DNA from: a virus
Virus record (IMG/VR): IMGVR_UViG_3300009085_000027
Location: 1 to 64,000 of that record
Length of the DNA stretch: 64,000 bases
Strand: one strand, 5' to 3'
A program made the translations under genes and the position numbers. The notes under the pieces were generated by a model that worked only from the letters and a program-made list of their open reading frames with translations, made no database searches and was not told the origin of the DNA. This document shows, piece after piece, positions 1 through 64,000 of this stretch. How positions within the stretch are numbered: position 1 is the first letter of the stretch; the number at the start of each line of letters is the position of its first letter.

Positions 1-1
1 C

Positions 2-334
2 GCTCCTGCGGCAGTCGCGGCCCTTGTGGCAGACACCATCACTAAGGTCACCCGCAAGGACCTCAAGGGGACGCTCCCGCAGCCGACGGCGGGTACTCTT
101 GCGGCTCTCAGTGGGAGACCTGCCACGGTTTCTGACGAACTTGCGGCCGAGAGACTGCGCCAAACGGTGCAGGCATATCAGGTGATGAGGGCCGCGGAGA
201 AGGCCCAGTTGTTCTCCAAGCCCCAGTGGAGCACAACCGAAATCGTGGTCGCCACGGTACTCGGCGCCGCCGCGATCGGCGCCGTCGGATACGGCGTGTA
301 CTACTACACCACCAAGGAGGACGGGGAGAAGTAG
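2..334 (+). CDS. Partial small membrane-anchored protein (5' end outside window)
   Basis: The reading frame is already open at the left edge (A-P-A-A-V-A-A-L-V-A-D...), so the gene most likely starts upstream. A GTG at position 26 is only the first in-window start candidate. The visible part has a hydrophilic, basic N-terminal region, a short helical stretch, then one hydrophobic segment near the C-terminus (IVVATVLGAAAIGAVGYGVY) and a charged tail (TTKEDGEK). That pattern fits a single-pass or tail-anchored small membrane protein. It converges on the terminase gene, with a hairpin in the 54-base gap. No family is recognised. Confidence 0.6.
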   Translation, partial: APAAVAALVADTITKVTRKDLKGTLPQPTAGTLAALSGRPATVSDELAAERLRQTVQAYQVMRAAEKAQLFSKPQWSTTEIVVATVLGAAAIGAVGYGVYYYTTKEDGEK

Positions 335-347
335 AAGAAGTGGGAGT

Positions 348-376
348 CCCGGCCGGCCCGCAGGGGTCGGTTCGGG
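348..376. terminator. Hairpin between convergent genes, possible terminator
   Basis: CCCG at 348-351 pairs with CGGG at 373-376. Inside it, 353-359 pairs with 64-70 of the same hundred (364-370), including one G-T pair, giving about 11 pairs around a short GCAG loop. It sits between the ends of the plus-strand gene (334) and the minus-strand terminase gene (389). Neither side has a clear T run, so intrinsic termination is only a possibility. Confidence 0.35.
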
Positions 377-388
377 ATAACACTTTGC

Positions 389-2197
389 CTACATCTCGTT
401 GGGTGGGATCTTCATCTCAAAGTCCATCATTGCGGCGTCCTCGGCCGCAGAGCTCTGGGCTTCGCTGTCCGACACCTCTCGGATCGGGGCGATGATATCC
501 GGCCTCTGGTGGTCGAACATCGACACCATCAGGCAGTATAGAATGCTGTGAAAGGTGTCATCCGGTATCCCACGGGGCTTGTCGTATTTGATCATCCGCA
601 TGGTCTCGGAGTACTCCGACTTGATGGACAGGATGTCATCGGCGTACGGCGACTTGTAAACCTCCCACGCCGGGAGCCTCACCTTCATGGCCTTGATGGC
701 ATTGAATAGATCGGACATCAGTGGGGTCCTGAACGCGATGAACCTGTGCAGAGCTCCTCTGTAGATGAGCTTTCGTGGGGCCCGGGGGGCGTACTGGAAC
801 TGATGCACCCGCTTGGGTCCGAAGGTGGAGATCAGTTTTTTGTTTTGCATGAACCCCATGCCGTAGTCGCAGCCCAGGTACTTGAGTCTAAACTTGCGGA
901 CCAGCCTAGAGATCTCTGCGACCTGCAGCTCGGGATCTGCGAGTGGACCATCGAAGCGCTGGGAGTACACGACCTGGAAACCAGAATCGCCACGGACATA
1001 GCCGCCGACGGTGAACAACGAGTACGACGCGGATTCCCCCGTTCCCCAGTCGACCCCGCCGTACAGGGTGTGGCTTGTTCCCAGAGCGGCTACGGCATCC
1101 TCGTCCATGTGGTAGTTCGAGTCGCAGGCCCTGATGACCTCGGCTCGGCTGATGGGTTTGACGCCGGAGTCGTAGCTGATGGCCAAGACCTCGTTCATGA
1201 ACTGGGCCATGTTGTAGCGTTCACGGGCCAGTAAGATCTCTTTCCATTTGTCTTGGCTCTTGAAGTACCAAGGCACCATCAGACGGCAGATTCTGAAGCC
1301 CTCGAACTCCGCTCCGGGGTTCATCTCAACCCATTGAGCCATGGGGTGTTCCGGGTTCAGCGGGTTGCCACAGCGGTCACAAACCGGACCGGTCTTGCCC
1401 AGGTTGTTGGGTCCCAGGATGTTCCAGTGCCAGGTCGATGGCTTGTTCGGTGTACCGTGGTGTTCGCACGGGATGCACCACTCCGACTGGGTCGAGGCTT
1501 TGGACCAGTAGTGCTCGATGGTGTTGTCGAACGACTTGGGTGTGCCGCTGTAGACGTAGACCGGGTTTTGTCTGTGTGAGGCAGTCTCCTCAATGACCGG
1601 CATGGTCTCCTGGAGCAAGTCCTGGATCTCATCGGCAAAGATCGCGTTCACGGAAAGACCACGGATACGGTCTGCGTTGAGGAAGGCGTATCGCAGATAT
1701 ATCTTCGACCTGTTGACGAACACCTTCTCCAGGATGTTCATCGTCAGTTCCTTGTGGGTCAGGGACTTGACCAGTGGGCTGATGTCGATGATGTCGTGGA
1801 GTCTGGCGCTGCTGAACACCTTGGTTTGCATCGCGGATGGCGAGACGAACAAGGACTCGAAGCCGGGGTTCATCCCGCAGTTGGCCAGGATCTTGTTACC
1901 GACGGTGGTGGACTTCTCGGTTTGGCGGCTGGTGAGTAGGAGCTTCCTCGGGCTTTTGGAGTCGTAGATGCGGCGCAGGTATCTGCGCTCCTCGAAGTCC
2001 ATCTTCTTGATAACACCGCGGTCGCCGTCTTTGATTCGGACGAAGTGTTCGACCCACGTAGACGGGGTCATCTTGACACGGTGGTGGCGTCTTACAGTAG
2101 TCTTCTGGGCGAAGGGATCATCGACATGGGCGCCCTGAATCGGGTCACCCTCGAAGTCTTCGGGATCAATGCCAACACCCTTTACTCTGGACTCCAT
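389..2197 (-). CDS. terL: Terminase large subunit (packaging ATPase/nuclease)
   Basis: This is the motor and nuclease that cuts and packages phage DNA through the portal. The N-terminal ATPase shows a Walker A-type loop SRQTEKST (residues 90-97), a Walker B strand AIFADEIQD (185-193) and a coupling motif YSGTP (216-220). The C-terminal RNase H-fold nuclease shows Asp383 (GGVDWGTG), Asp444 (LGCDYGMG) and Asp546/547 (PDDTFHS). An insertion between the domains carries CxxC pairs at 241/244 and 273/276, a probable zinc ribbon of the kind known from GpA-type terminases. The ATPase loop has Glu where Gly is usual (RQxGK). It is the last gene of the minus-strand block that begins with the RNA polymerase. 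The ATG at 2197 is the furthest upstream start in frame. No small terminase subunit was recognised. Confidence 0.93.
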   Translation of the reverse strand: MESRVKGVGIDPEDFEGDPIQGAHVDDPFAQKTTVRRHHRVKMTPSTWVEHFVRIKDGDRGVIKKMDFEERRYLRRIYDSKSPRKLLLTSRQTEKSTTVGNKILANCGMNPGFESLFVSPSAMQTKVFSSARLHDIIDISPLVKSLTHKELTMNILEKVFVNRSKIYLRYAFLNADRIRGLSVNAIFADEIQDLLQETMPVIEETASHRQNPVYVYSGTPKSFDNTIEHYWSKASTQSEWCIPCEHHGTPNKPSTWHWNILGPNNLGKTGPVCDRCGNPLNPEHPMAQWVEMNPGAEFEGFRICRLMVPWYFKSQDKWKEILLARERYNMAQFMNEVLAISYDSGVKPISRAEVIRACDSNYHMDEDAVAALGTSHTLYGGVDWGTGESASYSLFTVGGYVRGDSGFQVVYSQRFDGPLADPELQVAEISRLVRKFRLKYLGCDYGMGFMQNKKLISTFGPKRVHQFQYAPRAPRKLIYRGALHRFIAFRTPLMSDLFNAIKAMKVRLPAWEVYKSPYADDILSIKSEYSETMRMIKYDKPRGIPDDTFHSILYCLMVSMFDHQRPDIIAPIREVSDSEAQSSAAEDAAMMDFEMKIPPNEM

Positions 2198-2474
2198 GAG
2201 TGGGAACCTGCTCCGCTTCCTCGGTGATTTGGTTCACGAGACCAGGCGAGACGAGTCGGGGAACCTCTGGTTTCGGTTCCGAATGGGACTGACCCCAGAT
2301 CTGAAGAAGAACCTACGCGACTACGTCAAGGCCCACAACGCTTACTACGGTGGGTCGTTTCGCATCGGGTTCAACGGCCCATTCAAGATGCGGCTGGGCC
2401 CCGTTCGATCTCGGAAAAGAAACGCTCGACCAAAGGCCAAGGATCGGGACCAGCCCCAAGACCGTAAACGATAA
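2196..2474 (+). CDS. Possible small basic protein on the opposite strand
   Basis: This is a 92-codon frame with protein-like composition: an aromatic and basic core (GNLWFRFRMGLTPDLKKN) followed by a Lys/Arg-rich tail (RSRKRNARPKAKDRDQ). It starts opposite the terminase start codon and fills the otherwise empty 2198-2382 gap. It then overlaps the 3' end of the minus-strand gene at 2383-2769 by 92 bases. C or G is common at third codon positions across the gap. No Shine-Dalgarno sequence is visible before the ATG. It could be a real small nucleic-acid-binding protein or a chance frame. Function unknown. Confidence 0.4.
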   Translation: MSGNLLRFLGDLVHETRRDESGNLWFRFRMGLTPDLKKNLRDYVKAHNAYYGGSFRIGFNGPFKMRLGPVRSRKRNARPKAKDRDQPQDRKR

Positions 2475-2769
2475 TGCAGAAGCTCTTGAGCTCCGAGACG
2501 TAGTTGGCGCGTACCTTGGTGGTGTCGAAGCAAGCCTGGATGGCATGCTCCAGGCGATCAGGCATGTGGTAGGACTCTTTCCAGTCCTTGGCGTCCTTGG
2601 CCGGAAAGAAGTGGAACACCATCGCGGCGTCATCCACGCGGATGCCGTACTCGACGAGGTAATCCGCCGTGTCCTTGGCCAGTGGTTCTGGGATGTGTGT
2701 GCTCAACGACGAGCACGACACGTCCTGGAGGTTTGCGGACTTCAGATCATCCTGGTTTGTGTTCGTCAT
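2383..2769 (-). CDS. Hypothetical protein, 128 aa
   Basis: The protein is acidic at its N-terminus and appears mixed alpha/beta. Core stretches such as AKDTADYLVEYGIRVDDAAM and ELKSFCIIVYGLG look like folded protein. Its start overlaps the 3' end of the upstream 315-aa gene (2747), which suggests translational coupling in the packaging-region operon. The position directly before terL is where a small terminase subunit often lies, but no helix-turn-helix or other diagnostic feature was seen, so no function is assigned. Confidence 0.7.
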   Translation of the reverse strand: MTNTNQDDLKSANLQDVSCSSLSTHIPEPLAKDTADYLVEYGIRVDDAAMVFHFFPAKDAKDWKESYHMPDRLEHAIQACFDTTKVRANYVSELKSFCIIVYGLGAGPDPWPLVERFFSEIERGPAAS

Positions 2770-3694
2770 TGGGCTCCTCTACGGTTTCCCCCTCGGTCTC
2801 TACAACGCTGGGGAGTGCTTTGATGTCGACAGCCTTGAGGCCTGGGATGTCGTGTACGGATAGGACCTTCTCGGAGTCGTAGGATACCTCAATCCGGCGG
2901 AGCTCTTCGAGAAGTTCTGCACTGCTGCCCCGGTGCTTGGCGAGCTCCTCATCGGCTCCACGCATGATCTGAAAGGCGTTGAGTGCGGACTGTGCCCGAC
3001 CCAGACCAGGTCTCTGCAGGATTACGGCTTCCAGGAACATGCGGAACGCCATGTCACGTGCCGTGGCATAGTGGATGACTGGGCTCAGTGAGTCCGTGCT
3101 TCGGTCCACCACGGCCAGACTCAGAGCCGCACCCGCAGCACTGCGCGGAGCCATCAGCGAGGTCTGGTAGTCGTCGGTGGTGTACCCCGCCATCCACTTG
3201 GTGAAGACGTCCTTCCACTCCGCGTTGTTCATCGCGGAGTAGTCCCAGTAGTAATGGGCGTAGAGCCGGACCACCCGCGGATTCATCACTGCCTCTGGCA
3301 GGGAGAAGCGCTGTTGAAGGCGTCTCGCTATGGCCTGTGGGTTCAGTGGTCCGATCAGAAAGGCTTCCAGGGTCCGACGAATCTGAGGCTCGTGAACGAT
3401 GTCCGTGGCACTGCGGACGTACTCATCGTTCGACCACATGTCTGTGATCTCCCAGCGACTCAGGAACTTCGCCGTCACCGCGTTGAACGGCTGGTTGCTG
3501 GGATCATACCCCACGGGGAACTGCATCCTGCGCTGCTCCTCCAGGATGGACTTGATCAGACGATCGAGGTCCTTTCTGTCCTGTGGGAGTGGGAATAACA
3601 GATCATCCAGACGAGCAATGACCTCGTCGGCCTTCAGAGACCGACGAGACAGCAAGTAGTAGATGTATCGCTTCGCCGGGTATCTCAGCATCAA
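2747..3694 (-). CDS. Hypothetical protein, 315 aa
   Basis: This is a largely helical, soluble protein with no signal peptide or membrane segment. The N-terminus is basic and aromatic (YPAKRYIYYLLSRRSLK), followed by a helical charged region (DRKDLDRLIKSILEEQRR). The C-terminus is acidic and probably disordered (VVETEGETVEEPNDEHKPG). Its start overlaps the stop of the upstream 690-aa gene (ATGA-type overlap at 3691-3694), and its end overlaps the next gene by 23 bases, so it belongs to the RNA polymerase-to-terminase unit. A DNA-binding or head-assembly role would suit the position but is not shown by the sequence. Confidence 0.75.
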   Translation of the reverse strand: MMLRYPAKRYIYYLLSRRSLKADEVIARLDDLLFPLPQDRKDLDRLIKSILEEQRRMQFPVGYDPSNQPFNAVTAKFLSRWEITDMWSNDEYVRSATDIVHEPQIRRTLEAFLIGPLNPQAIARRLQQRFSLPEAVMNPRVVRLYAHYYWDYSAMNNAEWKDVFTKWMAGYTTDDYQTSLMAPRSAAGAALSLAVVDRSTDSLSPVIHYATARDMAFRMFLEAVILQRPGLGRAQSALNAFQIMRGADEELAKHRGSSAELLEELRRIEVSYDSEKVLSVHDIPGLKAVDIKALPSVVETEGETVEEPNDEHKPG

Positions 3695-5763
3695 GAGCTC
3701 GCTGTGGTCTCCGCATCCGGATCCCGCAGCGCAAGCGACCTGAGTCCCTGAACCGTCTCGTCCAGTGCGCGAACCCCGCGGGCTGCGGCGAACTCCGGGA
3801 TCTCATTGAGACCGAGTCGCGAAGCCAGAAGGAGCTCACACAGCATGGAGAGGCACTGTTCAATGTAGGGGAGTCGGCTGATGTACATCCTAATGTTTTC
3901 CGAGTTGATGAAGCCGAGGCTGAGCACAGCATCGACAGTCATCGCGTTGGGGAAAACACTGGCTTCCTTCACGAGGTTCTGGCGCAGAGCCATCACCTCC
4001 GCGCTGCGGGCGGAAGCCAACTTTCGTGTGCTTTGGATTAGATCTTTGGCCAGCCTGACATCACTGACCCCAGAGATTTTGATGCTGCCGTTCAATGCCG
4101 CGGAGAGGCGGTTGTGGGCAGTCTTCGAGTCCAGCCCCGCGGAGCACAGGACCAACATGGCGTCGTCGAGGTCGAGTCGAGTACCCGATGCCGCGGCGAG
4201 CTTCGGCAGGTTGTGGTAGCGGAACTCGTAGGTGTCGTAGCTGTCGGAGAACACCGTGATGCTGGACCCAGCGACGGCCGCAGCGGTCTTATCCAGACCG
4301 TCCAGGGACCGAACCAGGGGCGTAGCGATCTCGGTATCCAGGCTCAGGAACTTCACGCTTGGCGACACCATGATGTCCCCACCCAGGGCCTTCATGCCTT
4401 GGACTCCAGGGACGATGCGGATGCGCCCTTCCTCACCGGAAAGGGTGTGGACCAGCCAGGAGTCCCCGCCGTCCATCCCGGCTTCCTTGCCCTTGATGGC
4501 GAGAGGCGCAGTGGCTTCGATGCCGCCCTGACCGGAGACGTAGAACACCCCAGTGCCCCGTGGGGGCGACGCCGGGAGGTCAACCCCTGTGGCGGTCATG
4601 GAACCAACGATCTGGTCCTGAATCATGGCGGCGGCACCATTGGTGAACACCGCGATGGGGCTGCGGGTGCCATCCAGGTCGAGTAGGCCAGGGATAACCC
4701 ACCCGGTCATCTCTTTGCCCTGCACGGTACGGACCTTGTAGATGCCGGGCTTTTCCACGATCTCCCAGTTCGAGACATCGGGGTCCGCAGCAGCGGTACC
4801 AGACCCAGTCAGAGTGACAGTGCCTTCGGTGTCCACCTTCTGGGTCACCTCGGGTCCGGCCTGCTTCAGGAACTCCTTGCGGGACATGTACTGTACCGGG
4901 GCACTATCCGTGACCCCGTAGTACGCCACTCGACTCGATGTCTTCACCCAGTACTGCGCCCGGGACTCATCGAAGCCGAACTGGAACACACTGGGGCGGG
5001 CTTGGCTGATGGCAACATCGCAGAGACCAGAAGCGGACTTCACCGCTGTGTCCTGGGCCTCGCTGAGAAGACGCAAGGCTCCGAGCATCGCGGTGTTTTC
5101 AGCCGAGGCCTTCACCAGACCTGGAGTACTGTGCAGGGTCTTCGCCACCTCTTCGATGTCCTGACCCCGGACTGTGGGCAGTGCGGCCTCCAGGAGCTCG
5201 AAGCTCAGCTTCATCCCAGGACCCTGAATGTGGGTCACAGCCCCGGCTGTGCCGCCACCCATGCCCTGGGAGATGCCGGCACCGAAGTCATTGTCGCTGC
5301 GTCCCGGCGGATAGAACATGTTGTACAACGTGGTGTCGCCCCAATCCTCCGTGATCATCTCGAAGGTCTCGGGACGGAACAGAATGGACCTCAAGCGATG
5401 GGCATTGAGCGGTACCATCTTGCCAGTGCCCGACATCATCAAGTCCATCGGCATGAGCAGGTGGTTCTTGATGATGACGGGGACCAAGGCTTTCTTGGCC
5501 GATCCACCAACCCGCGTCGCGCTCAGCGCGCTGTCGGTAGCCGAGGTGATGACAACGACGCCCAGGGCGTAGCCCTGCTCCTTGTCGACCTTCAGGAACA
5601 TCACCTCTGGGGTGTATTCCGACACTTCAGGGACCAAGCGGTATAGCTCGGTCAGAACCTGTCGTGTCCAGGTCTGGGGGTCTTCGTCGAGATGCACCGC
5701 AGCCGTCTTCGGCGTGGAGAAGACCAGTTCGGGCTCGTACTCGAAAATGTCCATGTCGCTCAT
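3691..5763 (-). CDS. Probable virion protein, 690 aa, unknown function
   Basis: This large soluble protein lies between the spike gene and the pre-terminase genes. It has an acidic N-terminus (SDMDIFEYEPEL), several beta-rich blocks and a Gly-rich loop (GAGISQGMGGG, near residue 155). Its C-terminal third is helical (TRKLASARSAEVMALRQNLV). No enzymatic motif was recognised. Its length, lack of membrane segments and place within a block of structural genes argue for a head, neck or internal virion component. A role packaged with the RNA polymerase is possible but untested. It is separated from the spike gene by 15 bases. Confidence 0.7.
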   Translation of the reverse strand: MSDMDIFEYEPELVFSTPKTAAVHLDEDPQTWTRQVLTELYRLVPEVSEYTPEVMFLKVDKEQGYALGVVVITSATDSALSATRVGGSAKKALVPVIIKNHLLMPMDLMMSGTGKMVPLNAHRLRSILFRPETFEMITEDWGDTTLYNMFYPPGRSDNDFGAGISQGMGGGTAGAVTHIQGPGMKLSFELLEAALPTVRGQDIEEVAKTLHSTPGLVKASAENTAMLGALRLLSEAQDTAVKSASGLCDVAISQARPSVFQFGFDESRAQYWVKTSSRVAYYGVTDSAPVQYMSRKEFLKQAGPEVTQKVDTEGTVTLTGSGTAAADPDVSNWEIVEKPGIYKVRTVQGKEMTGWVIPGLLDLDGTRSPIAVFTNGAAAMIQDQIVGSMTATGVDLPASPPRGTGVFYVSGQGGIEATAPLAIKGKEAGMDGGDSWLVHTLSGEEGRIRIVPGVQGMKALGGDIMVSPSVKFLSLDTEIATPLVRSLDGLDKTAAAVAGSSITVFSDSYDTYEFRYHNLPKLAAASGTRLDLDDAMLVLCSAGLDSKTAHNRLSAALNGSIKISGVSDVRLAKDLIQSTRKLASARSAEVMALRQNLVKEASVFPNAMTVDAVLSLGFINSENIRMYISRLPYIEQCLSMLCELLLASRLGLNEIPEFAAARGVRALDETVQGLRSLALRDPDAETTASS

Positions 5764-5778
5764 GGTATCTCACCCCAT

Positions 5779-6930
5779 CTATTCGAGGAACACCTTGGTG
5801 GAAAGCATCTGAGTCAGAAGCGCAATCTGGGACGGGGACAGCACGGCTGTTCCAATCGGGGGGCCTACCCCACCTGGGGGAAGGACAATCATGGGCTGGC
5901 TGAGCAAGGAAACCAGCGCAGGTCCCAGTACCGCGGATTGGGCCGCAGCCCGGCTCCCCAGCCTCACTGCGGCACCCCCGAGTGTGGCCGTGCCACTTGC
6001 TATGTGCTCGAGGCTGCCGCCGGCGGTGAGGCTTGTACTGCCGCCCACGGTGGTGCTGTGGTCCCCACCGACTTCCAGAGTGTCAGATCCCTGAACCTCC
6101 GTGGACCGGCTACCCGTGATGGTCTCGATGCGATCCCCATTGAGACCCACCTTGAGGGTGTAGACTGCCCCAGAGACCGACCCAGTGTCCCGGTCGATGC
6201 CCTGGGGTGCTACTGTGACCTCCCAAGCCGACTTGTCTGAGCCAGGCTCCGCAACGGGCAAGTACCTGACCTGGACTGTGGCCTTGGTGTCCTGGGCATA
6301 CTCCAGGAGATCCAAAGTCCACGTCGCCGGCGCCTTCCCCGAGGGGTCGGACTCAGACCGAGCCACGGTCCAGCTCAGATCCCCTCCAAAGGACTGCATC
6401 TCGTAGTTCTCGCAGAAGTCCTTGATGTAGTTGAGAACCGGGATGTAGAGGCGCTGGGACAGCGCAGTAGATCCAATCTGAACGATGCCACCCCGACGCA
6501 GGATGACGAAGTTCTCGTCCCGAGTCGTGAGTCCGACGTCTCCGGGATTCAACTCTGGACGCCTGGACCGGAACCCTACATCAGTGGGTGAGCCCTGGGG
6601 GTTGTCTGTGGTCTGGGACCGAGCGGCTTGATCATCCGGCGTGATCTCCACCGAGGGCAGACCCAGATACCCCATGACGAATGGCGGGGTGTTGTCACTG
6701 GGCCAACCCAACAAACAGATCGCCCCAACCTCGGGGAGATGATGAATCCCCTCGCCGTTGGCGTAGTGGTGGTACTGAGCCATGCACTGAATGTCAGTGA
6801 CGGTCTTGGCGCTGTGCCGGGTCTCTACCGTAACAGTCCAGGTCTTTCGATTGACGTCAGTGATCACGGCCTCCTCCAACCTGAAGAAGGAGTACCGGTT
6901 GTGTGAGGGTCCGCCTGGGGTCCTAGCCAT
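5779..6930 (-). CDS. Baseplate hub spike (gp5/gpV-like OB fold with repeat stalk)
   Basis: Residues about 15-90 read as the OB-fold domain of baseplate assembly or spike proteins, with the typical pattern of a converted partner surface followed by GAICLLGWPSDNTPPFVMGYLG. From about residue 270, short repeats occur (GSRSTEVQGSDTLEVGGDHS, then TTVGGSTSLTAGGSLEHIAS). These are the octad-type beta-prism repeats of gp5 and VgrG needles. The C-terminal part (VRLGSRAAAQSAVLGPAL and the following proline/glycine-rich tail) resembles the end of such stalks. The protein would be the membrane-piercing tip of the tail tube. No lysozyme domain is present. Its start overlaps the end of the RNA polymerase gene by 8 bases, so it is probably co-transcribed with it. 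Confidence 0.8.
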   Translation of the reverse strand: MARTPGGPSHNRYSFFRLEEAVITDVNRKTWTVTVETRHSAKTVTDIQCMAQYHHYANGEGIHHLPEVGAICLLGWPSDNTPPFVMGYLGLPSVEITPDDQAARSQTTDNPQGSPTDVGFRSRRPELNPGDVGLTTRDENFVILRRGGIVQIGSTALSQRLYIPVLNYIKDFCENYEMQSFGGDLSWTVARSESDPSGKAPATWTLDLLEYAQDTKATVQVRYLPVAEPGSDKSAWEVTVAPQGIDRDTGSVSGAVYTLKVGLNGDRIETITGSRSTEVQGSDTLEVGGDHSTTVGGSTSLTAGGSLEHIASGTATLGGAAVRLGSRAAAQSAVLGPALVSLLSQPMIVLPPGGVGPPIGTAVLSPSQIALLTQMLSTKVFLE

Positions 6931-9900
6931 GAGGCTTGTCCTGTGCCGTGCCGTAAGCTCTACCCGCTGCGACGCCGATAGCTAGTCCAGGGATCGGGTG
7001 TCGGCCACCAGGTGTCGACGTATGTCCATGCTGAATGGCGGTGAGCACACTCTGTGTGATTCGCTCACCCTGGAGACGCCCCATCCAGTCTGGCTGACTC
7101 CGCAAGGGGATCATACTGGCGGGGATCAAGTGGGACTCGTACTCAATAGGCTTCTTACCCTTCAGAACCGTCCTATTGATCTCATCCAAAACTGGCTTCG
7201 TCACGAAGTCACCCCGGACGTAACTATCATGGGCCCCGGGATCTTGCACCCGAACCACACTCGTCGCTGTGCGAACCGCGAGCTCGGCGTGCCGACGTAG
7301 AACACCCTCCCTGCCATAGATCCCACCAATACGATCCACCATGTGGGATTGCACGGCGTCAAGACCCTTCGTGCTCAACAGGTCGTGGATGTTGGGCTCT
7401 CCATGGGTGAGCACTTCACCCTTGGAGAAGGAATACCCAGGCTTGACGTGATCCAGAGTCCTCTGCCTCGACACCAAGGGGTTCTTCTTCTTGTCGATGT
7501 AGATGTTCCAGGTCCCCTGTCGGGTTTTCTCCACCGAGGAGACCACCCCAGTCGACGGAGCCACAGCTGCGTCCTCGCGACTGCGCTTCGAAGCAGCGAA
7601 GAGACGATGGACATCACTGAACTCGTCCATGCCTGTACCCTTGGTGCTGACGATACCGCCACCGTGGGTCTGCCGAAGCATTAGCTGGGCAGCGCGCTCA
7701 CCCAAAGCCTGTGCCGCGATGATTCCGACGTTCTCCCCCATGTGATAGTCGCCACCACTGGGATGCACCCCCATGCACTTGGAGCAGACCCCGTGCGGCA
7801 TGCGGCACTTCAGCGGTGACCTCACCAGGATGCGATCGACCTTTGCCTTCTCGGCGTGGGCCAAGAGGTCTGGTGTAACGACGGTCCCTGCCGGGACTTC
7901 ACGAGCCCCCAGCTTCAATGGCGCAGCCAGGTGGCGGTCCACGACGTCCTTGTTCTTGATCGGCATCAACATGCCTTGCGGCGTGCCGCAATCAGCCCCG
8001 GTGATGGGTTGATCAATATTGGCTTGCACCAAGAGCTTGGACATGTACCCGGGCTCGCGAACCGAGTCGGTCTTCTGGATTAGGGCACGACGAGCTCCGG
8101 CAGCCTGGAGGAAGTATCCGCCCAGGTCGATGCCCTCGGCAAAGGACTTCGTGATTGGCACCTTCGAGGGGCGACCCAGGTGGTCCTCAACAAGCATGGG
8201 GGCCATCACGAGGCCCTGGTACTGCTCACGCTTGGCTTTGATACCGCTCACCGCCATGTCGCTGACGTTGGTGGGGTGATTGGCGAAGTGGGTGGAGTAG
8301 GTGTCGTGCAGCTTCCTGGTCGCGTCGAGCCAGTGCTGGGTCACCTCATCGGTCTTCCCCTGGGCCATGAGGGGGTTCACCTTCTTCTGTGCAGCCGCAA
8401 CGATTTGGTCGCGCTTGTCCCTCAGTGGCTCGAGGTCCTTGAGTGTCACGGTGTGACCCGACTCGTACGCCATTTGGAACCCCAGACGGCTGAGATTGTC
8501 GGCGAGCTCCACGAAGTGCTTGGGCTGGGACTTCGCTGTATCGTGAAGGATCTCGGCCTGGAACTTCTTGTCGAATGGCGCCTTCAGGTCTGTCAGGATC
8601 CGGGTCCGGTACTTCTCCGGGACCACAGCAGCCACACGGGCTCGTCCCAGAGTGGTGTCCCCAACGCCCTGGATATGGATCGTCTCATTGAGCTGGACTC
8701 GGCTCTCTTTGAACGCCTTCTCCGCCTCATCCTTGGTCTTGAAGGCCTTGCCCTTGGCAGCCCCACGAGGGACGGACATGCGGTACAGCGCCAGGGCCGA
8801 TTCGTTGGAAGGGGCGTAGAGCACGTCACCGGAACTCTCCGAAATGATTCGCTGTGACGGAACGATCCTCCTGGTCTCCTCCACTGCAGCGTGGGTCAAA
8901 GGGACCATCAGGGCAACGGTGTCGCCATCGATGTCAGCATTCAGTGGCGGCAGCACCAGGGGGCTGAGCTTCACCGCGGGGTCGTCGGTGAGCTTCACGT
9001 TCTGCCCCACCAACCCGTACTGGTGGAGCACAGGATCTCGCTTCATCAGGAGTGGTCGATTCTTGATCTCCTGCTCCAAAGCCTTGATAGCGAGTGGCGC
9101 CTTCTGCGACACCATGATCTGTGCCTTGTCACCAGGCACACCCGAACGAATCAGACGGCTGACTATGAAAGGCCGGTAGAGCTCAGCAGCAATCTTCTTG
9201 GGCACCCCGACTTCATCCACACCAAGGTCGGGGTCCACCGTGATGGTGGCCCGAGACGTGTAGTCCTGCTTCTTCGCTATGATCTTGTCCTGGAAGAAGC
9301 CGTCCTTGGGCTGCTCTCCGCTGAGCATGTGGAGAATCCCGGGTAGCTTCTTGCTCCGGTCCTCGCGAGTACCACGCATGTCGAGGTCGAGCGCCTTCTT
9401 CCCCTTCGGAGTCGTACCAAACAGGTTCCGAAGCTCCTGATACAACCCGGCCTGAGCATCGAGCGTGGCGTTGAACGGGATCTTCTCCCCATGCTTTAGC
9501 GACTCATTGGTCACACCAAGTCGGCGGTACAGGGCGTTGAGTGGGTTGTTGTTGATGGTGCCGTCCGGCTTCGTCGTCTGTGGACGGAAGATCGGCGGTA
9601 TCACGGGGACATTCTGGATGGTCCAGGCGTCTGCTGGTTTGACCCCGAGCTCCTTTAGGGTGCGCAGCGCGTGGTACTTGAAGTGGGCCTTCTCCAGCGC
9701 AGCTTCCTTGATCTTCGGATCCTTGAGCGCATCCTTGGCGTCCTTCAGCTCCTTGTCGACATTGATCTTGGACAAAGCCTCGCGGAAACCTCTGCCGCCG
9801 TATTGGCCACCGGGGAGCTTCTTCTTCCCCTCGATGATGTCCGAGATGTCGGCTTCCTGGATGCCGAGGACTCGAGAGATGGCTCTGGCGTGGATGGGGT

Positions 9901-12900
9901 TGGGCATCGGCTCATGGAGACGGATATGACCCCAGTGGGTTCCACCTTCACTTCCGCCCGTGATGTGTGGGTCGAAGAGTCCGCCAGGCTCGGGGCGGTC
10001 GTCCTTGCCACGAAGTGTACGGGTCGGTCGCTTGATTTCCCCTCGGCTCAGGGCGAGGGTCTCGGCATCAGTCCGCGGAATGATCCGAACGGTGCCTCCC
10101 TCGTTCTTCACGGTCGTGCCCATCGCTGTGAGCATGGCCTCGAACTTCTTGTAGACGAACGGGATCTGGGGCTTGGGTAGAACGGCGGCGCCGTTGGTCA
10201 GAGCGGCCCAGACCGCATGGGCCTGGGACTGGTCCGACTTCAGGGTCTGCATTTCCTTGAGGTTGTCGTGAAGACCAGAGGCTAGAGCCGCATAGATCCC
10301 CAACGAGCCCAAGGACTGAGCTCCGTTGTGCCCACCACCACGAGGGATCTGGGTGTTGGCATCGTAGTGGAGCTTCGGCGTTCCCAGTGCTGGGAAACTC
10401 GGTCCGCCGCTGCGGACGTGGGTCTTCTTATCGATCTGGTGTTCGAGCTGGAACACGTAGTGGGGACCCACAGTGATGTCCCCGAGCTTCCTCCCCGTCT
10501 TGGGGTCGTAGAGAGCTTCTGTGTCCTTCAACCCATGGGACTTGAGCTCGCCCTGCAGCTTCTTCAGGTAGTCGACTCCGCCCTGGAAGTTCTTGACCAC
10601 GTAGGCCTTGCCGGTCTTTTCCGCGATTCGACCCGCGGCTGTCTCCAGGATCTGCCCCGGGTTGATACGACCCGGCACTGACACAGGATTGATCAAGATC
10701 TCAACGTGTTTGGACTCAGCATCATGTGGCATCTCCTTGTCGGGAAGGATGCTGGCCACAATGCCCTTGGCACTGTGCCGGGTCGAGAGCTTCGACCCCA
10801 CCTGGATTGGCTCCAGGGTCTTGACGTGGACCACGATTTGTCCACCCACGTTCTGGGCACGGACCACCTCACCGACATGGTCAGAGTCCCAGACCATGGA
10901 GGCGTTGTCATAGCGCTCACGTAGACGCTTGCCGATCTTTGCAGCGGCTCGAGGGCCCGTGGCGATCAGCCTGGTATCTTCGTTGAGAGCCAGGACGAGT
11001 GGATCCCCGGGATGAACCTTGGTGCCGACCCTAACGATTCCGTCGTCGCCAATCTTGTTGAGCTTGTCCAGGCCAAATACGGTGCCCTTGCTGCGGATAA
11101 AGCTCTTCTTGTCGACGGTGTGGTTGTCGGTGACAAGCATGGAGGGCTTGTGCAAGTGCTCGGAGCTCAGCTTCTTCGCCGCAGACTCGGAGATTACGAT
11201 GCCGTCTTCGTGGTTTGAGCCGTTAGCGATGTAGGCTACGCGGAGGTTAGTGCCGAGAGCGAGCTTGCCGCCCTTGGTGTAGTTGTTGTCTGCGACGATC
11301 TCTCCGGCCTTGACCTTGTCTCCGGGCTTCACCAAAGGTGTGGAGTGGAGTTCACCCTTGCTGTGGTTGGTCGGGTAGTGGTCGTAGAGGTCGACGGTGT
11401 GAGTCCCAGACTTCCCACGGATGACCACCTCGCCGGGCTTCACTGATACCACGACTCCGGCTTCCGGTGACTTTCGGGCCAAGAACCCGGAACCGACGAG
11501 GTCTTCAAAGGTGCGTCCGGCCCCGGCCTCGACCTGGACCTTGGGTGCTTCCCTTCCCGTGATGCTGATGGCCTGCGCCATGTGTCGGGCGCTCATCGTG
11601 CTGCGTCCGGCGCTGTCATTCTGCATGAACGGGACGAGATTGGTCTCCACGGTGAAGACCTGTGTCGCCGACGGCATCACGTAGTGGGCATCACCCCAGG
11701 GTAGGTCGTCACGGATCTGGCCGTGACCATCACTCATCCTGGTGGTCTTCCCCCGCGGCGTTGGCTTGCCGCCCTTCCACACCACCTGGTCTGGGAGGAT
11801 CACGGAGCTCACCGATGCCCTTGCGGCATCGACGTCCTCGAGCTTACCGGTGCGCAGGTTGTAGAGCCGGATGTGCGGCTTTCGATCCTTGACGGTGACT
11901 CCGAAAGCCTTGTGGGTGTTGACCCCGGTGTTGGACTCCGGGGTGTAAACGGGGTCCAAGAATCCGAGGTGGCTGGGGTCCAGGGCGGTGTTGGACTTCG
12001 ACAGTGCGTGCTGATTCTGGATGCCACCAGGCCCGGTGATGGTCACCAGGTTGTTGTCGCTGATCATTGTCAGCGGGTTGGTCTGCTTACCAACGGAGGT
12101 CAGCGACGTGGTGAAGACGTGATTCAGAGGGCGCTGAATCAAGTCAGGCATGAAGACGTCACGAAGGACCTGACGATCTCCAGAGGCTAGACGGCGTTGA
12201 ACCGTGGGCTTGCTCAAAGCCTGCTGGACTCGGCGGGTGATTTCCGGGGAGGCCTGAGCGATACGCTCCATGAAGTGGTCCTTGGCCGACCACAACTCCT
12301 TGTACCGAAGGCTGTCGATTGGGTCGGGATCTTTGCGACCCGCACTGACATCCAAGAGCTTCTTCGACGCCTCAAAGAGAAGGGCGGCATTGACCTGAGA
12401 GGTACGCACCCCGAGATTGGCATGAGCCACTTCGGGGTCCAGCTTCGTGGACTCAAAAATCGCGTGGGTCTCATTGCGAAGATCTGCGGTGCTCGCCGGA
12501 GCTTCCTTCCGCCACACCTCGTAAAGGGACCGAAGGTTCTTGTCCACACTGGCCTTGGACTTCGAGGCGTGGAAGGTGGACTCACCCCAGGCCTTCTTCA
12601 TGGCCTCATCCGTCACACCCATTGTGCTGAGTACGGAGTAGAGCGGGATCTTGCGGGACCCCACCTTCATGTGGATGTACCCGGACTCATCGAGCTGTAC
12701 GTCGAAGCTCCTGCCTTTGGCGAGCTGGAACTGGGCTTCGTACTCCCCTGGCTTCTCCGTGGCCTTGACGTAAGCACCTGGACGAAGACGCCACTGGTTC
12801 GCGATGGACTTCTCCTGCCCACCCATGATGTAGGAGTAGTGCCTGGTGAGCTTGGGGATCTTAGCGATCAGGGCATTGGGACGAGACACCACCGTCTTGT

Positions 12901-13141
12901 TCTCTTTGGTGTCAACGACCTCGATGGTCCCCAGGACTGGTACAGCCCAGGACTTACCCTCCAGCCGGGCCTTGGCCTGACCCTTGATGTCATCCGTGCC
13001 CAGGTGATCATCTACAGTAAGTCCGCTTACGCGAACCTCGAATCGACCAGACCGATCTTTGATCGGAAAGGTCCCACTGATCTGTGTGAGGAGTTGTTCC
13101 TTGAGCTCCTCGAACTGGGCTTTTGGGTCGGAGGTGAGCAC
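6923..13141 (-). CDS. Fused beta-beta' DNA-directed RNA polymerase, 2072 aa
   Basis: One polypeptide holds both large subunits of a bacterial-type RNA polymerase. The beta part (about 1-1025) shows the fork and rifampicin-pocket region (FMQNDSAGRSTMSARHMAQA, 505-524), TPESN (400-404), GSNHEDGIVISES (641-653), VGSKLSTRHSAKGIV (781-795) and a C-terminal GGHNGAQSLGSLGIYA block (936-951). The beta' part shows NVPVIPPIFRP (1177-1187), RPLLMKRDPVLHQYGL (1362-1377) and the catalytic loop NADIDGDT with Asp1403, 1405 and 1407. It also has a trigger-loop and bridge-helix region (1628-1720) and the second zinc site Cys1718, 1779, 1786 and 1789. The N-terminal beta' zinc ribbon is missing: GLFDPHI runs almost directly into WGHIRLHEPMP. 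No alpha, omega or sigma gene was found here. The GTG start at 13141 has no Shine-Dalgarno sequence and lies 6 bases after a -10 box. Confidence 0.96.
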   Translation of the reverse strand: MLTSDPKAQFEELKEQLLTQISGTFPIKDRSGRFEVRVSGLTVDDHLGTDDIKGQAKARLEGKSWAVPVLGTIEVVDTKENKTVVSRPNALIAKIPKLTRHYSYIMGGQEKSIANQWRLRPGAYVKATEKPGEYEAQFQLAKGRSFDVQLDESGYIHMKVGSRKIPLYSVLSTMGVTDEAMKKAWGESTFHASKSKASVDKNLRSLYEVWRKEAPASTADLRNETHAIFESTKLDPEVAHANLGVRTSQVNAALLFEASKKLLDVSAGRKDPDPIDSLRYKELWSAKDHFMERIAQASPEITRRVQQALSKPTVQRRLASGDRQVLRDVFMPDLIQRPLNHVFTTSLTSVGKQTNPLTMISDNNLVTITGPGGIQNQHALSKSNTALDPSHLGFLDPVYTPESNTGVNTHKAFGVTVKDRKPHIRLYNLRTGKLEDVDAARASVSSVILPDQVVWKGGKPTPRGKTTRMSDGHGQIRDDLPWGDAHYVMPSATQVFTVETNLVPFMQNDSAGRSTMSARHMAQAISITGREAPKVQVEAGAGRTFEDLVGSGFLARKSPEAGVVVSVKPGEVVIRGKSGTHTVDLYDHYPTNHSKGELHSTPLVKPGDKVKAGEIVADNNYTKGGKLALGTNLRVAYIANGSNHEDGIVISESAAKKLSSEHLHKPSMLVTDNHTVDKKSFIRSKGTVFGLDKLNKIGDDGIVRVGTKVHPGDPLVLALNEDTRLIATGPRAAAKIGKRLRERYDNASMVWDSDHVGEVVRAQNVGGQIVVHVKTLEPIQVGSKLSTRHSAKGIVASILPDKEMPHDAESKHVEILINPVSVPGRINPGQILETAAGRIAEKTGKAYVVKNFQGGVDYLKKLQGELKSHGLKDTEALYDPKTGRKLGDITVGPHYVFQLEHQIDKKTHVRSGGPSFPALGTPKLHYDANTQIPRGGGHNGAQSLGSLGIYAALASGLHDNLKEMQTLKSDQSQAHAVWAALTNGAAVLPKPQIPFVYKKFEAMLTAMGTTVKNEGGTVRIIPRTDAETLALSRGEIKRPTRTLRGKDDRPEPGGLFDPHITGGSEGGTHWGHIRLHEPMPNPIHARAISRVLGIQEADISDIIEGKKKLPGGQYGGRGFREALSKINVDKELKDAKDALKDPKIKEAALEKAHFKYHALRTLKELGVKPADAWTIQNVPVIPPIFRPQTTKPDGTINNNPLNALYRRLGVTNESLKHGEKIPFNATLDAQAGLYQELRNLFGTTPKGKKALDLDMRGTREDRSKKLPGILHMLSGEQPKDGFFQDKIIAKKQDYTSRATITVDPDLGVDEVGVPKKIAAELYRPFIVSRLIRSGVPGDKAQIMVSQKAPLAIKALEQEIKNRPLLMKRDPVLHQYGLVGQNVKLTDDPAVKLSPLVLPPLNADIDGDTVALMVPLTHAAVEETRRIVPSQRIISESSGDVLYAPSNESALALYRMSVPRGAAKGKAFKTKDEAEKAFKESRVQLNETIHIQGVGDTTLGRARVAAVVPEKYRTRILTDLKAPFDKKFQAEILHDTAKSQPKHFVELADNLSRLGFQMAYESGHTVTLKDLEPLRDKRDQIVAAAQKKVNPLMAQGKTDEVTQHWLDATRKLHDTYSTHFANHPTNVSDMAVSGIKAKREQYQGLVMAPMLVEDHLGRPSKVPITKSFAEGIDLGGYFLQAAGARRALIQKTDSVREPGYMSKLLVQANIDQPITGADCGTPQGMLMPIKNKDVVDRHLAAPLKLGAREVPAGTVVTPDLLAHAEKAKVDRILVRSPLKCRMPHGVCSKCMGVHPSGGDYHMGENVGIIAAQALGERAAQLMLRQTHGGGIVSTKGTGMDEFSDVHRLFAASKRSREDAAVAPSTGVVSSVEKTRQGTWNIYIDKKKNPLVSRQRTLDHVKPGYSFSKGEVLTHGEPNIHDLLSTKGLDAVQSHMVDRIGGIYGREGVLRRHAELAVRTATSVVRVQDPGAHDSYVRGDFVTKPVLDEINRTVLKGKKPIEYESHLIPASMIPLRSQPDWMGRLQGERITQSVLTAIQHGHTSTPGGRHPIPGLAIGVAAGRAYGTAQDKPHG

Positions 13142-13147
13142 GGGTTG

Positions 13148-13177
13148 AGTTTACTCGCCTTGAAACGACAGGGTCAA
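13148..13177 (-). promoter_or_regulatory. Sigma70-like promoter giving a leaderless RNA polymerase mRNA
   Basis: On the minus strand, TTGACC (13177-13172) is followed by an 18-base spacer and TAAACT (13153-13148). Only 6 bases separate the -10 box from the GTG at 13141, so transcription would start at or next to the start codon. The same layout occurs upstream of the gene starting at 23955. Confidence 0.6.
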
Positions 13178-13194
13178 CGCGGGTCTCATCCATC

Positions 13195-13211
13195 CTATCA
13201 GATTGTGGAGG
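13195..13211 (+). promoter_or_regulatory. CTATCAG motif plus ribosome binding site
   Basis: CTATCAG (13195-13201) precedes GGAGG (13207-13211) and the ATG at 13217. The same motif, 22-24 bases before the start codon, occurs at 23998 and 40649, each time before the first plus-strand gene after a break. TATCAG could act as a -10 element, but no matching -35 is seen. Confidence 0.35.
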
Positions 13212-13216
13212 TATTC

Positions 13217-13345
13217 ATGTTAGATCCAGCCGAAGACAGCCTAAGCGACTATGAGTCGTCGCTGTCTGACGCCCTTTTCTGGGACATCGAAGACACCGGG
13301 GACAGTGACGATTCAGAGTCCGAGGACGAGAAAGACGGGGACTAG
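13217..13345 (+). CDS. Very acidic 42-aa protein
   Basis: This small frame has a good GGAGG ribosome binding site 5 bases before its ATG. The peptide is dominated by Asp, Glu and Ser (LDPAEDSLSDYESSLSDALF, then a run of Asp/Glu/Ser), giving it a strongly negative charge. Small acidic phage proteins early in an operon often mimic DNA or bind host factors, but nothing in the sequence shows this. It is the first plus-strand gene after the divergent promoter region and is followed after 3 bases by a 31-aa membrane peptide. Confidence 0.6.
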   Translation: MLDPAEDSLSDYESSLSDALFWDIEDTGDSDDSESEDEKDGD

Positions 13346-13348
13346 CCA

Positions 13349-13444
13349 GTGGCATCAATCTTGATTTGGAGTTTCGTGGGTGGGTTCCTTGCCGGTCTGC
13401 TGGACGGTTTCCGTGAGTCTGGGATCTGGAGTTTGTTCGGATGA
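13349..13444 (+). CDS. 31-aa single-pass membrane microprotein
   Basis: A GTG-started frame encodes ASILIWSFVGGFLAGLLDGF followed by RESGIWSLFG: one hydrophobic helix with small-residue (G-G, A-G) packing motifs and a short amphipathic tail. It begins 3 bases after the acidic gene's stop, and its own stop overlaps the next gene's start (ATGA at 13441-13444), the spacing expected of a real operon member. The tight fit and composition support expression. Function unknown. Confidence 0.5.
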   Translation: MASILIWSFVGGFLAGLLDGFRESGIWSLFG

Positions 13445-13791
13445 AGTCCAAGGCATCCAGGGATCCGAGCGTTGAAATCAACACGCCGGAATGCCTGTGC
13501 TGTGCCGACCAACTGGAGCTACACGAGGAGTCCTTCGTCATGCTCCGTGGCGTTTGGATGATCTCTTCGGGGACGGGTCTACCAATCTTCGTATTGGACC
13601 CAGACACCGGGAACATCTGGGACAAGCTACCAAACGGTCAGACCGTGATCGTCACAGATTACTTTGGACCCACGAAGCACGCCCACAAGGAATGCGTCGA
13701 GCGCCTGATCGACGAGGAGCTCGATGACGGGGTCACAGACTCCGATGGTTTTGACGATGACTACGCCAACCTGGATACCGATCGGTACTGA
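13441..13791 (+). CDS. Hypothetical protein with Cys/His cluster, 116 aa
   Basis: The N-terminal third has CLCC (residues 19-22), and a downstream HAHKEC places further Cys/His ligands, together a plausible zinc site. The middle is beta-rich (SFVMLRGVWMISSGTGLPIF) and the C-terminus is very acidic (DEELDDGVTDSDGFDDDYAN). It is separated by two bases from the MoxR-like ATPase gene and may be a small adaptor for that module, though this is inference from position only. Confidence 0.75.
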   Translation: MKSKASRDPSVEINTPECLCCADQLELHEESFVMLRGVWMISSGTGLPIFVLDPDTGNIWDKLPNGQTVIVTDYFGPTKHAHKECVERLIDEELDDGVTDSDGFDDDYANLDTDRY

Positions 13792-13793
13792 GA

Positions 13794-14930
13794 ATGTATA
13801 ACTACTCCCAAACCAAAGAACTTGTTCGACGCGAGCTACTGGCCCAAAACGCGGCTGTGGTGGCCAGGTCTTCTCAGGCCCTCAACATCCCACTCCTCCT
13901 GGGTCCTGTGGGTGGTGGCAAGACCAGTATCGCTCGGGGATTCGCTATCGAGTTCGGGCTCCAGCTCTGCGCCATCAACTCGGGAGAGAACTCCGATGCC
14001 ACGGACCTGAGTGGTGTCCCGGTCCCGTCTAGAATCGTGTCGAAGGAAGACAAGATCCCCTACATGCAATGGGTCTTGAACCGCTACGCCGCTACGGCTT
14101 GCTCGGAGCCGGTGTTTCTGTTCTTCGACGACTTGGACAAAGCACCCCCGCCGGTGCAGAGCGCACTACTCGGCATCACAGCCACCCGGATGTTCCGGGA
14201 CCAAAAAATACACCCCGGCACACTCATCATGGGGGCCGGCAACCGCATTGATGACGACATCAATGCGAATGAGATCTCTGAGTCCCTGCGAACCAGGATG
14301 ACCATCATCGAGATGTCACCGGATGTCATCTCATTCTCCAACTACGGTGTCAGCAGCGGAGAAATCCATCCCGCCGTGATTGGCTACCTGCAGTACAAAC
14401 CAGAGCACCTCTACAAGCACGAAACCGGTGTCAATCGATTCCCCTGCCCCCGTGGGTGGTGGGAAGTGTCCCAGCAGTTCAGGCTCTTTCCAGATGCTGA
14501 GGAAGACCTCTTCAGCAATGGAGCCAAGGACAACTGGAAAGGTATCGTTGACCGCAAGTGTGGTTCCCACATCGGCAATGACTTCTGGGCCTGGTACCAG
14601 GTCATCTCCAAGGTCGATATCAAGGGGATCCTCTCCGGGTCTTCTCGGCTTCAACAGGGCTCGGACAATGACCGCAGGATGTCGCAGTTCGCGGCGATCT
14701 TCGCCATCTCACAGGAGCTCAACCTGCGTGGGGTGAAGGCCGAGTACATCGGGCTGCCCACATTCGTCACGGACCTAGATCCTGAGATGCGGGTAGCGTT
14801 TGTCGTGCAGATCTCTCAGAAGGTGAGGGTCAGCATCTCCACGATGTTCCCCGCCGCAGCCAACACCATGATGGCTCAGATCGTTCAGTCACAGAACGGG
14901 AAGAGTCGTCTCCAAGGGGCCACCCCATGA
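13794..14930 (+). CDS. MoxR-like AAA+ ATPase
   Basis: This 378-aa AAA+ ATPase of the MoxR/RavA type would couple ATP hydrolysis to remodelling of a target protein or complex. It shows Walker A GPVGGGKT (37-44), a helix and loop with DATDLSGVPVP (68-78), Walker B VFLFFDDLDKA (107-117), sensor 1 AGN (148-150) and a probable arginine finger in SLRTRM (164-169). Its stop overlaps the ATG of the next gene (ATGA at 14927), which encodes a VWA-type protein, the usual MoxR partner. Known MoxR-VWA pairs act as chaperones that insert cofactors or mature complexes. The target here is unknown. Confidence 0.85.
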   Translation: MYNYSQTKELVRRELLAQNAAVVARSSQALNIPLLLGPVGGGKTSIARGFAIEFGLQLCAINSGENSDATDLSGVPVPSRIVSKEDKIPYMQWVLNRYAATACSEPVFLFFDDLDKAPPPVQSALLGITATRMFRDQKIHPGTLIMGAGNRIDDDINANEISESLRTRMTIIEMSPDVISFSNYGVSSGEIHPAVIGYLQYKPEHLYKHETGVNRFPCPRGWWEVSQQFRLFPDAEEDLFSNGAKDNWKGIVDRKCGSHIGNDFWAWYQVISKVDIKGILSGSSRLQQGSDNDRRMSQFAAIFAISQELNLRGVKAEYIGLPTFVTDLDPEMRVAFVVQISQKVRVSISTMFPAAANTMMAQIVQSQNGKSRLQGATP

Positions 14931-16150
14931 TAAACAAGGCCAGCATCACAAACCGGGACGCGCATGAGGCAGTGCATGGCGCGATCACCGAGTTGATGAT
15001 GCGATTCCCCCTTGCAGGACTATCCTGCTTGGGGGAGGCCGTTGTGATCGAGGAATGCAGCCATGCTGACAGCCTCAACACCGACGGCCGTTCCATCAGG
15101 TATTCACCGCATTGGATCATGCAGTCCACACACCGGGGTCGTATTTTTGATCTCCTCCATGAGTGGCTGCACATCTTCTTCAACCACGTTTTGAGGTGTC
15201 AGGACAGAAACCCCGAGGTGTGGAACATGGCCTGCGACATCATCGTTGTGGCCGAGGCCTGCAGGGTTCTATCCACCCCCAACGACACGTGGGAGCCACC
15301 CACAGACGGGGTGATACCTCCACCGTGGTCTGTGGGGCTCACCACTGAAGAGATCTATGACAAACTGGTGTCGAACCCACAGTCCAAGCCCCAGCCGAAG
15401 AGGCCAAAACCAGAAGGCACCGACACGCCTTCGATTCAGGACTCATCCGACCTGAACTATGCCGGGGCCAAGGCCCTGGAAGCCAACCCGGAAAAGGAAG
15501 ACGAGTTCTACCGCAAGTTCTCTTCCGAGCTGGCCCAGGCCAACCTGGTAATGCAGCAGATCTCGAACAAGAGCTCTGAAGACCTGTATGGCCCGGTGAT
15601 TGGGTCGCGACTGAACCAAGTGCTACGCGGCAAGATCCCTTGGAGTCGCCTGTTGAAGGGCGACATGCTGAAAGCCTTGGGGGATGAGTTCACGTCGTAC
15701 TCACCACCAAAGATGAGGTACTACCCAGAAATCATTCTTCCGACACTGAAGTCTCGACAGGAGAAGACACTTCTCATCGCCATCGACGACTCAGCCAGCG
15801 TCGGGGAGCGTCTGCACCGCGAGTTCGTAGCCAATGTCATGCCTGCTGCGAACCGAGCGGAGTGGACTGTAGTAGTCACCTTCGATCAGATCATTCGAGA
15901 GACCATACGAACCAGGAAGCCGAAGGACATCATGAAGCAGGCCAAGTTCCTCAGTGGCATCCACTCCTGCACTGATGTGAGGCCGGTGTTCGAGTTGGCC
16001 AAGACAGTGAAGCCGTCGGCGATCGCTATCCTCACCGACGGCTTCCTCTCGATACCAGACAAGCCAGTGCCCAACACGTTGTGGTGCATTCCCACCAATG
16101 GAAAATCCCAGCCCTGGGGGAAGAACTACGTCATGGACATTACATGGTGA
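14927..16150 (+). CDS. DUF2201-type metallopeptidase-like/VWA protein (MoxR partner)
   Basis: The N-terminal domain has HEWLH (residues 78-82), a zinc-peptidase HExxH motif, followed by NMACDIIVVAEAC. This is the signature of the DUF2201 putative metallopeptidase domain. A charged, Pro/Lys-rich linker (about 145-165) leads to a C-terminal VWA-like domain with a DxSxS metal site, IAIDDSASVGE (about residue 285), and a later LTDGFLS strand. In bacteria this architecture pairs with a MoxR ATPase, as here. It would act as the substrate-binding or scaffold half of the chaperone. It overlaps the genes on both sides by 4 and 7 bases, indicating tight coupling. Peptidase activity is not certain, as many relatives are uncharacterised. 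Confidence 0.85.
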   Translation: MINKASITNRDAHEAVHGAITELMMRFPLAGLSCLGEAVVIEECSHADSLNTDGRSIRYSPHWIMQSTHRGRIFDLLHEWLHIFFNHVLRCQDRNPEVWNMACDIIVVAEACRVLSTPNDTWEPPTDGVIPPPWSVGLTTEEIYDKLVSNPQSKPQPKRPKPEGTDTPSIQDSSDLNYAGAKALEANPEKEDEFYRKFSSELAQANLVMQQISNKSSEDLYGPVIGSRLNQVLRGKIPWSRLLKGDMLKALGDEFTSYSPPKMRYYPEIILPTLKSRQEKTLLIAIDDSASVGERLHREFVANVMPAANRAEWTVVVTFDQIIRETIRTRKPKDIMKQAKFLSGIHSCTDVRPVFELAKTVKPSAIAILTDGFLSIPDKPVPNTLWCIPTNGKSQPWGKNYVMDITW

Positions 16151-17520
16151 TTGATCTTATCGAAAGTGCTGCAAAGCAGATGATTTCTGATCGCATGTGT
16201 GCTGTGTACAGCACACATGAGCATAAGACCTGGGATGCGATACTTCTAGCTCTGGGGGAGAAGGCGAAGCCAACACTAGGTGGTTTGTTGAGCCGTGCAA
16301 TCCCTGAGCGAAGCATGACGAAGTACGTCGAGTTCGGTATCCACCCAAGCGGCGCTATGGATTACGAACTTCCGGTGGAGCACTACTCCAAGGGCCGACT
16401 CATGCAGTCGCACCCCATTCATCTCACCGCGATGTTTGGGGGCGTACTGCGTAGCCCTGGTGAAGCCAAGCGGATGTATGCGGAGCACCTCGGGATGAGA
16501 CAGCAGAACTTGGATGCGTCCAGGGGCATTCCCAAGAACCCGAGATACCCGACTCCGACCTTCCATGGCTTGTGGGGTCAAACCCACGTCCCTGGTTTCT
16601 CGGCAGAAGACTGCGGCATCGAACCACTGGAGTTTGATGATGCTGTCGACAACATCCACTTCGCGGCGTGGTACACCCAGCCCAGTGTTCGAGCCATTGT
16701 GGAGCGGCGCTTGACCACGGATCAGATCCTAACCTTGATCTACATCACAGAGTACAGCTCTACGACCTGGAGGACTGAACTGCAGAGTGTGGTCTACGCA
16801 TCTACGATGCGGGACTGTACTTCTGACAGGGGTGGGAGCTTCCATTACGCAGCCCTAGCCGAGCTCCTTGGGTTCTGTACCCCGGAAAAGGCCAGGGACG
16901 TCATGGATCGCCTCAAGGGGGCGAGACGAGTTCTGCTCATCACAAGGCCCGACTCCACAACCAAAGACATGACCAATGGGCTTCGCGCGTTGGCCACCAC
17001 CAACAATGAGGAGACCCTCGCACTGTTGTCCCGCCTGGGCAGAACCCCAGCATTCGAGGAGCTCTCTGCAGTCAAGGGTCGTGGGCTGGTCGACATACTC
17101 TACTACATGCCGTGGGAGCATCTCGAAGCCATGCTTCAGAGAGACGAAGACAGGATTCGTGGACTCCTGCTACGTCATGTCGATGGCGACTCGATCAGCA
17201 AGGTATCAGTGTGCTTGGTCGATCACAGGCATAGAAGGATATCGGCGAAGTACAGATCGAAGGGGTTGGACTCGAACTGGTCTACGCACTATACCGCCCT
17301 GGCGACACAGTACACCGCATGTAGAGATCTACGCAGCAAGCTCCTGTCTGCTACGGGGTCCCCCTTCGTTGCTGTGATGGCGGCACTAGACGTACTCGAC
17401 GACAAAGCCGACATGATCAGGTCCATGCTACAGAAGCACCCCGACTACCCCAAGATCGAGTCTGTTCAGTCCGAGTATCGCGCACTGCCCACCGATGCGC
17501 TGAGTAGTTTTCGCGGGTGA
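16144..17520 (+). CDS. Unknown 458-aa protein, third member of MoxR-VWA operon
   Basis: The chosen ATG at 16144 overlaps the upstream stop (ATGGTGA). An in-frame start at 16081 exists but would overlap by 70 bases. The protein is soluble and helical, with an early His/Ser/Thr-rich region. Its middle (about 195-310) includes TTDQILTLIYITEYSSTTWR, and its C-terminal half is a repetitive helical domain (LEAMLQRDEDRIRGLLLRHV; FVAVMAALDVLDDKADMIRS). I recognise no family. It is the last gene before a strong terminator and is translationally coupled to the VWA gene, so it is the best candidate for the target or accessory subunit of the ATPase module. Confidence 0.75.
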   Translation: MVIDLIESAAKQMISDRMCAVYSTHEHKTWDAILLALGEKAKPTLGGLLSRAIPERSMTKYVEFGIHPSGAMDYELPVEHYSKGRLMQSHPIHLTAMFGGVLRSPGEAKRMYAEHLGMRQQNLDASRGIPKNPRYPTPTFHGLWGQTHVPGFSAEDCGIEPLEFDDAVDNIHFAAWYTQPSVRAIVERRLTTDQILTLIYITEYSSTTWRTELQSVVYASTMRDCTSDRGGSFHYAALAELLGFCTPEKARDVMDRLKGARRVLLITRPDSTTKDMTNGLRALATTNNEETLALLSRLGRTPAFEELSAVKGRGLVDILYYMPWEHLEAMLQRDEDRIRGLLLRHVDGDSISKVSVCLVDHRHRRISAKYRSKGLDSNWSTHYTALATQYTACRDLRSKLLSATGSPFVAVMAALDVLDDKADMIRSMLQKHPDYPKIESVQSEYRALPTDALSSFRG

Positions 17521-17542
17521 TGGGGTAGTTTCGGTGGTGAGA

Positions 17543-17567
17543 GAAGAGGCCTCTGGGCCTCTTCTTT
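17543..17567 (+). terminator. Rho-independent terminator after the MoxR-VWA operon
   Basis: GAAGAGGCC (17543-17551) pairs perfectly with GGCCTCTTC (17556-17564) around a TCTG loop, followed by TTT. It lies between the convergent ends of the 458-aa gene (17520) and the portal gene (17570). It may slow transcription from both sides, but the T run favours the plus strand. Confidence 0.75.
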
Positions 17568-17569
17568 GT

Positions 17570-19432
17570 CTACCTCCGCGGCGGAAGTACCTCGGGTTGT
17601 GGCCGCATGTCCACTCCAGGCTGTGGGGGCTGTTGCGGGGGTTCGGGCTGCTGTTGCTCCGGCATCACGACCTGGGCCAACTCCGGTGACTCCACCCTGA
17701 GCTGGGCCATGTAGGCCTCGCGCTGCTCCGCTGGCATGGAAGAGACCCTGCGGGCCAGGGCTGCGGCGACGCTGTCCAGTGGATAGCCCCCGACCTGGTG
17801 CAGCCTCGAGCCCTGGGCCTCGGCAAAGGGGTCTTTGGACTTCGTGGTCTCAGCTGACATGGCCTTCTGTGCCGCGCCCTGGGCCTCGGCCTGGTACTTC
17901 GCTGCAACCAACTGGGCTTCGCCCTGGATGTCGGCCTGCAAGAGTTGCTGCGACCGCATAGCCTTGGACTTCAAGTCCACTTCTCTGGCCTGGAGATCGA
18001 CCTCGTCATCGATCTTGAGGTCGGCGTAAGACAGCAACGTAGCATCAGAGATCTTACTCATCTGACTGAGCTGAGCCATGTAGGCCTGGCGCTGGAGGTC
18101 ATCAGCCATGCGGAAAGGCTTGAACCGGCCATCTGGAACAGGCCAGTTCAGGAAAGCCCCCATGCGCTTCATCACCCAGTGCAACAGACGCTTGTGGCCA
18201 TGAACATTGCTGAGGAAGAAGTTCTCTAGCATCCGCATGCTCACCGAGGTCCCAGCGTAGTTGCCGTGGCCGAAGACCAGGTCGATGGGGAACCCCATAC
18301 CGACAGCGATCTGCTCAGACATCTGCTGAATCTCTGGCATCAGGAGAAGGCTTCGACCGTTCTCACCAATGGTCTGGTGGCCCACGGGGAACGGCAGAAT
18401 CCCGATGTAGGCCGGGTCCATTCTTTGCCTAGCGATCTCGCGACGGATGTGATCACGCCAGTCAGCTAGGTTGATCGTCGTGAAAGGGTCCGCCCCAGCC
18501 GTTGCGGGTTGGGGGAACAAGAAAGTCTGTGGCACGAGGTGCTGAAGCAGGATCGCTTCCTGGGCCTTCTTCATGACCTGGACGTAGAAGGCGTCCTTCA
18601 GCACGGGCATGATCAGTGGGATACCCCAACCACGATTCATCGTGCTCAGGCTGGGCCGGCGTAGGTGGAAGACCTCGTTGCGGTCGAACACCAAGCTGCG
18701 CTTTGTAGTCACGGCTTCGAGGAACACCTCTGGTGTCGTGGCTACGAGGTCCTTCCGTCCCATCATGACCTGGCTACGAAAGTCCGGGGACAGGTCCAAG
18801 CCGTAGTCCATCCGGCCGGTGGCCTCATTGTAGAAGATGTGGACGTACTCCGGGTTCCACCGGATCATATTGATCTCGGCGTACTTCGGGTAGTAATCAT
18901 CCCGGCTCTTCGCGAAGTCGGTCTGTCCGCACTTCGGGCACGTCAGCCAGAACTTGTGATTCACGTACCGCCAGTGTGGGCGGCTCATCACGGCGTCATG
19001 CTCGGCGTTGCAGAGCGCGCAGATCACCTTCTTGCGGAATGGGAAGCTCGGGCTGACGAAGGCATTGCCGTAGACGTGAAAGTCCAGGTTGATCTCGAAC
19101 TGGTGAACCCGGTAGTTCATCACTCCGAGAAGGAGCTCCTCCCACTTGTTCACCACGCCACGATCCTTGTGCTGAAGGATTAGGTCGGTGACTGGATACT
19201 CCGATGCCTTGGTGCAGATCGCGTTGATGATGCCGTGAGTCAGGTGATAGAACCTGCAGAACCCGAACAGGGCTTTGACTGTAGGTGGGGTGTAGGTACT
19301 GGCATGGTCGAAGAAGGGGTTGGCAAAGGGCTGATACCTTCGGCCCAAGATCTGTGACCGACTCGCCGTACCCTCGAACTGTGCGGATCGTGAAGCCCCA
19401 AAGGCTGCGCCACCACCACTAAAGAACGTCAT
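17570..19432 (-). CDS. Portal protein with zinc-ribbon insertion
   Basis: This is the dodecameric DNA gate at the head-tail vertex, partner of terminase. The order and length (620 aa) fit a portal: an N-terminal Gly/Ser-rich arm, an FYHLTHGIINAICTKASEYP helix, a beta-rich wing (EINLDFHVYGNAFV) and a central helix region with VGMGFPIDLVFGHGNYAGTS (near 385). A long helical crown follows (VDLKSKAMRSQQLLQADIQG) with a Gln/Pro-rich tail. An insertion with CALC (138-141) and CPKC (165-168) makes a zinc ribbon, which is unusual in portals. The gene overlaps the upstream 316-aa gene by 4 bases and ends the head operon that starts at 23955. Confidence 0.85.
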   Translation of the reverse strand: MTFFSGGGAAFGASRSAQFEGTASRSQILGRRYQPFANPFFDHASTYTPPTVKALFGFCRFYHLTHGIINAICTKASEYPVTDLILQHKDRGVVNKWEELLLGVMNYRVHQFEINLDFHVYGNAFVSPSFPFRKKVICALCNAEHDAVMSRPHWRYVNHKFWLTCPKCGQTDFAKSRDDYYPKYAEINMIRWNPEYVHIFYNEATGRMDYGLDLSPDFRSQVMMGRKDLVATTPEVFLEAVTTKRSLVFDRNEVFHLRRPSLSTMNRGWGIPLIMPVLKDAFYVQVMKKAQEAILLQHLVPQTFLFPQPATAGADPFTTINLADWRDHIRREIARQRMDPAYIGILPFPVGHQTIGENGRSLLLMPEIQQMSEQIAVGMGFPIDLVFGHGNYAGTSVSMRMLENFFLSNVHGHKRLLHWVMKRMGAFLNWPVPDGRFKPFRMADDLQRQAYMAQLSQMSKISDATLLSYADLKIDDEVDLQAREVDLKSKAMRSQQLLQADIQGEAQLVAAKYQAEAQGAAQKAMSAETTKSKDPFAEAQGSRLHQVGGYPLDSVAAALARRVSSMPAEQREAYMAQLRVESPELAQVVMPEQQQPEPPQQPPQPGVDMRPQPEVLPPRR

Positions 19433-20379
19433 GGTGCCTCGACACGGCGGCGACCGCCGAGAAGACGGTTGGCTCCGTGCTCAAAAGCCATGGACGACGC
19501 TATTTGTGGGATCACGGGTAGGCCGCTGGTGAGGGCACCCGCAGTAACACCGCTTCCCAGACCCACGAGCTTCTGCCTCATGCTGCGCCCGCCAGTAGCG
19601 GACTCGTCCCCACGGGCCAGGTCAGGGACTGACATAGCCACAGGAAGGCCGACGCCCAGCATAGCCCCGGTGCGTCCACCACTCATGATCTCACTACCCA
19701 TGGCGCGTAGAGTACGCCCTGGAGCCGTGGTGAGTCCACGGGCAACGCCAGGGACGCTCGTGATTCCGGCGGCGAGTGCAGCGTCGCCGTGCTGACCCGC
19801 AGACCTAGCGCTTGCGATCTGAGCCTCCAGGCTACTAGCTGCCGCTGGTGTCATGGTTTTGCTGGCCGCACGACGGCGAAGGAGGTCGATCTCCTTTTCA
19901 GCCGTAGCGGAGCTGCGCAACCCGATGTCTCCGGCACGGTCTGCATAAGCCCCGGTGAGTCCGTGAAGCTGCCGGGCACCAAAGTTCTTCACACTCCGGC
20001 CAATACTCTTGGCCGTAGCGCCTATGGCCTGCCCACCACTGAGGCTGGGATCTAGGAGTCGAGTGTCTTGATACCGTCTGCCCAGAAGACCGGCGCCTCC
20101 GCCGATAGCAGCCCCCCGAAGACCACCGCGAAGAGCCGCAGAGCTACCACTCTCACCTTCACCTCTCGTGGCGTAGCCATGAGCGGCGCCGACACCAGCG
20201 CCGAGTAAGGCAGTCCTGGTCGGGGATTCCGCTATGCTACGACCCAGGTTGCGGCCCAGGCCCATGAGACTCCCCGTAATGGGTGCTTGTCTAACCCCTT
20301 GGAGGGCACGGGACAGCACCCCAGTAGCCGCAGACTCCTTGATGATCTGACCCGCCACACGAAGGCTTGCTGTATCCAT
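19429..20379 (-). CDS. Gly/Ala-rich probable internal virion protein, 316 aa
   Basis: The sequence alternates Gly/Ala-rich hydrophobic stretches (LLGAGVGAAHGYATRGEGES; GGLRGAAIGGGAGLLGRRYQ; GAMLGVGLPVAMSVPDLARG) with Arg-rich segments. Such glycine-zipper helices can insert in membranes and are common in phage ejection or tail-tip proteins. It lies between a zinc-ribbon protein and the portal, touching both (1-base and 4-base overlaps), which suits an inner-head protein ejected with DNA. No enzymatic motif is visible. The assignment to the virion is inferred from context. Confidence 0.7.
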   Translation of the reverse strand: MDTASLRVAGQIIKESAATGVLSRALQGVRQAPITGSLMGLGRNLGRSIAESPTRTALLGAGVGAAHGYATRGEGESGSSAALRGGLRGAAIGGGAGLLGRRYQDTRLLDPSLSGGQAIGATAKSIGRSVKNFGARQLHGLTGAYADRAGDIGLRSSATAEKEIDLLRRRAASKTMTPAAASSLEAQIASARSAGQHGDAALAAGITSVPGVARGLTTAPGRTLRAMGSEIMSGGRTGAMLGVGLPVAMSVPDLARGDESATGGRSMRQKLVGLGSGVTAGALTSGLPVIPQIASSMAFEHGANRLLGGRRRVEAP

Positions 20380-21296
20380 TAGCGCCCACCGATCATCCTG
20401 AGCTGCTGAACCAGTCTTGCCCGGATATCACGAGCATAATCCCACTCAATCAACAGATTGTACACCGCATTTCCCGCCGTGGTGTCGGGAAGACCGTCAA
20501 GGGCTTGGGCCAACGGCTTCTTCACCACGGATTTCCACAACCCCTCGGTCTCATCGCGCAAGGCACTGAACTCGTAGGGCAGGCGCTTCAAGTCCTTGGA
20601 GCCGCAGGTGATGCACTTGACGTCGTTGTCATCGCGGTGGACGGCGTGGCACGACGCACACTCAATCTGATTGCCCTCGAGCTCGCGCCTCGCGAACTCC
20701 AATGGCTCAGGGACGAAGGCGTAGCCCTCGGTGCGGAACACAGCGGCTACGAACTTGTCGACATCGAGGCCTGTGGTCCGCTTAGGATCAACGGCCTTCA
20801 TGATGTTCACACCGCTGACGAGATGGCCGATCTCGGGCTTCTCGAAATACGTGAAGTTCGGGGGCATCCCACTCAGGGCTCTGCACACCCAGTGGAATAC
20901 CTCCCACCGCCGCCATGGAGATGGCGACTGCAGAAGGGTGCGAGTGGCCAGGATCTTGGTCCACGACGCATTGGATACCACTAGGCCGTCGCGCTGCAGG
21001 GTGAGCTTCAGTACATCGGGGTGCCATTCCGTGTAGGGCTCGCCGTAGCGGTCGAGGAGAAGGAGGCCAAGAACCAGTGGATGTGCGTCGGGGTGCCTCC
21101 AGATGTTGGAGGCGTTCAGCGAACCCTGCTCGACTCCTGCGGTCTTGACGTCGCCATCCAGGGTAGACGTGATGGCCGAGACAAGACCATGGACAGACAC
21201 TTCCGGAGACTCCACGGGTTCAGCGTGGGTCTCCGGTTCGTGGTCCGCAGATCTCTGGCCCTGTGGCCAGGACCTGTACTGAGAGGGGTCAAGCAA
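20379..21296 (-). CDS. Head-region protein with zinc ribbon, 305 aa
   Basis: The N-terminus is hydrophilic (QGQRSADHEPETHAEPVESP) and probably disordered. A conserved-looking domain follows (DAHPLVLGLLLLDRYGEPYT; WEVFHWVCRALSGMPPNFTY), then a four-cysteine zinc ribbon: CASC (about 212-215) and CITC (about 227-230). The C-terminus is helical. It lies between a 351-aa structural protein and the Gly-rich protein in the head operon. A head-completion, connector or chaperone role would fit, but no family was recognised. Confidence 0.75.
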   Translation of the reverse strand: MLDPSQYRSWPQGQRSADHEPETHAEPVESPEVSVHGLVSAITSTLDGDVKTAGVEQGSLNASNIWRHPDAHPLVLGLLLLDRYGEPYTEWHPDVLKLTLQRDGLVVSNASWTKILATRTLLQSPSPWRRWEVFHWVCRALSGMPPNFTYFEKPEIGHLVSGVNIMKAVDPKRTTGLDVDKFVAAVFRTEGYAFVPEPLEFARRELEGNQIECASCHAVHRDDNDVKCITCGSKDLKRLPYEFSALRDETEGLWKSVVKKPLAQALDGLPDTTAGNAVYNLLIEWDYARDIRARLVQQLRMIGGR

Positions 21297-21309
21297 GGTC
21301 TTATCCGGC

Positions 21310-22365
21310 TCACTCCGCGATGTAGACCAGGATGTAGGACCTCACCCCATCCGGAGCTGTGTTCGGGGTGTAGCTGCCGTTGGGCAACGCCGAGGCCGCA
21401 TCCGCCACCGTGCCAGCCGTGGGCACAGTCCACGCCGTATCGTCGTCGGCACGGGAGAGTTCGCGGATTGCTACCGCAGCAATCGCGCCGTCCTCCTTGA
21501 GCTTGGGCAGACCCACGCTGGCCGTGATGTACCCGACAGTGGCGGTTCCACCGGCGCTGCTCATCGCAGGCTGCTGGATCCGTGTCACGCGCTTGAAGAA
21601 CTTGGAGCCGTTCACCGTGGCCCCGCTGCTCACAGCGAAGGTCTCGGAGATGTCCGCATCGTTCTCGTCAACACCACTGATCGTGAGGTTGCCACCAGAC
21701 CAGCTGGCGTGAACCGCGAACACAACGGTCATGGCCCGAGCCACCGACATCTCGCGGTTACCCACGCGGTCTCGGTTGAACTCGGAATCGACGTTGAGGT
21801 CCACAGCCGAGGTCGCAGCGACCAAGCTCGCGATCGAAGCGGCATCCGCGGCCACACCAACAGCGACAGTGGCATCCACACCGCCCTGAGCGGGGAACGC
21901 CACTGAGGTGACCTCGCTGAAGTAGAGCGTGCCGGTGGTAGTTCCGGCGCCGGCGCCGCACGTGACGGTTTCGGTCTGGGCCGCACCACCAGCGTCCTCT
22001 CCAACCACCACCACGGCTCCGCCGGTGAAATGGGCGGGGGTGGTGCCAGCCGCGGTGATGGTCACACGCTTCGGTGACCGGATCAGGGCGGGTCCCGTGC
22101 TGGGAGCCAGCGCACCGGTCAGGGTAGCGCCGGTGAACGTCACTGGGGACGCTGCCGTCGCAGTGGCGACGACAATGCCATCGGCGTCGATAGCGGTCGT
22201 AGGCACCGCCCCGGTCTTGAAGGCATACGGCGCGACAGCCTCCATAGCCTCGAACCCATGATCCACGTCCTGGCGAAGATCATAGATCTCACCGGACAGA
22301 CCACCACCCGGCCTGACAAGATGCTGAAGAACCGCCTTCGCGCTTCCAAATGCCTTAGAACTCAT
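21310..22365 (-). CDS. Structural protein with two Ig-like repeats, probable head decoration
   Basis: A short N-terminal helix (YDLRQDVDHGFEAMEAV, about 28-44) is followed by Thr/Ala/Gly/Val-rich beta sandwiches. Two blocks resemble each other: about 98-170 (KRVTITAAGTT...GGVDATVAVG) and about 209-281 (ARAMTVVFAVH...GGTATVGYIT). Both share a central ETV/ETF strand and an F-KRVT or FSEVT strand. The composition is that of abundant capsid surface or decoration proteins. It follows the 520-aa gene by 27 bases in the head operon. A major capsid role cannot be excluded, because no other HK97-like protein was recognised in the window. Confidence 0.7.
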   Translation of the reverse strand: MSSKAFGSAKAVLQHLVRPGGGLSGEIYDLRQDVDHGFEAMEAVAPYAFKTGAVPTTAIDADGIVVATATAASPVTFTGATLTGALAPSTGPALIRSPKRVTITAAGTTPAHFTGGAVVVVGEDAGGAAQTETVTCGAGAGTTTGTLYFSEVTSVAFPAQGGVDATVAVGVAADAASIASLVAATSAVDLNVDSEFNRDRVGNREMSVARAMTVVFAVHASWSGGNLTISGVDENDADISETFAVSSGATVNGSKFFKRVTRIQQPAMSSAGGTATVGYITASVGLPKLKEDGAIAAVAIRELSRADDDTAWTVPTAGTVADAASALPNGSYTPNTAPDGVRSYILVYIAE

Positions 22366-22392
22366 GTGTCTTTCTCCTCAGTTTCGGTTGAC

Positions 22393-23955
22393 TTACACCA
22401 CAGATGCCGCGAGACGGGACAGTACCACTTTTTGGGGGTCCGGCATGGACTTGAAGATCCCCACGGGGTCATTTTGGAATGACGTGGCGAACCCCTTGCC
22501 GAAAGTTTCGTCGAGCTTGGTGTAGCCATTCTCGGCGAGACTCTTGAGTTGTAGACCACTGACGTAGTCCGACCCCGAAGACCAGGAATAGGTTTCGTCC
22601 TTCTCGGACTTGGACATTGCAGACGCCAACTTACGCGATCCGTACACCGCGCGATAGGGGTCAAGGAAACCCACAGAGGGTCGACCGTAGCTGGAATCCG
22701 CCCCGGTGTCTGCATCTGCGGACTTCAACATCTCCACCATGACGATCGCTGGAGTCCTGTGGAGCTCTTCGAGGAGGACGGTGTAGGACGCCTCCTTCTC
22801 CGTGCCCTCAAAGGATCGAATCCTGGCGATGAGCTCGGCCTCGATGAATGGGCCATAGTCGTCCCCGGCGTAGTCCAGTGCAGACCCGCTGACCTTGAGC
22901 CCAAAGTCATCAGCGCGCCGAACTAGGCTCTGGGCGAAGGCCCGGCGGTCGTCGAGATCGAATCCGTTGACATGCTCGTTGAAGTAGGCCTCGGCGATCT
23001 TGACCTGGTCAGGAGTGTCCAAGGCATAGCGGCTCTGTTGGGGCAGAGCGAACCGGGTAGCAGTGGCCACCTTCCGGATACTCGTGGGGCTGTCTTCCAT
23101 AGTCAGGTCCTCAGAAGATAGCCAACCCTCCTCGATGAGGCTGTACGCCAGCTTGGCGGCTGAGGTCTTCGCCGGAATGGCGATCCGGTTGTTGGGCGAC
23201 GGCTTGGGGTTATGCCCTTGGATGTTCCCGCTGGTCGGCATCACCTCGGTGCCGTTGAGGTCGGCACGCTTCGACCCTGGCATGCCGTACCTGGGGTCTG
23301 GCTGGTCCTTCTTCGTCAGCGCCTTGTCGATGTTTCTGCGCGTCTTGCCGGGCTCAGAGAAGTCGGAGAGTGGTCCAAAGATGTGACCCGCGTCGGGGCC
23401 CTCACCGCGCTGCAGTGCGGCATCCTGGTCCGGGCTCAGCCGGATCTCACGACCACCGACCTTGGCACCCGATGCCTGGGCCTCACGTAGGGCGTCCATG
23501 TTCTTGCGCGCACTGGCCGACCCCGAGCGGGCCTTGTCCGCCATGTCCATGGCCCCGAAACCGACAGTGGCAGCACCCATCACGCGGCCTAGAACAGCTC
23601 GCTTCACCAGGGGCTCCGGGGGATCCAAGTCGTACCAGGCACAGGCGTTGATCAGGTTGGCGGCCACCTTCTCCTGGGTCTTCTGTGGCAGAAGTCCGCC
23701 GCACTCCAGGAAATAGATGATCGATGTCGTGAGGTGGGACTCATCGTGCATTGCGTACTTCCGCAAGATCTCGCCGTGGTTCTCTGCGACAAGGGCAAAC
23801 AGCCTGTCTGGGATACGGTCGAGGTCCTCGACATCCAGGAGCTGAGAGGACGCCAGCTTCGGCGGGATCCCAATCCCGGTGGCGGCTACCTTCTGCCTCA
23901 AGACGACGCCCTTGGGGTCGTCGTAGATGTCGAGCACGATTCCGGCGATACGCAT
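22393..23955 (-). CDS. Head operon protein, 520 aa, possible capsid, scaffold or protease
   Basis: This is the first gene of the head operon, with its ATG 7 bases after a -10 box. The N-terminal 120 residues form a folded, His/Leu-rich domain (ENHGEILRKYAMHDESHLTT; LINACAWYDLDPPEPLVKRA). A long charged low-complexity linker follows (about 130-245), then a C-terminal helical domain ending in FKSMPDPQKVVLSRLAASVV. A similar N-terminal domain, disordered linker and C-terminal domain layout occurs in protease-scaffold fusions and in some capsid precursors, but no catalytic triad was identified. Function is unassigned beyond a likely head role from position. Confidence 0.7.
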   Translation of the reverse strand: MRIAGIVLDIYDDPKGVVLRQKVAATGIGIPPKLASSQLLDVEDLDRIPDRLFALVAENHGEILRKYAMHDESHLTTSIIYFLECGGLLPQKTQEKVAANLINACAWYDLDPPEPLVKRAVLGRVMGAATVGFGAMDMADKARSGSASARKNMDALREAQASGAKVGGREIRLSPDQDAALQRGEGPDAGHIFGPLSDFSEPGKTRRNIDKALTKKDQPDPRYGMPGSKRADLNGTEVMPTSGNIQGHNPKPSPNNRIAIPAKTSAAKLAYSLIEEGWLSSEDLTMEDSPTSIRKVATATRFALPQQSRYALDTPDQVKIAEAYFNEHVNGFDLDDRRAFAQSLVRRADDFGLKVSGSALDYAGDDYGPFIEAELIARIRSFEGTEKEASYTVLLEELHRTPAIVMVEMLKSADADTGADSSYGRPSVGFLDPYRAVYGSRKLASAMSKSEKDETYSWSSGSDYVSGLQLKSLAENGYTKLDETFGKGFATSFQNDPVGIFKSMPDPQKVVLSRLAASVV

Positions 23956-23962
23956 GACTCAA

Positions 23963-23992
23963 ATCGTACTTCGCTGTGGGGAGTTGGGTCAA
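23963..23992 (-). promoter_or_regulatory. Sigma70-like promoter giving a leaderless head-operon mRNA
   Basis: On the minus strand, TTGACC (23992-23987) is followed by 18 bases and TACGAT (23968-23963). Seven bases then lead to the ATG at 23955. No Shine-Dalgarno sequence precedes this ATG. The spacing and the -35 hexamer match the promoter before the RNA polymerase gene. Confidence 0.6.
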
Positions 23993-23997
23993 ACCTA

Positions 23998-24014
23998 CTA
24001 TCAGTGTGTGGAGG
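23998..24014 (+). promoter_or_regulatory. CTATCAG motif plus ribosome binding site
   Basis: CTATCAG (23998-24004) lies 24 bases before the ATG at 24022, with GGAGG at 24010-24014. It shares CTATCAG-NNTGTGGAGG with the plus-strand start at 13217. It may be a promoter element for the replication operon. Confidence 0.35.
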
Positions 24015-24021
24015 ACATTGA

Positions 24022-24639
24022 ATGCTCACGGATGCGCGCAGTCTGGTTCGAGGACAGCAAAAGGATAGCCCAATCCAGGGCAAACAAAAAAACTGCAACA
24101 CATGGGGGGAATACGAACCCGCCGGGACCTCCCCCACGGCAAAGCTCTGTAACGGTGGTAGCTTCGAGGGGGAGTTCTTCGAACCCTGCCCGGCTCGAGA
24201 AGAGTGTCGGTCCAGGACCCGACAAAGGGCGGCGTCCCAGGACCGAGTTGAGGTCAGGACTTCTCAGGAGAGACCTTTCGGGTCAAGTCTGTTGTACCCA
24301 GGTGATCAACCCCTCACCCGGCGGGAGGAACCATACCGGTGGAGTCCCGATAGGGTTCCTACGTCAGCCCCAACCCGCCCGATCCCTGCTGTCCAGCCCA
24401 TCTCTCTCCAGCCCACTGCTGTAATCCCACCAGACACCAACCCAGTCGCCATGCAGACGCCCTATGCGTCCCCTATGGCAGCAAACCCGGCTGGGAACGT
24501 GTCCCCCACTTTCTTGCCCGTAGCGGACGAGAATGTTTGGTCCCGCCTGGGACGAAACATCACCCAGGGCTGGCTGAACTCCACGGGCTGGCATGCGTTT
24601 GACTTCACCCGGAACGTCGACCTATTTAGGCGGCGATGA
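24022..24639 (+). CDS. Hypothetical Cys-containing, Pro-rich protein, 205 aa
   Basis: This is the first gene of the long plus-strand replication operon, with GGAGG 7 bases before its ATG. The N-terminus is polar and includes four cysteines (residues about 25-61, C...C...C-P-A-R-E-E-C). The middle is Pro/Thr/Ser-rich and probably disordered (TSAPTRPIPAVQPISLQPTA). The C-terminus is a short folded motif (NVWSRLGRNITQGWLNSTGW). No domain is recognised. Its stop overlaps the next gene's ATG (ATGA at 24636), tying it to the helicase. Confidence 0.65.
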   Translation: MLTDARSLVRGQQKDSPIQGKQKNCNTWGEYEPAGTSPTAKLCNGGSFEGEFFEPCPAREECRSRTRQRAASQDRVEVRTSQERPFGSSLLYPGDQPLTRREEPYRWSPDRVPTSAPTRPIPAVQPISLQPTAVIPPDTNPVAMQTPYASPMAANPAGNVSPTFLPVADENVWSRLGRNITQGWLNSTGWHAFDFTRNVDLFRRR

Positions 24640-26051
24640 AACTCATTAGACGTGATCCCACAGCTGGGTACTTAGACTCCTGGCTGTGGCTCCCTAAGAT
24701 GCACGTCAGCGACACCCAGGTACGATCAGCATTCAACTACTTCGACCCCAGGTCCAATCAAGTTATTGAGGCCTGGGGCGAAGAGCCCCACCACTACCGG
24801 GTGCCGCGTAACTACCTGGGCAGCGACACACTGGGAACACTTCCATTCCCGATCTACGACACCAGGCCGAAGACCTTTCCTTCGGTGAAGTTCACCAGTC
24901 AGGTGGTCCTGGACGCCAAGGAGCCGTCCAAGAACTACCAGGCTGAGGGCAGTGCTGCGCTACTCAACACCTACGATGGCATCCTTTGCCTACGCTGCGG
25001 CGCTGGGAAGACCGCAGTAGCCCTTCACAGTGCGGCCCAGCTTGGTGTCCCGATCCTCGTAGTGGTCTCTGACAAAGGCCTGGCTCAACAGTGGATGGAG
25101 GAGATCGAGAAGCACCTGGGTGTCCCCAAAGACAAGATCGGTAGAATCGGTGGGGACGGATCTCTGTTCGACTGGGAACACCCAATCACAGTTGGGTTGG
25201 TCCAAACACTCGCCAAGCGCGTGGCTGACAACAAGCTGCCCTCCAAGATGCCACACCACTTCGGGGTGGTGATATTCGACGAGGCTCACACCATGGGCGC
25301 CCCGTACTTCAACACCTCGGCTCCTCCGTTCCACGGCAGGCGCTGGGGGCTCTCGGCGACCCCAGCCCGGGAAGACGGGTTCGACACACTACTACGCCAT
25401 ACCTTGGGCCCAGTGATCTACAGCTATCTGCAGCCAGATCTCAAGCCCACTGTGTTTTTTCGCCAGTTGCCAACTCGACTCGACCTGTCCAACCCCGTGG
25501 TCAAGAAAGCCACACACGACATGGGCGGTGCCTTCCACTTCGGCATGACCTTTGGCCACTTGGCCAGAGGAGTTCCGGAGCGGACGAAGCTCATAGCGAA
25601 AGAGATCGAGGGTGCTTTGTCGACGGGCAGGCAGGTCCTAGTCCTGACGCACAGCCTTGAGATGACTGAAGCCTTGGGGGCTCATTTCCCCAAGGCCGGG
25701 GTGGTCCACGGCAAGGTTCGCGAAGCCGAACGGTTTCGTCGTATCAGAGAGTGCAACCCAGTCATCGCCATCATGCAGCTGGGCAAGCAGGCGTTGGACA
25801 AGCCCAGCCTCGACACCTTGTTCATCTGTGATCCTTTCACGAAGCGAGGGGTTCTGCAGCAGACCATGGGACGGATCCTTCGTAACTTCGCGGGGAAGAA
25901 AAAACCAGTTGTGGTTTTCTTCGAGGACATCCATATCAAGCCGCTATCCAAGATGTGCGGGAAGCTACGTTTCAGGCTCAACCGCTGGCCTGACCACAAG
26001 GGTGGAGCCATCCCGTACAAGATCATCACGCCACGAAAAGAGGAACCATGA
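24636..26051 (+). CDS. SF2 DNA/RNA helicase, UvsW-like
   Basis: This 471-aa superfamily 2 helicase has motif I CGAGKTAVA (121-129), motif Ia LVVVSDKGLAQQW (141-153), motif II DEAH (215-218), motif III LSATPAR (239-245) and motif VI QQTMGRILRNF near residue 410. An N-terminal region of about 100 residues precedes the helicase core, as in T4 UvsW, which unwinds D-loops and branched DNA during recombination-dependent replication. Position at the head of the replication operon fits that role. It overlaps both neighbours by 4 bases. Confidence 0.88.
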   Translation: MKLIRRDPTAGYLDSWLWLPKMHVSDTQVRSAFNYFDPRSNQVIEAWGEEPHHYRVPRNYLGSDTLGTLPFPIYDTRPKTFPSVKFTSQVVLDAKEPSKNYQAEGSAALLNTYDGILCLRCGAGKTAVALHSAAQLGVPILVVVSDKGLAQQWMEEIEKHLGVPKDKIGRIGGDGSLFDWEHPITVGLVQTLAKRVADNKLPSKMPHHFGVVIFDEAHTMGAPYFNTSAPPFHGRRWGLSATPAREDGFDTLLRHTLGPVIYSYLQPDLKPTVFFRQLPTRLDLSNPVVKKATHDMGGAFHFGMTFGHLARGVPERTKLIAKEIEGALSTGRQVLVLTHSLEMTEALGAHFPKAGVVHGKVREAERFRRIRECNPVIAIMQLGKQALDKPSLDTLFICDPFTKRGVLQQTMGRILRNFAGKKKPVVVFFEDIHIKPLSKMCGKLRFRLNRWPDHKGGAIPYKIITPRKEEP

Positions 26052-26488
26052 AGATCACCGAGCTGAACGTCACTGTTGACCACGAAACACCGTCCTCGAC
26101 ATGGATGGACCGTCTTGTCCTGGTGTCTACGCTACCGTCCCGTCTTGTCGGTTTGGTGGAGGGGGGTGTGAACCACTCCAACGGCTTCATGATGTACGCA
26201 GTCACTCTGTACCTCTGCAACCTCCAGGCACAGATCGACCAGAAGACCGGAGCAACGCGCCTCACCGCGATGCCACATGGTTTGGCGCCCTACGACGGTG
26301 CCTGGATCCTTCCGCGCATCTGGGTGGCTCGGTGTGAGAACGTCGTTCACATCCGAGATCTCCCGGAGAAGGACCAGGAATGGTTCCGGTCCCAGTACGT
26401 CAGCGTCGTTGCCGGCCCCTCCATGATCGTGCCGGCCACTGAGGTCACCACCCCATCTGGACTCCAGTTGGTGCCCAGCAGTCGTTAG
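26048..26488 (+). CDS. Hypothetical protein, 146 aa
   Basis: This soluble alpha/beta protein has an ATG overlapping the helicase stop (ATGA). It contains beta-rich stretches (WMDRLVLVSTLPSRLVGLVE; YDGAWILPRIWVARCENVVH) and ends in a flexible tail. No metal or nucleotide motif was seen. It sits between the UvsW-like helicase and a UDG-superfamily protein, so a role in replication or repair is possible from context only. Confidence 0.7.
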   Translation: MKITELNVTVDHETPSSTWMDRLVLVSTLPSRLVGLVEGGVNHSNGFMMYAVTLYLCNLQAQIDQKTGATRLTAMPHGLAPYDGAWILPRIWVARCENVVHIRDLPEKDQEWFRSQYVSVVAGPSMIVPATEVTTPSGLQLVPSSR

Positions 26489-26489
26489 T

Positions 26490-27173
26490 ATGGACCACCG
26501 CAAAGAACTGCGGGTCATCAAAGAGAACTGGAATGGCTGCTCACGTTGTGGACTCTACGAGTTCCGCAGCGTGAGCTGTCCTGTTGTCGGTGTAGGAACC
26601 GCCGACGCAGACTACCTGTTCGTCTTAGAGGCCCCGACGAAGCAAGACATGAAGGCTGGGAAGCCGCTCAGCGGAGAAGACGGCGACGTCTTCCGCCGAC
26701 TTCTCGAAGGCAGTGAGATCCCCATGAAGTCTGTCTACACCACCACAGTGGTGGGGTGTCAGCCCTTCGTGGTTCTCCCCGCCACTGAAGACGCACCGGC
26801 TCGTTCACAAGACCGGCTACCCAACGCTGAAGAGGTAGACGCCTGCAAAGAACGAATCCGACAAATCATCTACGCCGTGGACCCCAGGGTCATCATCGCT
26901 ATGGGCAACAACGCCTGGAAGTCCTTGGTGCCTACCAAGGGTCGTGGGCGAATCAACACAGTAGCCGAAGCCGCGGGCAACATGTACGAGACCGAGATCC
27001 CCGGCCGGTTTCCTGGCGGTAGGATGCTCCGATACCCCGTACTGGCGACACTCAGCTTGGAGCAAGTGATGTCCAACCCCAGCGTTGCTGAGCACGCCCC
27101 GATCACCTCCACCATGGAGGCGTTACTACGACTACACAAATACACAACCTGGTTGAAGAAAGCAGAAGCATGA
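26490..27173 (+). CDS. Uracil-DNA glycosylase superfamily protein (family 4-like)
   Basis: The 227-aa protein has paired N-terminal cysteines C17 and C20 (NGCSRCGLY), then C90 and C119, the spacing expected for the 4Fe-4S cluster of family 4 UDGs. The nucleotide-pocket motif reads VLEAPTKQDMKAGKPLSGED (45-64), comparable to the family's EAPG...ED...G.PF.G. The usual HPS-type motif near the C-terminus is not evident (ATLSLEQVMSNPS), so catalytic competence is uncertain. It could be an active repair enzyme or a non-catalytic uracil or end-binding replication factor, as in some phages. Its end overlaps the next gene's ATG by 4 bases. Confidence 0.75.
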   Translation: MDHRKELRVIKENWNGCSRCGLYEFRSVSCPVVGVGTADADYLFVLEAPTKQDMKAGKPLSGEDGDVFRRLLEGSEIPMKSVYTTTVVGCQPFVVLPATEDAPARSQDRLPNAEEVDACKERIRQIIYAVDPRVIIAMGNNAWKSLVPTKGRGRINTVAEAAGNMYETEIPGRFPGGRMLRYPVLATLSLEQVMSNPSVAEHAPITSTMEALLRLHKYTTWLKKAEA

Positions 27174-27580
27174 GTCGCGCCATCCCCCTTGCAGCACAAG
27201 CCGCCCTGTCCAAGTTCGAGTCAGCACGAGAGACTCTGAACTCGTACTCCCAGCGCAACGCAAAGATCATCAGAGACTACGATATGCTGAGACAGGCCCA
27301 CAACGAGGCCTTGAAGCATATGAAGAGCGTCTACAAGGAGCACTACAACCTCATCGGTGAGAGCTTCGGAGACTTCAGGGCTCAGCCCAGGAGGGAGCTC
27401 GACGTCGACAAACTCATGATGCTGCTTGGCACAGCAGCCGACGCCGTGACGAAGGTTGACTACAAGATCGATCGTGAGGCGTACAACACGGCCGTGAAGT
27501 CTGGTCTGATCCCAGCCAGCGTTGTGCAAGCCGTTGAGATCGAGGCCCAGCCAGCCATCTATGGCCCGAAAGAGGTGTGA
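27170..27580 (+). CDS. Hypothetical coiled-coil protein, 136 aa
   Basis: The N-terminal 70 residues form an uninterrupted polar helix, probably coiled coil (LSKFESARETLNSYSQRNAK; IIRDYDMLRQAHNEALKHMK). A small C-terminal helical domain follows. No catalytic motif. It is coupled to both neighbours by ATGA and TGATG overlaps. In phages, short helical proteins near recombination genes may be mediators or adaptors, but this is not demonstrable from the sequence. Confidence 0.7.
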   Translation: MSRAIPLAAQAALSKFESARETLNSYSQRNAKIIRDYDMLRQAHNEALKHMKSVYKEHYNLIGESFGDFRAQPRRELDVDKLMMLLGTAADAVTKVDYKIDREAYNTAVKSGLIPASVVQAVEIEAQPAIYGPKEV

Positions 27581-27963
27581 TGCCTGCGTACCTAGAGCGT
27601 CGTACTTTTGTGACGGTCCGGGACAGGGATGGCGAGGAAATCAAATACATCGGAGACGTAATGGCATCGCATACGAAGACGGAAGTCAAAACAGGCGATC
27701 TCTACGCCGAGGTCTACGGGAACGGGGCCGCCCGAGTATCCGTGGGTCTCGGAGAGAAGATCGGTGGGCCTTATGGCTACAGCAGTGTAGACGTCAGAGT
27801 CAATGTGACACTGACATGCAACCAGGATGAGGAGACCCTGACTCGAGCAGCGCATCTGGCGTTTCGGGAGTGCGTCAGCGTCACCGATGACATCATCGAC
27901 AAGTCTATGACCATGTTGAAGCACCACTTAGAGCGCAACTACGAGGACGGCCGTGCCAGGTGA
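27580..27963 (+). CDS. Hypothetical protein, 127 aa
   Basis: The ATG at 27580 overlaps the preceding stop (TGATG) with AAAGAGG upstream, and is preferred over a GTG three bases earlier. The protein is beta-rich at first (RTFVTVRDRDGEEIKYIGDV; RVNVTLTCNQDEETLTRAAH), then helical at the C-terminus. It resembles small ssDNA- or protein-binding folds in general outline only. No family is recognised. Confidence 0.7.
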   Translation: MPAYLERRTFVTVRDRDGEEIKYIGDVMASHTKTEVKTGDLYAEVYGNGAARVSVGLGEKIGGPYGYSSVDVRVNVTLTCNQDEETLTRAAHLAFRECVSVTDDIIDKSMTMLKHHLERNYEDGRAR

Positions 27964-28297
27964 GAACACTGGCTTCCGTGGCAGTGTCGTCAATGTTTCA
28001 GAGGTGATCGTCCAAGGCGACTCCGTGAACGGGGCCCGGGTGATTTTCCGGGTTCTGTTCACGGACACCGAGGGTGTGGTTCATGCCACCACCAAGCACG
28101 AGATCGATCCGATGGCTCATGGCTCTGACCTACAAGAGGCTGTGTCCGCACTGGTGAAGGCGGTCACGCGATGGGCAGAGACAGCGCATTTCTCCGCACC
28201 CATACTAGAATCCACAAAGAAAGAGATGATCCTTGGACTCGCAGAAAGTCTCGAAGATGCGACTGGCCCCGCTGGAGGTTCTATCCCGCAAGGTTGA
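27953..28297 (+). CDS. Hypothetical protein, 114 aa
   Basis: A GTG start at 27953 overlaps the upstream stop by 11 bases. The sequence has a beta hairpin region (SEVIVQGDSVNGARVIFRVL) followed by a helical part (SDLQEAVSALVKAVTRWAET), a layout like the preceding 127-aa protein (beta strands, then a long helix). The two may be diverged duplicates. No functional motif was seen. Confidence 0.65.
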   Translation: MPGENTGFRGSVVNVSEVIVQGDSVNGARVIFRVLFTDTEGVVHATTKHEIDPMAHGSDLQEAVSALVKAVTRWAETAHFSAPILESTKKEMILGLAESLEDATGPAGGSIPQG

Positions 28298-29306
28298 GGA
28301 CTTTGCCGCTCTGTGTAAGCCCGACTTCATCTACGAAGATGGCTGTGCACAGGGAATGGTCTTTGCTGAAGTAGATCTCAGCAGCGTCGCTGGAGACAAC
28401 GAACCAAAGACCGTAGGACTGGTGATCGAGAACCCAGACCCAACACCCCATGTGTTCACCCGGTGGAGTCGAACCCAGGTGCTCTCACACATGGGTGTGA
28501 GGGAGAAGTGGTTCCGCATCACCAGCGGACTCGACGAGGTGCAGGAACTGAACCGCCGGCTACCCACGATGCAGAACCACATGGTCAGGACGATGGAGTC
28601 TTTCGATGACCCCGGACTCCGACTGATCCGTGGTTTCGTCTCCCGGAGATACGCCGACATCCCTGACACCGAAATCATGCGAGCTCTGACAGGGCTCATG
28701 CCGGAGGGCAGCTACCTGAAGCAGTACTCCGGAAAAACAGATCGGGCCCTCTACGTCTACGCCCTCACCCCAGGAGAACCTGTCGAGATCCCAGGCACTC
28801 AACTCAAGGGCCGTCCCGGGGTGGTAATCAAGAACAGTGAGGTCGGGTTCACATCACTCTGGGTGATACCGATCTTGTTCATCTCCGATGACCGAGATCC
28901 CCATGGCTGGATCCCATTGGTCCTGGAGAAACAAGTGGCCTTGCGCCGCGTTCATCGCGGAAGTGTCGATGACCTAGCCTCCGACTTCAAAGGGGCCCTG
29001 GGCAAGGCTGCAGGTGTCTGGGGGTCTCTGGAGGACAAGCTCCAGGGCCTAGCCAACATCCACTACCCTGACATCGACACCGCAGTTCTCAAAATGACCG
29101 AGGCATTGGATAAGTCAGGGGCAACCCGGGCTTTCGCCTTTCGCTGTGAGCAACACTACAGAGCCAACCCGGCCTCTATCCCAGATGGGGTGGGGGTCTT
29201 CAACTCTGTGCTTCACGTCGTAGGCGAGGAAACCAACCAGGACGACGCATACGTCAAGGCCGCAGTGGCCGGGGCTATGCTGTTCAGACTCCTGGGCCTG
29301 CGCTGA
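28257..29306 (+). CDS. DUF932-like phage protein, 349 aa
   Basis: The segment GRPGVVIKNSEVGFTSLWVI (near residue 185) and the earlier RGFVSRRYADIPDTEIMRAL match the pattern of DUF932-type phage/plasmid proteins (a SxRY block followed by a NSEVG block). Their role is unknown, though they usually lie in replication regions. The ATG at 28257 is chosen; a TTG at 28233 is in frame and has a slightly better upstream purine run. The gene overlaps its upstream neighbour by 41 bases, and a structured non-coding gap follows it. Confidence 0.7.
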   Translation: MRLAPLEVLSRKVEDFAALCKPDFIYEDGCAQGMVFAEVDLSSVAGDNEPKTVGLVIENPDPTPHVFTRWSRTQVLSHMGVREKWFRITSGLDEVQELNRRLPTMQNHMVRTMESFDDPGLRLIRGFVSRRYADIPDTEIMRALTGLMPEGSYLKQYSGKTDRALYVYALTPGEPVEIPGTQLKGRPGVVIKNSEVGFTSLWVIPILFISDDRDPHGWIPLVLEKQVALRRVHRGSVDDLASDFKGALGKAAGVWGSLEDKLQGLANIHYPDIDTAVLKMTEALDKSGATRAFAFRCEQHYRANPASIPDGVGVFNSVLHVVGEETNQDDAYVKAAVAGAMLFRLLGLR

Positions 29307-29418
29307 CCCCACTCCAGGTGGGGAATGGCAACCATCACCACACCATGTGGTGGGTGACGGTTGTCTCCATTGCACCCCACCACGGGTCCCCGTAAAACCG
29401 TCGACCCAGCGGAGAGAC
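29307..29418 (+). promoter_or_regulatory. Structured leader upstream of the helicase-primase-polymerase genes
   Basis: The 112-base gap contains CCCCAC/GTGGGG (29307-29312 with 29318-29323). It also contains a longer stem of about 15 pairs, 29329-29345 with 29348-29363, with one mismatch and one bulge. The 3' arm of that stem (TGGTGGGTG) can instead pair with CACCCCACCAC at about 29372-29382, so two folds compete. No T run follows. GGAGAG at 29411 is the ribosome binding site for the next gene. Confidence 0.5.
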
Positions 29419-30927
29419 ATGCACCATATCGAAATCCGACTGCTGACCACCATGCTGCATCGCGGTGACTTCGCACCACTCATACAGGGTGACATAGCCG
29501 CCGAACACTTCGAGTCCGATCTTGGTAAGATCCTCTTTGGATTCATATCAGGATACAGTCAGCAAACCGACAAGGTCGCTAGGTACCCATCTCTGGCGGT
29601 GGTTCGTAGTCGCTTCGATCATATCGAGCTTCCAGAACCAGACCCAGGTGACACTGTTGAGTCCTTGTTGCACGAGACGCTCCTCACCCGCACCAAGTCG
29701 GAGCTACGCAAGATAGCTACGGACCTGCAGTCCGTGGCACTGAGCTCGGACAACCCCAGGGACTCACTACCTGAGATCTTGGGCGCTCTGAAACGAATCT
29801 CGGACAAGGGACAGAGAAGCCGCCATCTGTCCCTGGCCGAAGCCTACCCCACCATCCTGGAGAACTACGCCACCGGAGAGATCCTTCCAGACGGTATTCC
29901 GTACCCCTGGGAGTCTTTGAACAAGGCCACGAAGGGAATGCACCGCAAGGAGTTCTACGTCTTCGCCGGGAGGCCTAAATCCAGGAAGACCTTCATCGCT
30001 TTGTGCATCGCGGTTCACGCGATGAAGAACAGCCACGCCAGGATCTTGGTGTTCACCCCCGAGATGCCAAGAATGCAGGTGTTGCTCCGCGTAATCGCGT
30101 TCCTCAGCGAGGTTCACTACTTCGAGCTGAAGAACGGGAAGCTGAGCGGCGCAGAGGAGATGATGCTCATCGAGCAGGCCAGGACCTACGCGATGATGTC
30201 GTCGGAGACCGAGAATGACTATCAGATCCGACTGAACCGAAGTCTCGGACTCCCCTCCGGAATCATACCCTCCATCGACGTGGTGGAGAGTACCGGACGC
30301 ACCGTGTCATGGATGGAATCGCAGATCGAGATGTATAGACCCGACATTGTCATCTGCGACTCCTTCTACCGCCAAGCACCCGAGGGCACCAGGAAAAGCG
30401 ATGCAGACTGGAAGGCCGTCACCTACATCTCAAGAGCCCTAAAAGATCTTGCGATGTCGACGAATACGTGCATCCTTGGGACCCACCAGATGAACCGTGG
30501 GGCCGAGGGTCAGATCGGCACACTCTCCAACATGGCCCTGGCGGACGCCATCGGGCAGGACGCAGACGTCATCTACCGCGTCATCACACAGAACTCCCAG
30601 GGAGCGGGTAGGTCAGCACTCGTAATCCTGGGTGGTCGTGAGGTGTCCATTGATGGGGTCTTCATCAACAACGAGCCATGCTTCGATTTCACTGAGATTG
30701 GAGCGATCACGAATAAGGCCGCTATCGTGAAGTGGCTCGAAGAGGATGACAACGCCGCTGCTGAGGAGGCCGCCAAAGAACTCCTGCACCGACGCGGTGG
30801 GCCATCCGGGGGCAAGAAGGGGGCAGCGAAGAAGAAGGATGAGACGTACAGCAAGGCCTCGGGCAACGTCAATGCAAAGAAAGCTGAGCTGGGTAATGCA
30901 CAGACCGCAATCGACAGCGCGACGTAG
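29419..30927 (+). CDS. DnaB-like replicative helicase
   Basis: This 502-aa RecA-fold helicase unwinds DNA at the fork and works with the primase encoded next. The start is the ATG at 29419 behind GGAGAG. A DnaB-type N-terminal helical domain (1-150) leads to the helicase domain with FAGRPKSRKTFIAL (182-195), which keeps the Lys-Thr of Walker A but not the usual Gly-x-Gly. A Walker B-like PDIVICDSFY lies near residue 330, followed by an LGTHQMNRGAE switch region. The C-terminus is a Lys/Gly/Ala-rich tail (GGPSGGKKGAAKKKDETYSK). The primase start lies two bases after the stop. Confidence 0.85.
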   Translation: MHHIEIRLLTTMLHRGDFAPLIQGDIAAEHFESDLGKILFGFISGYSQQTDKVARYPSLAVVRSRFDHIELPEPDPGDTVESLLHETLLTRTKSELRKIATDLQSVALSSDNPRDSLPEILGALKRISDKGQRSRHLSLAEAYPTILENYATGEILPDGIPYPWESLNKATKGMHRKEFYVFAGRPKSRKTFIALCIAVHAMKNSHARILVFTPEMPRMQVLLRVIAFLSEVHYFELKNGKLSGAEEMMLIEQARTYAMMSSETENDYQIRLNRSLGLPSGIIPSIDVVESTGRTVSWMESQIEMYRPDIVICDSFYRQAPEGTRKSDADWKAVTYISRALKDLAMSTNTCILGTHQMNRGAEGQIGTLSNMALADAIGQDADVIYRVITQNSQGAGRSALVILGGREVSIDGVFINNEPCFDFTEIGAITNKAAIVKWLEEDDNAAAEEAAKELLHRRGGPSGGKKGAAKKKDETYSKASGNVNAKKAELGNAQTAIDSAT

Positions 30928-30929
30928 TC

Positions 30930-32027
30930 ATGTCCAGAGACATAGCTGATACGATCTTTGAGCTTTCACCCGGTCTACGTGACGGGGCGAAGGTCGCATC
31001 GAACCACATCATGATCCGATGCCCGTTCCACAACATGGGACAGGAGCGGACACCCTCAATGTCGGTGAGCACGGAGAAGCCCGTGTTCAACTGCTTTGGC
31101 TGCGGAGAGTCCGGGCACGTATCCAGGCTCCTCCGCCATTTCGGGGCTGGCAAAGAGTCCATCGACGCCATCCTGACGTCAGCAGGTCTCAACAACCCTG
31201 GAGTGGTCAAGACCGGTGGCAGGGTCGCGGCGACGTACATCGCCAACGTCAACCCCTTCCGCGGTGAGTTCGTCCTCGACGAAGAGATCCTTGACGAGTA
31301 TCGAATGGCCCCTGGCGTGCTCCTATCCGCGGGGTTCACCAAGGACACGCTGAGGCACTTCGAGGTCGGGTTCGATCGAGCCAATCTGAGGATCACGTTC
31401 CCACTGAGGAACATCTTTGGGGAGCTCGTCGGTATCTCCGGCCGTGCAGTCCTCGACGTGGAACCGAAGTACAAGATCTATGTGACGGAGCTGATACGAC
31501 GCAGGGACATGCACGTACCAGAGACCTACACCATGGAGTCGGTGAAAAAGGCGTTGCTCTGGCACGCCCATGTAGTGCGACCTTTCTTGCTCAGCACCGA
31601 TGAGCCTCTGGTGGTTACCGAGGGGTTCAAGGCTTGTATGTGGGTCTGGCAAACATCCTATCAGGCTGTGTCCGCCCTCATCGGTGCGTACCTCACAGAT
31701 CTGCACGCAGAACTAATCGCAACATCAGTACGGCAGGTGATCCTCTTCCTCGACAACAACGGTGCCGGTATCCGTGGGACGTACCACGCCGGCAACCGAC
31801 TTACGAAGGTCGGTGTAGAGGTTCGTGTCGCGTCGTATCCCGATGACAGGGAGCAGCCCGACAACCTAAAGCCCGAAGAAGTACAACTCGCAATCGAAAA
31901 CGCTGAAAACTATCTGACCTGGAGAGAACGAAATGGGAAACGATTCATACATGAAGATGCGCTCCGGAGCGCTGGGCGGGGACATCGAAGGGCAGTTCAA
32001 GAAGCGGGCAGCAAACGTCGGTGGTAG
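30930..32027 (+). CDS. DnaG-type DNA primase
   Basis: The protein makes RNA primers for the fork. The N-terminal zinc finger is CPFH (31-34) and CFGC (55-58), the CHC2 pattern. The central region (about 110-180) matches the primase N-subdomain (LRITFPLRNIFGELVGISGR). The Toprim domain shows VTEGFKACMW with Glu231 and ILFLDNNGAG with Asp275. The second Asp of the usual DxD is Asn here. At 365 aa it is shorter than bacterial DnaG and lacks a clear helicase-binding domain. Its last 95 bases overlap the next gene in another frame, so the C-terminal basic tail may be dispensable. Confidence 0.85.
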   Translation: MSRDIADTIFELSPGLRDGAKVASNHIMIRCPFHNMGQERTPSMSVSTEKPVFNCFGCGESGHVSRLLRHFGAGKESIDAILTSAGLNNPGVVKTGGRVAATYIANVNPFRGEFVLDEEILDEYRMAPGVLLSAGFTKDTLRHFEVGFDRANLRITFPLRNIFGELVGISGRAVLDVEPKYKIYVTELIRRRDMHVPETYTMESVKKALLWHAHVVRPFLLSTDEPLVVTEGFKACMWVWQTSYQAVSALIGAYLTDLHAELIATSVRQVILFLDNNGAGIRGTYHAGNRLTKVGVEVRVASYPDDREQPDNLKPEEVQLAIENAENYLTWRERNGKRFIHEDALRSAGRGHRRAVQEAGSKRRW

Positions 32028-33108
32028 GGGCGGCCCACAACGGCAGATCCCGGAAGGCACCTTCGAGAGCTTCTACCCGTCTGAGACTCCGTGCTGGGTC
32101 CACATCTCTCCGACCAACTTCACGTACGATATTTACGACCGTGACAGCAAAGAGGTCGTAGAGGCCACCACGACCTGGCTCGAGACTATGGGTCACTACG
32201 TGCCGAAGAAGAAGCAGACCCTGGCCTGTTCCTCCGGGGCTCACATGGACAAGCCCTGCTATGGCTGCGCGGTGCAGCGGGCACACTACGAACGCATGGA
32301 CCGAATCCAAGAGCAGAAGGGATTCCGCCCAGAGGACAAGCCCCCAATCGGCAAGGGTTCGCGCTTCTCCTTCGCCGTCACGGTGATGGAGAAGTTCTAC
32401 ACCACCCCCGTCCTGGACAAGGACGGGAACCACCGCAAGACCCGGGCCGGTGCTCCGATCATGCGCCACACCCCGGCTCCACTCGTCAAAGAGAAGGACC
32501 GCACTGGCCCCACGGAGTTCGGTCGCCGCATGCACTGGACCATGGGCATGGAGAATCTCACCCAGCTGATTTCCGCAGCAGGACCCAAGCTGAAGCACCA
32601 CTGCATGAACTGTGCAGATGAGATGTGTGCTGCGGCTCTGACCTGCCCGAACTGTGAATCCGTGGTCAAGCTCCCCGAGGTTATCAGCGGAGAAGATCTC
32701 AGAATCGCTGTCTCCAACGAGCGGACCTGCTCAACATGTAAGGAGTCCTCGATCTTCGTCCCCAAGTACATGTGCGAGTGTGGCAAACCCAAGTCTGGTG
32801 GGAGCCTTCTAGGCTTCGACCTGCGAATCAAGAAGACCCCGGTCGGTGAGAAGTCCAGCATCATCGAGATCGTGGGTGTTCGGATGCCGACCCACCTGAA
32901 CAAAGCCAACCCCCAGGATGTCAGGGACCGGCTCACCAGCATGGTCATGGAGCCCCTCAATCTGCTGGAGATTTTCTCTCCAGCATCTCTGGCTATGCAG
33001 AAGGCTTGGATCGGAGACGACATCCTCCAGGGGATCAGTCCTGAGCCACGCAAGACCAAGGCTACCGAAACGGAGTCGTACTCCGACTCTGTCAACTACA
33101 ACGAGTAA
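31933..33108 (+). CDS. Multi-zinc-ribbon replication-region protein, 391 aa
   Basis: GGAGAG lies 6 bases before the ATG, inside the primase end. Cysteine clusters occur at about 96-113 (CSSGAHMDKPCYGC). There are three further CxxC pairs at about 222-240 (CMNC, CPNC) and CSTC/CEC near 260-280. The middle is an OB-like beta-rich region (FSFAVTVMEKFYTTPVLDKD) and the C-terminus is acidic and Ser/Thr-rich. Position between primase and polymerase, plus an acidic tail, makes a single-stranded DNA-binding protein a reasonable guess. This resembles the logic of gp32, which also binds zinc and ends in an acidic tail. No homology to gp32 is claimed. Confidence 0.75.
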   Translation: MGNDSYMKMRSGALGGDIEGQFKKRAANVGGRGGPQRQIPEGTFESFYPSETPCWVHISPTNFTYDIYDRDSKEVVEATTTWLETMGHYVPKKKQTLACSSGAHMDKPCYGCAVQRAHYERMDRIQEQKGFRPEDKPPIGKGSRFSFAVTVMEKFYTTPVLDKDGNHRKTRAGAPIMRHTPAPLVKEKDRTGPTEFGRRMHWTMGMENLTQLISAAGPKLKHHCMNCADEMCAAALTCPNCESVVKLPEVISGEDLRIAVSNERTCSTCKESSIFVPKYMCECGKPKSGGSLLGFDLRIKKTPVGEKSSIIEIVGVRMPTHLNKANPQDVRDRLTSMVMEPLNLLEIFSPASLAMQKAWIGDDILQGISPEPRKTKATETESYSDSVNYNE

Positions 33109-33111
33109 CAC

Positions 33112-35118
33112 ATGCCGCGACTCCGACTGCTTCCGCCGGTAACGGCGGTGACTCAGCCGGAAGAGGCCACCCCGGTCATCGAGTACTTGATGAACCGGGG
33201 TGGTCAGATCGCAATCGATACAGAGACCACGGGACTTCACCGCACGAAGTCCCGTGTTCTCTTTTGGTCCATGGCCACAGAGGACAAACGTTTCTTCCTC
33301 TCGGTCGATCGACTCAATCAGTTCGATTGCCTCTTCCAGCGAAAAGACATCAGATGGCTCCTGACGAACGCCAAGTTCGACAAGCACATGTTGAAGAACA
33401 TGGGCTACGACCTCAGAGGTGAGGCCTGGGACATCATCGACATGGATGCCATGGACGATGACACACGCCCCCACGGGTTGAAGGAGCAGTCCAAGTACGC
33501 CTACGGCGCCAACTGGGGTGAGTTCAAGGATCTGTTCCTGGATCCCTACATGGTCTCTGAGGTCATGGGGATGGACGCTCTCATGCTGTCCGGATTCAAG
33601 AAGCTGGGGATCGGGGACAAGCTCCTGGAGGTCTACGACCAGTGCCCGGAGATTGTGGAGGAGTACGCCAGCTGCGACGCCTTCTTCACGTACATGCGCG
33701 CTGCGGACCTGATGAAGCAGCTCGACTCACTGTACTTGCCCACGGAGTACTTCCCCGAGCTACGCACCCTCCTCGACTACTACCGCATCATTGAGATGCC
33801 GCTGACCCAGACGCTGTGGAAGATGGAGCGTGTGGGGATCAATGTTGATGTCGACTACGTCAAGAAGATCGATGGCCCCATGCGAGACGGTATCCGGGCT
33901 GCTGAGAGCCGGGTACACGACGCAGCTGGCAAGAAGTTCAACGTCCGGTCCACCGATGAACTCAGGGGAATCTTGTTCGGTGAGAAGTCTGGATTCGGGT
34001 TCAGGCCTGTGTCCTACACCACGGGCAAGGGCAAGCCCGTTGCGAGTACGGATGAGAGCACACTGAGCATCTTGATGATGCGGACCCCAAAGGACTCTCC
34101 AGCGGGTAAGTTCCTCAAGGCGCTCGTCGATCACCGACATCTTGCCCAGCTGCACAGCACATACATCAAGAAGCTGCTCGGTCGTCTGGACGAGCACGAC
34201 ACCAGTCTGAGATGCAAGTTCAACCAGTCGGTGGCCCGCACCGGCCGGTTGAGTTCATCAGACCCCAACATGCAAAACATCCCAGCCCGTAATGACCCCT
34301 ACAAGATCCGTGGGGCTTTTACGGCGCGCAACGGCAAGGAACTCATCGACTACGACTACCCCCAGATTGAGTTCCGCATCGCTGCGGTCTTGTCCGGGGA
34401 AGAAGGCATGATGGAGTCCATCCGTAAGGGATGGGACGTACACAACGCCAACACCGTTAGGATGTACAAGTCCGACTCTGACGTCACCTACGAAGCCGTA
34501 GTTGAATCCCGAAGGAAGAAGGACGCCAAAGAGTCACTGACTGAGATAGATCGCAAGCTACTGCGGTTCCGAGACGGCGCCAAGACATCTGGTCTGGGAT
34601 GTCTCTACGGTGAAGGTTCCGGAAAGATGGCTCACGACCTGGGCTGTAGCAAAGACGAGGCCCAGGAGCTGATCAACACCTTCTTCACCGCGAATAAGAT
34701 GATCCATGCGTCGATTCAATCGATGCACAGCTTCGCCCACGAGACAGAGATGACCTACACCATGCTAGGTCGTATCCGTCGCCTCCACCGCATCAACTCC
34801 AGCCTTGGAGGTTTGGTCGCGGAGGAACGTAGACAGTCCTACAACACCCTGATCCAAGGCAGCGGCGCAGAGATGCTGAAACTGGCCATGCTTCAGATCG
34901 ATAATGACCCCGACTTCCAAGCCCTTGGTGGTCGACTTCTACTCACAGTGCATGACGAGCTCGTCGCTGAAGCCCCAAAGGACACAGCAGCAGAAGTCAG
35001 TCGCATCATGAAAGCCAAGATGAGCGATCCCTACAACTGGGGGCCAATCGTAATGACGTACCCCGTACCCGTAGATCCCGAAGGGGCGCGGGGCCACCGA
35101 TGGAGCGATCTCAAGTGA
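33112..35118 (+). CDS. Family A DNA polymerase with 3'-5' exonuclease
   Basis: This 668-aa replicative polymerase of the Pol I family lacks the 5'-3' exonuclease domain. The proofreading domain keeps DTE (36-38), Asp90 (NAKFDKHM) and Tyr185/Asp189 (EYASCDAFF). The polymerase domain has ARTGRLSSSDPNMQNIP (375-391) and motif A DYDYPQIEFR (Asp413/415). It also has motif B RDGAKTSGLGCLYG (487-500) and motif C HDE (614-616). The residue equivalent to E. coli Phe762 is Leu495. Motif A has Pro where Ser is usual (DYSQIE). It starts three bases after the zinc-ribbon gene, and its end overlaps the recombinase start. Confidence 0.95.
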   Translation: MPRLRLLPPVTAVTQPEEATPVIEYLMNRGGQIAIDTETTGLHRTKSRVLFWSMATEDKRFFLSVDRLNQFDCLFQRKDIRWLLTNAKFDKHMLKNMGYDLRGEAWDIIDMDAMDDDTRPHGLKEQSKYAYGANWGEFKDLFLDPYMVSEVMGMDALMLSGFKKLGIGDKLLEVYDQCPEIVEEYASCDAFFTYMRAADLMKQLDSLYLPTEYFPELRTLLDYYRIIEMPLTQTLWKMERVGINVDVDYVKKIDGPMRDGIRAAESRVHDAAGKKFNVRSTDELRGILFGEKSGFGFRPVSYTTGKGKPVASTDESTLSILMMRTPKDSPAGKFLKALVDHRHLAQLHSTYIKKLLGRLDEHDTSLRCKFNQSVARTGRLSSSDPNMQNIPARNDPYKIRGAFTARNGKELIDYDYPQIEFRIAAVLSGEEGMMESIRKGWDVHNANTVRMYKSDSDVTYEAVVESRRKKDAKESLTEIDRKLLRFRDGAKTSGLGCLYGEGSGKMAHDLGCSKDEAQELINTFFTANKMIHASIQSMHSFAHETEMTYTMLGRIRRLHRINSSLGGLVAEERRQSYNTLIQGSGAEMLKLAMLQIDNDPDFQALGGRLLLTVHDELVAEAPKDTAAEVSRIMKAKMSDPYNWGPIVMTYPVPVDPEGARGHRWSDLK

Positions 35119-36392
35119 AGAAGAAAACCAAGGCTGTGAAGTCGAAACCGGCGAAGACGAAAGCCGTGAAGACCGTGGAATCCAAACCCACGACTAGAGA
35201 ACCCTCGGGTGGGGAGGACAGGGCTGGTGTACTCGGTAACCTGATCCGAGGGATCAATGCCAAGTACAAGGCCACTGTCATCTCCCTAGCCAAGGACACC
35301 AGCTCCTCGTACATCCTGCGTAGACCAACGGGGATCACGAGTCTGGACATCAAGCTAGGGGGTGGATTCCCGGCCAGCGCGGTGAGCGTCATTGTTGGAC
35401 CCGACGGGGCTGGCAAGGACTACATCGTGTGGAGAACTGCGGCCGAGGTCCAAAAGATCTATGGTGAGTCCTTTCGCATGGCGATCTTGCTGACAGAGTT
35501 CAAGCTCGACAAGCCCTTCATGCGAGACATCTGTGGCTTGAAAGTGGCACTGACACCGTCCGAGATCGAAGAGCTCGATGAGTCCAGGACGAGGCTCGGT
35601 GTTGACATCCTTACGGATGAGGAGCGCGAGAGTCTCACCACGGAGATTGGCGAGATCGGGATCATTGAGGGTCAGACCGCGGAGGACGGGTTCGACATCC
35701 TCATCGACATCGTGGAGAAGAATGTCTGCCAACTCGTGGTGGTCAACTCCATCGGGTTCATGCAGACCGCAGCGAAGGAAGCCACGGATAGCTTCAACGA
35801 GTTCCCGCAGCAACGGAACGAGGCAATGCTTCTCACCAAGGTCATGCCGAAGCTCAGCATGATCCTGAACCGATCCAGTCATGTCGGGGAGAGGAACGAG
35901 ACAGCCATCATCCTCATCAACCAGATGAGGGCTAAGACAGGCGGTGCCCCAGTACGTGGCCGCCCAGTGATGGAACGCGACACCTATCAACCCGGTTCAG
36001 GCGCCTGGGCCCTGAAGCATGGCAAAGCCCTCGAGCTCTGCATCCACAAGGGGAAGAAGCACACCGATGTGGAGACCAACGTCGTAATGGGCCGAGAAGT
36101 TCCATGGCAGATAACGAAGGGAAAGCTGGGTACTCATGACGGTCTCAGCGGCAGCTTCGACTTCTTCTACGACGGGGGTGTCGACATCATCGGGGACCTC
36201 TACAACACCGCGGTGTCTGCAGGGCTGTTCGTAGTGGGTGGTGCCTGGATCACATATGAGCACCCCGAGTTTGGGTTCAAGGCTCAGGGAAAGGCCGGGG
36301 CCAGGCGCCGGATGATAGAGAGCCCTGAGCTCTGCGCCCACATCCGTGACGCCTGTTTCCGGGCGGCGCAGACCGTGTACCGGCACAAGTGA
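35115..36392 (+). CDS. RecA/UvsX-like recombinase
   Basis: This strand-exchange ATPase for recombination-dependent replication begins with a Lys-rich N-terminal tail. The core has PTGITSLDIKLGGGFP followed by a P-loop GPDGAGKDY, in which Asp replaces the usual Thr/Ser. A Walker B-like CQLVVVNSIGF and an ETAIILINQMRAKTGG loop (L2-type) complete the pattern, and a C-terminal basic region (AQGKAGARRRMIESP) follows. The GTG at 35115 is preferred because it overlaps the polymerase stop (GTGA) with GGAG nine bases upstream. An in-frame ATG at 35100 is the alternative. Confidence 0.85.
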   Translation: MKKKTKAVKSKPAKTKAVKTVESKPTTREPSGGEDRAGVLGNLIRGINAKYKATVISLAKDTSSSYILRRPTGITSLDIKLGGGFPASAVSVIVGPDGAGKDYIVWRTAAEVQKIYGESFRMAILLTEFKLDKPFMRDICGLKVALTPSEIEELDESRTRLGVDILTDEERESLTTEIGEIGIIEGQTAEDGFDILIDIVEKNVCQLVVVNSIGFMQTAAKEATDSFNEFPQQRNEAMLLTKVMPKLSMILNRSSHVGERNETAIILINQMRAKTGGAPVRGRPVMERDTYQPGSGAWALKHGKALELCIHKGKKHTDVETNVVMGREVPWQITKGKLGTHDGLSGSFDFFYDGGVDIIGDLYNTAVSAGLFVVGGAWITYEHPEFGFKAQGKAGARRRMIESPELCAHIRDACFRAAQTVYRHK

Positions 36393-36949
36393 AGACCACG
36401 AAGCAGCGTAAACGCCGGTCCCGCCGTGTGGAGAAGACAATCGCCCAAGACCTGGGTGGTCGTCTGACCTTCAACAGTGGGGCCGGCGACGAGAAGGCGG
36501 ACTGCAGGGTGCCACATCGCTATAAGGGGTCGGCCCAAGGCGTTGTGGAAGCCACTGCCATCGCTATCCGGGTGGAGAGCAAGACCACGGAGAAGTCGAA
36601 GTACACCATGATGGCTAGGGACTGGGCGGACCTCTGGAGGTCAGCTTCCCTTCAAGGTGAGATCCCTGTCTTCCACATCCAACTCGATACACACCGCGAC
36701 CCCTTGGACCTTGCCTTCGTGACGTCAGCCCTCATGGCGGAGTTCACCGAGGACATAGCCCCCAGTGATGGGAGCTCAAGGGCCATAGTCATCAACCGGG
36801 AACGCGGCGAATCCCTGATCCCGAGCCAGACCGTAAAGATCCCCCACCACAGGTTTGATCTGGTCGGTGATGGAGGCCGACACTACAGTGTTTGTCTCTG
36901 TCTCTACAGTGTCCTGAGATCACACCTCCACAACCTGGGTCTACCATGA
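36389..36949 (+). CDS. PD-(D/E)XK nuclease, Holliday-junction resolvase-like
   Basis: A basic N-terminus (TTKQRKRRSRRVEKTIAQDL) is followed by GGRLTFNSGAGDEKADCRVP and then IRVESKTTEKSKYTM. This is the E...GG...SG...D...E-x-K arrangement of Hjc-like and related restriction-fold nucleases, with Asp38 and Glu-x-Lys (about 63-65) as the metal site. It would resolve branched intermediates from RecA-driven recombination. The GTG start overlaps the recombinase stop. It is one of three nuclease genes in a row with partly similar jobs. Confidence 0.7.
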   Translation: MKTTKQRKRRSRRVEKTIAQDLGGRLTFNSGAGDEKADCRVPHRYKGSAQGVVEATAIAIRVESKTTEKSKYTMMARDWADLWRSASLQGEIPVFHIQLDTHRDPLDLAFVTSALMAEFTEDIAPSDGSSRAIVINRERGESLIPSQTVKIPHHRFDLVGDGGRHYSVCLCLYSVLRSHLHNLGLP

Positions 36950-37779
36950 AGAGTGCAACGAGCATCAAGCACATCGCCGACCTCGGGAAGGAAGACGCCG
37001 TAGACCTGGAGAGCCTCTACGTCGAGACGCTGGCGGAGGAAGTGAAGAGTGACCGACAGGGTGTGTTCCACCCCAGCGCGATTGGGATGTGTGGTAGGCG
37101 CAACGTCTACGAGTACATCCGGGCCCCCTACATCAAGACCATCGACCCCGACAGTCTTGAGGTGTTCGCCATGGGGCACGCCGTACACGACATCATCCAG
37201 ACCCGGCTGGAGAATCTCACCGCCCCGGCTCGGCACGGGATCACGTACAGCTTCAGGAAAGAGGTCGGATTCGACCCCAAGACTGACAAGCTCTTCCTCA
37301 ACTACGGGATCGGTGGAACCACCGACGGCATCCTGACCTTCTCCGGGCCAGGATGGGAGCAGCGCGGAATCCTCGAGGCCAAGTCGATCAAGGACAAGCT
37401 CTTCTCCGAACTCACCGGACCAAAAGATGACCACCTCATGCAGGCGCATCTCTACGCCTACAGGTTCGACTGCCCCTTCATCTGGGTCTGGTACTACAAC
37501 AAGAACACGTCGGAGCGTCTGATCTACGCCAGGGTATTCGATCCTGAGATCTTACACGCCGCCCTGGACCGGTACGTCGGTTGGATGGGTCACATCAAGG
37601 ACGGAACGCTGCCAGATCGGGAAGAGAGTTGGTACATGTGCCCGAGGTGTGAGTACCGAGACATCTGCAAGCCCCCGACATTGGATGCCATCAAGGGCAA
37701 GGCCGCTGGGCGAGCCAAAGCCAAGACCATGAACACACTGCGCAAGACCGGTATGAGGAGGCTCGTATGCCTAGATTGA
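36946..37779 (+). CDS. Cas4/RecB-like PD-(D/E)XK exonuclease with Fe-S cysteines
   Basis: The 277-aa protein has MCGRRNVYEY near residue 51, then GGTTDGILTF and GILEAKSIKD (Asp and Glu-x-Lys of the nuclease site), a conserved QAHLYAYRF helix, and CPRCEYRDIC near 240-249. The four cysteines (one early, three late) are the hallmark of Cas4/AddB-type 4Fe-4S nucleases. It would resect DNA ends to produce single strands for the recombinase. There is no CRISPR array nearby. ATGA overlap with the preceding nuclease supports one operon. Confidence 0.8.
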   Translation: MKSATSIKHIADLGKEDAVDLESLYVETLAEEVKSDRQGVFHPSAIGMCGRRNVYEYIRAPYIKTIDPDSLEVFAMGHAVHDIIQTRLENLTAPARHGITYSFRKEVGFDPKTDKLFLNYGIGGTTDGILTFSGPGWEQRGILEAKSIKDKLFSELTGPKDDHLMQAHLYAYRFDCPFIWVWYYNKNTSERLIYARVFDPEILHAALDRYVGWMGHIKDGTLPDREESWYMCPRCEYRDICKPPTLDAIKGKAAGRAKAKTMNTLRKTGMRRLVCLD

Positions 37780-38408
37780 ACCTAAGTGGGGTCCCGATAC
37801 TTGAGGCCGGTATAGACCGGGACATCAAGATCACAGCCGAGTCCATCATCGATGACGTCAGGAAGCAGACCAGGGCTCTTGGGCTCTTGCCCTACCCAAA
37901 GCCTGACACTGCTCCCGACACCTTGGTTGGGATCGAACTGGAGAGCTTGCCGAATCATGCCCTGGGTCAGCTCTACATCCGGTACACCGCCCATGCCCAG
38001 TACGTCGGTGGGCAGCTCGCTGAGTTGGAGGCGGCGTATCGCCTGGCCTGCACCAACTTGAAGCACATCGATGCCAAGTTGAGGTCCAAGCTCTTCGCCA
38101 GTGCTGTGCCCAAGGCAGAGGTGGCGTCACGGGCAAAGGACGACGCCTTGTACCAAGAGTTCGATACCGAGGTGGTTCGTCTGTTCGCGATGAAGACCTT
38201 GGTCACGGCACACTACAGGGCCTACGACAAGCAGGCTGCGGCTCTGAGCCGCATCATCTCGCTGCGTGAGCTGGAGTTCGAGCAGAACCTTCGGGGGTCG
38301 AACATCGATGCGGCAAAGAACAGGCGTGGTAAGGGCAAGGCCACACGCCCCAGGATGGACATCGACGGTAGCCCCTTGGAGTTCCGCCGGCGAGAGGGGG
38401 AAGACTGA
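37767..38408 (+). CDS. Hypothetical helical protein, 213 aa
   Basis: Long polar helices dominate (QYVGGQLAELEAAYRLACTN; KHIDAKLRSKLFASAVPKAE; KQAAALSRIISLRELEFEQN), ending in a basic tail (AAKNRRGKGKATRPRMD). The position between the exonuclease and RusA suggests a recombination mediator or annealing accessory. No sequence family was recognised. It overlaps the upstream gene by 13 bases and the downstream one by a single base (TGATG). Confidence 0.7.
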   Translation: MPRLNLSGVPILEAGIDRDIKITAESIIDDVRKQTRALGLLPYPKPDTAPDTLVGIELESLPNHALGQLYIRYTAHAQYVGGQLAELEAAYRLACTNLKHIDAKLRSKLFASAVPKAEVASRAKDDALYQEFDTEVVRLFAMKTLVTAHYRAYDKQAAALSRIISLRELEFEQNLRGSNIDAAKNRRGKGKATRPRMDIDGSPLEFRRREGED

Positions 38409-38914
38409 TGACCCCGCTCTTCTCCTTCACCGCCGAGTTGTCGGACCCCGCACCGATTAGTGTCAACGAGATGTACTCCACCGGTAATGGCGGCAGGCGG
38501 TTTCTGACCTCCGCGGGTCGCCACTACAAGGACCGAATGAAAGAGGTCGTGTCAGAAGCCACGATGTCTTTGAGATGGAAAGACGCCGTCGATGCTGTCT
38601 ATAAGGGTGGGGCCTGGGTTTCTCTGTCCGTAGTCCTGGAGGTAGATCGACTCGCAAACGGGTCGTGGAAGCCGGGTGGTGGCAAGACCACCTCCGGAGA
38701 TCTCCGAAGTCCGTATCGAAAGATGGACGGGTCAAACTACATCAAGATCGTTGAAGACGCCGTCGTCTTGGGCACAGGGATTGACGACTCTGCTCATCTC
38801 GATGTTCGGGTCCGTAAGACCCAAGCCACGGGAAAGCCCCGAGTCGTTGTGGAGTACAAAATCTATGGGACGAGCCACGGAACTGGTCAGCCTGAACAAG
38901 GACAAATCGGATAA
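38408..38914 (+). CDS. RusA-type Holliday junction resolvase
   Basis: The 168-aa protein has the RusA pattern: PISVNEMYSTGNGGRRFLTS near the N-terminus, then RKMDGSNYIKIVEDAVV with the metal-binding Asp, and GIDDSAHLDVRVRKT with paired Asp. RusA dimers cut four-way junctions symmetrically. Here it would clear branches before packaging. The C-terminal tail after VVEYKIYG is low in structure and overlaps the next small gene by 50 bases. Confidence 0.82.
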   Translation: MTPLFSFTAELSDPAPISVNEMYSTGNGGRRFLTSAGRHYKDRMKEVVSEATMSLRWKDAVDAVYKGGAWVSLSVVLEVDRLANGSWKPGGGKTTSGDLRSPYRKMDGSNYIKIVEDAVVLGTGIDDSAHLDVRVRKTQATGKPRVVVEYKIYGTSHGTGQPEQGQIG

Positions 38915-39083
38915 CCCGAACTACGCGGTGTGCTACGCCCGAGGCGCTGTGTTCAAAACCGAAGGCCACTTCTTTAGGGTGGAAAAGGGTCGCCGTAATC
39001 TGGTAAAGCGCGAGCTCTGCGCATCCCAGTACTACGGGGCGCGGTGCAGGATCTGTCCCAATCGCGTAGAGGCCCCGTGTTGA
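38865..39083 (+). CDS. Small Cys-rich protein, 72 aa
   Basis: Starting from the ATG at 38865 within the RusA tail, the frame encodes a compact protein with cysteines in YAVCYARGAVF and RELCASQYYGARCRICPNRV, ending in C. The C-x8-C-x2-C pattern is a probable zinc knuckle. There is no strong ribosome binding site, but its end overlaps the next gene's GTG start. It may be a small nucleic-acid-binding protein. Function unknown. Confidence 0.55.
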   Translation: MGRATELVSLNKDKSDNPNYAVCYARGAVFKTEGHFFRVEKGRRNLVKRELCASQYYGARCRICPNRVEAPC

Positions 39084-39403
39084 ACCTTGACGATCTCAAC
39101 ACCACAGAGCTAGTTGCTCTAGCCCGGGAGAACGACCCTGATGCACATCGCGGTCTGGGCCGTGACGTGCTGTTCACCCTAATCACAGACACCTACGAAG
39201 ACACACTACCTGAACGAAAAGTTGACAAACTCAGACTGAAGATCATGGGCTACATCCTGGACCACTGGTCCCAGGTGAACCCTCTTCTGTCCTGCCCGGC
39301 AAAAACCAAGAACCCAAGAGCGTGCTTCCGCTGCACTGACGTGCAGGTCGTGGAGTGCGCGTTCGTAAACCCCGCTGCATTCGACAAGACCCAAGGAGAC
39401 TGA
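39077..39403 (+). CDS. Hypothetical protein with SAP-like helix pair, 108 aa
   Basis: The GTG at 39077 lies 4 bases after TAGAGG and overlaps the previous stop. The N-terminal part (NLDDLNTTELVALARENDPD then RGLGRDVLFTLI) resembles the helix-loop-helix of SAP or Rho-N-type DNA/RNA-binding modules. A central helix follows, then a C-terminal cysteine group (SCPAKTKNPRACFRCTDVQV, VEC) that could bind zinc. No enzyme motif. Assignment as SAP-like is tentative. Confidence 0.6.
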   Translation: MLNLDDLNTTELVALARENDPDAHRGLGRDVLFTLITDTYEDTLPERKVDKLRLKIMGYILDHWSQVNPLLSCPAKTKNPRACFRCTDVQVVECAFVNPAAFDKTQGD

Positions 39404-39404
39404 A

Positions 39405-39881
39405 ATGACACTTCCCGCAGGAATCAAGGCTCGTACCCGTGAAGAGTGGACTTCGATCGCGAACAAAGAGGAGCCCATCGAGCGCAAGCCCATCATCGAC
39501 GCCTTGAAGGCGCTGGGCATCGACCCGATGGACTACCTCGCCATGGACAATGACGAGCGCGTCGAGCGCGTCATGGCGGCTCAGAGCGAGGGTGAGGAGG
39601 AGGCACCGAAGAAGTCCAAGGCCAAGGCCTCGGCTTCATCAGCCTCGGACGAGCCAGTGACCAATGGTAAGTCCTCGGCTGGCAAGGACCTCGCTGGTCT
39701 CCAGGCCACGGTGAACCACCTCCGCGCCGAGGTCGAGGAGCTCAGCGCGCTGGTTCGCGACGCCCACTTCCTGATCCGAGTCCTGGTTCAATCCGACGCC
39801 CGCCTGAAGGGCAACGCCCGGGACGAGGACCTCCAGGGAGCGATGTACGGCAAGCTCGCGGTGGCCCGGGGAAACGGCTAG
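39405..39881 (+). CDS. 158-aa coiled-coil protein, frameshift donor
   Basis: AAGGAG at 39393 precedes the ATG. The N-terminal domain (about 1-60) is helical. A Lys/Ala/Ser-rich linker (KKSKAKASASSASD) follows, then a coiled-coil segment (LAGLQATVNHLRAEVEELSA; LVRDAHFLIRVLVQSDARLK). The last codons are CGG GGA AAC GGC TAG. The G GGA AAC heptamer two codons before the stop is a classic -1 slippery site, and a long open -1 frame continues past the stop (see the next entries). Function unknown; its position at the end of the recombination genes is the only clue. Confidence 0.75.
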   Translation: MTLPAGIKARTREEWTSIANKEEPIERKPIIDALKALGIDPMDYLAMDNDERVERVMAAQSEGEEEAPKKSKAKASASSASDEPVTNGKSSAGKDLAGLQATVNHLRAEVEELSALVRDAHFLIRVLVQSDARLKGNARDEDLQGAMYGKLAVARGNG

Positions 39882-39906
39882 CCCGGACTGACCAGCTTGG
39901 GGTCCG
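39869..39906 (+). promoter_or_regulatory. Candidate -1 programmed frameshift site with stimulatory hairpin
   Basis: The heptamer GGGAAAC (39869-39875) is in phase as G GGA AAC with the 158-aa frame. After an 8-base spacer, CGGAC (39884-39888) pairs with GTCCG (39902-39906), with an extra CCA/TGG pairing inside the loop. Heptamer, spacer length and hairpin follow the known design. Lambda G/GT uses the related GGGAAAG heptamer. Confidence 0.55.
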
Positions 39907-40084
39907 TCCACTTCCTGAAGATCATGTGTTCGACATCGACATCGATAAGCTCCACAAGATGTCGATGTCAGAACTCTTCGATCTCATGGGGCAACTGGGC
40001 CTCAGCACAGCGGGTCTAGAGGACCGGGCATCGGCATTGGACAAGCTCATGTCCGATGCCACCACAGTTGATATAGTGGAGTAG
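39875..40084 (+). CDS. -1 frame extension of the 158-aa protein, or separate 52-aa gene
   Basis: Immediately past the zero-frame stop, the -1 frame is open for 69 codons and reads as normal protein: RLARTDQLGVRPLPEDHVFD, a short acidic stretch, KLHKMSMSELFDLMGQLGL and a final helical segment ALDKLMSDATTVDIVE. The codons upstream of the first in-frame GTG (39926) already look coding, which favours frameshift fusion (total about 226 aa) over independent initiation. The GTG has no good ribosome binding site. If translated alone it would give 52 aa. It ends one base before the terminator stem. Confidence 0.55.
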   Translation, partial: RLARTDQLGVRPLPEDHVFDIDIDKLHKMSMSELFDLMGQLGLSTAGLEDRASALDKLMSDATTVDIVE

Positions 40085-40115
40085 GAGGGGGCGGGTGATC
40101 CGCCCCCTCTCTTTT
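40085..40115 (+). terminator. Strong rho-independent terminator
   Basis: GAGGGGGCGG (40085-40094) pairs perfectly with CCGCCCCCTC (40100-40109) around GTGAT, followed by TCTTTT. It ends the long replication operon directly after the -1 frame stop codon. Confidence 0.9.
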
Positions 40116-40125
40116 GGAGGTCACC

Positions 40126-40644
40126 ATGCGCTACCTGCTTTTTGCCTTCACCGCACCCTGGAGTCTCACCATTGGGTGGGGCTGGGTTCTCCTACTCCGA
40201 CTCTTCGCCGCCAGAGATCTGCGGTGGGAGCCCACTGGAGTGCTCACCGCAGAGTGGAGACCCTGGGCAGCCCGGCTCTGGAGGTTCTCCACCACCCTGG
40301 GCCGCGGAATCATCTACCAACCCCAACACCGCGCTCGCCGAGGATCCCCGTGGACCAGAATCCAACACCACGAGCACCTCCATGTCAGGCAGACCGAAGA
40401 CCTCATGCTCCTTGGCTTGATCCTGGGAGCTGCCGTCGCCTCACTGACCCAGGACTGGACTCTTGGCATGGTGCTGTGGTGGAGCAGCGGGATGTGGCAA
40501 GTCCCCAACTTCCTCACCGCCTGGCTTCGTGGGGGTCACCCCTACAGGGACGCCGAGCATGAGATCGCGGCCTATGCCGCCACGGACGAGGACGATGAGG
40601 GCTGGAGTTGGTTGAAGCGACACCGGGCCAGGTCGAACCCCTAA
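40126..40644 (+). CDS. Membrane protein with HExxH motif, 172 aa
   Basis: The ATG at 40126 follows GGAGG by five bases. An N-terminal hydrophobic helix (YLLFAFTAPWSLTIGWGWVL) may be a signal anchor. After an Arg/Trp-rich loop comes HHEHLHVRQTED, which contains HExxH (H-E-H-L-H), the zinc site of many peptidases. One or two further hydrophobic helices follow (LLGLILGAAVASLTQDWTLG; MVLWWSSGMWQVPNF), then HEIAAYAA and a charged tail. It may be a membrane-associated metallopeptidase. The Glu in HEIAAY could be a third ligand, but this is inference. It is isolated between two hairpins. Confidence 0.65.
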   Translation: MRYLLFAFTAPWSLTIGWGWVLLLRLFAARDLRWEPTGVLTAEWRPWAARLWRFSTTLGRGIIYQPQHRARRGSPWTRIQHHEHLHVRQTEDLMLLGLILGAAVASLTQDWTLGMVLWWSSGMWQVPNFLTAWLRGGHPYRDAEHEIAAYAATDEDDEGWSWLKRHRARSNP

Positions 40645-40670
40645 TCACCTATCAGTTGGTAGGAGGTGAT
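40645..40670 (+). promoter_or_regulatory. Hairpin overlapping an extended Shine-Dalgarno, with CTATCAG motif
   Basis: TCACCT (40645-40650) can pair with AGGTGA (40664-40669). The 3' arm lies inside AGGAGGTGAT (40661-40670), a near-perfect anti-16S match three bases before the ATG at 40673. CTATCAG lies at 40649-40655. Folding would hide the ribosome binding site. Confidence 0.45.
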
Positions 40671-40672
40671 CA

Positions 40673-41017
40673 ATGCCAACTGTGTTGTTAGTAGAGGACG
40701 ATGACTTCAAGGCCAGGGCTGTGACCCGAGCCTTGAAGCACCACGAGGTCGTTAGGGTGGGGGACTTCGAGTCCGCCCTGGTAGTGATGGACTCTGTGTC
40801 CATCTACGCCATCGTCACGGACTGGGACTTCCCGTCTCGCCCAGGTGGCAACCCCGTTCATGGGGCCGGTTCCGGCGTGGTGCGCAGAGCCCAAGAGCTC
40901 GGCATCAGGGTCGCCGTGTTCTCCGGGCACCCCAAACCTCCGGAGTTCCCAGGTGCCTGGCTACCACAAGGGAACAAGGTCCACGAGGAACTGTGCGAAG
41001 CCGTAGACGGTCTCTGA
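40673..41017 (+). CDS. Stand-alone response-regulator receiver domain
   Basis: The 114-aa protein is a single REC domain: VLLVEDDDFKARAVTRAL gives the acidic pocket (Glu8-Asp11). VTDWDFP gives the phosphoacceptor region (Asp50 or Asp52), AVFSG supplies the Ser84 switch residue and Lys102 is a candidate for the conserved lysine. There is no output domain. A phosphorelay or decoy role towards host two-component systems is possible, since no kinase is encoded here. It has a very strong ribosome binding site partly within a hairpin, and its own terminator downstream. Confidence 0.8.
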   Translation: MPTVLLVEDDDFKARAVTRALKHHEVVRVGDFESALVVMDSVSIYAIVTDWDFPSRPGGNPVHGAGSGVVRRAQELGIRVAVFSGHPKPPEFPGAWLPQGNKVHEELCEAVDGL

Positions 41018-41038
41018 CCCTATCACCACTACGAGACT

Positions 41039-41063
41039 GGCCCCGCACAGGGGCCTTTCTTTT
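41039..41063 (+). terminator. Rho-independent terminator after the receiver gene
   Basis: GGCCCC (41039-41044) pairs with GGGGCC (41050-41055) around GCACA, followed by TTTCTTTT. It separates the plus-strand receiver gene from the convergent minus-strand lysis cassette. Confidence 0.88.
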
Positions 41064-41065
41064 GC

Positions 41066-41545
41066 CTAGTTCGCGGAGCTCAGCGCCCACGCCGAGAATC
41101 CCACAAGGGTGCCGGCGAGGACCACGCCAAGGGCTAGGGCAAACCCCCAGGTCTCGTAGAACACAGGATCCTGGCTCCTGGCAAACGCCGTGGCCTGATC
41201 CCGTAGGTCCTGGCGCAGACCCTCGATCTCGCGGGCGTAGCTGGCCTCAATAAGACCAAGCTCCCTGGCATGACTGCCTTGAATCATGACCACGGCGTCA
41301 TCGAAGTGCTCCGACCGCAGACGCAACGCCTGTTGGTACCAGAGCAGCCGATTGGTCCATCGAATAGCTGTGTCGGTGTTCAGCAGCATGCCCTGGAATG
41401 GGACCGCCTCTCCACGGGCAACAGCCTCAATGGTGTCGTCCCCTGGAGGCAGGTCTGGGGGCGTGTCTGGGGCATCCTGGGCCCAGACCCGTGTCATTGG
41501 GGCCAAGACCAGCGCGGCAGCCAGGACGAGGCTCAGGGACTTCAC
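41066..41545 (-). CDS. Lysis-cassette protein with signal peptide and C-terminal TM
   Basis: A clear Sec signal peptide (KSLSLVLAAALVLAPMTRVW, with cleavage likely after VWA-QD) is followed by a Pro/Asp-rich linker. Next comes the segment AVPFQGMLLNTDTAIRW, a type seen in phage lysis accessory proteins. A coiled-coil region (about 75-125) and a C-terminal hydrophobic helix (FALALGVVLAGTLVGFSAWA) complete it. There is no lipobox, so it is not a standard o-spanin. It could still span the periplasm as part of a disruption complex. Its start overlaps the stop of the next upstream gene (ATGA). Confidence 0.75.
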   Translation of the reverse strand: MKSLSLVLAAALVLAPMTRVWAQDAPDTPPDLPPGDDTIEAVARGEAVPFQGMLLNTDTAIRWTNRLLWYQQALRLRSEHFDDAVVMIQGSHARELGLIEASYAREIEGLRQDLRDQATAFARSQDPVFYETWGFALALGVVLAGTLVGFSAWALSSAN

Positions 41546-41913
41546 GGCTGACCCCTTCCAACCCGAAGCATCAGGTCTTTCAGCTTCTCCGGGTCCTTGC
41601 GGAGTTCTTCGACCCCGGCTAGGAGCTGGGCCTCATAGTTCTGCAGGATGAGCTGGTTCTTGACCTTCAGGTCCTCGAGCTCGGACTTCAGGCGATCGCG
41701 CTCGGCCTCGAGACCGACAATCCGCCTGGCGATTTCTTCTCGAGACCTGGCATCGGCCTGACCCACGGGGTCTATAACCGCTGTGATCTGCCTACGGGTC
41801 AGACGCATCACAGCCATGCCGATGACCACAACCAACATCACTGGGGCTAGGACCAGAACCCACCAGTTCTCCCGAGCCCAGGGCCACCCCGTAGTACGCC
41901 ACCAGTACTTCAT
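41542..41913 (-). CDS. Membrane-anchored coiled-coil protein, spanin-like
   Basis: A Trp-rich N-terminus (YWWRTTGWPWARENWWVLVL) runs into one transmembrane helix (APVMLVVVIGMAVM), then a long charged coiled coil (EIARRIVGLEAERDRLKSEL; EDLKVKNQLILQNYEAQLLA). This N-in anchor plus periplasmic coiled coil is the form of an i-spanin. It lies between a holin-like gene and a secreted partner with ATGA overlaps on both sides, the normal arrangement of a lysis cassette. Confidence 0.72.
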   Translation of the reverse strand: MKYWWRTTGWPWARENWWVLVLAPVMLVVVIGMAVMRLTRRQITAVIDPVGQADARSREEIARRIVGLEAERDRLKSELEDLKVKNQLILQNYEAQLLAGVEELRKDPEKLKDLMLRVGRGQP

Positions 41914-42302
41914 GACTGCGGTGGTTCCGCCGGTGGATTCGACTCACCGGGCAACGACAGATCGTAGCCCCGGCGCTTCGCCATGCCCTTGAAGACTTCG
42001 TAGGCAAACACCGAGGTGACGCCGCTGAAGGCGAAGTACGTCATCGCGGCCACGGCGCCATCAACCCCAGGCTCTGGACTCCGCCAGAAGGCTCCAACAA
42101 CCAGACCGGCTAACACGGGGTGAAGCGGCAGGGTCTTCCGCATCCACCACCAGAACCACTGCATCGGACGACGCTTCTTGGCCTGCTCCTGGGTGAACAC
42201 CCTGCGATTCATCACGACACCCACCATGCCGAAGACAGACATGACTGCGATGAAGGGCCAGTGGGAAAGAAATGCTGCAAGGATCTCGTTGATCGTTTCC
42301 AT
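41910..42302 (-). CDS. Holin-like membrane protein, 130 aa
   Basis: Three hydrophobic segments are visible: WPFIAVMSVFGMVGVVM, PVLAGLVVGAFW and AVAAMTYFAFSGVTSVFAYE. Basic residues between the first two (QAKKRRPMQWFWWWMRK) and a polar C-terminus (GESNPPAEPPQS) complete it. Size and topology fit a holin that times lysis, and it heads the three-gene cassette. The cognate endolysin may be the amidase near 62.4 kb. No family was named with certainty. Confidence 0.65.
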   Translation of the reverse strand: METINEILAAFLSHWPFIAVMSVFGMVGVVMNRRVFTQEQAKKRRPMQWFWWWMRKTLPLHPVLAGLVVGAFWRSPEPGVDGAVAAMTYFAFSGVTSVFAYEVFKGMAKRRGYDLSLPGESNPPAEPPQS

Positions 42303-42308
42303 ATTGCC

Positions 42309-44672
42309 TCAGTAGTTTCGGGGCCCCGGGTCTTGGAACTCAACCTGAGCAGCGAAGATTATGTCATTCACATCTGTAGGTGATGTAGTTACAACAAGGT
42401 AGTACCCAACAGTTGAGTTATCGACGACTAGGGACAGTCCAGTGATCGCCAATGTTTCGTAACCAATGCCACCAGAAGTGTCTGTTCCAAGACTACCCGA
42501 AACAGTGGGAGCCCCTGGGGTTCCGAAGTTGTAAGTCACAGAACGAAGATCAATGCCGAACCCCGTAACTGCGGTTTCAGTGAGCAGCCGAACCGCCTTG
42601 ATGGTGGCACCAGTCACTATCGAACGGTTGAGTGGTATCCAAAGCCTAGCTGATGCCGCCCAGGCCGCCGGGGAGACCCTCGGGGATGTAGTACCCGAGA
42701 GGTTCCACAGGGATAGACCCTCGCTTCGGTCCAGCGTTGGTTCCGCAGACGCTACGTCCGAACCATTGGTCTGGAAGATAAACTGATCAGGTGTGATGGT
42801 GACCAGGCGCGTCTTTGCAACAGCGCTGCCGTATAGGAAATCCCCGGCTCCGCTACCATCGGCGTCTGCTACTACATTGCTATTGGCATAAACATCGGTG
42901 GTCGCGTAGACATTCGCTGCTGCCATGTCTAGACGGGCAGAGACACTGCCGTACGAATAGATCGTACCATCGACATCGACCTTGAACGTCTCGCGGTAGC
43001 CGTCACCGACCCCAGGGGAGGGCGTGAATGCCCGGAGATGGGCACGCTTTGAGCCACCTGTGTTCTGCGCCCCCCAGAGGACTAGAGACGCGGCATTGGA
43101 GTCATGACCGCCGGACAGGACGTTGTAGCCAACGACAGGGGTGGTATCCCCGGCCTGTACTGGATTGGCGTTGTCGAAGGCATGCTTCCTGCCCAGCGCA
43201 GACACCGCGAAGAATCCGTAGACCTGCGCGTTTCCGGAAACCGGTAGGTGGCTAGGGACTGTGCCATCGAGCTTACGGAGTCTGAACCCCTTGTTGCCGG
43301 TGTTGATCACATCCATGACCTGGTAGAGGCCACCGATGTCTCCACCACTACTGCCGAGCTCGACCATCATCCCACCACCACCGTAGAGATAGCGGGTGAG
43401 ATTGGCGTCTTGGGCCAGCGTGAACAGAACCTCTCCGTCAATAGGGGAGTTCGCGGAGTACGTAATGTTCGGGATTGGAGCCAAGAGATCTGGCGTTACC
43501 GCTGGATCGATCGGCGCCAAGGACAGGTAGTCATAGGTCTCGGACAGAACGTCGTAGGACTGAACGAAGTGACCCATACCCTGGGTCTCTGTTGAGGCGT
43601 ACAGCCGGAACGTCGCCGGACTTCCGTACCTCTGGTCGAGTGTACTGGTGTCCGCACTGCTGAAGTCGGCAACAAAGCGGCCCCAGCTGTCGAAGCGAGT
43701 TGTGTTCAGCTCCGCGCCCTTCGCGTCCATTGCACTGAACTTCAGAGATGTCGATGCCCCAGTGCTTGTACCCGGGCCTTGGGAACCCGACTTGACGTGA
43801 AGCACCGTGTCGCTGCCGTGCAGCGGAGTCATCAAGATCTCTTCGGTGCCAACCGCACGGCTGCTATGGGCACCGTAGGTGGCAAACTGTGTTCGCCACA
43901 CCGTCACAGTACACGGCGAGCTCGCCGCAAATGATGGATTCGACCCGTCCACAGCCTTGAGGATGGCCTCGGTATTCAGAGCCCCGGAGTTGGAGTAGTA
44001 GTAGAAGCCGTCATCACTGGCGCTACCACTGATCTGAATCAGGTCGACCCCCTTCATCAGGAGGTCGGTGTCACCCGAAACGTGGAACTGGCCCGTGGTG
44101 AGACGAACCGTTGTGGGCAACGCTCCACCCGGATTCAGTGTCGCAGCCTGGGTGTACTCCAACTGGGTCTGACCGCTGGACTTAGCCAAGACCTTGCGGT
44201 CCATGAATCCGGCGATGGGATCATCCCCACTCTGGCCGTTGGCTGCAGTGCGCTTTCCCGCGAAGTCAAAGCCGATGCTTCCCGCAGCGGTGTCTCCAAC
44301 GGCATTGGCTCGGAAGTGACTGAGGTCCCGGGCGCTGTCACCTGTCGTGGCGCTGCTCACCACAGAGTTGGTTTGCACCGCACCATGGGTCTTGGCGATG
44401 TCTCTGCCACCACCGCTGGGACCGACGCTGCCGTTATCGTAGGCTCCATCCAGACCAGCGGACTCGAAAGCCGCGAGTCGTGTGTTGAGGTCCTCGTCAT
44501 TCAAGACCAGGGCGTAGTGGGACCTATTTGCGATGGCAGCAGTGAGTTGCTCACCGAAGGCAACACCGCGATTACCGGCACCATGCCCGGCTGGATTGGT
44601 CAGTGAGATCGGGACCTGGGCTCCGAAGCCACCACCATCACCGAACATCTCTTCTTTGGTCTTGAATGCCAT
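42309..44672 (-). CDS. Tail fibre or receptor-binding structural protein, 787 aa
   Basis: The protein is Gly/Ser/Thr/Ala-rich with mostly beta structure. The N-terminus has an FKTKEEMFGDGGGFGAQVPI peptide and repeats of short polar loops. The middle includes YYYSNSGALNTEAILKAVDG and the C-terminal half contains SARLDMAAANVYATTDVYAN, which looks like a trimeric fibre shaft. The end is a jelly-roll-like domain. It lies directly upstream of the lysis cassette and downstream of baseplate genes, as fibres often do. Host-binding function is inferred. Confidence 0.7.
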   Translation of the reverse strand: MAFKTKEEMFGDGGGFGAQVPISLTNPAGHGAGNRGVAFGEQLTAAIANRSHYALVLNDEDLNTRLAAFESAGLDGAYDNGSVGPSGGGRDIAKTHGAVQTNSVVSSATTGDSARDLSHFRANAVGDTAAGSIGFDFAGKRTAANGQSGDDPIAGFMDRKVLAKSSGQTQLEYTQAATLNPGGALPTTVRLTTGQFHVSGDTDLLMKGVDLIQISGSASDDGFYYYSNSGALNTEAILKAVDGSNPSFAASSPCTVTVWRTQFATYGAHSSRAVGTEEILMTPLHGSDTVLHVKSGSQGPGTSTGASTSLKFSAMDAKGAELNTTRFDSWGRFVADFSSADTSTLDQRYGSPATFRLYASTETQGMGHFVQSYDVLSETYDYLSLAPIDPAVTPDLLAPIPNITYSANSPIDGEVLFTLAQDANLTRYLYGGGGMMVELGSSGGDIGGLYQVMDVINTGNKGFRLRKLDGTVPSHLPVSGNAQVYGFFAVSALGRKHAFDNANPVQAGDTTPVVGYNVLSGGHDSNAASLVLWGAQNTGGSKRAHLRAFTPSPGVGDGYRETFKVDVDGTIYSYGSVSARLDMAAANVYATTDVYANSNVVADADGSGAGDFLYGSAVAKTRLVTITPDQFIFQTNGSDVASAEPTLDRSEGLSLWNLSGTTSPRVSPAAWAASARLWIPLNRSIVTGATIKAVRLLTETAVTGFGIDLRSVTYNFGTPGAPTVSGSLGTDTSGGIGYETLAITGLSLVVDNSTVGYYLVVTTSPTDVNDIIFAAQVEFQDPGPRNY

Positions 44673-44712
44673 GATCTAAATCTCCAGCCAGGTCTTTCCT
44701 AGAACAGTGGAA

Positions 44713-45381
44713 TCACCCCAGGCGCATCTCCCAGCGGACCTCAATAGAGAACACACCCGTCTTGTGGACGGTGTCGAACGTGTCATACGCCACGAGGCTA
44801 GTTCCAGCCCCCGGGTAGGTACCAGCTGCACCGTTGGGCAGCTCAGGATTGGCAGCCGAGGTGTACAACCCAATCTCAGAGAGCGGAACCGAAGTGAACC
44901 CACCCCAGTTGATGTCCGAGACCGAGAACAATGCGATGAACCGAGTCGACGTCGCAGTCGGGAACGTCCCGGGCGCTACGATCTCCTTCAGCCATGCTGG
45001 GTTCGGAGCCGCATAGTCCGTCACCGAAACTGGACGCTCCAGATTACTCACCGTGACATCGATATCGGTCTGGGCGTTGTGCGGACCACCAAGGTACTCG
45101 TAACCCAAGGGGTAGACATCAGAGTACGGCGATGCGCTGGCGCTGCCCGAGTTCTGGCGAGTTCCACCGATCCCAAACCCGACGTAGCGAACCACGTGGT
45201 TCTGATGGCGGGTGAATCCGCCGGGGGTCAAGGACTGTGGAGTGATGGTCTCACAGATGAACTGCCGACCACTGTTCACCACAATGTTGTGGGTGCGCTG
45301 GTGCCACCGCCTACGCTTGCCACGCTCGTACAGATCGATTTCCAGATTCCAGCGAACGTCTATGCCTTCATTGATCTTCAT
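44713..45381 (-). CDS. Baseplate or fibre-attachment protein, 222 aa
   Basis: A beta-rich protein with an N-terminal basic strand region (RWNLEIDLYERGKRRRWHQR), a central Gly-rich loop (YVGFGIGGTRQNSGSASASP) and a C-terminal domain ending in SIEVRWEMRLG. Its ATG overlaps the stop of the 1233-aa baseplate protein, indicating coupled synthesis. A connector between baseplate and fibre is the likely role from position. No specific family is recognised. Confidence 0.7.
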   Translation of the reverse strand: MKINEGIDVRWNLEIDLYERGKRRRWHQRTHNIVVNSGRQFICETITPQSLTPGGFTRHQNHVVRYVGFGIGGTRQNSGSASASPYSDVYPLGYEYLGGPHNAQTDIDVTVSNLERPVSVTDYAAPNPAWLKEIVAPGTFPTATSTRFIALFSVSDINWGGFTSVPLSEIGLYTSAANPELPNGAAGTYPGAGTSLVAYDTFDTVHKTGVFSIEVRWEMRLG

Positions 45382-48300
45382 GGGAGAACGACTCCTCCGG
45401 ACTTGACTACGGCGGTTACCACGTACGTGCCAGCAGGGAGATTCATATCATAGGTCGGACTGAATGTACCCCCGGGAAGCACGTAGGTGCCAAAGACATC
45501 AGTGACCAAGGTGTCGGCAAAGAACACGGAATCGAAGGTAATGATGCCCCCGCCCCATACGATCGTGAGTAGGAACTCGATGTAGTCCTCTGGACAGTCC
45601 ACGATCCCATCGAAGTAGGTGATGCCGTCATCGAACTCGGACCACAGGGTCCCATCGCCGCGGTAGTCGTCATAGCTGTAGACCCGGCCGGAGGGACAGG
45701 TCGAGTCGAAGAGGTTGACGTTCAGGGTCCCGTCGAGTTCATCCACTGGATCTATGGTGTCGTCGACCTGTCGAAGACCGAGGAGCAGGGGGTGCGTGTA
45801 CGTCGGTTTCACCTTCGAGATAAAGCTGAACAGCAGGGACAGGTTGGAGATGGAAACCAGGTCAAGATTGAACTGAACCAAGAAGTAGTGGAACTTCTCG
45901 ATTTCCGTGAGTAGTCCGCCGCGAACGAACGGGATGTACCACGTTGGGTCGTTGTAGAGATCAATGATGTCGACACCGCCACCTATTGGGGAGAACTGTG
46001 GAATGCTGTCTCCCGTGGCCCAGGGCAGGTCGGTTTCGGGATTGATGGCCAGGCCACTGGTCTGTGTCAGATTCAGCGGGTCCTTCTTGTAGTAGTAGGT
46101 CCTGACTGTCTCCGACGTGATCGAGGTGTCCCCGGTGTAGTCTCGGATCAGTACGCGACCCGAGGTGGGGCTGAAGTCGTATCGGATCTCTTCGATGGTT
46201 CCGGCCACCTCTGCGAATGGCTGACCGAACAAGATCTGGGCTCCGACCTGGACGGCGAACACACTAGGACCACGCTGCTGGGCGTAGATCAACCCAGCGA
46301 CACCAGCGACGTAGTTGAAGTCGTCGGGGAGGTTGGCAGCATCATCACGAAGGAACCCAGCCAGTGTACCGAACAGGTCCTCGACGTTGGGTTCGTTGCT
46401 GAATAGTGTGAGCTCGGCCCAGAAGATGTCGGGTGGCTCCAGGTCTGGTGTGATGAACACAGAATCCCGGAACTGAAGCATCGGGATCGCAGAGCCATCG
46501 ATCTCTCTGTAGAACGGCTCCAGGATGTAGTCGGTGTTCTCCATCCACAGCGTGGGGGACGCAGACACCGGGATCTTGTCCTGGAGCCTGGGGATACCAA
46601 CGATTTCCTCGTGGATGGGAAGGGCCTTGCGTCGCTTGACGCCAAGGAGTCTGATCTCGAAAGCCTCGGGGTCGAGAAGGGCCCCGAAGAAGCCGTCGAG
46701 GTGGGCAGCCAGCTGTGTTGACTTCTGGGCCACGACGGTGCCGCGAACGTCTGTGGTGGCAGACGTGCTCACCGCGAAGACCTCGGCCTTCACCATGTCG
46801 CCGGGGTAGCTGCCCAGCGTCTCGTAGTCCACTGTGCTGCGCACTACACTGGGGATCTCCCACTCCGCAGTGGCATCCAGGGGCAACGACGAGGTGAGTA
46901 GCACTCGCTGGTTGAGTAGCGGGTCGTCATCACTGCTCAGTACCCGATCAATGACGAAGGACTGACCATTGTTGAGGACAAGGAGATCTCCGCGCTGTAC
47001 ACCAGACTCAACCAGGTCTGCGCTGCCGCCGGCGTAATACACACGGTCGGTGATGATTGACCCCGTCGAACCAGAGACGTAGTTGAACACGTCCGTGGTA
47101 ATATCTAGATCAGCGGCTGCAGTCGACGCCGGCGTGATGCGGAATGCACGGTTCGCCTTGAAGGACAGCCTGCAGCTCCTGAAGATGAAGAATACGGTCG
47201 ACCCCAGATTGTCGGGTATCGACTCACCCACCACAGTCAGAGATCCACCAGGATTATTTACGGTAGTGATCTCAAACCGACCTACGTCCGGGATAACCAG
47301 GGTGTCTCCAGCGAACGCCCAGCTCGGCAGGGACAGTGCAGGAAAGTCAAACACCGCGGTAAACCCGTCGCTGTCGCCGTCATCCACCGTAGATCCAGTT
47401 CCGGAGTGGAGACAGGACGGTGCTATGGATCGGATCCCGTGGCCATAAGCCCGGATACCAGACCCAATCAATGCAGCATTCACGTCTGCAACGATCTGAT
47501 ACACGGTGTCGCCAGTAAGCGTGACACTCGTCGTGGTTGTGGCGCTGGGATCAGACCCATTGGGGTACTCGAAGACCAGGGTGTTGCCCGTGACAGTGGG
47601 TGTACTGACCTCAAACTCCTGGCCAGCAGAGATTGACCCATACCGTACCGAGATCTCTACCTCAGTTGGATCCGTCTCTTCAATCAAGGATCGATAGGCC
47701 AACCACTTACGCTGGAACACCCGCTGTGCGTCACGAAGGCTGTAGTTGTAGTGGTGCTGCCAGACCTCGAGCATCCGACCAGCCAGGATCTGAGCGGCGC
47801 CCTTCCAGGCTTCCTCGAACACACCACGGTTCTCGACGAAGCCCCAGTCGTCTCCAAGACCCTTCCAGATCGGGGACACGTCAGGCTCTTCCCCGAGTGG
47901 AGCCCTGGAGCTCACAATGCTGGCCAAGACCTCCGAGGGTTCAGAGGCAGACTCACCATCGGTGACGATCAGCTCGAACCGATAAATCCCCGGCGCATCG
48001 GGTAGGAAGTACGGGGTCTCGGTGTCTGCCTCACTGAGCAGGCTCTGGCGAATGATCCGGAAAGGGGAGGCGCCCAAGGAGTCCGGGATCACGTCCTGTG
48101 TCACGCTGAGCGTACCACCGGGGTTGTCCACGGCGTTGATGACCGCACGGATCCCAGCTATTACCAAGACGTCCCCGTCCGTGACCCAGGCCGGGAGGCT
48201 GTTCGGGGTAAAGGACAGGACAGTGGTGACACCATCAGTATCGCCGTCATCCGTGGTAGCCCCCGTGCTCTTGTCCACGCCGTAGGCAGACCCGTAGGGG

Positions 48301-49079
48301 ACATCGAACACGCGCCACAGGTAGCCCAGAGCGGCCCCCTCGATATCGAAACTCGCCCTGCCATCAAGTCGCACGGCCTGTCCCACTGGAGACACCCGAT
48401 CAGGGCCAGCAACCGCCGTCGGCGGGAAGTTCGGGATCACGAGGTCTGAGGCAAGGCGAAGAGCGACGATCTCCATCTTGCTGGGCTCTGCGGGTCTGCC
48501 CAGGACAAAGACCTCGAACAGATCACTGATCCCCGGAGGAGTGGGCTCCACCGGGATGATGTATCGAATCTCAGGGGTGACTCCCGCGGCATCCCCGATG
48601 TAGACGTAGGCCCTGCCCAGAGTGCTATCCACTGCGACACGGATCGTGCGGAACTCCGACGCGATTTCCTGTGTGGTCGACGTCGTGTCCGGCAAAGCAG
48701 TGACGCTACCGAAGTCGTCTACACGACTCACCGCCACACCCGTGGTGGCGAAGTAGATGCTCACCCCACGACCTGTACTGTCCGCAATGGTGATGCCCGC
48801 ACGGGCGCTGGCAAGATCCCCTGTGTCGTGGGGCATCTTCGGGAAACGCGCGGAAATCTCTATGGTGAACCGGGAGGGCACAGCGGTGTTGAACACCAAG
48901 CTGGCCTCCACGCCGTCTGCTGACTCCGCGGAAAGAACAGTGAGGTCGGAGGAGTACGTAAAGTACGGCAGAACCCCAGGGGTGATAGTGAGATCACCGG
49001 GTCCCAGCGACAACAGACTACCAATGGTGGTGCTGTCGAAGTCCGCGAGGTTCCATGTCGCCGAGGTCGGAAGTGCCAT
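45378..49079 (-). CDS. Large baseplate/tail protein with PKD-like domain, 1233 aa
   Basis: The N-terminal 210 residues look like a lectin-type jelly roll. PPTAVAGPDRVSPVGQAVRL (219-238) starts a PKD/Ig-like domain that finishes with PGIYRFELIVTDGESAS (363-379). A module of about 75 residues is inserted inside it (271-345) and repeated later at 559-634. The C-terminal half contains aromatic-rich segments typical of baseplate wedge proteins (EKFHYFLVQFNLDLVSISNL). The first 420 residues seem to be a binding arm and the rest a baseplate scaffold. No catalytic motif was seen. Confidence 0.75.
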   Translation of the reverse strand: MALPTSATWNLADFDSTTIGSLLSLGPGDLTITPGVLPYFTYSSDLTVLSAESADGVEASLVFNTAVPSRFTIEISARFPKMPHDTGDLASARAGITIADSTGRGVSIYFATTGVAVSRVDDFGSVTALPDTTSTTQEIASEFRTIRVAVDSTLGRAYVYIGDAAGVTPEIRYIIPVEPTPPGISDLFEVFVLGRPAEPSKMEIVALRLASDLVIPNFPPTAVAGPDRVSPVGQAVRLDGRASFDIEGAALGYLWRVFDVPYGSAYGVDKSTGATTDDGDTDGVTTVLSFTPNSLPAWVTDGDVLVIAGIRAVINAVDNPGGTLSVTQDVIPDSLGASPFRIIRQSLLSEADTETPYFLPDAPGIYRFELIVTDGESASEPSEVLASIVSSRAPLGEEPDVSPIWKGLGDDWGFVENRGVFEEAWKGAAQILAGRMLEVWQHHYNYSLRDAQRVFQRKWLAYRSLIEETDPTEVEISVRYGSISAGQEFEVSTPTVTGNTLVFEYPNGSDPSATTTTSVTLTGDTVYQIVADVNAALIGSGIRAYGHGIRSIAPSCLHSGTGSTVDDGDSDGFTAVFDFPALSLPSWAFAGDTLVIPDVGRFEITTVNNPGGSLTVVGESIPDNLGSTVFFIFRSCRLSFKANRAFRITPASTAAADLDITTDVFNYVSGSTGSIITDRVYYAGGSADLVESGVQRGDLLVLNNGQSFVIDRVLSSDDDPLLNQRVLLTSSLPLDATAEWEIPSVVRSTVDYETLGSYPGDMVKAEVFAVSTSATTDVRGTVVAQKSTQLAAHLDGFFGALLDPEAFEIRLLGVKRRKALPIHEEIVGIPRLQDKIPVSASPTLWMENTDYILEPFYREIDGSAIPMLQFRDSVFITPDLEPPDIFWAELTLFSNEPNVEDLFGTLAGFLRDDAANLPDDFNYVAGVAGLIYAQQRGPSVFAVQVGAQILFGQPFAEVAGTIEEIRYDFSPTSGRVLIRDYTGDTSITSETVRTYYYKKDPLNLTQTSGLAINPETDLPWATGDSIPQFSPIGGGVDIIDLYNDPTWYIPFVRGGLLTEIEKFHYFLVQFNLDLVSISNLSLLFSFISKVKPTYTHPLLLGLRQVDDTIDPVDELDGTLNVNLFDSTCPSGRVYSYDDYRGDGTLWSEFDDGITYFDGIVDCPEDYIEFLLTIVWGGGIITFDSVFFADTLVTDVFGTYVLPGGTFSPTYDMNLPAGTYVVTAVVKSGGVVLP
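47178..47405 (-). repeat. Internal protein repeat, copy 2 (1233-aa baseplate protein)
   Basis: It encodes residues 559-634, including GSTVDDGDSDGFTAVFDF, SWAFAGDTLVIPD and VNNPGGSLTVVGESIPDNLG. It matches copy 1 at many positions (DDGD-DG-T, P-W, GD-LVI, NPGG-L-V, IPD-LG). Confidence 0.75.
48045..48269 (-). repeat. Internal protein repeat, copy 1, inside the PKD-like domain
   Basis: It encodes residues 271-345, including GATTDDGDTDGVTTVLSF, AWVTDGDVLVIAG and VDNPGGTLSVTQDVIPDSLG. It interrupts the PKD-like fold between the WRVFDVP strand and the closing YRFELIVTDG strand. Confidence 0.75.
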
Positions 49080-49102
49080 GCCGCCGTGATACTCTACACC
49101 GA

Positions 49103-49408
49103 ATGAGACTCAAACCACTACCCCCAGGTCTAGCCAGCTTCTTGATCCGTGACGAGCAAGACGCCCTGACCCCACTCGTAGAATCCCGCAATCACAGGAT
49201 CAAGTCCAAGCCATGCCCAAGATGCCGGGGCAACATGCACCCCACCATCATGGCAGACTACGTGTTCTCCCCGCATGACCCGCTGCCGAAGACCGTAGGT
49301 CGTTGTGTTGATTGCAGCCTGGTCCTGGACCCCCAAACCAACCTGATCCTCGAGACCGGGAATCCCGCAAACATTGAGGATCCGTTCAAGATCGATGTCC
49401 AGGACTAG
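49103..49408 (+). CDS. Small zinc-ribbon protein on the opposite strand, 101 aa
   Basis: This lone plus-strand gene lies between two minus-strand baseplate genes. Two CxxC pairs, CPRC (about 38-41) and CVDC (about 68-71), form a likely zinc ribbon, with basic residues nearby (NHRIKSKPCPRCRGNMHP). TACTCT lies 7 bases before the ATG and could be a -10 box for a leaderless message; no Shine-Dalgarno is present. Its TAG stop shares the CTAG palindrome with the stop of the converging J-like gene. A regulatory or DNA-binding role is possible. Function unknown. Confidence 0.6.
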   Translation: MRLKPLPPGLASFLIRDEQDALTPLVESRNHRIKSKPCPRCRGNMHPTIMADYVFSPHDPLPKTVGRCVDCSLVLDPQTNLILETGNPANIEDPFKIDVQD

Positions 49409-52400
49409 CGGATGCCACTCGAAGAAGTCCGCCTCACAACGAGACTTCCGGGCAGGTAACGCTGAGACCGTACGGTGTCTACGAAGTCGGTGACCACTAA
49501 GCCGCTGATGGCTCGATCCATGCCGTGGTAGATAACCACGAACAGAGGTGCCCTACGGCCTGTGGTGTCGTCGCTCTGGGTGAACACCGACACCGCGCCA
49601 CGACGACGCAAAGCATCGACGAGATCTGTGACCTCCAGCTGGTCCCCCGGGGCAATCCCGTCTAGGAGCTCCTCCAAAGCACGCCTCATGTTGGCTTCGG
49701 TCTCGCCAGAGGAGTAGCCCCAGTTCAGAGCCACATAGTGAGGCAGTAGGTGTCGCACCAAGATCTCTTCACAGAGGACGCGCTGGAACTTGGAGTCTGA
49801 GAAGCTCTGGACGTCGTCCACGAGCTGGCTTCGCTCGTAGTTGACCTGCACGTTCTGCTGACTGAGCTGCACAGCCTCGATCGGATCATCAGGGCTACCC
49901 ACCAACTGGATGGACCGACTGATCTCGGCGAAGAGCCGCTCTGCCCGACTGAACGATGTCGACGCGTTCTCGGTGCGCAAGCGATAGCCGTCACTGCGGT
50001 GACCGCTAATGTCCAAGCCAACCCCGGCGTCAAGGTTGGAGACGTCCCCAGGAGCCAAGCCCTGGAGCTCGACGTCGGCGTAGTACAGGTCAGTGTCATC
50101 GGCGTTGTCGCTCATCTCGGTGGACGACACGCGCTGTACGTACCGAAGGATTCGATAGTGGGTCTCAATCACTGACCCACCAGACAAAGGCGTGGCTGTG
50201 GCGAGTTGGATCTGGTTTGCCCCGGACACAGCGGACACCACGTATGTGGCCTTGGCGGGGTGATCCGTATTGCTCGGCGCCGTAATCCCGAGCTCCGCGC
50301 TGGCAGTGGTATTGATCAGTTCAATCCTGCGATTGGACTTCAGAACTAACTGACCCAGACCGTTCAGGCTGGCGATGTCCTCATCGACCTGGGTGTTGAT
50401 GTAGTCGACGACATCTTGTCTTGGCATGTCGAAGGGGAACGACACCAGGATGATGGGATCGGAATCCAGGCGTAGGCTCAGGGTCTTGGCATTGACGAGT
50501 ACGTCCCCAGAGGGAGGCAACATCACCGACCCTGTGATTGGCACGTAGAGGACCTCGACGAGGTCTCCGGCTTTGATGCCAGCGGCGTAGAAGTCCAGAC
50601 TGGCGTCAGACAGGGTGTTGAACCCAGAGTCAGTAACGCCTGTGTTAGGAAGGTCCGGGCTCGGTGGAGCCGGTCGGATCACTCTGGTGTTGTCGGGATC
50701 CGGGATGTAGACGAGGTCTTGGTTCTCAACAGTCGTCACGAATCGCGTCGTCGCGTAGTCGAACTCTGCTGAGGTCGGGGCCAGGAAGTAGACTCTGGCT
50801 GAACCCACACTGGGTCGCGCAATCCGAACCCGACTGGCTAGTGCGGGGCGGAACACAACGGAGTTGTACAACGCAGTGGTCCCGGAAGGACCCAGTGGCC
50901 CACTACCGACCCGGATTCTCCAAGTGTTGCCGAAGAACGCGGGGTTCTCGACCAAACGACCCTGGGTCCCGGAGTTGTTGCCATCTACGAACTCGATGAC
51001 ATCACCGGCACGGAGTTTGACGCCGTTGAGATTGCCGTCGCGGGCCACGATCTCGGTGTTGCAGACTCCAGCAACAAGGCCCAGTACAGACCCCACAGTG
51101 CCGGTCTCGGCAGTGACCTTGAATGCCATGGACGTGACGATGCCTACGACGTACTCGTCTGTTGTACCCGTAGGAATCACTACGGCGGATACCCCGGCAG
51201 CCAGCATAGCGACATTCGCATTGATCAGTGCAGCTATGCCTGCAGGGGTGTAGGCCGCCGCAGGGATCACGAGCGTTCCACTCGTCGGGAACGTCCAACC
51301 CGTTTCAGGTGGCGTGGTCTGCCAGCTCAGTGTGCCGTTCACAGCGATAGGTGCTGTGGACAGCCAGGGTGTAGTGCGAGCCCCGGAATCCACCAATCCG
51401 TCAAAGACGAAACCACCACCCTCGTTCTGGAACGCGTTGCTGACGACGAGGACAGGGTCTCGATACGGGATCGTGGTTCCGCTGGGAGCACCACTACTGT
51501 CCAGGAGCTCAAGTGACGTGACCCGGACCACTGGGGTTTCCACGGCCTCGGAGCGGGTGAAGACGCGGTACGACACAGCACTGAGACTTCGTACGGCCAC
51601 GGGGTCAATCTTCAGGCTCACGGCCCCGACCTCCGTGATGGTGAAGTCACCGCCGTAGAGGTCGTCTTGGATCTCGAGGATGTCTCCGATCTGAACATTG
51701 GCGTCCACGAAGTTCGTGGATGATGCAGTCACCACGGTGTCACTTCCGCCCGAGGTGATGAGGTCCGCACCAGTCACCTTGATGTCCTTGGGGTCGGTGA
51801 GCTCCACGTCAATGGTGTCGACCACCTTCCAGGACAGGTTGGTCTGAGACCCCGTCATGGTGGTGTCCAAGGTGAGAAGCCCACCGGTCGAGGTCAAGAT
51901 TCTGTAGGAGTTGGCGTCAGCCCCTTCCTCAAGGACCAGGCTCATCCCAGGCTCGAAGAGTGCCTGCTGCAGCACCGTACTATCACTGAGGTCTACGACG
52001 CTGGTGGCATTGGTGATCGCATTGATCCCACTGGCCACGGGGTTCTCATCCGACAGGTTTGTGATCTGGGCTGTAGCATCCTCGGTCTCGCCAGCGACGT
52101 AGACGTCCGTCTTACCGCCGATGTGGATCTCGTCCCCGGTGATTTCCAGAGTGCCGTCCGCTGAGTCCGGAAGGGTGATGCCACCTGGAATGTCCGTAAT
52201 AGTGAGGAGCCTCTGCCGAAGCATCCAGGTCACGGTAGTGGACGAGCCCGCGGTGAGGACCGGGATTTCATCGGAGATTTCCACCTGTGTGGCAGACAGG
52301 ACCCGAACAATCTCTGAGTCCAGGGCTACGAGCCCGGCGCCAGCGTCGTAGATGACAGTCAGGAACCAACCCGACACCGTGGACCCCACGGCCCCTACAC

Positions 52401-53379
52401 GACTGGTGAACTGCCCCGTCGGTGCCGAGACCACAGGGCTGGTGGGGTCTGCGTCGAGGTCGTCCGCTACGGTCCCGGCGCCGTAGAAGGCACCGAACAC
52501 ATCATTGGCTGGGATCGGTCCGAGACTGCCACCACGAACTACGTCGCGTTCCATCTCGGGGTCTCGGAACCCGACGGAGAAGACCTGGCGTATGCCGGGG
52601 AACGACTCGGTAAGGGTCGCAATGATCCCGCGCTCCACAGTCAGGGTCTTGTCGCTGAGACCGGACTGTACGCGAGCGGCGTAGTCCAAGGAGGTCTCTC
52701 GGGGCTCACCGCCACGGAACCTCCGGATGTTTCGGACCCTAGTCGCGGTGGGCAGGTTCGCGATGCTGACAACCTCATTGGGTTCGACGTTGTAGTCATC
52801 ACCCCGATTCTCAGCCGTGTAGTTGACATCGAAGTAGTACTCCGAGCCCTCTACGTTGAGTAGCATCTGGTCCGCTGTGATCTGTTGCGGTCGCGTCGGG
52901 AAGAACCGCTTCCCAGACCGAGTAGAGCCCGGATTCACCAGTGTCAGGCTCAAGCTCTGGGGCGATGCGAAGTAGACACGGATCACACCGACGGAGTAAC
53001 CACCACTCCGCCTGGACTCGAAGAAGTTGCCCATCAAGGCATCGACCTCGTCGTCCGCCAGGCTCTCAATATTCCGCAGTGAGCTGCGCAACTTCACCAG
53101 CTTGATCTCACGAACCACGGGTTCAATGATGACCCGCATCGGATCGATCAAGACATCGGTGAGCTCATCGGCCTCTGTGATGGCCAAGTCCGGGAATGCC
53201 TGACGCACCCGGTCCCGGATGAAGGTCTCGATGTCTTCATCGAAGGGATCTGTACCCACCCGAGACATGATTGGCTCAACGAGCTCGGCCTGGGCCCGCG
53301 ACCCATCAGTGAGGTCAATGTCGGGGTCGTACCGGATGAGTGCGTCTTCGATGAAGGTCTTGAGGTCGCTGAGAGCCAT
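49405..53379 (-). CDS. Baseplate J-like protein, 1324 aa
   Basis: The N-terminus matches the J/gp47-type baseplate wedge pattern: an early ALSDLKTFIEDALIRYDPDI segment, GSRAQAELVEPIMSR, then a region on spacing and joining (SLRNIESLADDEVDALMGNF). It continues with FPTRPQQITADQMLLN and GIIATLTESFPGIRQVFSVG. The C-terminus (ERLFAEISRSIQLVGSPDDP and DGIAPGDQLEVTDLVDALRR) is also typical. At 1324 aa it is several times longer than P2 gpJ because of inserted beta modules in the middle (about 340-1050). It would form the baseplate wedge that triggers sheath contraction. The gene is followed at 53387 by a gp25-like gene. Confidence 0.82.
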   Translation of the reverse strand: MALSDLKTFIEDALIRYDPDIDLTDGSRAQAELVEPIMSRVGTDPFDEDIETFIRDRVRQAFPDLAITEADELTDVLIDPMRVIIEPVVREIKLVKLRSSLRNIESLADDEVDALMGNFFESRRSGGYSVGVIRVYFASPQSLSLTLVNPGSTRSGKRFFPTRPQQITADQMLLNVEGSEYYFDVNYTAENRGDDYNVEPNEVVSIANLPTATRVRNIRRFRGGEPRETSLDYAARVQSGLSDKTLTVERGIIATLTESFPGIRQVFSVGFRDPEMERDVVRGGSLGPIPANDVFGAFYGAGTVADDLDADPTSPVVSAPTGQFTSRVGAVGSTVSGWFLTVIYDAGAGLVALDSEIVRVLSATQVEISDEIPVLTAGSSTTVTWMLRQRLLTITDIPGGITLPDSADGTLEITGDEIHIGGKTDVYVAGETEDATAQITNLSDENPVASGINAITNATSVVDLSDSTVLQQALFEPGMSLVLEEGADANSYRILTSTGGLLTLDTTMTGSQTNLSWKVVDTIDVELTDPKDIKVTGADLITSGGSDTVVTASSTNFVDANVQIGDILEIQDDLYGGDFTITEVGAVSLKIDPVAVRSLSAVSYRVFTRSEAVETPVVRVTSLELLDSSGAPSGTTIPYRDPVLVVSNAFQNEGGGFVFDGLVDSGARTTPWLSTAPIAVNGTLSWQTTPPETGWTFPTSGTLVIPAAAYTPAGIAALINANVAMLAAGVSAVVIPTGTTDEYVVGIVTSMAFKVTAETGTVGSVLGLVAGVCNTEIVARDGNLNGVKLRAGDVIEFVDGNNSGTQGRLVENPAFFGNTWRIRVGSGPLGPSGTTALYNSVVFRPALASRVRIARPSVGSARVYFLAPTSAEFDYATTRFVTTVENQDLVYIPDPDNTRVIRPAPPSPDLPNTGVTDSGFNTLSDASLDFYAAGIKAGDLVEVLYVPITGSVMLPPSGDVLVNAKTLSLRLDSDPIILVSFPFDMPRQDVVDYINTQVDEDIASLNGLGQLVLKSNRRIELINTTASAELGITAPSNTDHPAKATYVVSAVSGANQIQLATATPLSGGSVIETHYRILRYVQRVSSTEMSDNADDTDLYYADVELQGLAPGDVSNLDAGVGLDISGHRSDGYRLRTENASTSFSRAERLFAEISRSIQLVGSPDDPIEAVQLSQQNVQVNYERSQLVDDVQSFSDSKFQRVLCEEILVRHLLPHYVALNWGYSSGETEANMRRALEELLDGIAPGDQLEVTDLVDALRRRGAVSVFTQSDDTTGRRAPLFVVIYHGMDRAISGLVVTDFVDTVRSQRYLPGSLVVRRTSSSGIR

Positions 53380-53386
53380 GTTCGTC

Positions 53387-54028
53387 CTACGCCGAAAGGG
53401 TTGCAGCGCCGCGCAACCCGCTGTGAGAGGTCAACACCACTGTCACGTACAGGGCTGTGCCCGAGGGGTCTACACTGATACCGCTGATCTCCGCACTGAG
53501 CAGCCGCTCGGAGGGTGGGATGTTTCGTTCCGGGGTCTGAACACTGATGACGTACTGCTTCGCGGCATTGACCGCGATGGCGACGTCCGCTGCGGCCTTG
53601 TCGTCGAGAACACCACCAACCCGTTTGAGCATCCCTCCACCACTACGGCGGTGGAAGATGTTTGACCCCGGAGTTCTCAAGAGCTGACGAAGGAACACCT
53701 GCATAAGCCGTAAGATCCCTCGAGCCTTTCGCGGACGGGTACCGAAAGTGAGCTCTACGATGCTGCGCTCAGTCAGGGTCAGAGAGCTGCTCATGACCAC
53801 CACATCAGTGATCAAGGAATCCTGCAACGGCTCAGGAACCTCGGCCACCAGTTCAGTCCTGGAATAGACCACGAACTCGGGTGCCGCAAAACTGTTGATC
53901 AGCACCTGCTCGACGTTCTTGAAGTCGTCGCCCTTCACAATGATGCTTCGTGGGGTGATGCCTACGGCGTTGCGGATCTCATTGACACGCAGAACATCAA
54001 GCAGTCTGACGACCTGAATCGAATCCAT
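53387..54028 (-). CDS. Baseplate wedge protein, gp25-like, 213 aa
   Basis: The N-terminal half is an extra beta-rich domain. The C-terminal part, from LRTPGSNIFHRRSGGGMLKR through AKQYVISVQTPERNIPPSER to a final DPSGTALYVTVVLTSHSG, matches the outline of gp25/gpW-type wedge proteins. In those, a T-P-G turn, a fold with a conserved Glu/Arg, and a terminal beta strand meet the sheath. It precedes the J-like gene by 7 bases, the usual partnership. The assignment is by pattern, not full alignment. Confidence 0.65.
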   Translation of the reverse strand: MDSIQVVRLLDVLRVNEIRNAVGITPRSIIVKGDDFKNVEQVLINSFAAPEFVVYSRTELVAEVPEPLQDSLITDVVVMSSSLTLTERSIVELTFGTRPRKARGILRLMQVFLRQLLRTPGSNIFHRRSGGGMLKRVGGVLDDKAAADVAIAVNAAKQYVISVQTPERNIPPSERLLSAEISGISVDPSGTALYVTVVLTSHSGLRGAATLSA

Positions 54029-54030
54029 GT

Positions 54031-54354
54031 CTACTCCTCAGACTCCGGTGCGGTGTTGACATCAGAAGCGTTGTCATGCCTGCGGAATAGATCTGGTGGC
54101 GTAGCCTTCATGGCTTCGATGTTGGCGACTAGGTCGGCTCGGACCCGGCGGAGCCTCTGCAGGCGACTCGGGTTGATGGGGTCTGTGGTCGTTTCGAGCC
54201 GGGCGATGTGCTGGTCCATCAGCTCTTCGATGCTGAGGGCAGCGTAAGTGTCCCGGACCTCTTTGCTGCGAAGCTCACCAACGGCGTTGGCTACAACGCG
54301 GCGGAACTCCCGGAGCTGGGTCCTCGAAGCACTTCGTGGTGTAGATTCTGGCAC
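54031..54354 (-). CDS. Hypothetical helical protein, 107 aa
   Basis: A small charged, helical protein (TQLREFRRVVANAVGELRSK; LQRLRRVRADLVANIEAMKA). The GTG start at 54354 has no ribosome binding site, but it follows the stop of the 860-aa gene by 15 bases, so coupling by reinitiation is likely. Its place among baseplate genes suggests an assembly chaperone or small wedge component. Not recognised. Confidence 0.65.
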   Translation of the reverse strand: MPESTPRSASRTQLREFRRVVANAVGELRSKEVRDTYAALSIEELMDQHIARLETTTDPINPSRLQRLRRVRADLVANIEAMKATPPDLFRRHDNASDVNTAPESEE

Positions 54355-54369
54355 GACCTGACTCTATCA

Positions 54370-56952
54370 TCAGTAGGACTTGTCGTCTTTGGCTGCGGGG
54401 TCATAGGGGTCGGGTTGGAAACTCACGGCTCTGACGTCCTGGATCACGTTCTGTCCCGCAGCGTACTTCGATACTGGCACAACTTCCCTCGCCGCTGTGG
54501 CAGCTTTTCGCACCACCCAGGTCGAGTAGGACACGCCATCGGCATCCATCGAGAACAACTCCTTGACCCCCAGGGTGAGGAACAGATCAAGGGCGCGGTC
54601 GAAGCCCTGCTCCCGCAAGGTGTTGACCGCATTATCCACTGTTGGTTCTCGAGCCACGACGTAGAGGTCTAGTGTAGTAGCCATGTCCTCAAGATCAGCT
54701 ATGTAGTCCAGGACCCCAGCCTCAATCGCACCAGCGTATCGAGCGCCATTGATCAGCCTAGACATCAGTCTGTCCAAGACTGCGAAGTTCAGGGCGTAGG
54801 TGGAGTTCAGGTATGTAGAGACCCCGGCTTGTAGGGCCTCGTACTGCACAGCCCTGGAGCTCCGAACGGCGTAGGTCCAGGCCCCGGGCTCGTACAGCAC
54901 TGGATTGGACAGAGCCAGGCGCGAGGGGTCTACAGAAGAGATATCTGCGGTGTACGTGATCAGTCCAGGCGACACGAGGTCTAGGGTATCCCCGACTCTC
55001 ACGCCGCGAACCACGAAGTCACCAGATCCGGAGAGCTCGAACACCGAGAGTGAAGCCCGCTGCTCTGGCCCTGTGGGTAGGCCCAACGCCGTAGCACCGG
55101 TTCCGGCAAGTGCTGTGATCCCCGAAGTCGTCGTGGTGCCTCGGCTAGATACGGAGAGTACAGATGTGAACACCACAGTGCTCAGAGCGCTATCAGCACC
55201 CAGGAAACCGCGGTCCATGTCGATGAAGCCGTCACCCGCGACGACGACCCTGTAGTACCCGGTGTTGTCCGACAGGTCTGTGCCTATGGTTCGGACGCGC
55301 GCACCCACCGGTATCCCGGAGTAGTCCGGACCGATGTAGTAGTCCAAGACACCGGCGGTCGCCGGCGCATCCAGGACCAGGGTGTCGCCGTTGACCTCAA
55401 CGATGCCAAATACCGCGGAGTACGGCAGGCTCACGACGAGGCGCATCCCTGGAGTCACCAGAGCCGAGAAGTTGCGAGATGGGCTCACCACAGAGGTGGT
55501 GCCGCTAGCCACGAGGTCCACACCCTGGTCTCTTCGATCCCAGATCCGGGCTTCCTCCCCAATGAGCGAGGTCCTGACCCCGGTGAACTCAGCGAGGACC
55601 GTGTCGACCACCGAGGTGCCTGCCAAGGACGCGGACCGGGATATCACACCAGCCACGGTCGCCGCCGTGATGGGGCGGTACCTGCCCTCCACCAAACCAC
55701 CAAACGCCCAGCTCACAAACCGAAGCCGATCGGCCGTCGAGGCGTCCGTACGGAGCAAGCTGCTATCAGCCTCCGACTCGGACTGGAACACCAGCTGAGA
55801 GGTCGCAGCGTCCCAAGTTACGGACACCCCGGCCAGAATCGAGTCCAGCTTGGTCGCCGCGTCGGTGCCGGTGGCCCAAGGCGCCAGAGGAGCGCCGCCG
55901 GCATGGGGGTCTCCGCTGACCACACCAGCGAAGTCGAGGTAGAACGCCACCTCAGATGGCGCCGTGGGCCCCGAGGGGAAGCTCAGGGGCTGAGACCGCA
56001 CCTCGGCCCGGGAACTGCCGGGAAGGGCCACCACGGGCAGGGAGCTGGCCGTGTTGAGGCTCAGGGACAGAACCGTGCCAGGGTCGTAGTTGTACGGCGC
56101 CGAGACCAAACCCACGACGGAGGGCTCGAGCCCCGGGGAGTCGATAAATGCACCCGTAATGGAATCCCCTGTCTTGGGCATCAAGTCGGTCTCTGGGGAC
56201 CGGAAGGAAGACGCCTTGGTCATCAGGGTCCGCATGACCAAGAGGTCGAGCATGGCTTCCCGGCTCTCGGCGATAGCCGTGGGGCCTTCAAGGGTGCTCT
56301 GGAGCTCGTCGAGGCGATCCTGAATCTTGGACACAATGGTACGGACCGCTCGCTCCGGCAGTTTTACTGCGGCAAGGGCGGTGAGGGCGCCGGCGATGTT
56401 CTCGGCAAGAGTCTGGATCTGGTCGTGTCGATCCACGGCACTGGCCCAGGTCGTGGAGACCACGGCACGGAGCTCGTCAGCAGTCTCAATCACGACACCG
56501 GCATCCACGGTGTTCTTCACCAGCTCGGTGTTCACGAACTTTGAAATGCTTCGCCTGAACCTGTCCACAGCAGGCCCGATACTCCCTTGGATGCCACTGG
56601 ACCTGGAGTTGAGGCCCGCGGCCAGCTCCAGGGTTGCGGACTTCGCATTCACCAGCTCCGATGTGGAGTTGATCTTCTTAGACTGGCGTGTTGTGTTGGG
56701 TCCGGCATCTGTGATCCTGCTGAGATCACTGAGTTGCTCACTGACCAATGCCTTCAACCGGTTCTTGGCCAGGTAGATGGTATAGAAATAGGCATCCGGC
56801 CGAAGCAGGAGGGTGGTGGTCAGTAGGTCGTAGACCGAGCTGCGGAGATCTACGGTGTCTCTGGCCCCGGTACTGAGGCGGTTGGCTTTGACTTCGACGA
56901 GTAGGAAGCGGTTGATGCTGTCCTGCACCTCGGAGTCGGTGAACCCCGCCAT
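54370..56952 (-). CDS. Large tail/baseplate structural protein, 860 aa
   Basis: The N-terminal 270 residues are helical (SEVQDSINRFLLVEVKANRL; AVRTIVSKIQDRLDELQSTL) and the middle is beta-rich with Gly/Ser loops. That part includes a VVSPSRNFSALVTPGMRLVV block similar in design to modules in the J-like protein. The C-terminus is helical again (SRLINGARYAGAIEAGVLDY). No enzyme motif. It lies in the run of baseplate genes, upstream of the 107-aa, gp25-like and J-like genes, so it is probably part of the tail tip or baseplate wedge. Confidence 0.75.
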   Translation of the reverse strand: MAGFTDSEVQDSINRFLLVEVKANRLSTGARDTVDLRSSVYDLLTTTLLLRPDAYFYTIYLAKNRLKALVSEQLSDLSRITDAGPNTTRQSKKINSTSELVNAKSATLELAAGLNSRSSGIQGSIGPAVDRFRRSISKFVNTELVKNTVDAGVVIETADELRAVVSTTWASAVDRHDQIQTLAENIAGALTALAAVKLPERAVRTIVSKIQDRLDELQSTLEGPTAIAESREAMLDLLVMRTLMTKASSFRSPETDLMPKTGDSITGAFIDSPGLEPSVVGLVSAPYNYDPGTVLSLSLNTASSLPVVALPGSSRAEVRSQPLSFPSGPTAPSEVAFYLDFAGVVSGDPHAGGAPLAPWATGTDAATKLDSILAGVSVTWDAATSQLVFQSESEADSSLLRTDASTADRLRFVSWAFGGLVEGRYRPITAATVAGVISRSASLAGTSVVDTVLAEFTGVRTSLIGEEARIWDRRDQGVDLVASGTTSVVSPSRNFSALVTPGMRLVVSLPYSAVFGIVEVNGDTLVLDAPATAGVLDYYIGPDYSGIPVGARVRTIGTDLSDNTGYYRVVVAGDGFIDMDRGFLGADSALSTVVFTSVLSVSSRGTTTTSGITALAGTGATALGLPTGPEQRASLSVFELSGSGDFVVRGVRVGDTLDLVSPGLITYTADISSVDPSRLALSNPVLYEPGAWTYAVRSSRAVQYEALQAGVSTYLNSTYALNFAVLDRLMSRLINGARYAGAIEAGVLDYIADLEDMATTLDLYVVAREPTVDNAVNTLREQGFDRALDLFLTLGVKELFSMDADGVSYSTWVVRKAATAAREVVPVSKYAAGQNVIQDVRAVSFQPDPYDPAAKDDKSY

Positions 56953-56954
56953 AC

Positions 56955-57401
56955 CTATTCCTCCTTGATGGAGTTGTTCAGCTTCTGGATATCGTCGCGC
57001 TTGAGCCGGGTCGCGGCGTCGCGAATCTGTTTGGAGTCCAGATCAAGGAGCATGCAGATATGCTTGAATGTGTAGCGACCATCCTCATCCATGGATTCTT
57101 CGCCATCCCAGAACAACCAACCCGCGGCATCCTCGGCCAGGCCGTGGCGCTCGGGGTCCTTCTTGGGGTCGCAGTCCCGGTATAGGGCGAAGTCCCAGAC
57201 CGCTCGTCTGACTATGGCGACGAGCAGGCGTTGGGTTGGGGTTGGTTGGGGTCCTCGATCTTTGGACCAGTCGACGTCTACAGAGACACTATGAGACGAC
57301 GACGGATACGACCCCTCCAGCGATGCCGGTGTCTGGGATGCGTACGATCGATGTGTCTTTGCGCGTGACACGGAGAGTCGTTGAGCCTGCAGAAAGTCCA
57401 T
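56955..57401 (-). CDS. Hypothetical protein, about 149 aa or shorter, start uncertain
   Basis: The well-formed part begins near TQRLLVAIVRRAVWDFALYR and ends with YTFKHICMLLDLDSKQIRDA, a helical domain with Trp-rich AGWLFWDGEE in the middle. Upstream the frame overlaps the 304-aa gene by about 113 bases. The possible starts are ATG 57401, GTG 57371 and TTG 57440, none with a ribosome binding site. From the end of that gene (57289) to the folded domain there is no usual start codon in frame, so initiation is unusual or the overlap is real. Function unknown. Confidence 0.55.
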   Translation of the reverse strand: MDFLQAQRLSVSRAKTHRSYASQTPASLEGSYPSSSHSVSVDVDWSKDRGPQPTPTQRLLVAIVRRAVWDFALYRDCDPKKDPERHGLAEDAAGWLFWDGEESMDEDGRYTFKHICMLLDLDSKQIRDAATRLKRDDIQKLNNSIKEE

Positions 57402-58203
57402 GGAGTGTGAGAGTACCTGTCTCGACCGTAACTGTCGCAATGCTGGTGTCGTCGACAGCGTACTTCACATCCTCAGTCGCTGTCCCGGTTAGTGTGCGGA
57501 AATCAGACGCCACGAGCTCTGGGACCAGGACAAGGCTACCACCAACACCCAGTGTCCAGGGACCTACTGGGTCGAACTCTACAACAGCAACAACGGGAAA
57601 CAACAAATCATTGAGGTTGACTGCGCTTCGGTCTGGGACGGCGATCTCGCGTTGAACGTTCTCCTGGCTCTCTACAGTGGCTAGGTACTTCCCGAATCGG
57701 AAGAGATCAACACTGGCGTACCCGGTATTGTCCGTACGGATCGCAACTCGTTCGCCGAGAACTCCGATCCCATCGACAATCAAGGGGTTGAAGCACGGGA
57801 TGAGATGGATGTCGATCCCGCGGCGGGGGATGCCATTGGGCCCGTAGATGTAGCCGGAAGCTCGACACAACCTGGGGTTGGTGGCTTGGGGCAAAACAAA
57901 CGTCGTTGCTGTGACCAGGAAGTTGTTGGCCCCTGTTGGTGCCAACGCCGCTGGGGAGTAGACCTCGATGTACTGTGGCGAAACCACAGATCCACCCGAG
58001 ACGTAGAACCTGAGTTGGTAAGACACCGGGGAGGCATCGCCGTTGAGGGTGAACATCACCTTGCCTGGCAGATACGACCCCGTGGTTCCCTCCGTGATGA
58101 ACGTGGTCCCGGTGTCATCGAAGACCCTGACTACGACGCCATCCACTGGCTGCGGGGTCAGTTGATCGTCCTGGGCGCTTACCACTACGGTTTCGAGGGC
58201 CAT
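57289..58203 (-). CDS. Tail/baseplate protein with regulatory-like and Ig-like domains, 304 aa
   Basis: The N-terminus reads as a beta-sandwich (VVVSAQDDQLTPQPVDGVVV) found in carboxypeptidase-regulatory-like folds. The middle has ASGYIYGPNGIPRRGIDIHL, a typical linker of that fold, and YASVDLFRFGKYLATVESQE. The C-terminus (VGGSLVLVPELVASDFRTLT followed by GTLTLHGLSAGSTTLRVTRK) looks like a bacterial Ig-like (Big) domain. It has no motifs for catalysis. Such domains usually form the tail surface or bind carbohydrates. Confidence 0.72.
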   Translation of the reverse strand: MALETVVVSAQDDQLTPQPVDGVVVRVFDDTGTTFITEGTTGSYLPGKVMFTLNGDASPVSYQLRFYVSGGSVVSPQYIEVYSPAALAPTGANNFLVTATTFVLPQATNPRLCRASGYIYGPNGIPRRGIDIHLIPCFNPLIVDGIGVLGERVAIRTDNTGYASVDLFRFGKYLATVESQENVQREIAVPDRSAVNLNDLLFPVVAVVEFDPVGPWTLGVGGSLVLVPELVASDFRTLTGTATEDVKYAVDDTSIATVTVETGTLTLHGLSAGSTTLRVTRKDTSIVRIPDTGIAGGVVSVVVS

Positions 58204-58225
58204 GGGAAGAGCCTATCTCAGTCGG

Positions 58226-58882
58226 TCAGTGGGACAAAGCAGCGGCTGGGGCGAACCTATCAATGGCTCGCTCCATCAGCTTCTTCCCTGCCAGTGATGC
58301 TGGGCTAATCCCTGGCACGGGGACTGGTTGAAGCGGGATCTGTTCGGGGTTTCGGATCAAGGCCTTTCCACCGGTACGTACGGCCTTCTTCAGTGGGGCC
58401 GGTATACCAGCGGTGGCCTTGTGTAGTTTGCGCTCCAGCGGGGCTTCTACCCTCCGCATCCCACGAGTCACTGACTTCTGCAGCCTGGCCAGCTCCTCTG
58501 GGCTTCGGTGTTTCATCAGAAGTCTTGGTGTGGACTTGATCACCTTACCGACACCAGGGAGGTCCTCGACATCCGTAGCAGCTAGTCGGGTCAGGCGCTC
58601 AATCAGTGCAAGTTTGTCGGCACTGTACTTGTCATTCGGCAGCTGGGGGTCGTAGTTCGTAGTCATCCGACTCATCGGGGGTCGGGCGTAGGAAGACCGC
58701 GGTGGTCTGTCCTGCGCGTTCTGTTGCCGAGGCCTAGTGCTGTCGGTGTCGTACACCGTTTTATTCAGACCAGCACGGCGATCTCTGGACAAAGGGTCCT
58801 TGCTGTTGAGTTCGGCGTTGTTGCTCTCCACCGCTTCCATCACGTTCTTGGCGAAGGACCGAAAGATGGGCTGTTCAATCAT
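58226..58882 (-). CDS. Hypothetical basic protein, 218 aa
   Basis: The N-terminal 75 residues are polar and disordered (NNAELNSKDPLSRDRRAGLN). The rest is helical and very basic (RGMRRVEAPLERKLHKATAG; PAPLKKAVRTGGKALIRNPE), ending in a short hydrophobic helix. The start of this gene overlaps the stop of the SNF2-type helicase by 4 bases. Its basic character suits DNA binding or packaging inside the virion with the helicase, but this is only inference. Confidence 0.65.
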   Translation of the reverse strand: MIEQPIFRSFAKNVMEAVESNNAELNSKDPLSRDRRAGLNKTVYDTDSTRPRQQNAQDRPPRSSYARPPMSRMTTNYDPQLPNDKYSADKLALIERLTRLAATDVEDLPGVGKVIKSTPRLLMKHRSPEELARLQKSVTRGMRRVEAPLERKLHKATAGIPAPLKKAVRTGGKALIRNPEQIPLQPVPVPGISPASLAGKKLMERAIDRFAPAAALSH

Positions 58883-60345
58883 GGGGCCTCAGCTGCGAGC
58901 AGTTCTCGGACCTGTTGGTTCAACTGGTCCTTGTTTGCAGACATCGTACGCAGGTACTCGTCGACACCACCAGGTCGCTTGGCCCCAAAGAACTTCTTGA
59001 TACCCCTGGGATTGGGGAGGGTGCTGACGTAGTGCTCGACATCCACGGTACGTTGGTCCTCGGGGAGCTTGGCATGGGACTGATACCGAATACCGCGGCC
59101 GATCACCTGCTCGAGCTTTTCCTTATTCCAGTGTGGATCCAGGACTTGAATCTGTCTGGTTCCTTTGAGATCCAGGCCCTCGCCACCGGCACTGCTCAGG
59201 AGAAGGGCTCGGAGTTTCCCAGCGTTGTAAGCGTCCACGGTCTCCTGGCGCTGACGCTTTGCCATGGCCCCAGTGAACTTTCCGTACGGGATGTTCTTGG
59301 CCTTCAGCATCGACTCATACGGCGAGATCCCTGACTCCAAGAAGTTGGAGTAGACCAAGGCCTTGTGCTCCGGGTTCTTCTCGATGGCCTTGCTCAACCT
59401 GGTAAATGCCTCTTGCATCTTGGGGCTGAGCTTCGCGGCTCCTTCGGGATCGATGCCTTCGACGAATCCACCCGGTGACACCGCCACCTGGCGGGCCGCA
59501 CCGAGGAAGGCATTGAGCTGCTTGGACTCCGCCTTGGACGGCGGCAATCCGCGCTTGACCTTGCGACGCACCCAGGCCGGGGCCTGACCCATCAAGGACT
59601 CGTAGACCTCCCGCTGCTTATCCCCCATGGTGGTCTCCACCACAGTGTCCTTGCGGGTTGGGAAATCCGGACCAGCGACGTTCTCGTGGTAGTCCACCCA
59701 CTTCTTCAGCGCCTTGCCCAGCTCCGCCTTGTTCTTGAGCTCGGGAATACTACCCGGCTTGATGCCACGGAAGACACGATCAATAAGACCGGGGTTCACC
59801 TGTCGAGACCCTATGTAGCGGTTCTCGAACTCAGCCCTGTCCTGCGGGAACACCGAATCACCAGCCGCGACATTGACGAGGCTGGCCAGGTCATAAGGTC
59901 GGTTGTAAAGCGGGGTTCCGGTGAGAAGTAGGCGTTTCTTCGCCGTCGACTTGCGAGCTGCGTGCTGAGCCTTGGTTCCTGGGTCCCGCAGCCTATGGGC
60001 CTCATCGATCACCAAGAGATCTCCCCCAGGTAGTTCTCCGGAACGCGAGGCACGTTGAAGACTCTCCACCTTGTACTTGGCGTGGTCCTCACCGAGATGC
60101 TTTGCCATCTCCTTTCGGTAGTTGGCCTGCAAGGCCGCAGGAACCACCACCGTAGCCGGACCACCCAGCTCCTCTGCAGCAGCCAGGCTGCTCAGGGTCT
60201 TCCCGGACCCAACGCCATGGGCCACGACCAATCCGGGCTGAGACTTGATCCGCTGAACCACCCTCTTCTGGTGGGGTTTCAGCTCTGTGATTACTTCAGC
60301 CGTCTTCTCTGCGATTAGGCGAAGCGCGATTCGTACTGGGTCCAT
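58879..60345 (-). CDS. SNF2-type SF2 helicase/ATPase in the structural block
   Basis: This 488-aa ATPase has motif I HGVGSGKT (43-50), a VVVPAALQANYRKEM Ia region (about 66-80), motif II VIDEAH (near 112-117), TGTPLYNRP (motif III), LVYSNFLESG and a motif VI QVIGRGIRYQ near residue 423. SNF2 proteins translocate on double-stranded DNA and move bound proteins. Its place among tail genes, far from replication genes, suggests action with the virion-side RNA polymerase or late transcription, or packaging into the particle. That is inference. It follows the 320-aa structural gene by two bases. Confidence 0.85.
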   Translation of the reverse strand: MDPVRIALRLIAEKTAEVITELKPHQKRVVQRIKSQPGLVVAHGVGSGKTLSSLAAAEELGGPATVVVPAALQANYRKEMAKHLGEDHAKYKVESLQRASRSGELPGGDLLVIDEAHRLRDPGTKAQHAARKSTAKKRLLLTGTPLYNRPYDLASLVNVAAGDSVFPQDRAEFENRYIGSRQVNPGLIDRVFRGIKPGSIPELKNKAELGKALKKWVDYHENVAGPDFPTRKDTVVETTMGDKQREVYESLMGQAPAWVRRKVKRGLPPSKAESKQLNAFLGAARQVAVSPGGFVEGIDPEGAAKLSPKMQEAFTRLSKAIEKNPEHKALVYSNFLESGISPYESMLKAKNIPYGKFTGAMAKRQRQETVDAYNAGKLRALLLSSAGGEGLDLKGTRQIQVLDPHWNKEKLEQVIGRGIRYQSHAKLPEDQRTVDVEHYVSTLPNPRGIKKFFGAKRPGGVDEYLRTMSANKDQLNQQVRELLAAEAP

Positions 60346-60347
60346 GG

Positions 60348-61310
60348 CTATGACGTTCTGATCGCGAAGTCCACAACAGGTTCTTGAATACCGAACTCGT
60401 CCTCCACGACCAGACTAGGATCCAAAAGATCAACACTGTCACCTGTGGTTGGAATCTGAAGTCTACGAACAAACCCGGTGCCATCGACCGACATGTCGAG
60501 AGTCATACCGCGAAGCAGCCTGATCTCTGCATAGCCATTGGTATCGGTAGCGACTTGTGAGTAGTGACGGAAAATACCCCAGCGCCTGGAGTCATCCATC
60601 ACAGTGTTGGGTAGGAACGGGTTCGAGAACGTGATGCAGCGACCAACCAGGGGAGACCCCGAGAGGTCGCAGAGCCGGAGGAAACAAGGAATGGTCTGGT
60701 CCGAAGAGACGGACTGTGCGTGTAGGGCTGGGAATGGAACCCCGACGCCAGAAGTCTGGAGCGTGACGTGGTGGAGGAACTCGACGCGGTACCAGTAGTC
60801 GCGGTGGCTGTTCTGGTCGGTGTAGAGGTAGTCGTGGACACCGGCTAGCAGGATGCTGTCAGCGTCCTTACCAATGGCGCAGTCCCCCTCCACAAACCCC
60901 AGAGATGGGTTGGCATCCCCGGACAGTATCTCGATGCTCCCCAGTCTTCCGGTGAGCACGGAGGTCAGCTGCAGGGCCCCGCCGACGTCGGTGGCTACAA
61001 CCAACGGGGTCGCCAGTGTGATAGCAGCGACGACCTGGGCGGTGCTCACCGGGTCTGGATCGGTGAAGGTCACGTTGATATCACTGACCCCATTGACCTT
61101 GAAGCTCAGGGTCCTGCCATTGATCTGATGGGGCTCTACGCTACTGCCGAGTAGGACGGCGGCTGATGGGTACGTCGTGGTGACCGGCTCGTAGAGTCCG
61201 TACTGCCCCGACCGGCTACGATGCCACCTGAGTCGGCTATAGGTGGCCAGAGCCAAGGAGATCTCGGCCACGAAGTACTTGAGCTGGATGAGTTGGTTGG
61301 TGACTGCCAT
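60348..61310 (-). CDS. Structural protein, 320 aa
   Basis: The N-terminus includes a helical segment (LKYFVAEISLALATYSRLRW), and the rest is beta-rich. The segment FLRLCDLSGSPLVGRCITFS (about 210-229) and the following TNGYAEIRLLRGMTLDMSVD resemble the carboxypeptidase-regulatory-like fold also seen in the 304-aa protein. It is likely a tail or baseplate component from its place in the block. No enzymatic motif was seen. Confidence 0.7.
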   Translation of the reverse strand: MAVTNQLIQLKYFVAEISLALATYSRLRWHRSRSGQYGLYEPVTTTYPSAAVLLGSSVEPHQINGRTLSFKVNGVSDINVTFTDPDPVSTAQVVAAITLATPLVVATDVGGALQLTSVLTGRLGSIEILSGDANPSLGFVEGDCAIGKDADSILLAGVHDYLYTDQNSHRDYWYRVEFLHHVTLQTSGVGVPFPALHAQSVSSDQTIPCFLRLCDLSGSPLVGRCITFSNPFLPNTVMDDSRRWGIFRHYSQVATDTNGYAEIRLLRGMTLDMSVDGTGFVRRLQIPTTGDSVDLLDPSLVVEDEFGIQEPVVDFAIRTS

Positions 61311-61312
61311 GG

Positions 61313-61516
61313 CTACTCGTCATCGGGGTGGAATGAGGAATCCTCGGGATCGAACAGCGTGTTGGTACTAGGCACATCTGTGATGACGGCGGAGTCCAGG
61401 ACTGGGGACGAGACTTCGACGAGGTCTCCAGCCACGATCTGAAGTGTGAACCTCGGGTTGAGGTCGGAGGACACCACAATACCCTGGCGGGCCAGACCTC
61501 CTGTGAGTGTGGTCAT
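61313..61516 (-). CDS. Small beta-rich structural protein, 67 aa
   Basis: The ATG at 61516 overlaps the stop of the upstream gene (TGATG). A GTG three bases earlier is the alternative start. The sequence is short and beta-rich (GIVVSSDLNPRFTLQIVAGD; LVEVSSPVLDSAVITDVPST) with an acidic C-terminus (FDPEDSSFHPDDE). It is probably a small component of the tail assembly. No family recognised. Confidence 0.7.
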   Translation of the reverse strand: MTTLTGGLARQGIVVSSDLNPRFTLQIVAGDLVEVSSPVLDSAVITDVPSTNTLFDPEDSSFHPDDE

Positions 61517-61995
61517 CACAGTATTGGGGCCTTTCGCTTGGTCTGTACGCCGGGCTGGGTCGTGACCGGGTCGGTGGGTGGCCCCTCGTCAGACTCCAGG
61601 GGCCAGCGCTGGAGGGTCGTGGTGCCGTCATCGTCGTAGAGCACGAGCTCCTGGGCTGTGAGGTCCACCTCCAGACGGTTCACAGCGGTCTTCTGCAGCA
61701 AGGCCACTGCCTTGAGGGGGTCGTACTCCCCGACCTCCACGAAGGCCTCCATGACGTCCTGGAACGGGGTGGTGACGGTGAGATACCAGCGGCCTGCGTC
61801 GTTCGGTGTGAACTCCACGGTGTAGTACCCGCTCCCAACCTCGGACACCACCACGGGTTGGGCCGAGACGGCATCTTCGAGGATCAGAGTCTTGGTGAAT
61901 GCGGCGTTGAGTAGTCCGGTGACTGGTGTGATGCCGTCGACATCAGTGACCAAGAACGGGATCTTGACAGGTTCATTGACGCCTGCAGTGAACAT
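61516..61995 (-). CDS. Tail/baseplate protein, 159 aa
   Basis: A beta-sandwich protein (KIPFLVTDVDGITPVTGLLN; SGYYTVEFTPNDAGRWYLTV) of the type found in phage tail and head-tail joining proteins. The C-terminus is Pro/Thr-rich and basic. TAGACT lies 6 bases before its ATG, a possible -10 box for another leaderless message, but no -35 match exists. Function by context only. Confidence 0.7.
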   Translation of the reverse strand: MFTAGVNEPVKIPFLVTDVDGITPVTGLLNAAFTKTLILEDAVSAQPVVVSEVGSGYYTVEFTPNDAGRWYLTVTTPFQDVMEAFVEVGEYDPLKAVALLQKTAVNRLEVDLTAQELVLYDDDGTTTLQRWPLESDEGPPTDPVTTQPGVQTKRKAPIL

Positions 61996-62034
61996 GGCTG
62001 TAGTCTACCAGGTCATGGCTGGGCGGGGCAGCCC

Positions 62035-62724
62035 TCAGCGATAGCCCCGAGCCATGAGGTACTCGAACAGCTCAGTTCCGGGGTCGGACTTCGATGCCGA
62101 GACATGGAAGTGGCCGAGCACACCCCTGAAACGGGCGAGCTCAGCCGGGCGCAACGTACCTGTCCGGAGCTTCCCATCGATCCCGATCGGGACACGCCTG
62201 GGGATACTGGGTACAGCGGCGGTCACGGTGTTGAGCAGTGTGGTGTAGGCCTCGAGCTGTTTAGGGTAGAAATGGGCGAGCTCCCGCTTCTTGCCATGCA
62301 GCACGGTTTGGTAGGTGCCTCGGTTGAGACCACGGGGTGGAGGGGCATCTCGTCCTGGACCCGTGAAACCGTAGCAGACGGCCTCACAACCAAAGCTACG
62401 CTTGTTGACCGTGCCAGCATCAAAGGTGTCAATGAGCATGGGATCACAGAACTGCCAAATCACGCTGTCTGCGTCGAGCCCGAACTCGACCCCCAGTTCT
62501 CGGTTGTCCAGCACACGCACAAGCGTCTCGATGTCATTCTCCCCGCCGGTCCAGTGGCAGACGAAGAGGTCCGGTACAATCTTTGGTGACCTGCGTCGTG
62601 AACCCTCTCCGACCTTGAAGTCAATACCGCTGTCAGCAAACTGCACGACGGGCCAGTTGCAGACGTACTTCTTGCCGCCAATGATCAGATAGTCGCGCTT
62701 CGGGTACTTCTCGTGATCAAACAT
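62035..62724 (-). CDS. N-acetylmuramoyl-L-alanine amidase endolysin
   Basis: Amidase_2-type peptidoglycan hydrolase of 229 aa. LFVCHWTGGEND places the first zinc His (about 58), EFGLDADSVIWQFCDP covers the substrate groove, and GHFHVSASKSDPG gives the second His and the Asp ligand near the C-terminus. No separate cell-wall-binding domain and no signal peptide is seen, so it needs the holin to reach the wall. The ATG at 62724 overlaps the upstream stop (TGATG); two GTG codons just upstream are alternative starts. It is 20 kb from the holin-like gene. Confidence 0.88.
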   Translation of the reverse strand: MFDHEKYPKRDYLIIGGKKYVCNWPVVQFADSGIDFKVGEGSRRRSPKIVPDLFVCHWTGGENDIETLVRVLDNRELGVEFGLDADSVIWQFCDPMLIDTFDAGTVNKRSFGCEAVCYGFTGPGRDAPPPRGLNRGTYQTVLHGKKRELAHFYPKQLEAYTTLLNTVTAAVPSIPRRVPIGIDGKLRTGTLRPAELARFRGVLGHFHVSASKSDPGTELFEYLMARGYR

Positions 62725-63611
62725 CACCACCCCGCGTCAACGGCGTCAGAGTAGCCGCGCTTCATGTTGGTCCTGATGCTGGAAGGGCTGAAGTCCAGGG
62801 GATCACCAAGGGAAGACTTAGGTCGAAGTACACGGACCTTGATCTCAGCCTTATCCGGAGCAGACCCGGTCTTCGCCAGTCGGTTGTAGAGTTCCACGAC
62901 CTTGAGATCCCAGTACTCGATCTCAAAGATTGCGGCCTCGAGACTACGGATGCCGACATCAACTCCGGTGCGTGGTCTCGAAGGTTCTGGTGTCGACGGA
63001 GAGCACATCAAGACGTCGATCTCCGTGGCTCCGGCGAGAATGGCGGATTCCACAGGGGTGACCTCGCGAACACCATCGTCGGTGTAGAGCCCGTACCCGA
63101 TTGGAACCGGCGGAAAAGCCACGGGTACAGCGGCAGAAGCCAACACGGCGTGACGAAGCTCGAAGACATCACCCTGGTCCCACTGATGGGAAGACCCCGT
63201 GATGAGATCTACGGCACCGACCCTAAGCTCTCTTCCGCTAGCCAGCACCGCTATGGGATCCAGGTTCTTCACAATCAGATTCCACAACGGGTCAGTGGAA
63301 TACATCGAAGTCTTACCACCGAGCCAGGATGGCAAAACAACAGGAAGCCTGCCGAGTAGTCCCCACCACCACCTCTTGTAGATCGAGCGATTCCCGCGAA
63401 TGCCCAACCACAGAGCACGTAGACCCGCCACGGCTTTGGCCTCTTCACCAACCCTGTATTGGGCCAGGGCCGCGGCATTGAGAGCTCCTACACTGGTCCC
63501 AGTCACCACGCCGTACGCCGCGTCACCCTCGACGAGTCGTTGTAGCGCGCCGACCTGCCAAGCCCCCTTGGCGCCCCCACCACTCAGAACCAGCCCACGC
63601 GTTTTGGACAT
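62724..63611 (-). CDS. Patatin-like phospholipase
   Basis: The 295-aa protein shows the patatin pattern: an oxyanion loop GGGAKGAWQVGAL, the nucleophile elbow GTSVGAL with its Ser, and a dyad Asp in LYTDDGVREV. Patatins cut acyl chains from membrane lipids. Here the position next to the amidase suggests membrane damage at lysis or on entry, or control of host membrane stress. The ATG at 63611 is preferred; ATG 63626 is possible. A longer start at 63671 would overlap the upstream 39-aa gene. Confidence 0.82.
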   Translation of the reverse strand: MSKTRGLVLSGGGAKGAWQVGALQRLVEGDAAYGVVTGTSVGALNAAALAQYRVGEEAKAVAGLRALWLGIRGNRSIYKRWWWGLLGRLPVVLPSWLGGKTSMYSTDPLWNLIVKNLDPIAVLASGRELRVGAVDLITGSSHQWDQGDVFELRHAVLASAAVPVAFPPVPIGYGLYTDDGVREVTPVESAILAGATEIDVLMCSPSTPEPSRPRTGVDVGIRSLEAAIFEIEYWDLKVVELYNRLAKTGSAPDKAEIKVRVLRPKSSLGDPLDFSPSSIRTNMKRGYSDAVDAGW

Positions 63612-63651
63612 GACCCAGGCTACCATGCCTGCTGCCAGCCCCAGAACACCC

Positions 63652-63771
63652 CTACCTGGGCTTGGGCACAACTACCTTGTGGCTGGACACAAACTGAACC
63701 TTGATGGTTTTCTTCGGAGGTTCCGGTGTCAGGTCCCGTACCTTGGGTTTGGACTTCGACTTCTTACCCAT
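63652..63771 (-). CDS. Lys-rich 39-aa protein
   Basis: The short frame encodes GKKSKSKPKVRDLTPEPPKK and then TIKVQFVSSHKVVVPKPR, a very basic peptide with a single beta-strand core. It lies between the partial gene at the right edge (stop at 63815) and the patatin gene, in line with the surrounding minus-strand genes. GGGTGATGA lies just before its ATG. It may bind DNA or RNA. Function unknown. Confidence 0.5.
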   Translation of the reverse strand: MGKKSKSKPKVRDLTPEPPKKTIKVQFVSSHKVVVPKPR

Positions 63772-63814
63772 TCATCACCCAGCCCTTTACAGACTATACA
63801 ACAACCCGATGTGG

Positions 63815-64000
63815 TCAGAGCTTGTGGTTCTCCCAGAACCCTACCAGCAGATCGCGAACCTCTGGTGCAAAGTGCTGGCGGTGTGAGGCAAGACCGCGAA
63901 GCTGAAGTCCGGCCTCCCCAACTGTCCACGTTTGGTTATCGGGGAACGCGAAGACAAGCGGGTCGTTCTGAAGCACAACCTTGGCCGGCTCCGTGGCGTT
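63815..64000 (-). CDS. Partial protein C-terminus running past the right edge
   Basis: The minus-strand frame is open from the right edge to a TGA at 63815 and gives 61 residues, including VVLQNDPLVFAFPDNQTWTV and a helical end (HRQHFAPEVRDLLVGFWENH). It is a real coding tail by composition, with the start outside the window. The segment reads like a small enzyme or regulatory domain end, but no family can be called. It is followed by the 39-aa gene after 43 bases. Confidence 0.6.
   Translation of the reverse strand, partial: NATEPAKVVLQNDPLVFAFPDNQTWTVGEAGLQLRGLASHRQHFAPEVRDLLVGFWENHKL

What the first reader, a model, noticed from the sequence alone, without database searches (positions are those of the whole stretch)
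6923..13141. Single-chain beta-beta' RNA polymerase in a phage
The sequence shows both large-subunit halves in order within one 2072-codon frame, with the catalytic aspartates (1403, 1405, 1407) and the bacterial second zinc site intact. Most phage RNA polymerases are T7-like, split (phiKZ type) or reduced two-barrel forms (YonO, crAss type). From memory, a lineage of aquatic tailed phages with deeply branching multisubunit polymerase has been reported; whether this gene belongs there is untested. The fusion, with no alpha gene in view, raises the question of whether it assembles alone.
Basis: partly seen in the sequence, partly recalled or inferred. Interest (0 to 1): 0.85.

Follow-up and report, generated by a model that had tools for sequence, protein, structure and literature searches.

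The report
Phage-encoded single-chain bacterial-type RNA polymerase
This virus of bacteria carries the two big halves of a cell-type RNA polymerase as one continuous protein; it belongs to a deep-branching phage lineage that lacks the usual assembly subunits, encodes its own promoter-recognition (sigma) protein, and probably carries the enzyme inside the virus particle.

Summary
In detail: window 13141..6923 (minus strand) is one intact GTG-started frame of 2072 codons, beta (about 1-1027) joined to beta' (about 1028-2072) with almost no linker. The catalytic DxDGD, beta lysines, trigger-loop histidine and second zinc site are kept; the beta' N-terminal zinc ribbon is deleted. It is not an artefact: 24 other distinct phage sequences carry the same single frame. 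A sister clade, including the isolates Salmonella phage Arash and Vibrio phage D69, keeps the fusion but is re-split inside beta'. Separate and concatenated trees place the clade outside all sampled bacteria and archaea, so it is no recent host capture. No phage alpha or omega gene was found. Every clade genome of at least 137 kb (23 of 23) encodes a divergent sigma-70-like protein; the window's own partial contig (74 kb) does not show it. In Arash the published virion proteome contains both RNAP pieces and this sigma at similar length-normalised abundance. Best reading: an alpha-less single-chain core plus dedicated sigma, packaged in the head and injected to start transcription. Fusion, sigma linkage, gene order and phylogeny are shown; activity, assembly and injection are inferred. 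It fails the mReC capsid criterion.

The parts
6923..13141 (-). Single-chain beta-beta' RNA polymerase gene (GTG start, 2072 aa, TAG stop)
10061..13141 (-). beta half, residues about 1-1027
   Evidence: Pfam Rpb2_6 at 566-914; beta tree; alignment to bacterial beta
6926..10060 (-). beta' half, residues about 1028-2072
   Evidence: Pfam Rpb1_2, Rpb1_3, Rpb1_5; beta' tree
10766..10792 (-). beta lysine motif, K784 and K792 (GSKLSTRHSAKG), equivalent of bacterial GDKLAGRHGNKG
   Evidence: both lysines in all 25 fused sequences
9926..9985 (-). Residues 1053-1072 (GGLFDPHITGGSEGGTHWGH): place where the bacterial beta' N-terminal zinc ribbon is missing
   Evidence: no cysteine pairs here in any fused or split sequence; zinc ribbon present in bacteria, archaea and separate-gene phages
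8921..8935 (-). Active-site DIDGD, residues 1403-1407
   Evidence: Asp triad invariant in all fused sequences
7988..7990 (-). C1718, first ligand of the second beta' zinc site
7775..7807 (-). C1779, C1786, C1789, remaining ligands of the second beta' zinc site
   Evidence: one distant relative, L035, has lost the last Cys
7664..7666 (-). H1826, trigger-loop histidine
   Evidence: aligned and conserved in all fused sequences
5779..6930 (-). Downstream gene overlapping the RNAP stop by 8 nt: gp5-like spike / baseplate hub protein
   Evidence: Gp5_trimer_C 2e-4, phrog_430 4e-4, adjacent to RNAP across the clade, overlap read directly
3691..5763 (-). Conserved gene of the late cluster, function unassigned
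   Evidence: matches in 35 loci, conserved place downstream of RNAP
2747..3694 (-). Conserved gene of the late cluster, function unassigned
   Evidence: 27 loci, conserved place
389..2197 (-). Terminase large subunit
   Evidence: GpA_ATPase 1e-8, phrog_675 6e-50, conserved place
17570..19432 (-). Portal protein, upstream of RNAP on the same strand
   Evidence: homologue of Arash portal gp204 (3e-70), matches in 61 loci; same strand upstream across the clade

Best explanation
The gene encodes the whole catalytic core of a bacterial-type RNA polymerase as one chain: beta and beta' joined end to end, without the beta' zinc ribbon and without phage-encoded alpha or omega. Tethering two large subunits that fold onto each other replaces, at least in part, the assembly role of the alpha dimer. 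The core is loaded onto phage promoters by a dedicated, divergent sigma-70-like protein encoded elsewhere in the genome. The gene lies in the late morphogenesis cluster (portal ... RNAP - spike - TerL), so the enzyme is made late, packaged into the head together with its sigma, and injected with the DNA to transcribe the first genes independently of host RNAP. Shown: fusion, conservation, absence of phage alpha and omega, sigma co-occurrence in relatives, cluster position, and RNAP plus sigma peptides in purified particles of the relative Arash. Inferred: activity, alpha-independence, pairing of core with sigma, packaging and injection in this phage.
For: Fusion in 25 distinct sequences, with sister members that keep the beta-to-beta' junction although re-split later. 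Catalytic residues kept. One clade with 100/100 support outside Bacteria plus Archaea. Alpha 0 of 47 records over cut-off (one sub-threshold match) and omega 0 of 17, with 13/14 and 14/14 controls ringing. Sigma-like protein in 23 of 23 clade genomes of at least 137 kb and in 0 of 6 separate-gene phages; its profile matches RpoD/SigA in the PDB at 1.7e-15 over regions 2 to 4, and the predicted fold's top matches are sigma factors, although with low TM-scores. Arash virion proteomics (PMC10585845): gp206 3516 spectra, gp216 1210, sigma gp10 467; per residue 2.3, 2.0 and 2.0, against portal 1.5 and capsid 4.3. Structural-gene synteny and 8-nt overlap with the spike gene. The predicted core model matches bacterial beta' over about 750 columns.
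Against: No biochemistry exists. The Arash authors note that enzymes in particles may be carry-over from abundant expression, and some counts in their table look noisy. The virion data come from a split relative with about 31% identity, not from a fused member. The window's contig is partial and shows no sigma. Host alpha might be recruited; alpha-contact surfaces were not tested. No phage promoter motif was found.
Confidence: 0.62

Rival explanations
1. Same single-chain enzyme and sigma, but a non-virion polymerase made after infection for middle or late genes; its presence in Arash particles is contamination, and early genes use host RNAP.
For: The Arash authors raise carry-over themselves, and metabolic enzymes such as ribonucleotide reductase are in the same list. 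phiKZ-type phages have both virion and non-virion enzymes (PMC7598289).
Against: RNAP pieces and sigma exceed the portal protein per residue; the gene sits in the late structural cluster and overlaps the spike gene.
Confidence: 0.22
2. The fused chain still needs host alpha (and perhaps omega), so it is a phage core that borrows the host assembly platform.
For: Sequence is closer to bacterial RNAP than phiKZ-type enzymes are; alpha-binding surfaces were not examined. Natural fusions such as that of Helicobacter retain alpha (established knowledge, not tested here).
Against: Jumbo-phage RNAPs work without alpha (PMC7598289). A virion enzyme acting at once in the cell would need alpha packaged or captured; Arash's published list names phage proteins only, so it neither shows nor excludes host alpha.
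Confidence: 0.2
3. Recent capture of a host operon that became fused.
For: Bacterial-type domain order and second zinc site.
Against: Clade lies outside all sampled bacteria and archaea in beta, beta' and concatenated trees, with a long stem; best identity to bacterial sequences about 28%.
Confidence: 0.03
4. Assembly or sequencing artefact joining two genes.
For: None beyond the general possibility.
Against: 24 other distinct single-frame homologues from independent metagenomes.
Confidence: 0.01

Closest known systems
Salmonella phage Arash gp206 + gp216 (OQ632216; PMC10585845) and Vibrio phages D69, D148, D181
   Same: Same clade (100/100), same beta-beta' junction, missing zinc ribbon, portal upstream, orthologous sigma
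   Different: beta' is cut again after the active-site barrel (query about 1490/1500), so two chains; the Arash authors call them 'beta' and 'beta prime' and do not describe the fusion
mReC, multi-subunit RNAP-encoding Caudovirales (PMC7481178)
   Same: Tailed phages with deep-branching bacterial-type beta and beta'
   Different: The paper reports no fusion in this group and does not mention sigma; its capsid family PF07068 was not found in this clade. Whether any of its 97 contigs are of this type could not be checked
phiKZ / AR9 jumbo-phage vRNAP and nvRNAP (PMC7598289)
   Same: Phage beta/beta' enzymes without alpha or omega; virion form injected; a sigma-like subunit (gp68) in the phiKZ nvRNAP (PMC13282480)
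   Different: Those are split into four or five polypeptides; this is one chain and much closer to cellular sequences
crAss-like phage gp66 and Thermus phage P23-45 gp96 (PMC10770324)
   Same: Single-chain two-barrel RNAPs found in virions
   Different: Reduced, highly diverged two-barrel enzymes; this one keeps recognisable beta and beta' along their length and pairs with a sigma-70-type factor
Helicobacter beta-beta' fusion (from the literature; a Helicobacter beta' row, L107, is in the tree)
   Same: End-to-end beta-beta' fusion in one frame
   Different: Cellular, with alpha, omega and cellular sigma; the Helicobacter row falls inside Bacteria

Membership tests
Multisubunit-type (bacterial beta/beta') DNA-dependent RNAP | Two double-psi barrels with DxDGD on beta' and two conserved lysines on beta | tested here: met
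Multisubunit-type (bacterial beta/beta') DNA-dependent RNAP | Alpha dimer and omega encoded with it | tested here: not met
   alpha 0/47 over cut-off, omega 0/17, controls ring; borrowing of host alpha not testable
Multisubunit-type (bacterial beta/beta') DNA-dependent RNAP | Sigma-70-family specificity factor | tested here: met
   23/23 clade genomes of at least 137 kb, PDB profile match; not seen in the window's own partial contig
mReC (PMC7481178) | Deep-branching RNAP separate from cellular homologues | tested here: met
mReC (PMC7481178) | Major capsid protein of family PF07068 | tested here: not met
   0 of 19 fused/split records; present in RHph_Y65 and Carin-5
mReC (PMC7481178) | Terminase of family PF03237 | tested here: inconclusive
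   window TerL matches PF05876 only; some split-clade members pass PF03237
mReC (PMC7481178) | RNAP in one clade with the published mReC sequences | not testable with these tools
   mReC sequence lists sit in supplements that could not be read
phiKZ-type jumbo phage RNAP | Each large subunit split into two or more polypeptides | tested here: not met
   single frame
Virion RNA polymerase | Present in the virion and injected | tested here: inconclusive
   published proteome of the relative Arash only; injection not testable

The most novel reading that the evidence does not exclude
A two-polypeptide holoenzyme: one beta-beta' chain plus one dedicated sigma, with no alpha or omega from phage or host, pre-assembled and packaged in the virion. 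That would be the simplest full-length cellular-type sigma-dependent RNAP known.
Probability: 0.45. Interest if true: 0.86.

Novelty: new variant of a known kind. Interest (0 to 1): 0.72.

Why it matters
It would be a natural, recombinantly tractable test of whether the alpha platform is needed to hold beta and beta' together, and of how a sigma-70-type factor works on a core with no alpha and no beta' zinc ribbon. It connects cellular multisubunit enzymes with the alpha-less phage enzymes, and it redescribes the RNAP of cultured phages (Arash, D69) whose published annotation hides the fusion. The lineage recurs in many IMG/VR metagenomes, with long contigs of about 137-196 kb.

Tried and rejected
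Searched for phage promoter motifs upstream of 18 intergenic starts in the 74 kb record and in the 172 kb relative: nothing convincing. Pfam sigma models alone missed the sigma in the closest long relative; it appeared only through orthologue search (against 66, 70). Considered and rejected: artefact; recent host capture; cyanobacterial origin (the re-split site at about 1490/1500 coincides with the cyanobacterial rpoC1/rpoC2 split, but the split clade does not group with Bacteria, while the Melainabacteria row L105 falls inside Bacteria). Relations among the different phage RNAP groups are unresolved (72/75 support, long branches).

Full report
OBSERVATION. The reported interval holds one open frame of 2072 codons on the minus strand, 13141 down to 6923, starting GTG and ending TAG. 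The record (G000) is an IMG/VR virus contig of 73,934 bp, of which the window is the first 64 kb. Pfam finds Rpb2_6 (566-914, 6e-51), Rpb1_2, Rpb1_3 and Rpb1_5 in that order within the one protein. The Asp triad 1403/1405/1407 and the four cysteines of the second zinc site (1718, 1779, 1786, 1789) are present and invariant in the closest relatives.

NOT AN ARTEFACT. A first IMG/VR search gave four relatives matching the full length (contigs up to 172 kb), 53-69% identical, in the same single frame. A profile search gave 69 loci. Mapping their frames gives 25 distinct single-frame beta-beta' polymerases, this one included, of 1985-2304 aa and as low as about 32% identity.

THREE ARCHITECTURES IN ONE CLADE. 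(a) One chain, as here. (b) One cut after the active-site barrel at query position about 1490/1500, found in Salmonella phage Arash (gp206, gp216), Vibrio phage D69 and several 170-183 kb contigs. (c) The same plus a second cut at about 1107/1115, roughly 85 residues inside beta' and not at the beta/beta' border near 1027. All types therefore share the fused junction, and the cuts look secondary: the split clade is monophyletic (100/100) and type (c) forms a subclade of it (100/99). The main cut lies where cyanobacterial and melainabacterial loci also break, a site already noted as shared by jumbo-phage and cyanobacterial enzymes (PMC7598289).

ANATOMY. Beta ends near 1027 and runs straight into the beta' sequence GEIKRP...GLFDPHITGG...HWGHIRL, equivalent to bacterial GEVKKP...GLFCARIFGP-[zinc ribbon]-MGHIEL. 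In all fused and split members the zinc ribbon is replaced by a few residues, whereas bacteria, archaea and the separate-gene phages keep it. The beta lysines (K784, K792), the trigger-loop histidine (H1826) and, with one exception (L035), the second zinc site are conserved. An AlphaFold2 model of residues 492-1655 (mean pLDDT 77.7, pTM 0.65) matches bacterial beta' chains best in the PDB (about 750 columns, TM about 0.4) and phage or giant-virus RNAP subunits in BFVD. The modest TM-scores partly reflect that the query spans parts of two PDB chains, and the model was not used for finer claims.

PHYLOGENY. Separate beta (57 rows) and beta' (70 rows) trees under LG+C20 PMSF each join fused and split sequences with SH-aLRT 100 and leave Bacteria as its own side (97 and 98). 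The concatenated tree with bootstraps gives 100/100 for the clade, 99/99 for Bacteria and 100/99 for Bacteria plus Archaea against all phages. This speaks against a recent capture from the sampled bacterial phyla. The order among phage RNAP groups is not resolved (72/75), and long branches forbid claims about great age.

PARTNERS. No alpha homologue passed the cut-off in 47 records (one sub-threshold match, E 0.04) and no omega in 17, while 13 and 14 of 14 control genomes rang. Pfam sigma models gave patchy hits. Following those frames showed a 234-276 aa family, orthologous to Arash gp10, with sigma regions 2, 3 and 4. A profile of it finds a member in 23 of 23 fused- or split-clade genomes of at least 137 kb and in none of six separate-gene phage records. 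The same profile matches RpoD/SigA structures at 1.7e-15, and the predicted fold has sigma factors as its top hits, although with low TM-scores and a pTM of only 0.40. The window's contig, less than half the size of the long relatives, shows none; this is read as missing sequence, not as demonstrated absence.

SETTING. Downstream on the same strand follow a gp5-like spike gene overlapping the RNAP stop by 8 nt, two conserved genes and the terminase; upstream on the same strand is the portal gene. This order is kept through most of the fused clade, and the portal is upstream in the split clade too. The polymerase thus sits in the morphogenesis cluster.

VIRION EVIDENCE FROM A RELATIVE. In the Arash particle proteome (PMC10585845) gp206 is the most detected protein (3516 spectra, 128 unique peptides, 100% coverage), with gp216 at 1210 and sigma gp10 at 467. 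Divided by length these are 2.3, 2.0 and 2.0 spectra per residue, against 1.5 for portal and 4.3 for capsid. That is what a packaged core-plus-sigma would give, but spectral counts are rough, other abundant proteins of that list have similar values, and the authors allow for carry-over. The authors label gp206 'beta' and gp216 'beta prime'; the alignment here shows that gp206 is beta plus the first part of beta', including the catalytic motif.

MECHANISM. Most likely the chain folds as a self-contained two-barrel core, the covalent link and the closely packed halves doing the work of the alpha dimer; the dedicated sigma supplies promoter recognition; both are packaged late and injected. The fusion, the sigma in relatives, the missing alpha/omega and the setting are shown; catalysis, alpha-independence, complex formation and injection are inferences. 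Alternatives (non-virion role, host alpha) remain open and are directly testable.

NOVELTY. Single-chain two-barrel phage RNAPs (crAss gp66, P23-45) and split alpha-less phage RNAPs (phiKZ, AR9) are known, as are cellular beta-beta' fusions. A comparison of two-barrel enzymes mentions multisubunit derivatives with fused barrels (PMC10770324), but no description of this phage clade, its full-length fusion or its universal sigma was found in the papers searched, a library that is not complete. It is filed as a new variant of a known kind, and not as mReC because the capsid criterion fails.

Noticed in passing
L009 (Vibrio phage D181) 7503-7783: A group I intron (Rfam RF00028, E 1.4e-26) followed by a homing endonuclease gene interrupts the RNAP gene at the conserved beta motif near query residue 508; D69 has it uninterrupted, and L074 is broken at the same place.
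   Followed up: partly
window 13794-16150 (+): AAA ATPase gene followed by a DUF2201 metallopeptidase/VWA-like gene (MoxR-VWA-like pair), transcribed away from the RNAP gene and conserved beside it in about 20 loci.
   Followed up: partly
L013 (Arash 120974-121165), L214, L215, L216: A second sigma-70 region 2 protein, different from the gp10-type sigma, in several genomes of the clade.
   Followed up: no
L061 8950-14964: A 2005-aa frame in which only query residues 3-1460 are matched; a large insertion (intein?) is possible.
   Followed up: no
window 62724-63671 (-): Patatin-like phospholipase gene (1.5e-26) next to an amidase-like gene at 62035-62730.
   Followed up: no
L083-L086, L011, L208: Other phages with separate beta' and beta genes in the order beta' then beta; the zinc ribbon is kept where inspected (L011, L083); in YerA41 (L208) and L086 beta' is also cut in two.
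   Followed up: partly

Follow-up and report, generated by a model that had tools for sequence, protein, structure and literature searches.

Does the last gene of a replication and recombination operon in an uncultured phage encode one protein or two? The question is raised by a stretch of 64,000 nucleotides (hereafter the window), which belongs to a 73.9-kb IMG/VR record with very divergent proteins. A gene of 158 codons ends in this window on a potential slippery sequence, and an overlapping reading frame continues beyond its stop codon. The features concerned are the following:

39405-39881 (+): the 0-frame gene, coding for the short product of 158 aa; 46 further viral loci have a homologue in this position
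39869-39875 (+): slippery heptamer G_GGA_AAC in the -1 phase; GGGAAAC/A/G occurs in 32 non-redundant loci, the window counted
39879-39881 (+): 0-frame stop codon TAG, 3 nt past the heptamer; nearly all relatives have 0-15 nt here, and one (L220) has 30 nt
39875-40084 (+): -1 frame extension of 69 codons, ending at TAG (40082-40084), with a SAP/Rho_N-like pattern from about 39935; -1 frame homologues are present in 42 other loci
39885-39909 (+): predicted hairpin GGAC-GACC/GGUC-GUCC with a 1x1 mismatch, a possible stimulator, evaluated by folding against shuffles
39926-39928 (+): GTG, the earliest possible start in the -1 frame, lacking a Shine-Dalgarno sequence; a rival start that is thought to be unused

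An earlier note, made from the window alone, had claimed a slippery G GGA AAC just before the stop of the 158-aa gene, and the heptamer is indeed in frame, with the 3′ end of the gene reading ...CGG GGA AAC GGC TAG and a single codon (GGC) separating the site from the stop. The coordinates of its -1 frame, open for 69 codons, and of its two products of 158 and about 226 aa are likewise borne out, with the longer product predicted at 157+69 = 226 aa after the slip. Its statement that this frame reads as good protein from the first codon fails, however, as the codon usage of positions 39869-39925 falls at the 0.5th percentile of the coding stretches of this phage, which is non-coding in appearance, and becomes coding (66th percentile) only at 39926. 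The GC3 of the same codons is low (0.38), and low values are also found in relatives L131, L137 and L141 (0.50), but not in L124 (0.94). The elements of the proposed hairpin, namely CGGAC (39884-39888), GTCCG (39902-39906) and an 8-nt spacer, are present, while the preferred fold differs slightly from the one described and, at -12.2 kcal/mol, is no stronger than shuffled sequences (z +0.5). Given the Gly-Asn dipeptide, GGGAAAC would arise by codon choice alone with a probability of about 0.035 per genome. The pattern of heptamer and -1 frame within one window does not exceed chance, and the window alone is undecisive; the significance of the pattern derives from comparison across related loci.

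Viral contigs returned no matches to the 158-aa protein, the -1 tail, RecA or the DNA polymerase when each was used as a single-sequence query, and a DNA-level search of phage records was also without a match. An alignment of the terminase led to viral contigs encoding a 43-66% identical terminase, several of which are 150-190 kb long. When the 0-frame body and the tail were queried separately, they were found side by side in six of the terminase-linked records, with the tail in the -1 frame in 6/6. The tail matches in these records begin before residue 20, the earliest possible start of the window tail, and GGGAAAC or GGGAAAA is located one or two codons ahead of the stop in each. RecA alignments subsequently yielded two sets, of 43 and 67 loci, together with their flanks, while a RecA search of genome contigs yielded no relatives. 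Searches by tblastn of 50,697 isolated-phage records, using three body sequences and one -1 tail, gave no match to the gene. Judged by these searches, the carriers of the gene are a large family or deep lineage of uncultured phages.

Copies of the gene were recognised in 47 non-redundant viral loci, the window counted. In 43/47 the tail occupies the -1 frame, where one third would be expected were frames random, and this frame holds 43 of the 44 tails detected. The GGGAAAC/A/G heptamer is present in 32 of the 43 loci with a -1 tail, and homologues down to about 15-30% identity retain both heptamer and frame. Counted over ORFs of 100 codons or more in the related loci, GGGAAAN in the -1 phase within the last eight codons is found in 32/4,281, of which 28 are at gene positions identified beforehand (29 such positions) and four elsewhere. 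Two of the latter four, in L204 and L208, are copies of the frameshift gene that have a shorter tail, so that 30/32 are accounted for by this gene, against two of about 4,250 other ORFs. Similarly, G_GGG_GAR in the last four codons is restricted to six of 4,363 ORFs, all six being copies of the frameshift gene.

Eleven of the 43 loci keep the downstream frame intact while the heptamer is disrupted, a combination that the earlier note had named as evidence against frameshifting. Eight of these eleven carry a substitute slippery site: G_GGG_GAA or G_GGG_GAG is located 0-3 nt ahead of the stop in six (L129, L194, L200, L205, L211 and L216), A_AAA_AAA in L193 and G_GGG_GGA in L232. The other three (L183, L188 and L212) have kept the -1 tail with no convincing slippery site. 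L205 and L211 were candidates for a natural fusion of the body with the tail in one frame, a reading that was dropped, as their tails are in the -1 frame behind G_GGG_GAA; the L194 tail is in the -1 frame behind G_GGG_GAG. In L228 a tail-like domain (14689-14868) follows the TGA of the body in frame 0, an arrangement that may reflect readthrough of the stop, initiation at a separate start or a lost frameshift, while in L181, L184 and L230 the body is present and no tail was detected. In the RecA tree, GGGAAAN occurs in four deep, well separated clades. It is therefore probably as old as the lineage, judging from this distribution, and was probably replaced by G_GGG_GAR at least twice.

The tail codons are under purifying selection, with dN < dS in 9/9 pairs where both could be estimated. 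The comparison of homologues that the earlier note had proposed as a check thus found heptamer and -1 frame conserved and dN < dS in the tail, and its reading of the site as a programmed -1 frameshift is supported by the conservation of site, frame and tail across loci. In a single GC-rich genome the pattern could stem from a chance heptamer, an assembly error or a decaying gene, as coincidences of this kind are not rare there and the hairpin does not reach significance. Site, phase and tail are, however, shared by independent contigs from many metagenomes, and these comparative data already contradict such an origin, the probability of which we consider negligible.

The sharp rise in codon usage at 39926 bears on a further possibility, namely that two genes are present and that the downstream frame is translated alone from GTG 39926 into a 52-aa protein, perhaps coupled to termination at 39881. 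Codon usage in the -1 frame becomes coding exactly at this codon, and the neighbouring genes are closely spaced. Yet the GTG has no Shine-Dalgarno match (-1.0 kcal/mol), whereas strong matches precede the genes at 39405, 40126 and 40673, and both the conserved GVxPLP stretch and the heptamer are located upstream of it. In L125, L144, L174, L175, L178 and L180 the earliest ATG, GTG or TTG of the tail is found at codon 29-42, within the conserved domain, and therefore separate initiation cannot make the tail in these relatives. Furthermore, the -1 frame opens just 0-3 codons ahead of the heptamer in eight loci (L130, L131, L133, L144, L175, L178, L180 and L207), which leaves the heptamer as the sole entrance there. 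Coupling, moreover, does not fix the frame, while 43/44 tails share the -1 frame. A ribosome binding site and start for the downstream frame, the other observation said to speak against frameshifting, are not conserved: the window GTG is without a Shine-Dalgarno sequence and several relatives have their first start inside the domain. The candidate of an independent gene from GTG 39926, suggested by codon usage, was dropped as homologues conserve the tail upstream of any start, and we regard separate translation as quite improbable.

The slippery sites are pairs of short homopolymers, with AAAAAAA in L193 and a G run in L232, and could thus be taken for sites of transcriptional rather than ribosomal slippage, as is used by dnaX in some bacteria (PMC3711429). 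Runs of three to four G and three A are, however, shorter than the homopolymers described for this process (>=9 A in dnaX; PMC3711429), and what is conserved is the codon phase X_XXY_YYZ, for which transcription has no need. Slippage of the RNA polymerase at these short G/A runs is as such highly unlikely, and ribosomal frameshifting is the reading that we follow below.

A downstream RNA stimulator is weakly favoured when 31 sequences are pooled: the 50 nt from 3 nt past the heptamer are more stably folded than shuffles, with a mean z of -0.73 and a Stouffer value of -4.0, compared with -0.7 and -1.8 for two control stretches. Strong hairpins follow the heptamer in L130, L144 and L137. Upstream of the heptamer, the window has no clear Shine-Dalgarno-like stimulator (-1.7 kcal/mol), while across the relatives such sequences are weakly enriched (p 0.01) and are strongest in L137, L141, L144 and L145.

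The earlier note had placed the gene in a recombination operon; its neighbours encode a replication and recombination cluster in which the frameshift gene is last:

29347-38914 (+): operon encoding a DnaB-like helicase, a primase, an unknown protein of 391 aa, a DNA polymerase, a RecA/UvsX-like recombinase, a Holliday junction resolvase, a Cas4-like exonuclease, an unknown protein of 213 aa and RusA
39044-39403 (+): conserved upstream neighbour of 119 aa with a four-cysteine motif (CPAKTKNPRACFRCTDVQVVEC)
40085-40115 (+): terminator-like inverted repeat GAGGGGGCGG-gtgat-CCGCCCCCTC, then TCTTTT, read from the sequence as the end of the operon

The order of this block through RusA, the small Cys-motif protein and the terminal frameshift gene is kept in about 20 relatives or lineages. 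The window and most group 1 and group 2 relatives have a terminator-like repeat 3′ of the -1 stop. Several additional features can be observed in the immediate surroundings. In L222 (13372-14763) and L220 (3708-4838) the Cys-motif neighbour and the frameshift gene are in one frame with no stop between them, perhaps as a natural fusion. L179 (8022) and L180 (14045) harbor a second GGGAAAA, 9 nt ahead of the stop of the gene immediately upstream (about 127 codons), with a Cys/Arg-rich -1 extension of 77 codons; on this sequence pattern the upstream gene is possibly a second frameshift gene of the operon. In L125 (13564), and also in L126, the RusA-like gene has a CCCAAAG in the -1 phase 6 nt ahead of its stop, with 75 open -1 codons behind it; this site was not seen in relatives and is probably due to chance. 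Directly behind the operon, the window encodes a protein of 114 aa (40673-41017, +) with a weak match to response-regulator receivers, which is conserved in L124 and L127.

The same anatomy and slippery sites are characteristic of tail assembly chaperones, with GGGAAAC used in phage Colossus (PMC3556154) and in HCTV-1 (PMC5009743), and the gene could accordingly be a chaperone of the gpG/gpGT type displaced into the replication operon. The tail of L125 furthermore shows a weak partial match to Phage_TAC_6 (20.1 bits against a cut-off of 23.4, over 23 residues). Against such an assignment, no other tail in the family matches any tail chaperone family, and in about 20 lineages the gene closes the replication cluster, downstream of RusA, with no tape-measure-like gene seen after it. 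A search of 20 relatives for the tape measure families PF10145 and PF20155 gave no match, and the true tail chaperone of these phages could thus not be located. In the window, an Ig-like or major-tail-like protein (57289-58203, -) is followed by a small ORF (56955-57280, -) and an 860-aa protein of unknown kind, and neither a tape measure nor a tail chaperone was recognised here. A 2072-aa ORF (6923-13141, -) was considered as a candidate tape measure and dropped when fused RNA polymerase parts were found in it. It combines a beta-like part (Rpb2 domain 6; E 6e-51) and a beta′-like part (Rpb1 domains 2, 3 and 5, NADIDGD) and is, by these domain matches, a fused one-chain RNA polymerase of the multisubunit type. 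The frameshift gene is not classed as a tail assembly chaperone because it has no adjacent tape measure and no family match above the cut-off, and we consider its origin as a displaced chaperone quite improbable.

The body of the protein comprises an N-terminal helical-looking domain, a low-complexity linker rich in Lys/Ala/Gly/Ser or Pro/Gln, and a helical-looking C-terminal end. No AAA+ family is found among the listed matches of the 158-aa protein and its homologues, and searches against solved structures gave weak matches only. The tail, about 50-80 residues long in the family, carries a PLPxxED or WPGxxLPxAEDLxEV stretch, which in most members is followed by the SAP/Rho_N-like pattern LxxMTxxELxxLAxxLGxxxxGLExRxxAL. 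Tails show weak matches to SAP (PF02037; E 0.002, L124) and Rho_N (PF07498; E 0.016), and in the PDB to CDNF and Rho. All of the SAP and Rho_N matches are below the curated cut-offs (best SAP match: 18.0 bits against 23.9), and the window tail has none. In L204 and L208 roughly the WPG...D stretch is all that is left, an indication that the essential part of the tail lies here.

Taken together, a replication/recombination accessory protein is very probably made in two versions, short and tailed, through programmed -1 ribosomal frameshifting. Conserved site, phase, tail, purifying selection and synteny are read directly from the sequences, whereas slippage at a rate below one, the coexistence of the two isoforms and their role are inferred. 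Most ribosomes would terminate at the TAG and release the 158-aa protein, while a fraction would slip one base back on G_GGA_AAC, with the tRNAs re-pairing with GGG and AAA. The slipped ribosomes would pass the stop in the -1 frame and produce the 226-aa protein, which has a C-terminal domain of approximately 70 residues. The body may oligomerise via its helical part, such that the frameshift would set the number of tail-bearing subunits, and the tail module may dock DNA or a partner such as RecA. By analogy with lambda gpG/gpGT and DnaX gamma/tau, the frameshift might serve as a dosage device, a role that we put forward tentatively and hold to be somewhat short of an even chance. We suggest with the same reserve that this uncultured phage lineage might control a recombination or replication machine by frameshifting, the ratio of tailed to untailed subunits setting its engagement with DNA or RecA.

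The known programmed frameshifts of double-stranded DNA phages are nearly all located in tail or capsid genes, and it is for this reason that annotators and gene finders look for them there. The same device and slippery sites are here fixed in a non-structural gene family, carried by phages whose RecA proteins are just about 30% identical. This represents a new recoding gene family, with a predicted second protein isoform that annotation has missed. The family furthermore provides a natural set of variants at one homologous place (GGGAAAC, GGGAAAA, GGGAAAG, GGGGGAA, GGGGGAG and AAAAAAA) and makes the importance of subunit ratios in viral recombination testable. If the frameshift does control such a ratio, this would be, as far as we know, the first frameshift-set stoichiometry of a viral recombination system.

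Reviews and tools place phage frameshifts in tail chaperones, in capsid and tail extensions and in few other genes (PMC5009743, PMC10885494, PMC3711429), and a full-text search of openly licensed papers found no frameshift in a phage recombination operon. In actinophages the substitute site GGGGGAA is known as 'fivetwo' and accounts for about a thousand annotated frameshifts, for which G:U re-pairing has been given as the explanation (PMC10885494), and has also been proposed for tail genes of phi16 (PMC5506516). The pattern of the tail resembles that of SAP and Rho_N, small helical DNA- or RNA-binding domains, with matches that are below curated cut-offs. As in gene 10 of T3, lactobacillus phage A2 and listeria phages, the frameshift would add a C-terminal domain to a fraction of the protein (PMC5009743); those are structural proteins that acquire Ig-like or other surface domains, whereas the present gene belongs to a non-structural operon and its tail is small and helical. 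With dnaX gamma/tau it shares an association with replication and a -1 frameshift that yields two isoforms differing at the C-terminus (PMC3711429). The dnaX shift, however, gives the shorter product, of an AAA+ clamp loader, while here the shift would give the longer one and no ATPase domain is seen. The closest likeness in anatomy is to lambda gpG/gpGT and its counterparts in tailed phages, in which a -1 slip likewise occurs on a GGGAAAN-type heptamer near the 3′ end of a small gene, and in which an abundant short and a rarer long product are conserved despite low sequence similarity (PMC5009743), the two products of the present gene being predicted from sequence. Unlike these, it is located in a replication/recombination operon with no recognisable adjacent tape measure, has no family match, and carries a tail of just 50-80 residues. 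As such, the mechanism is a known one, while the gene family and its functional setting are new.
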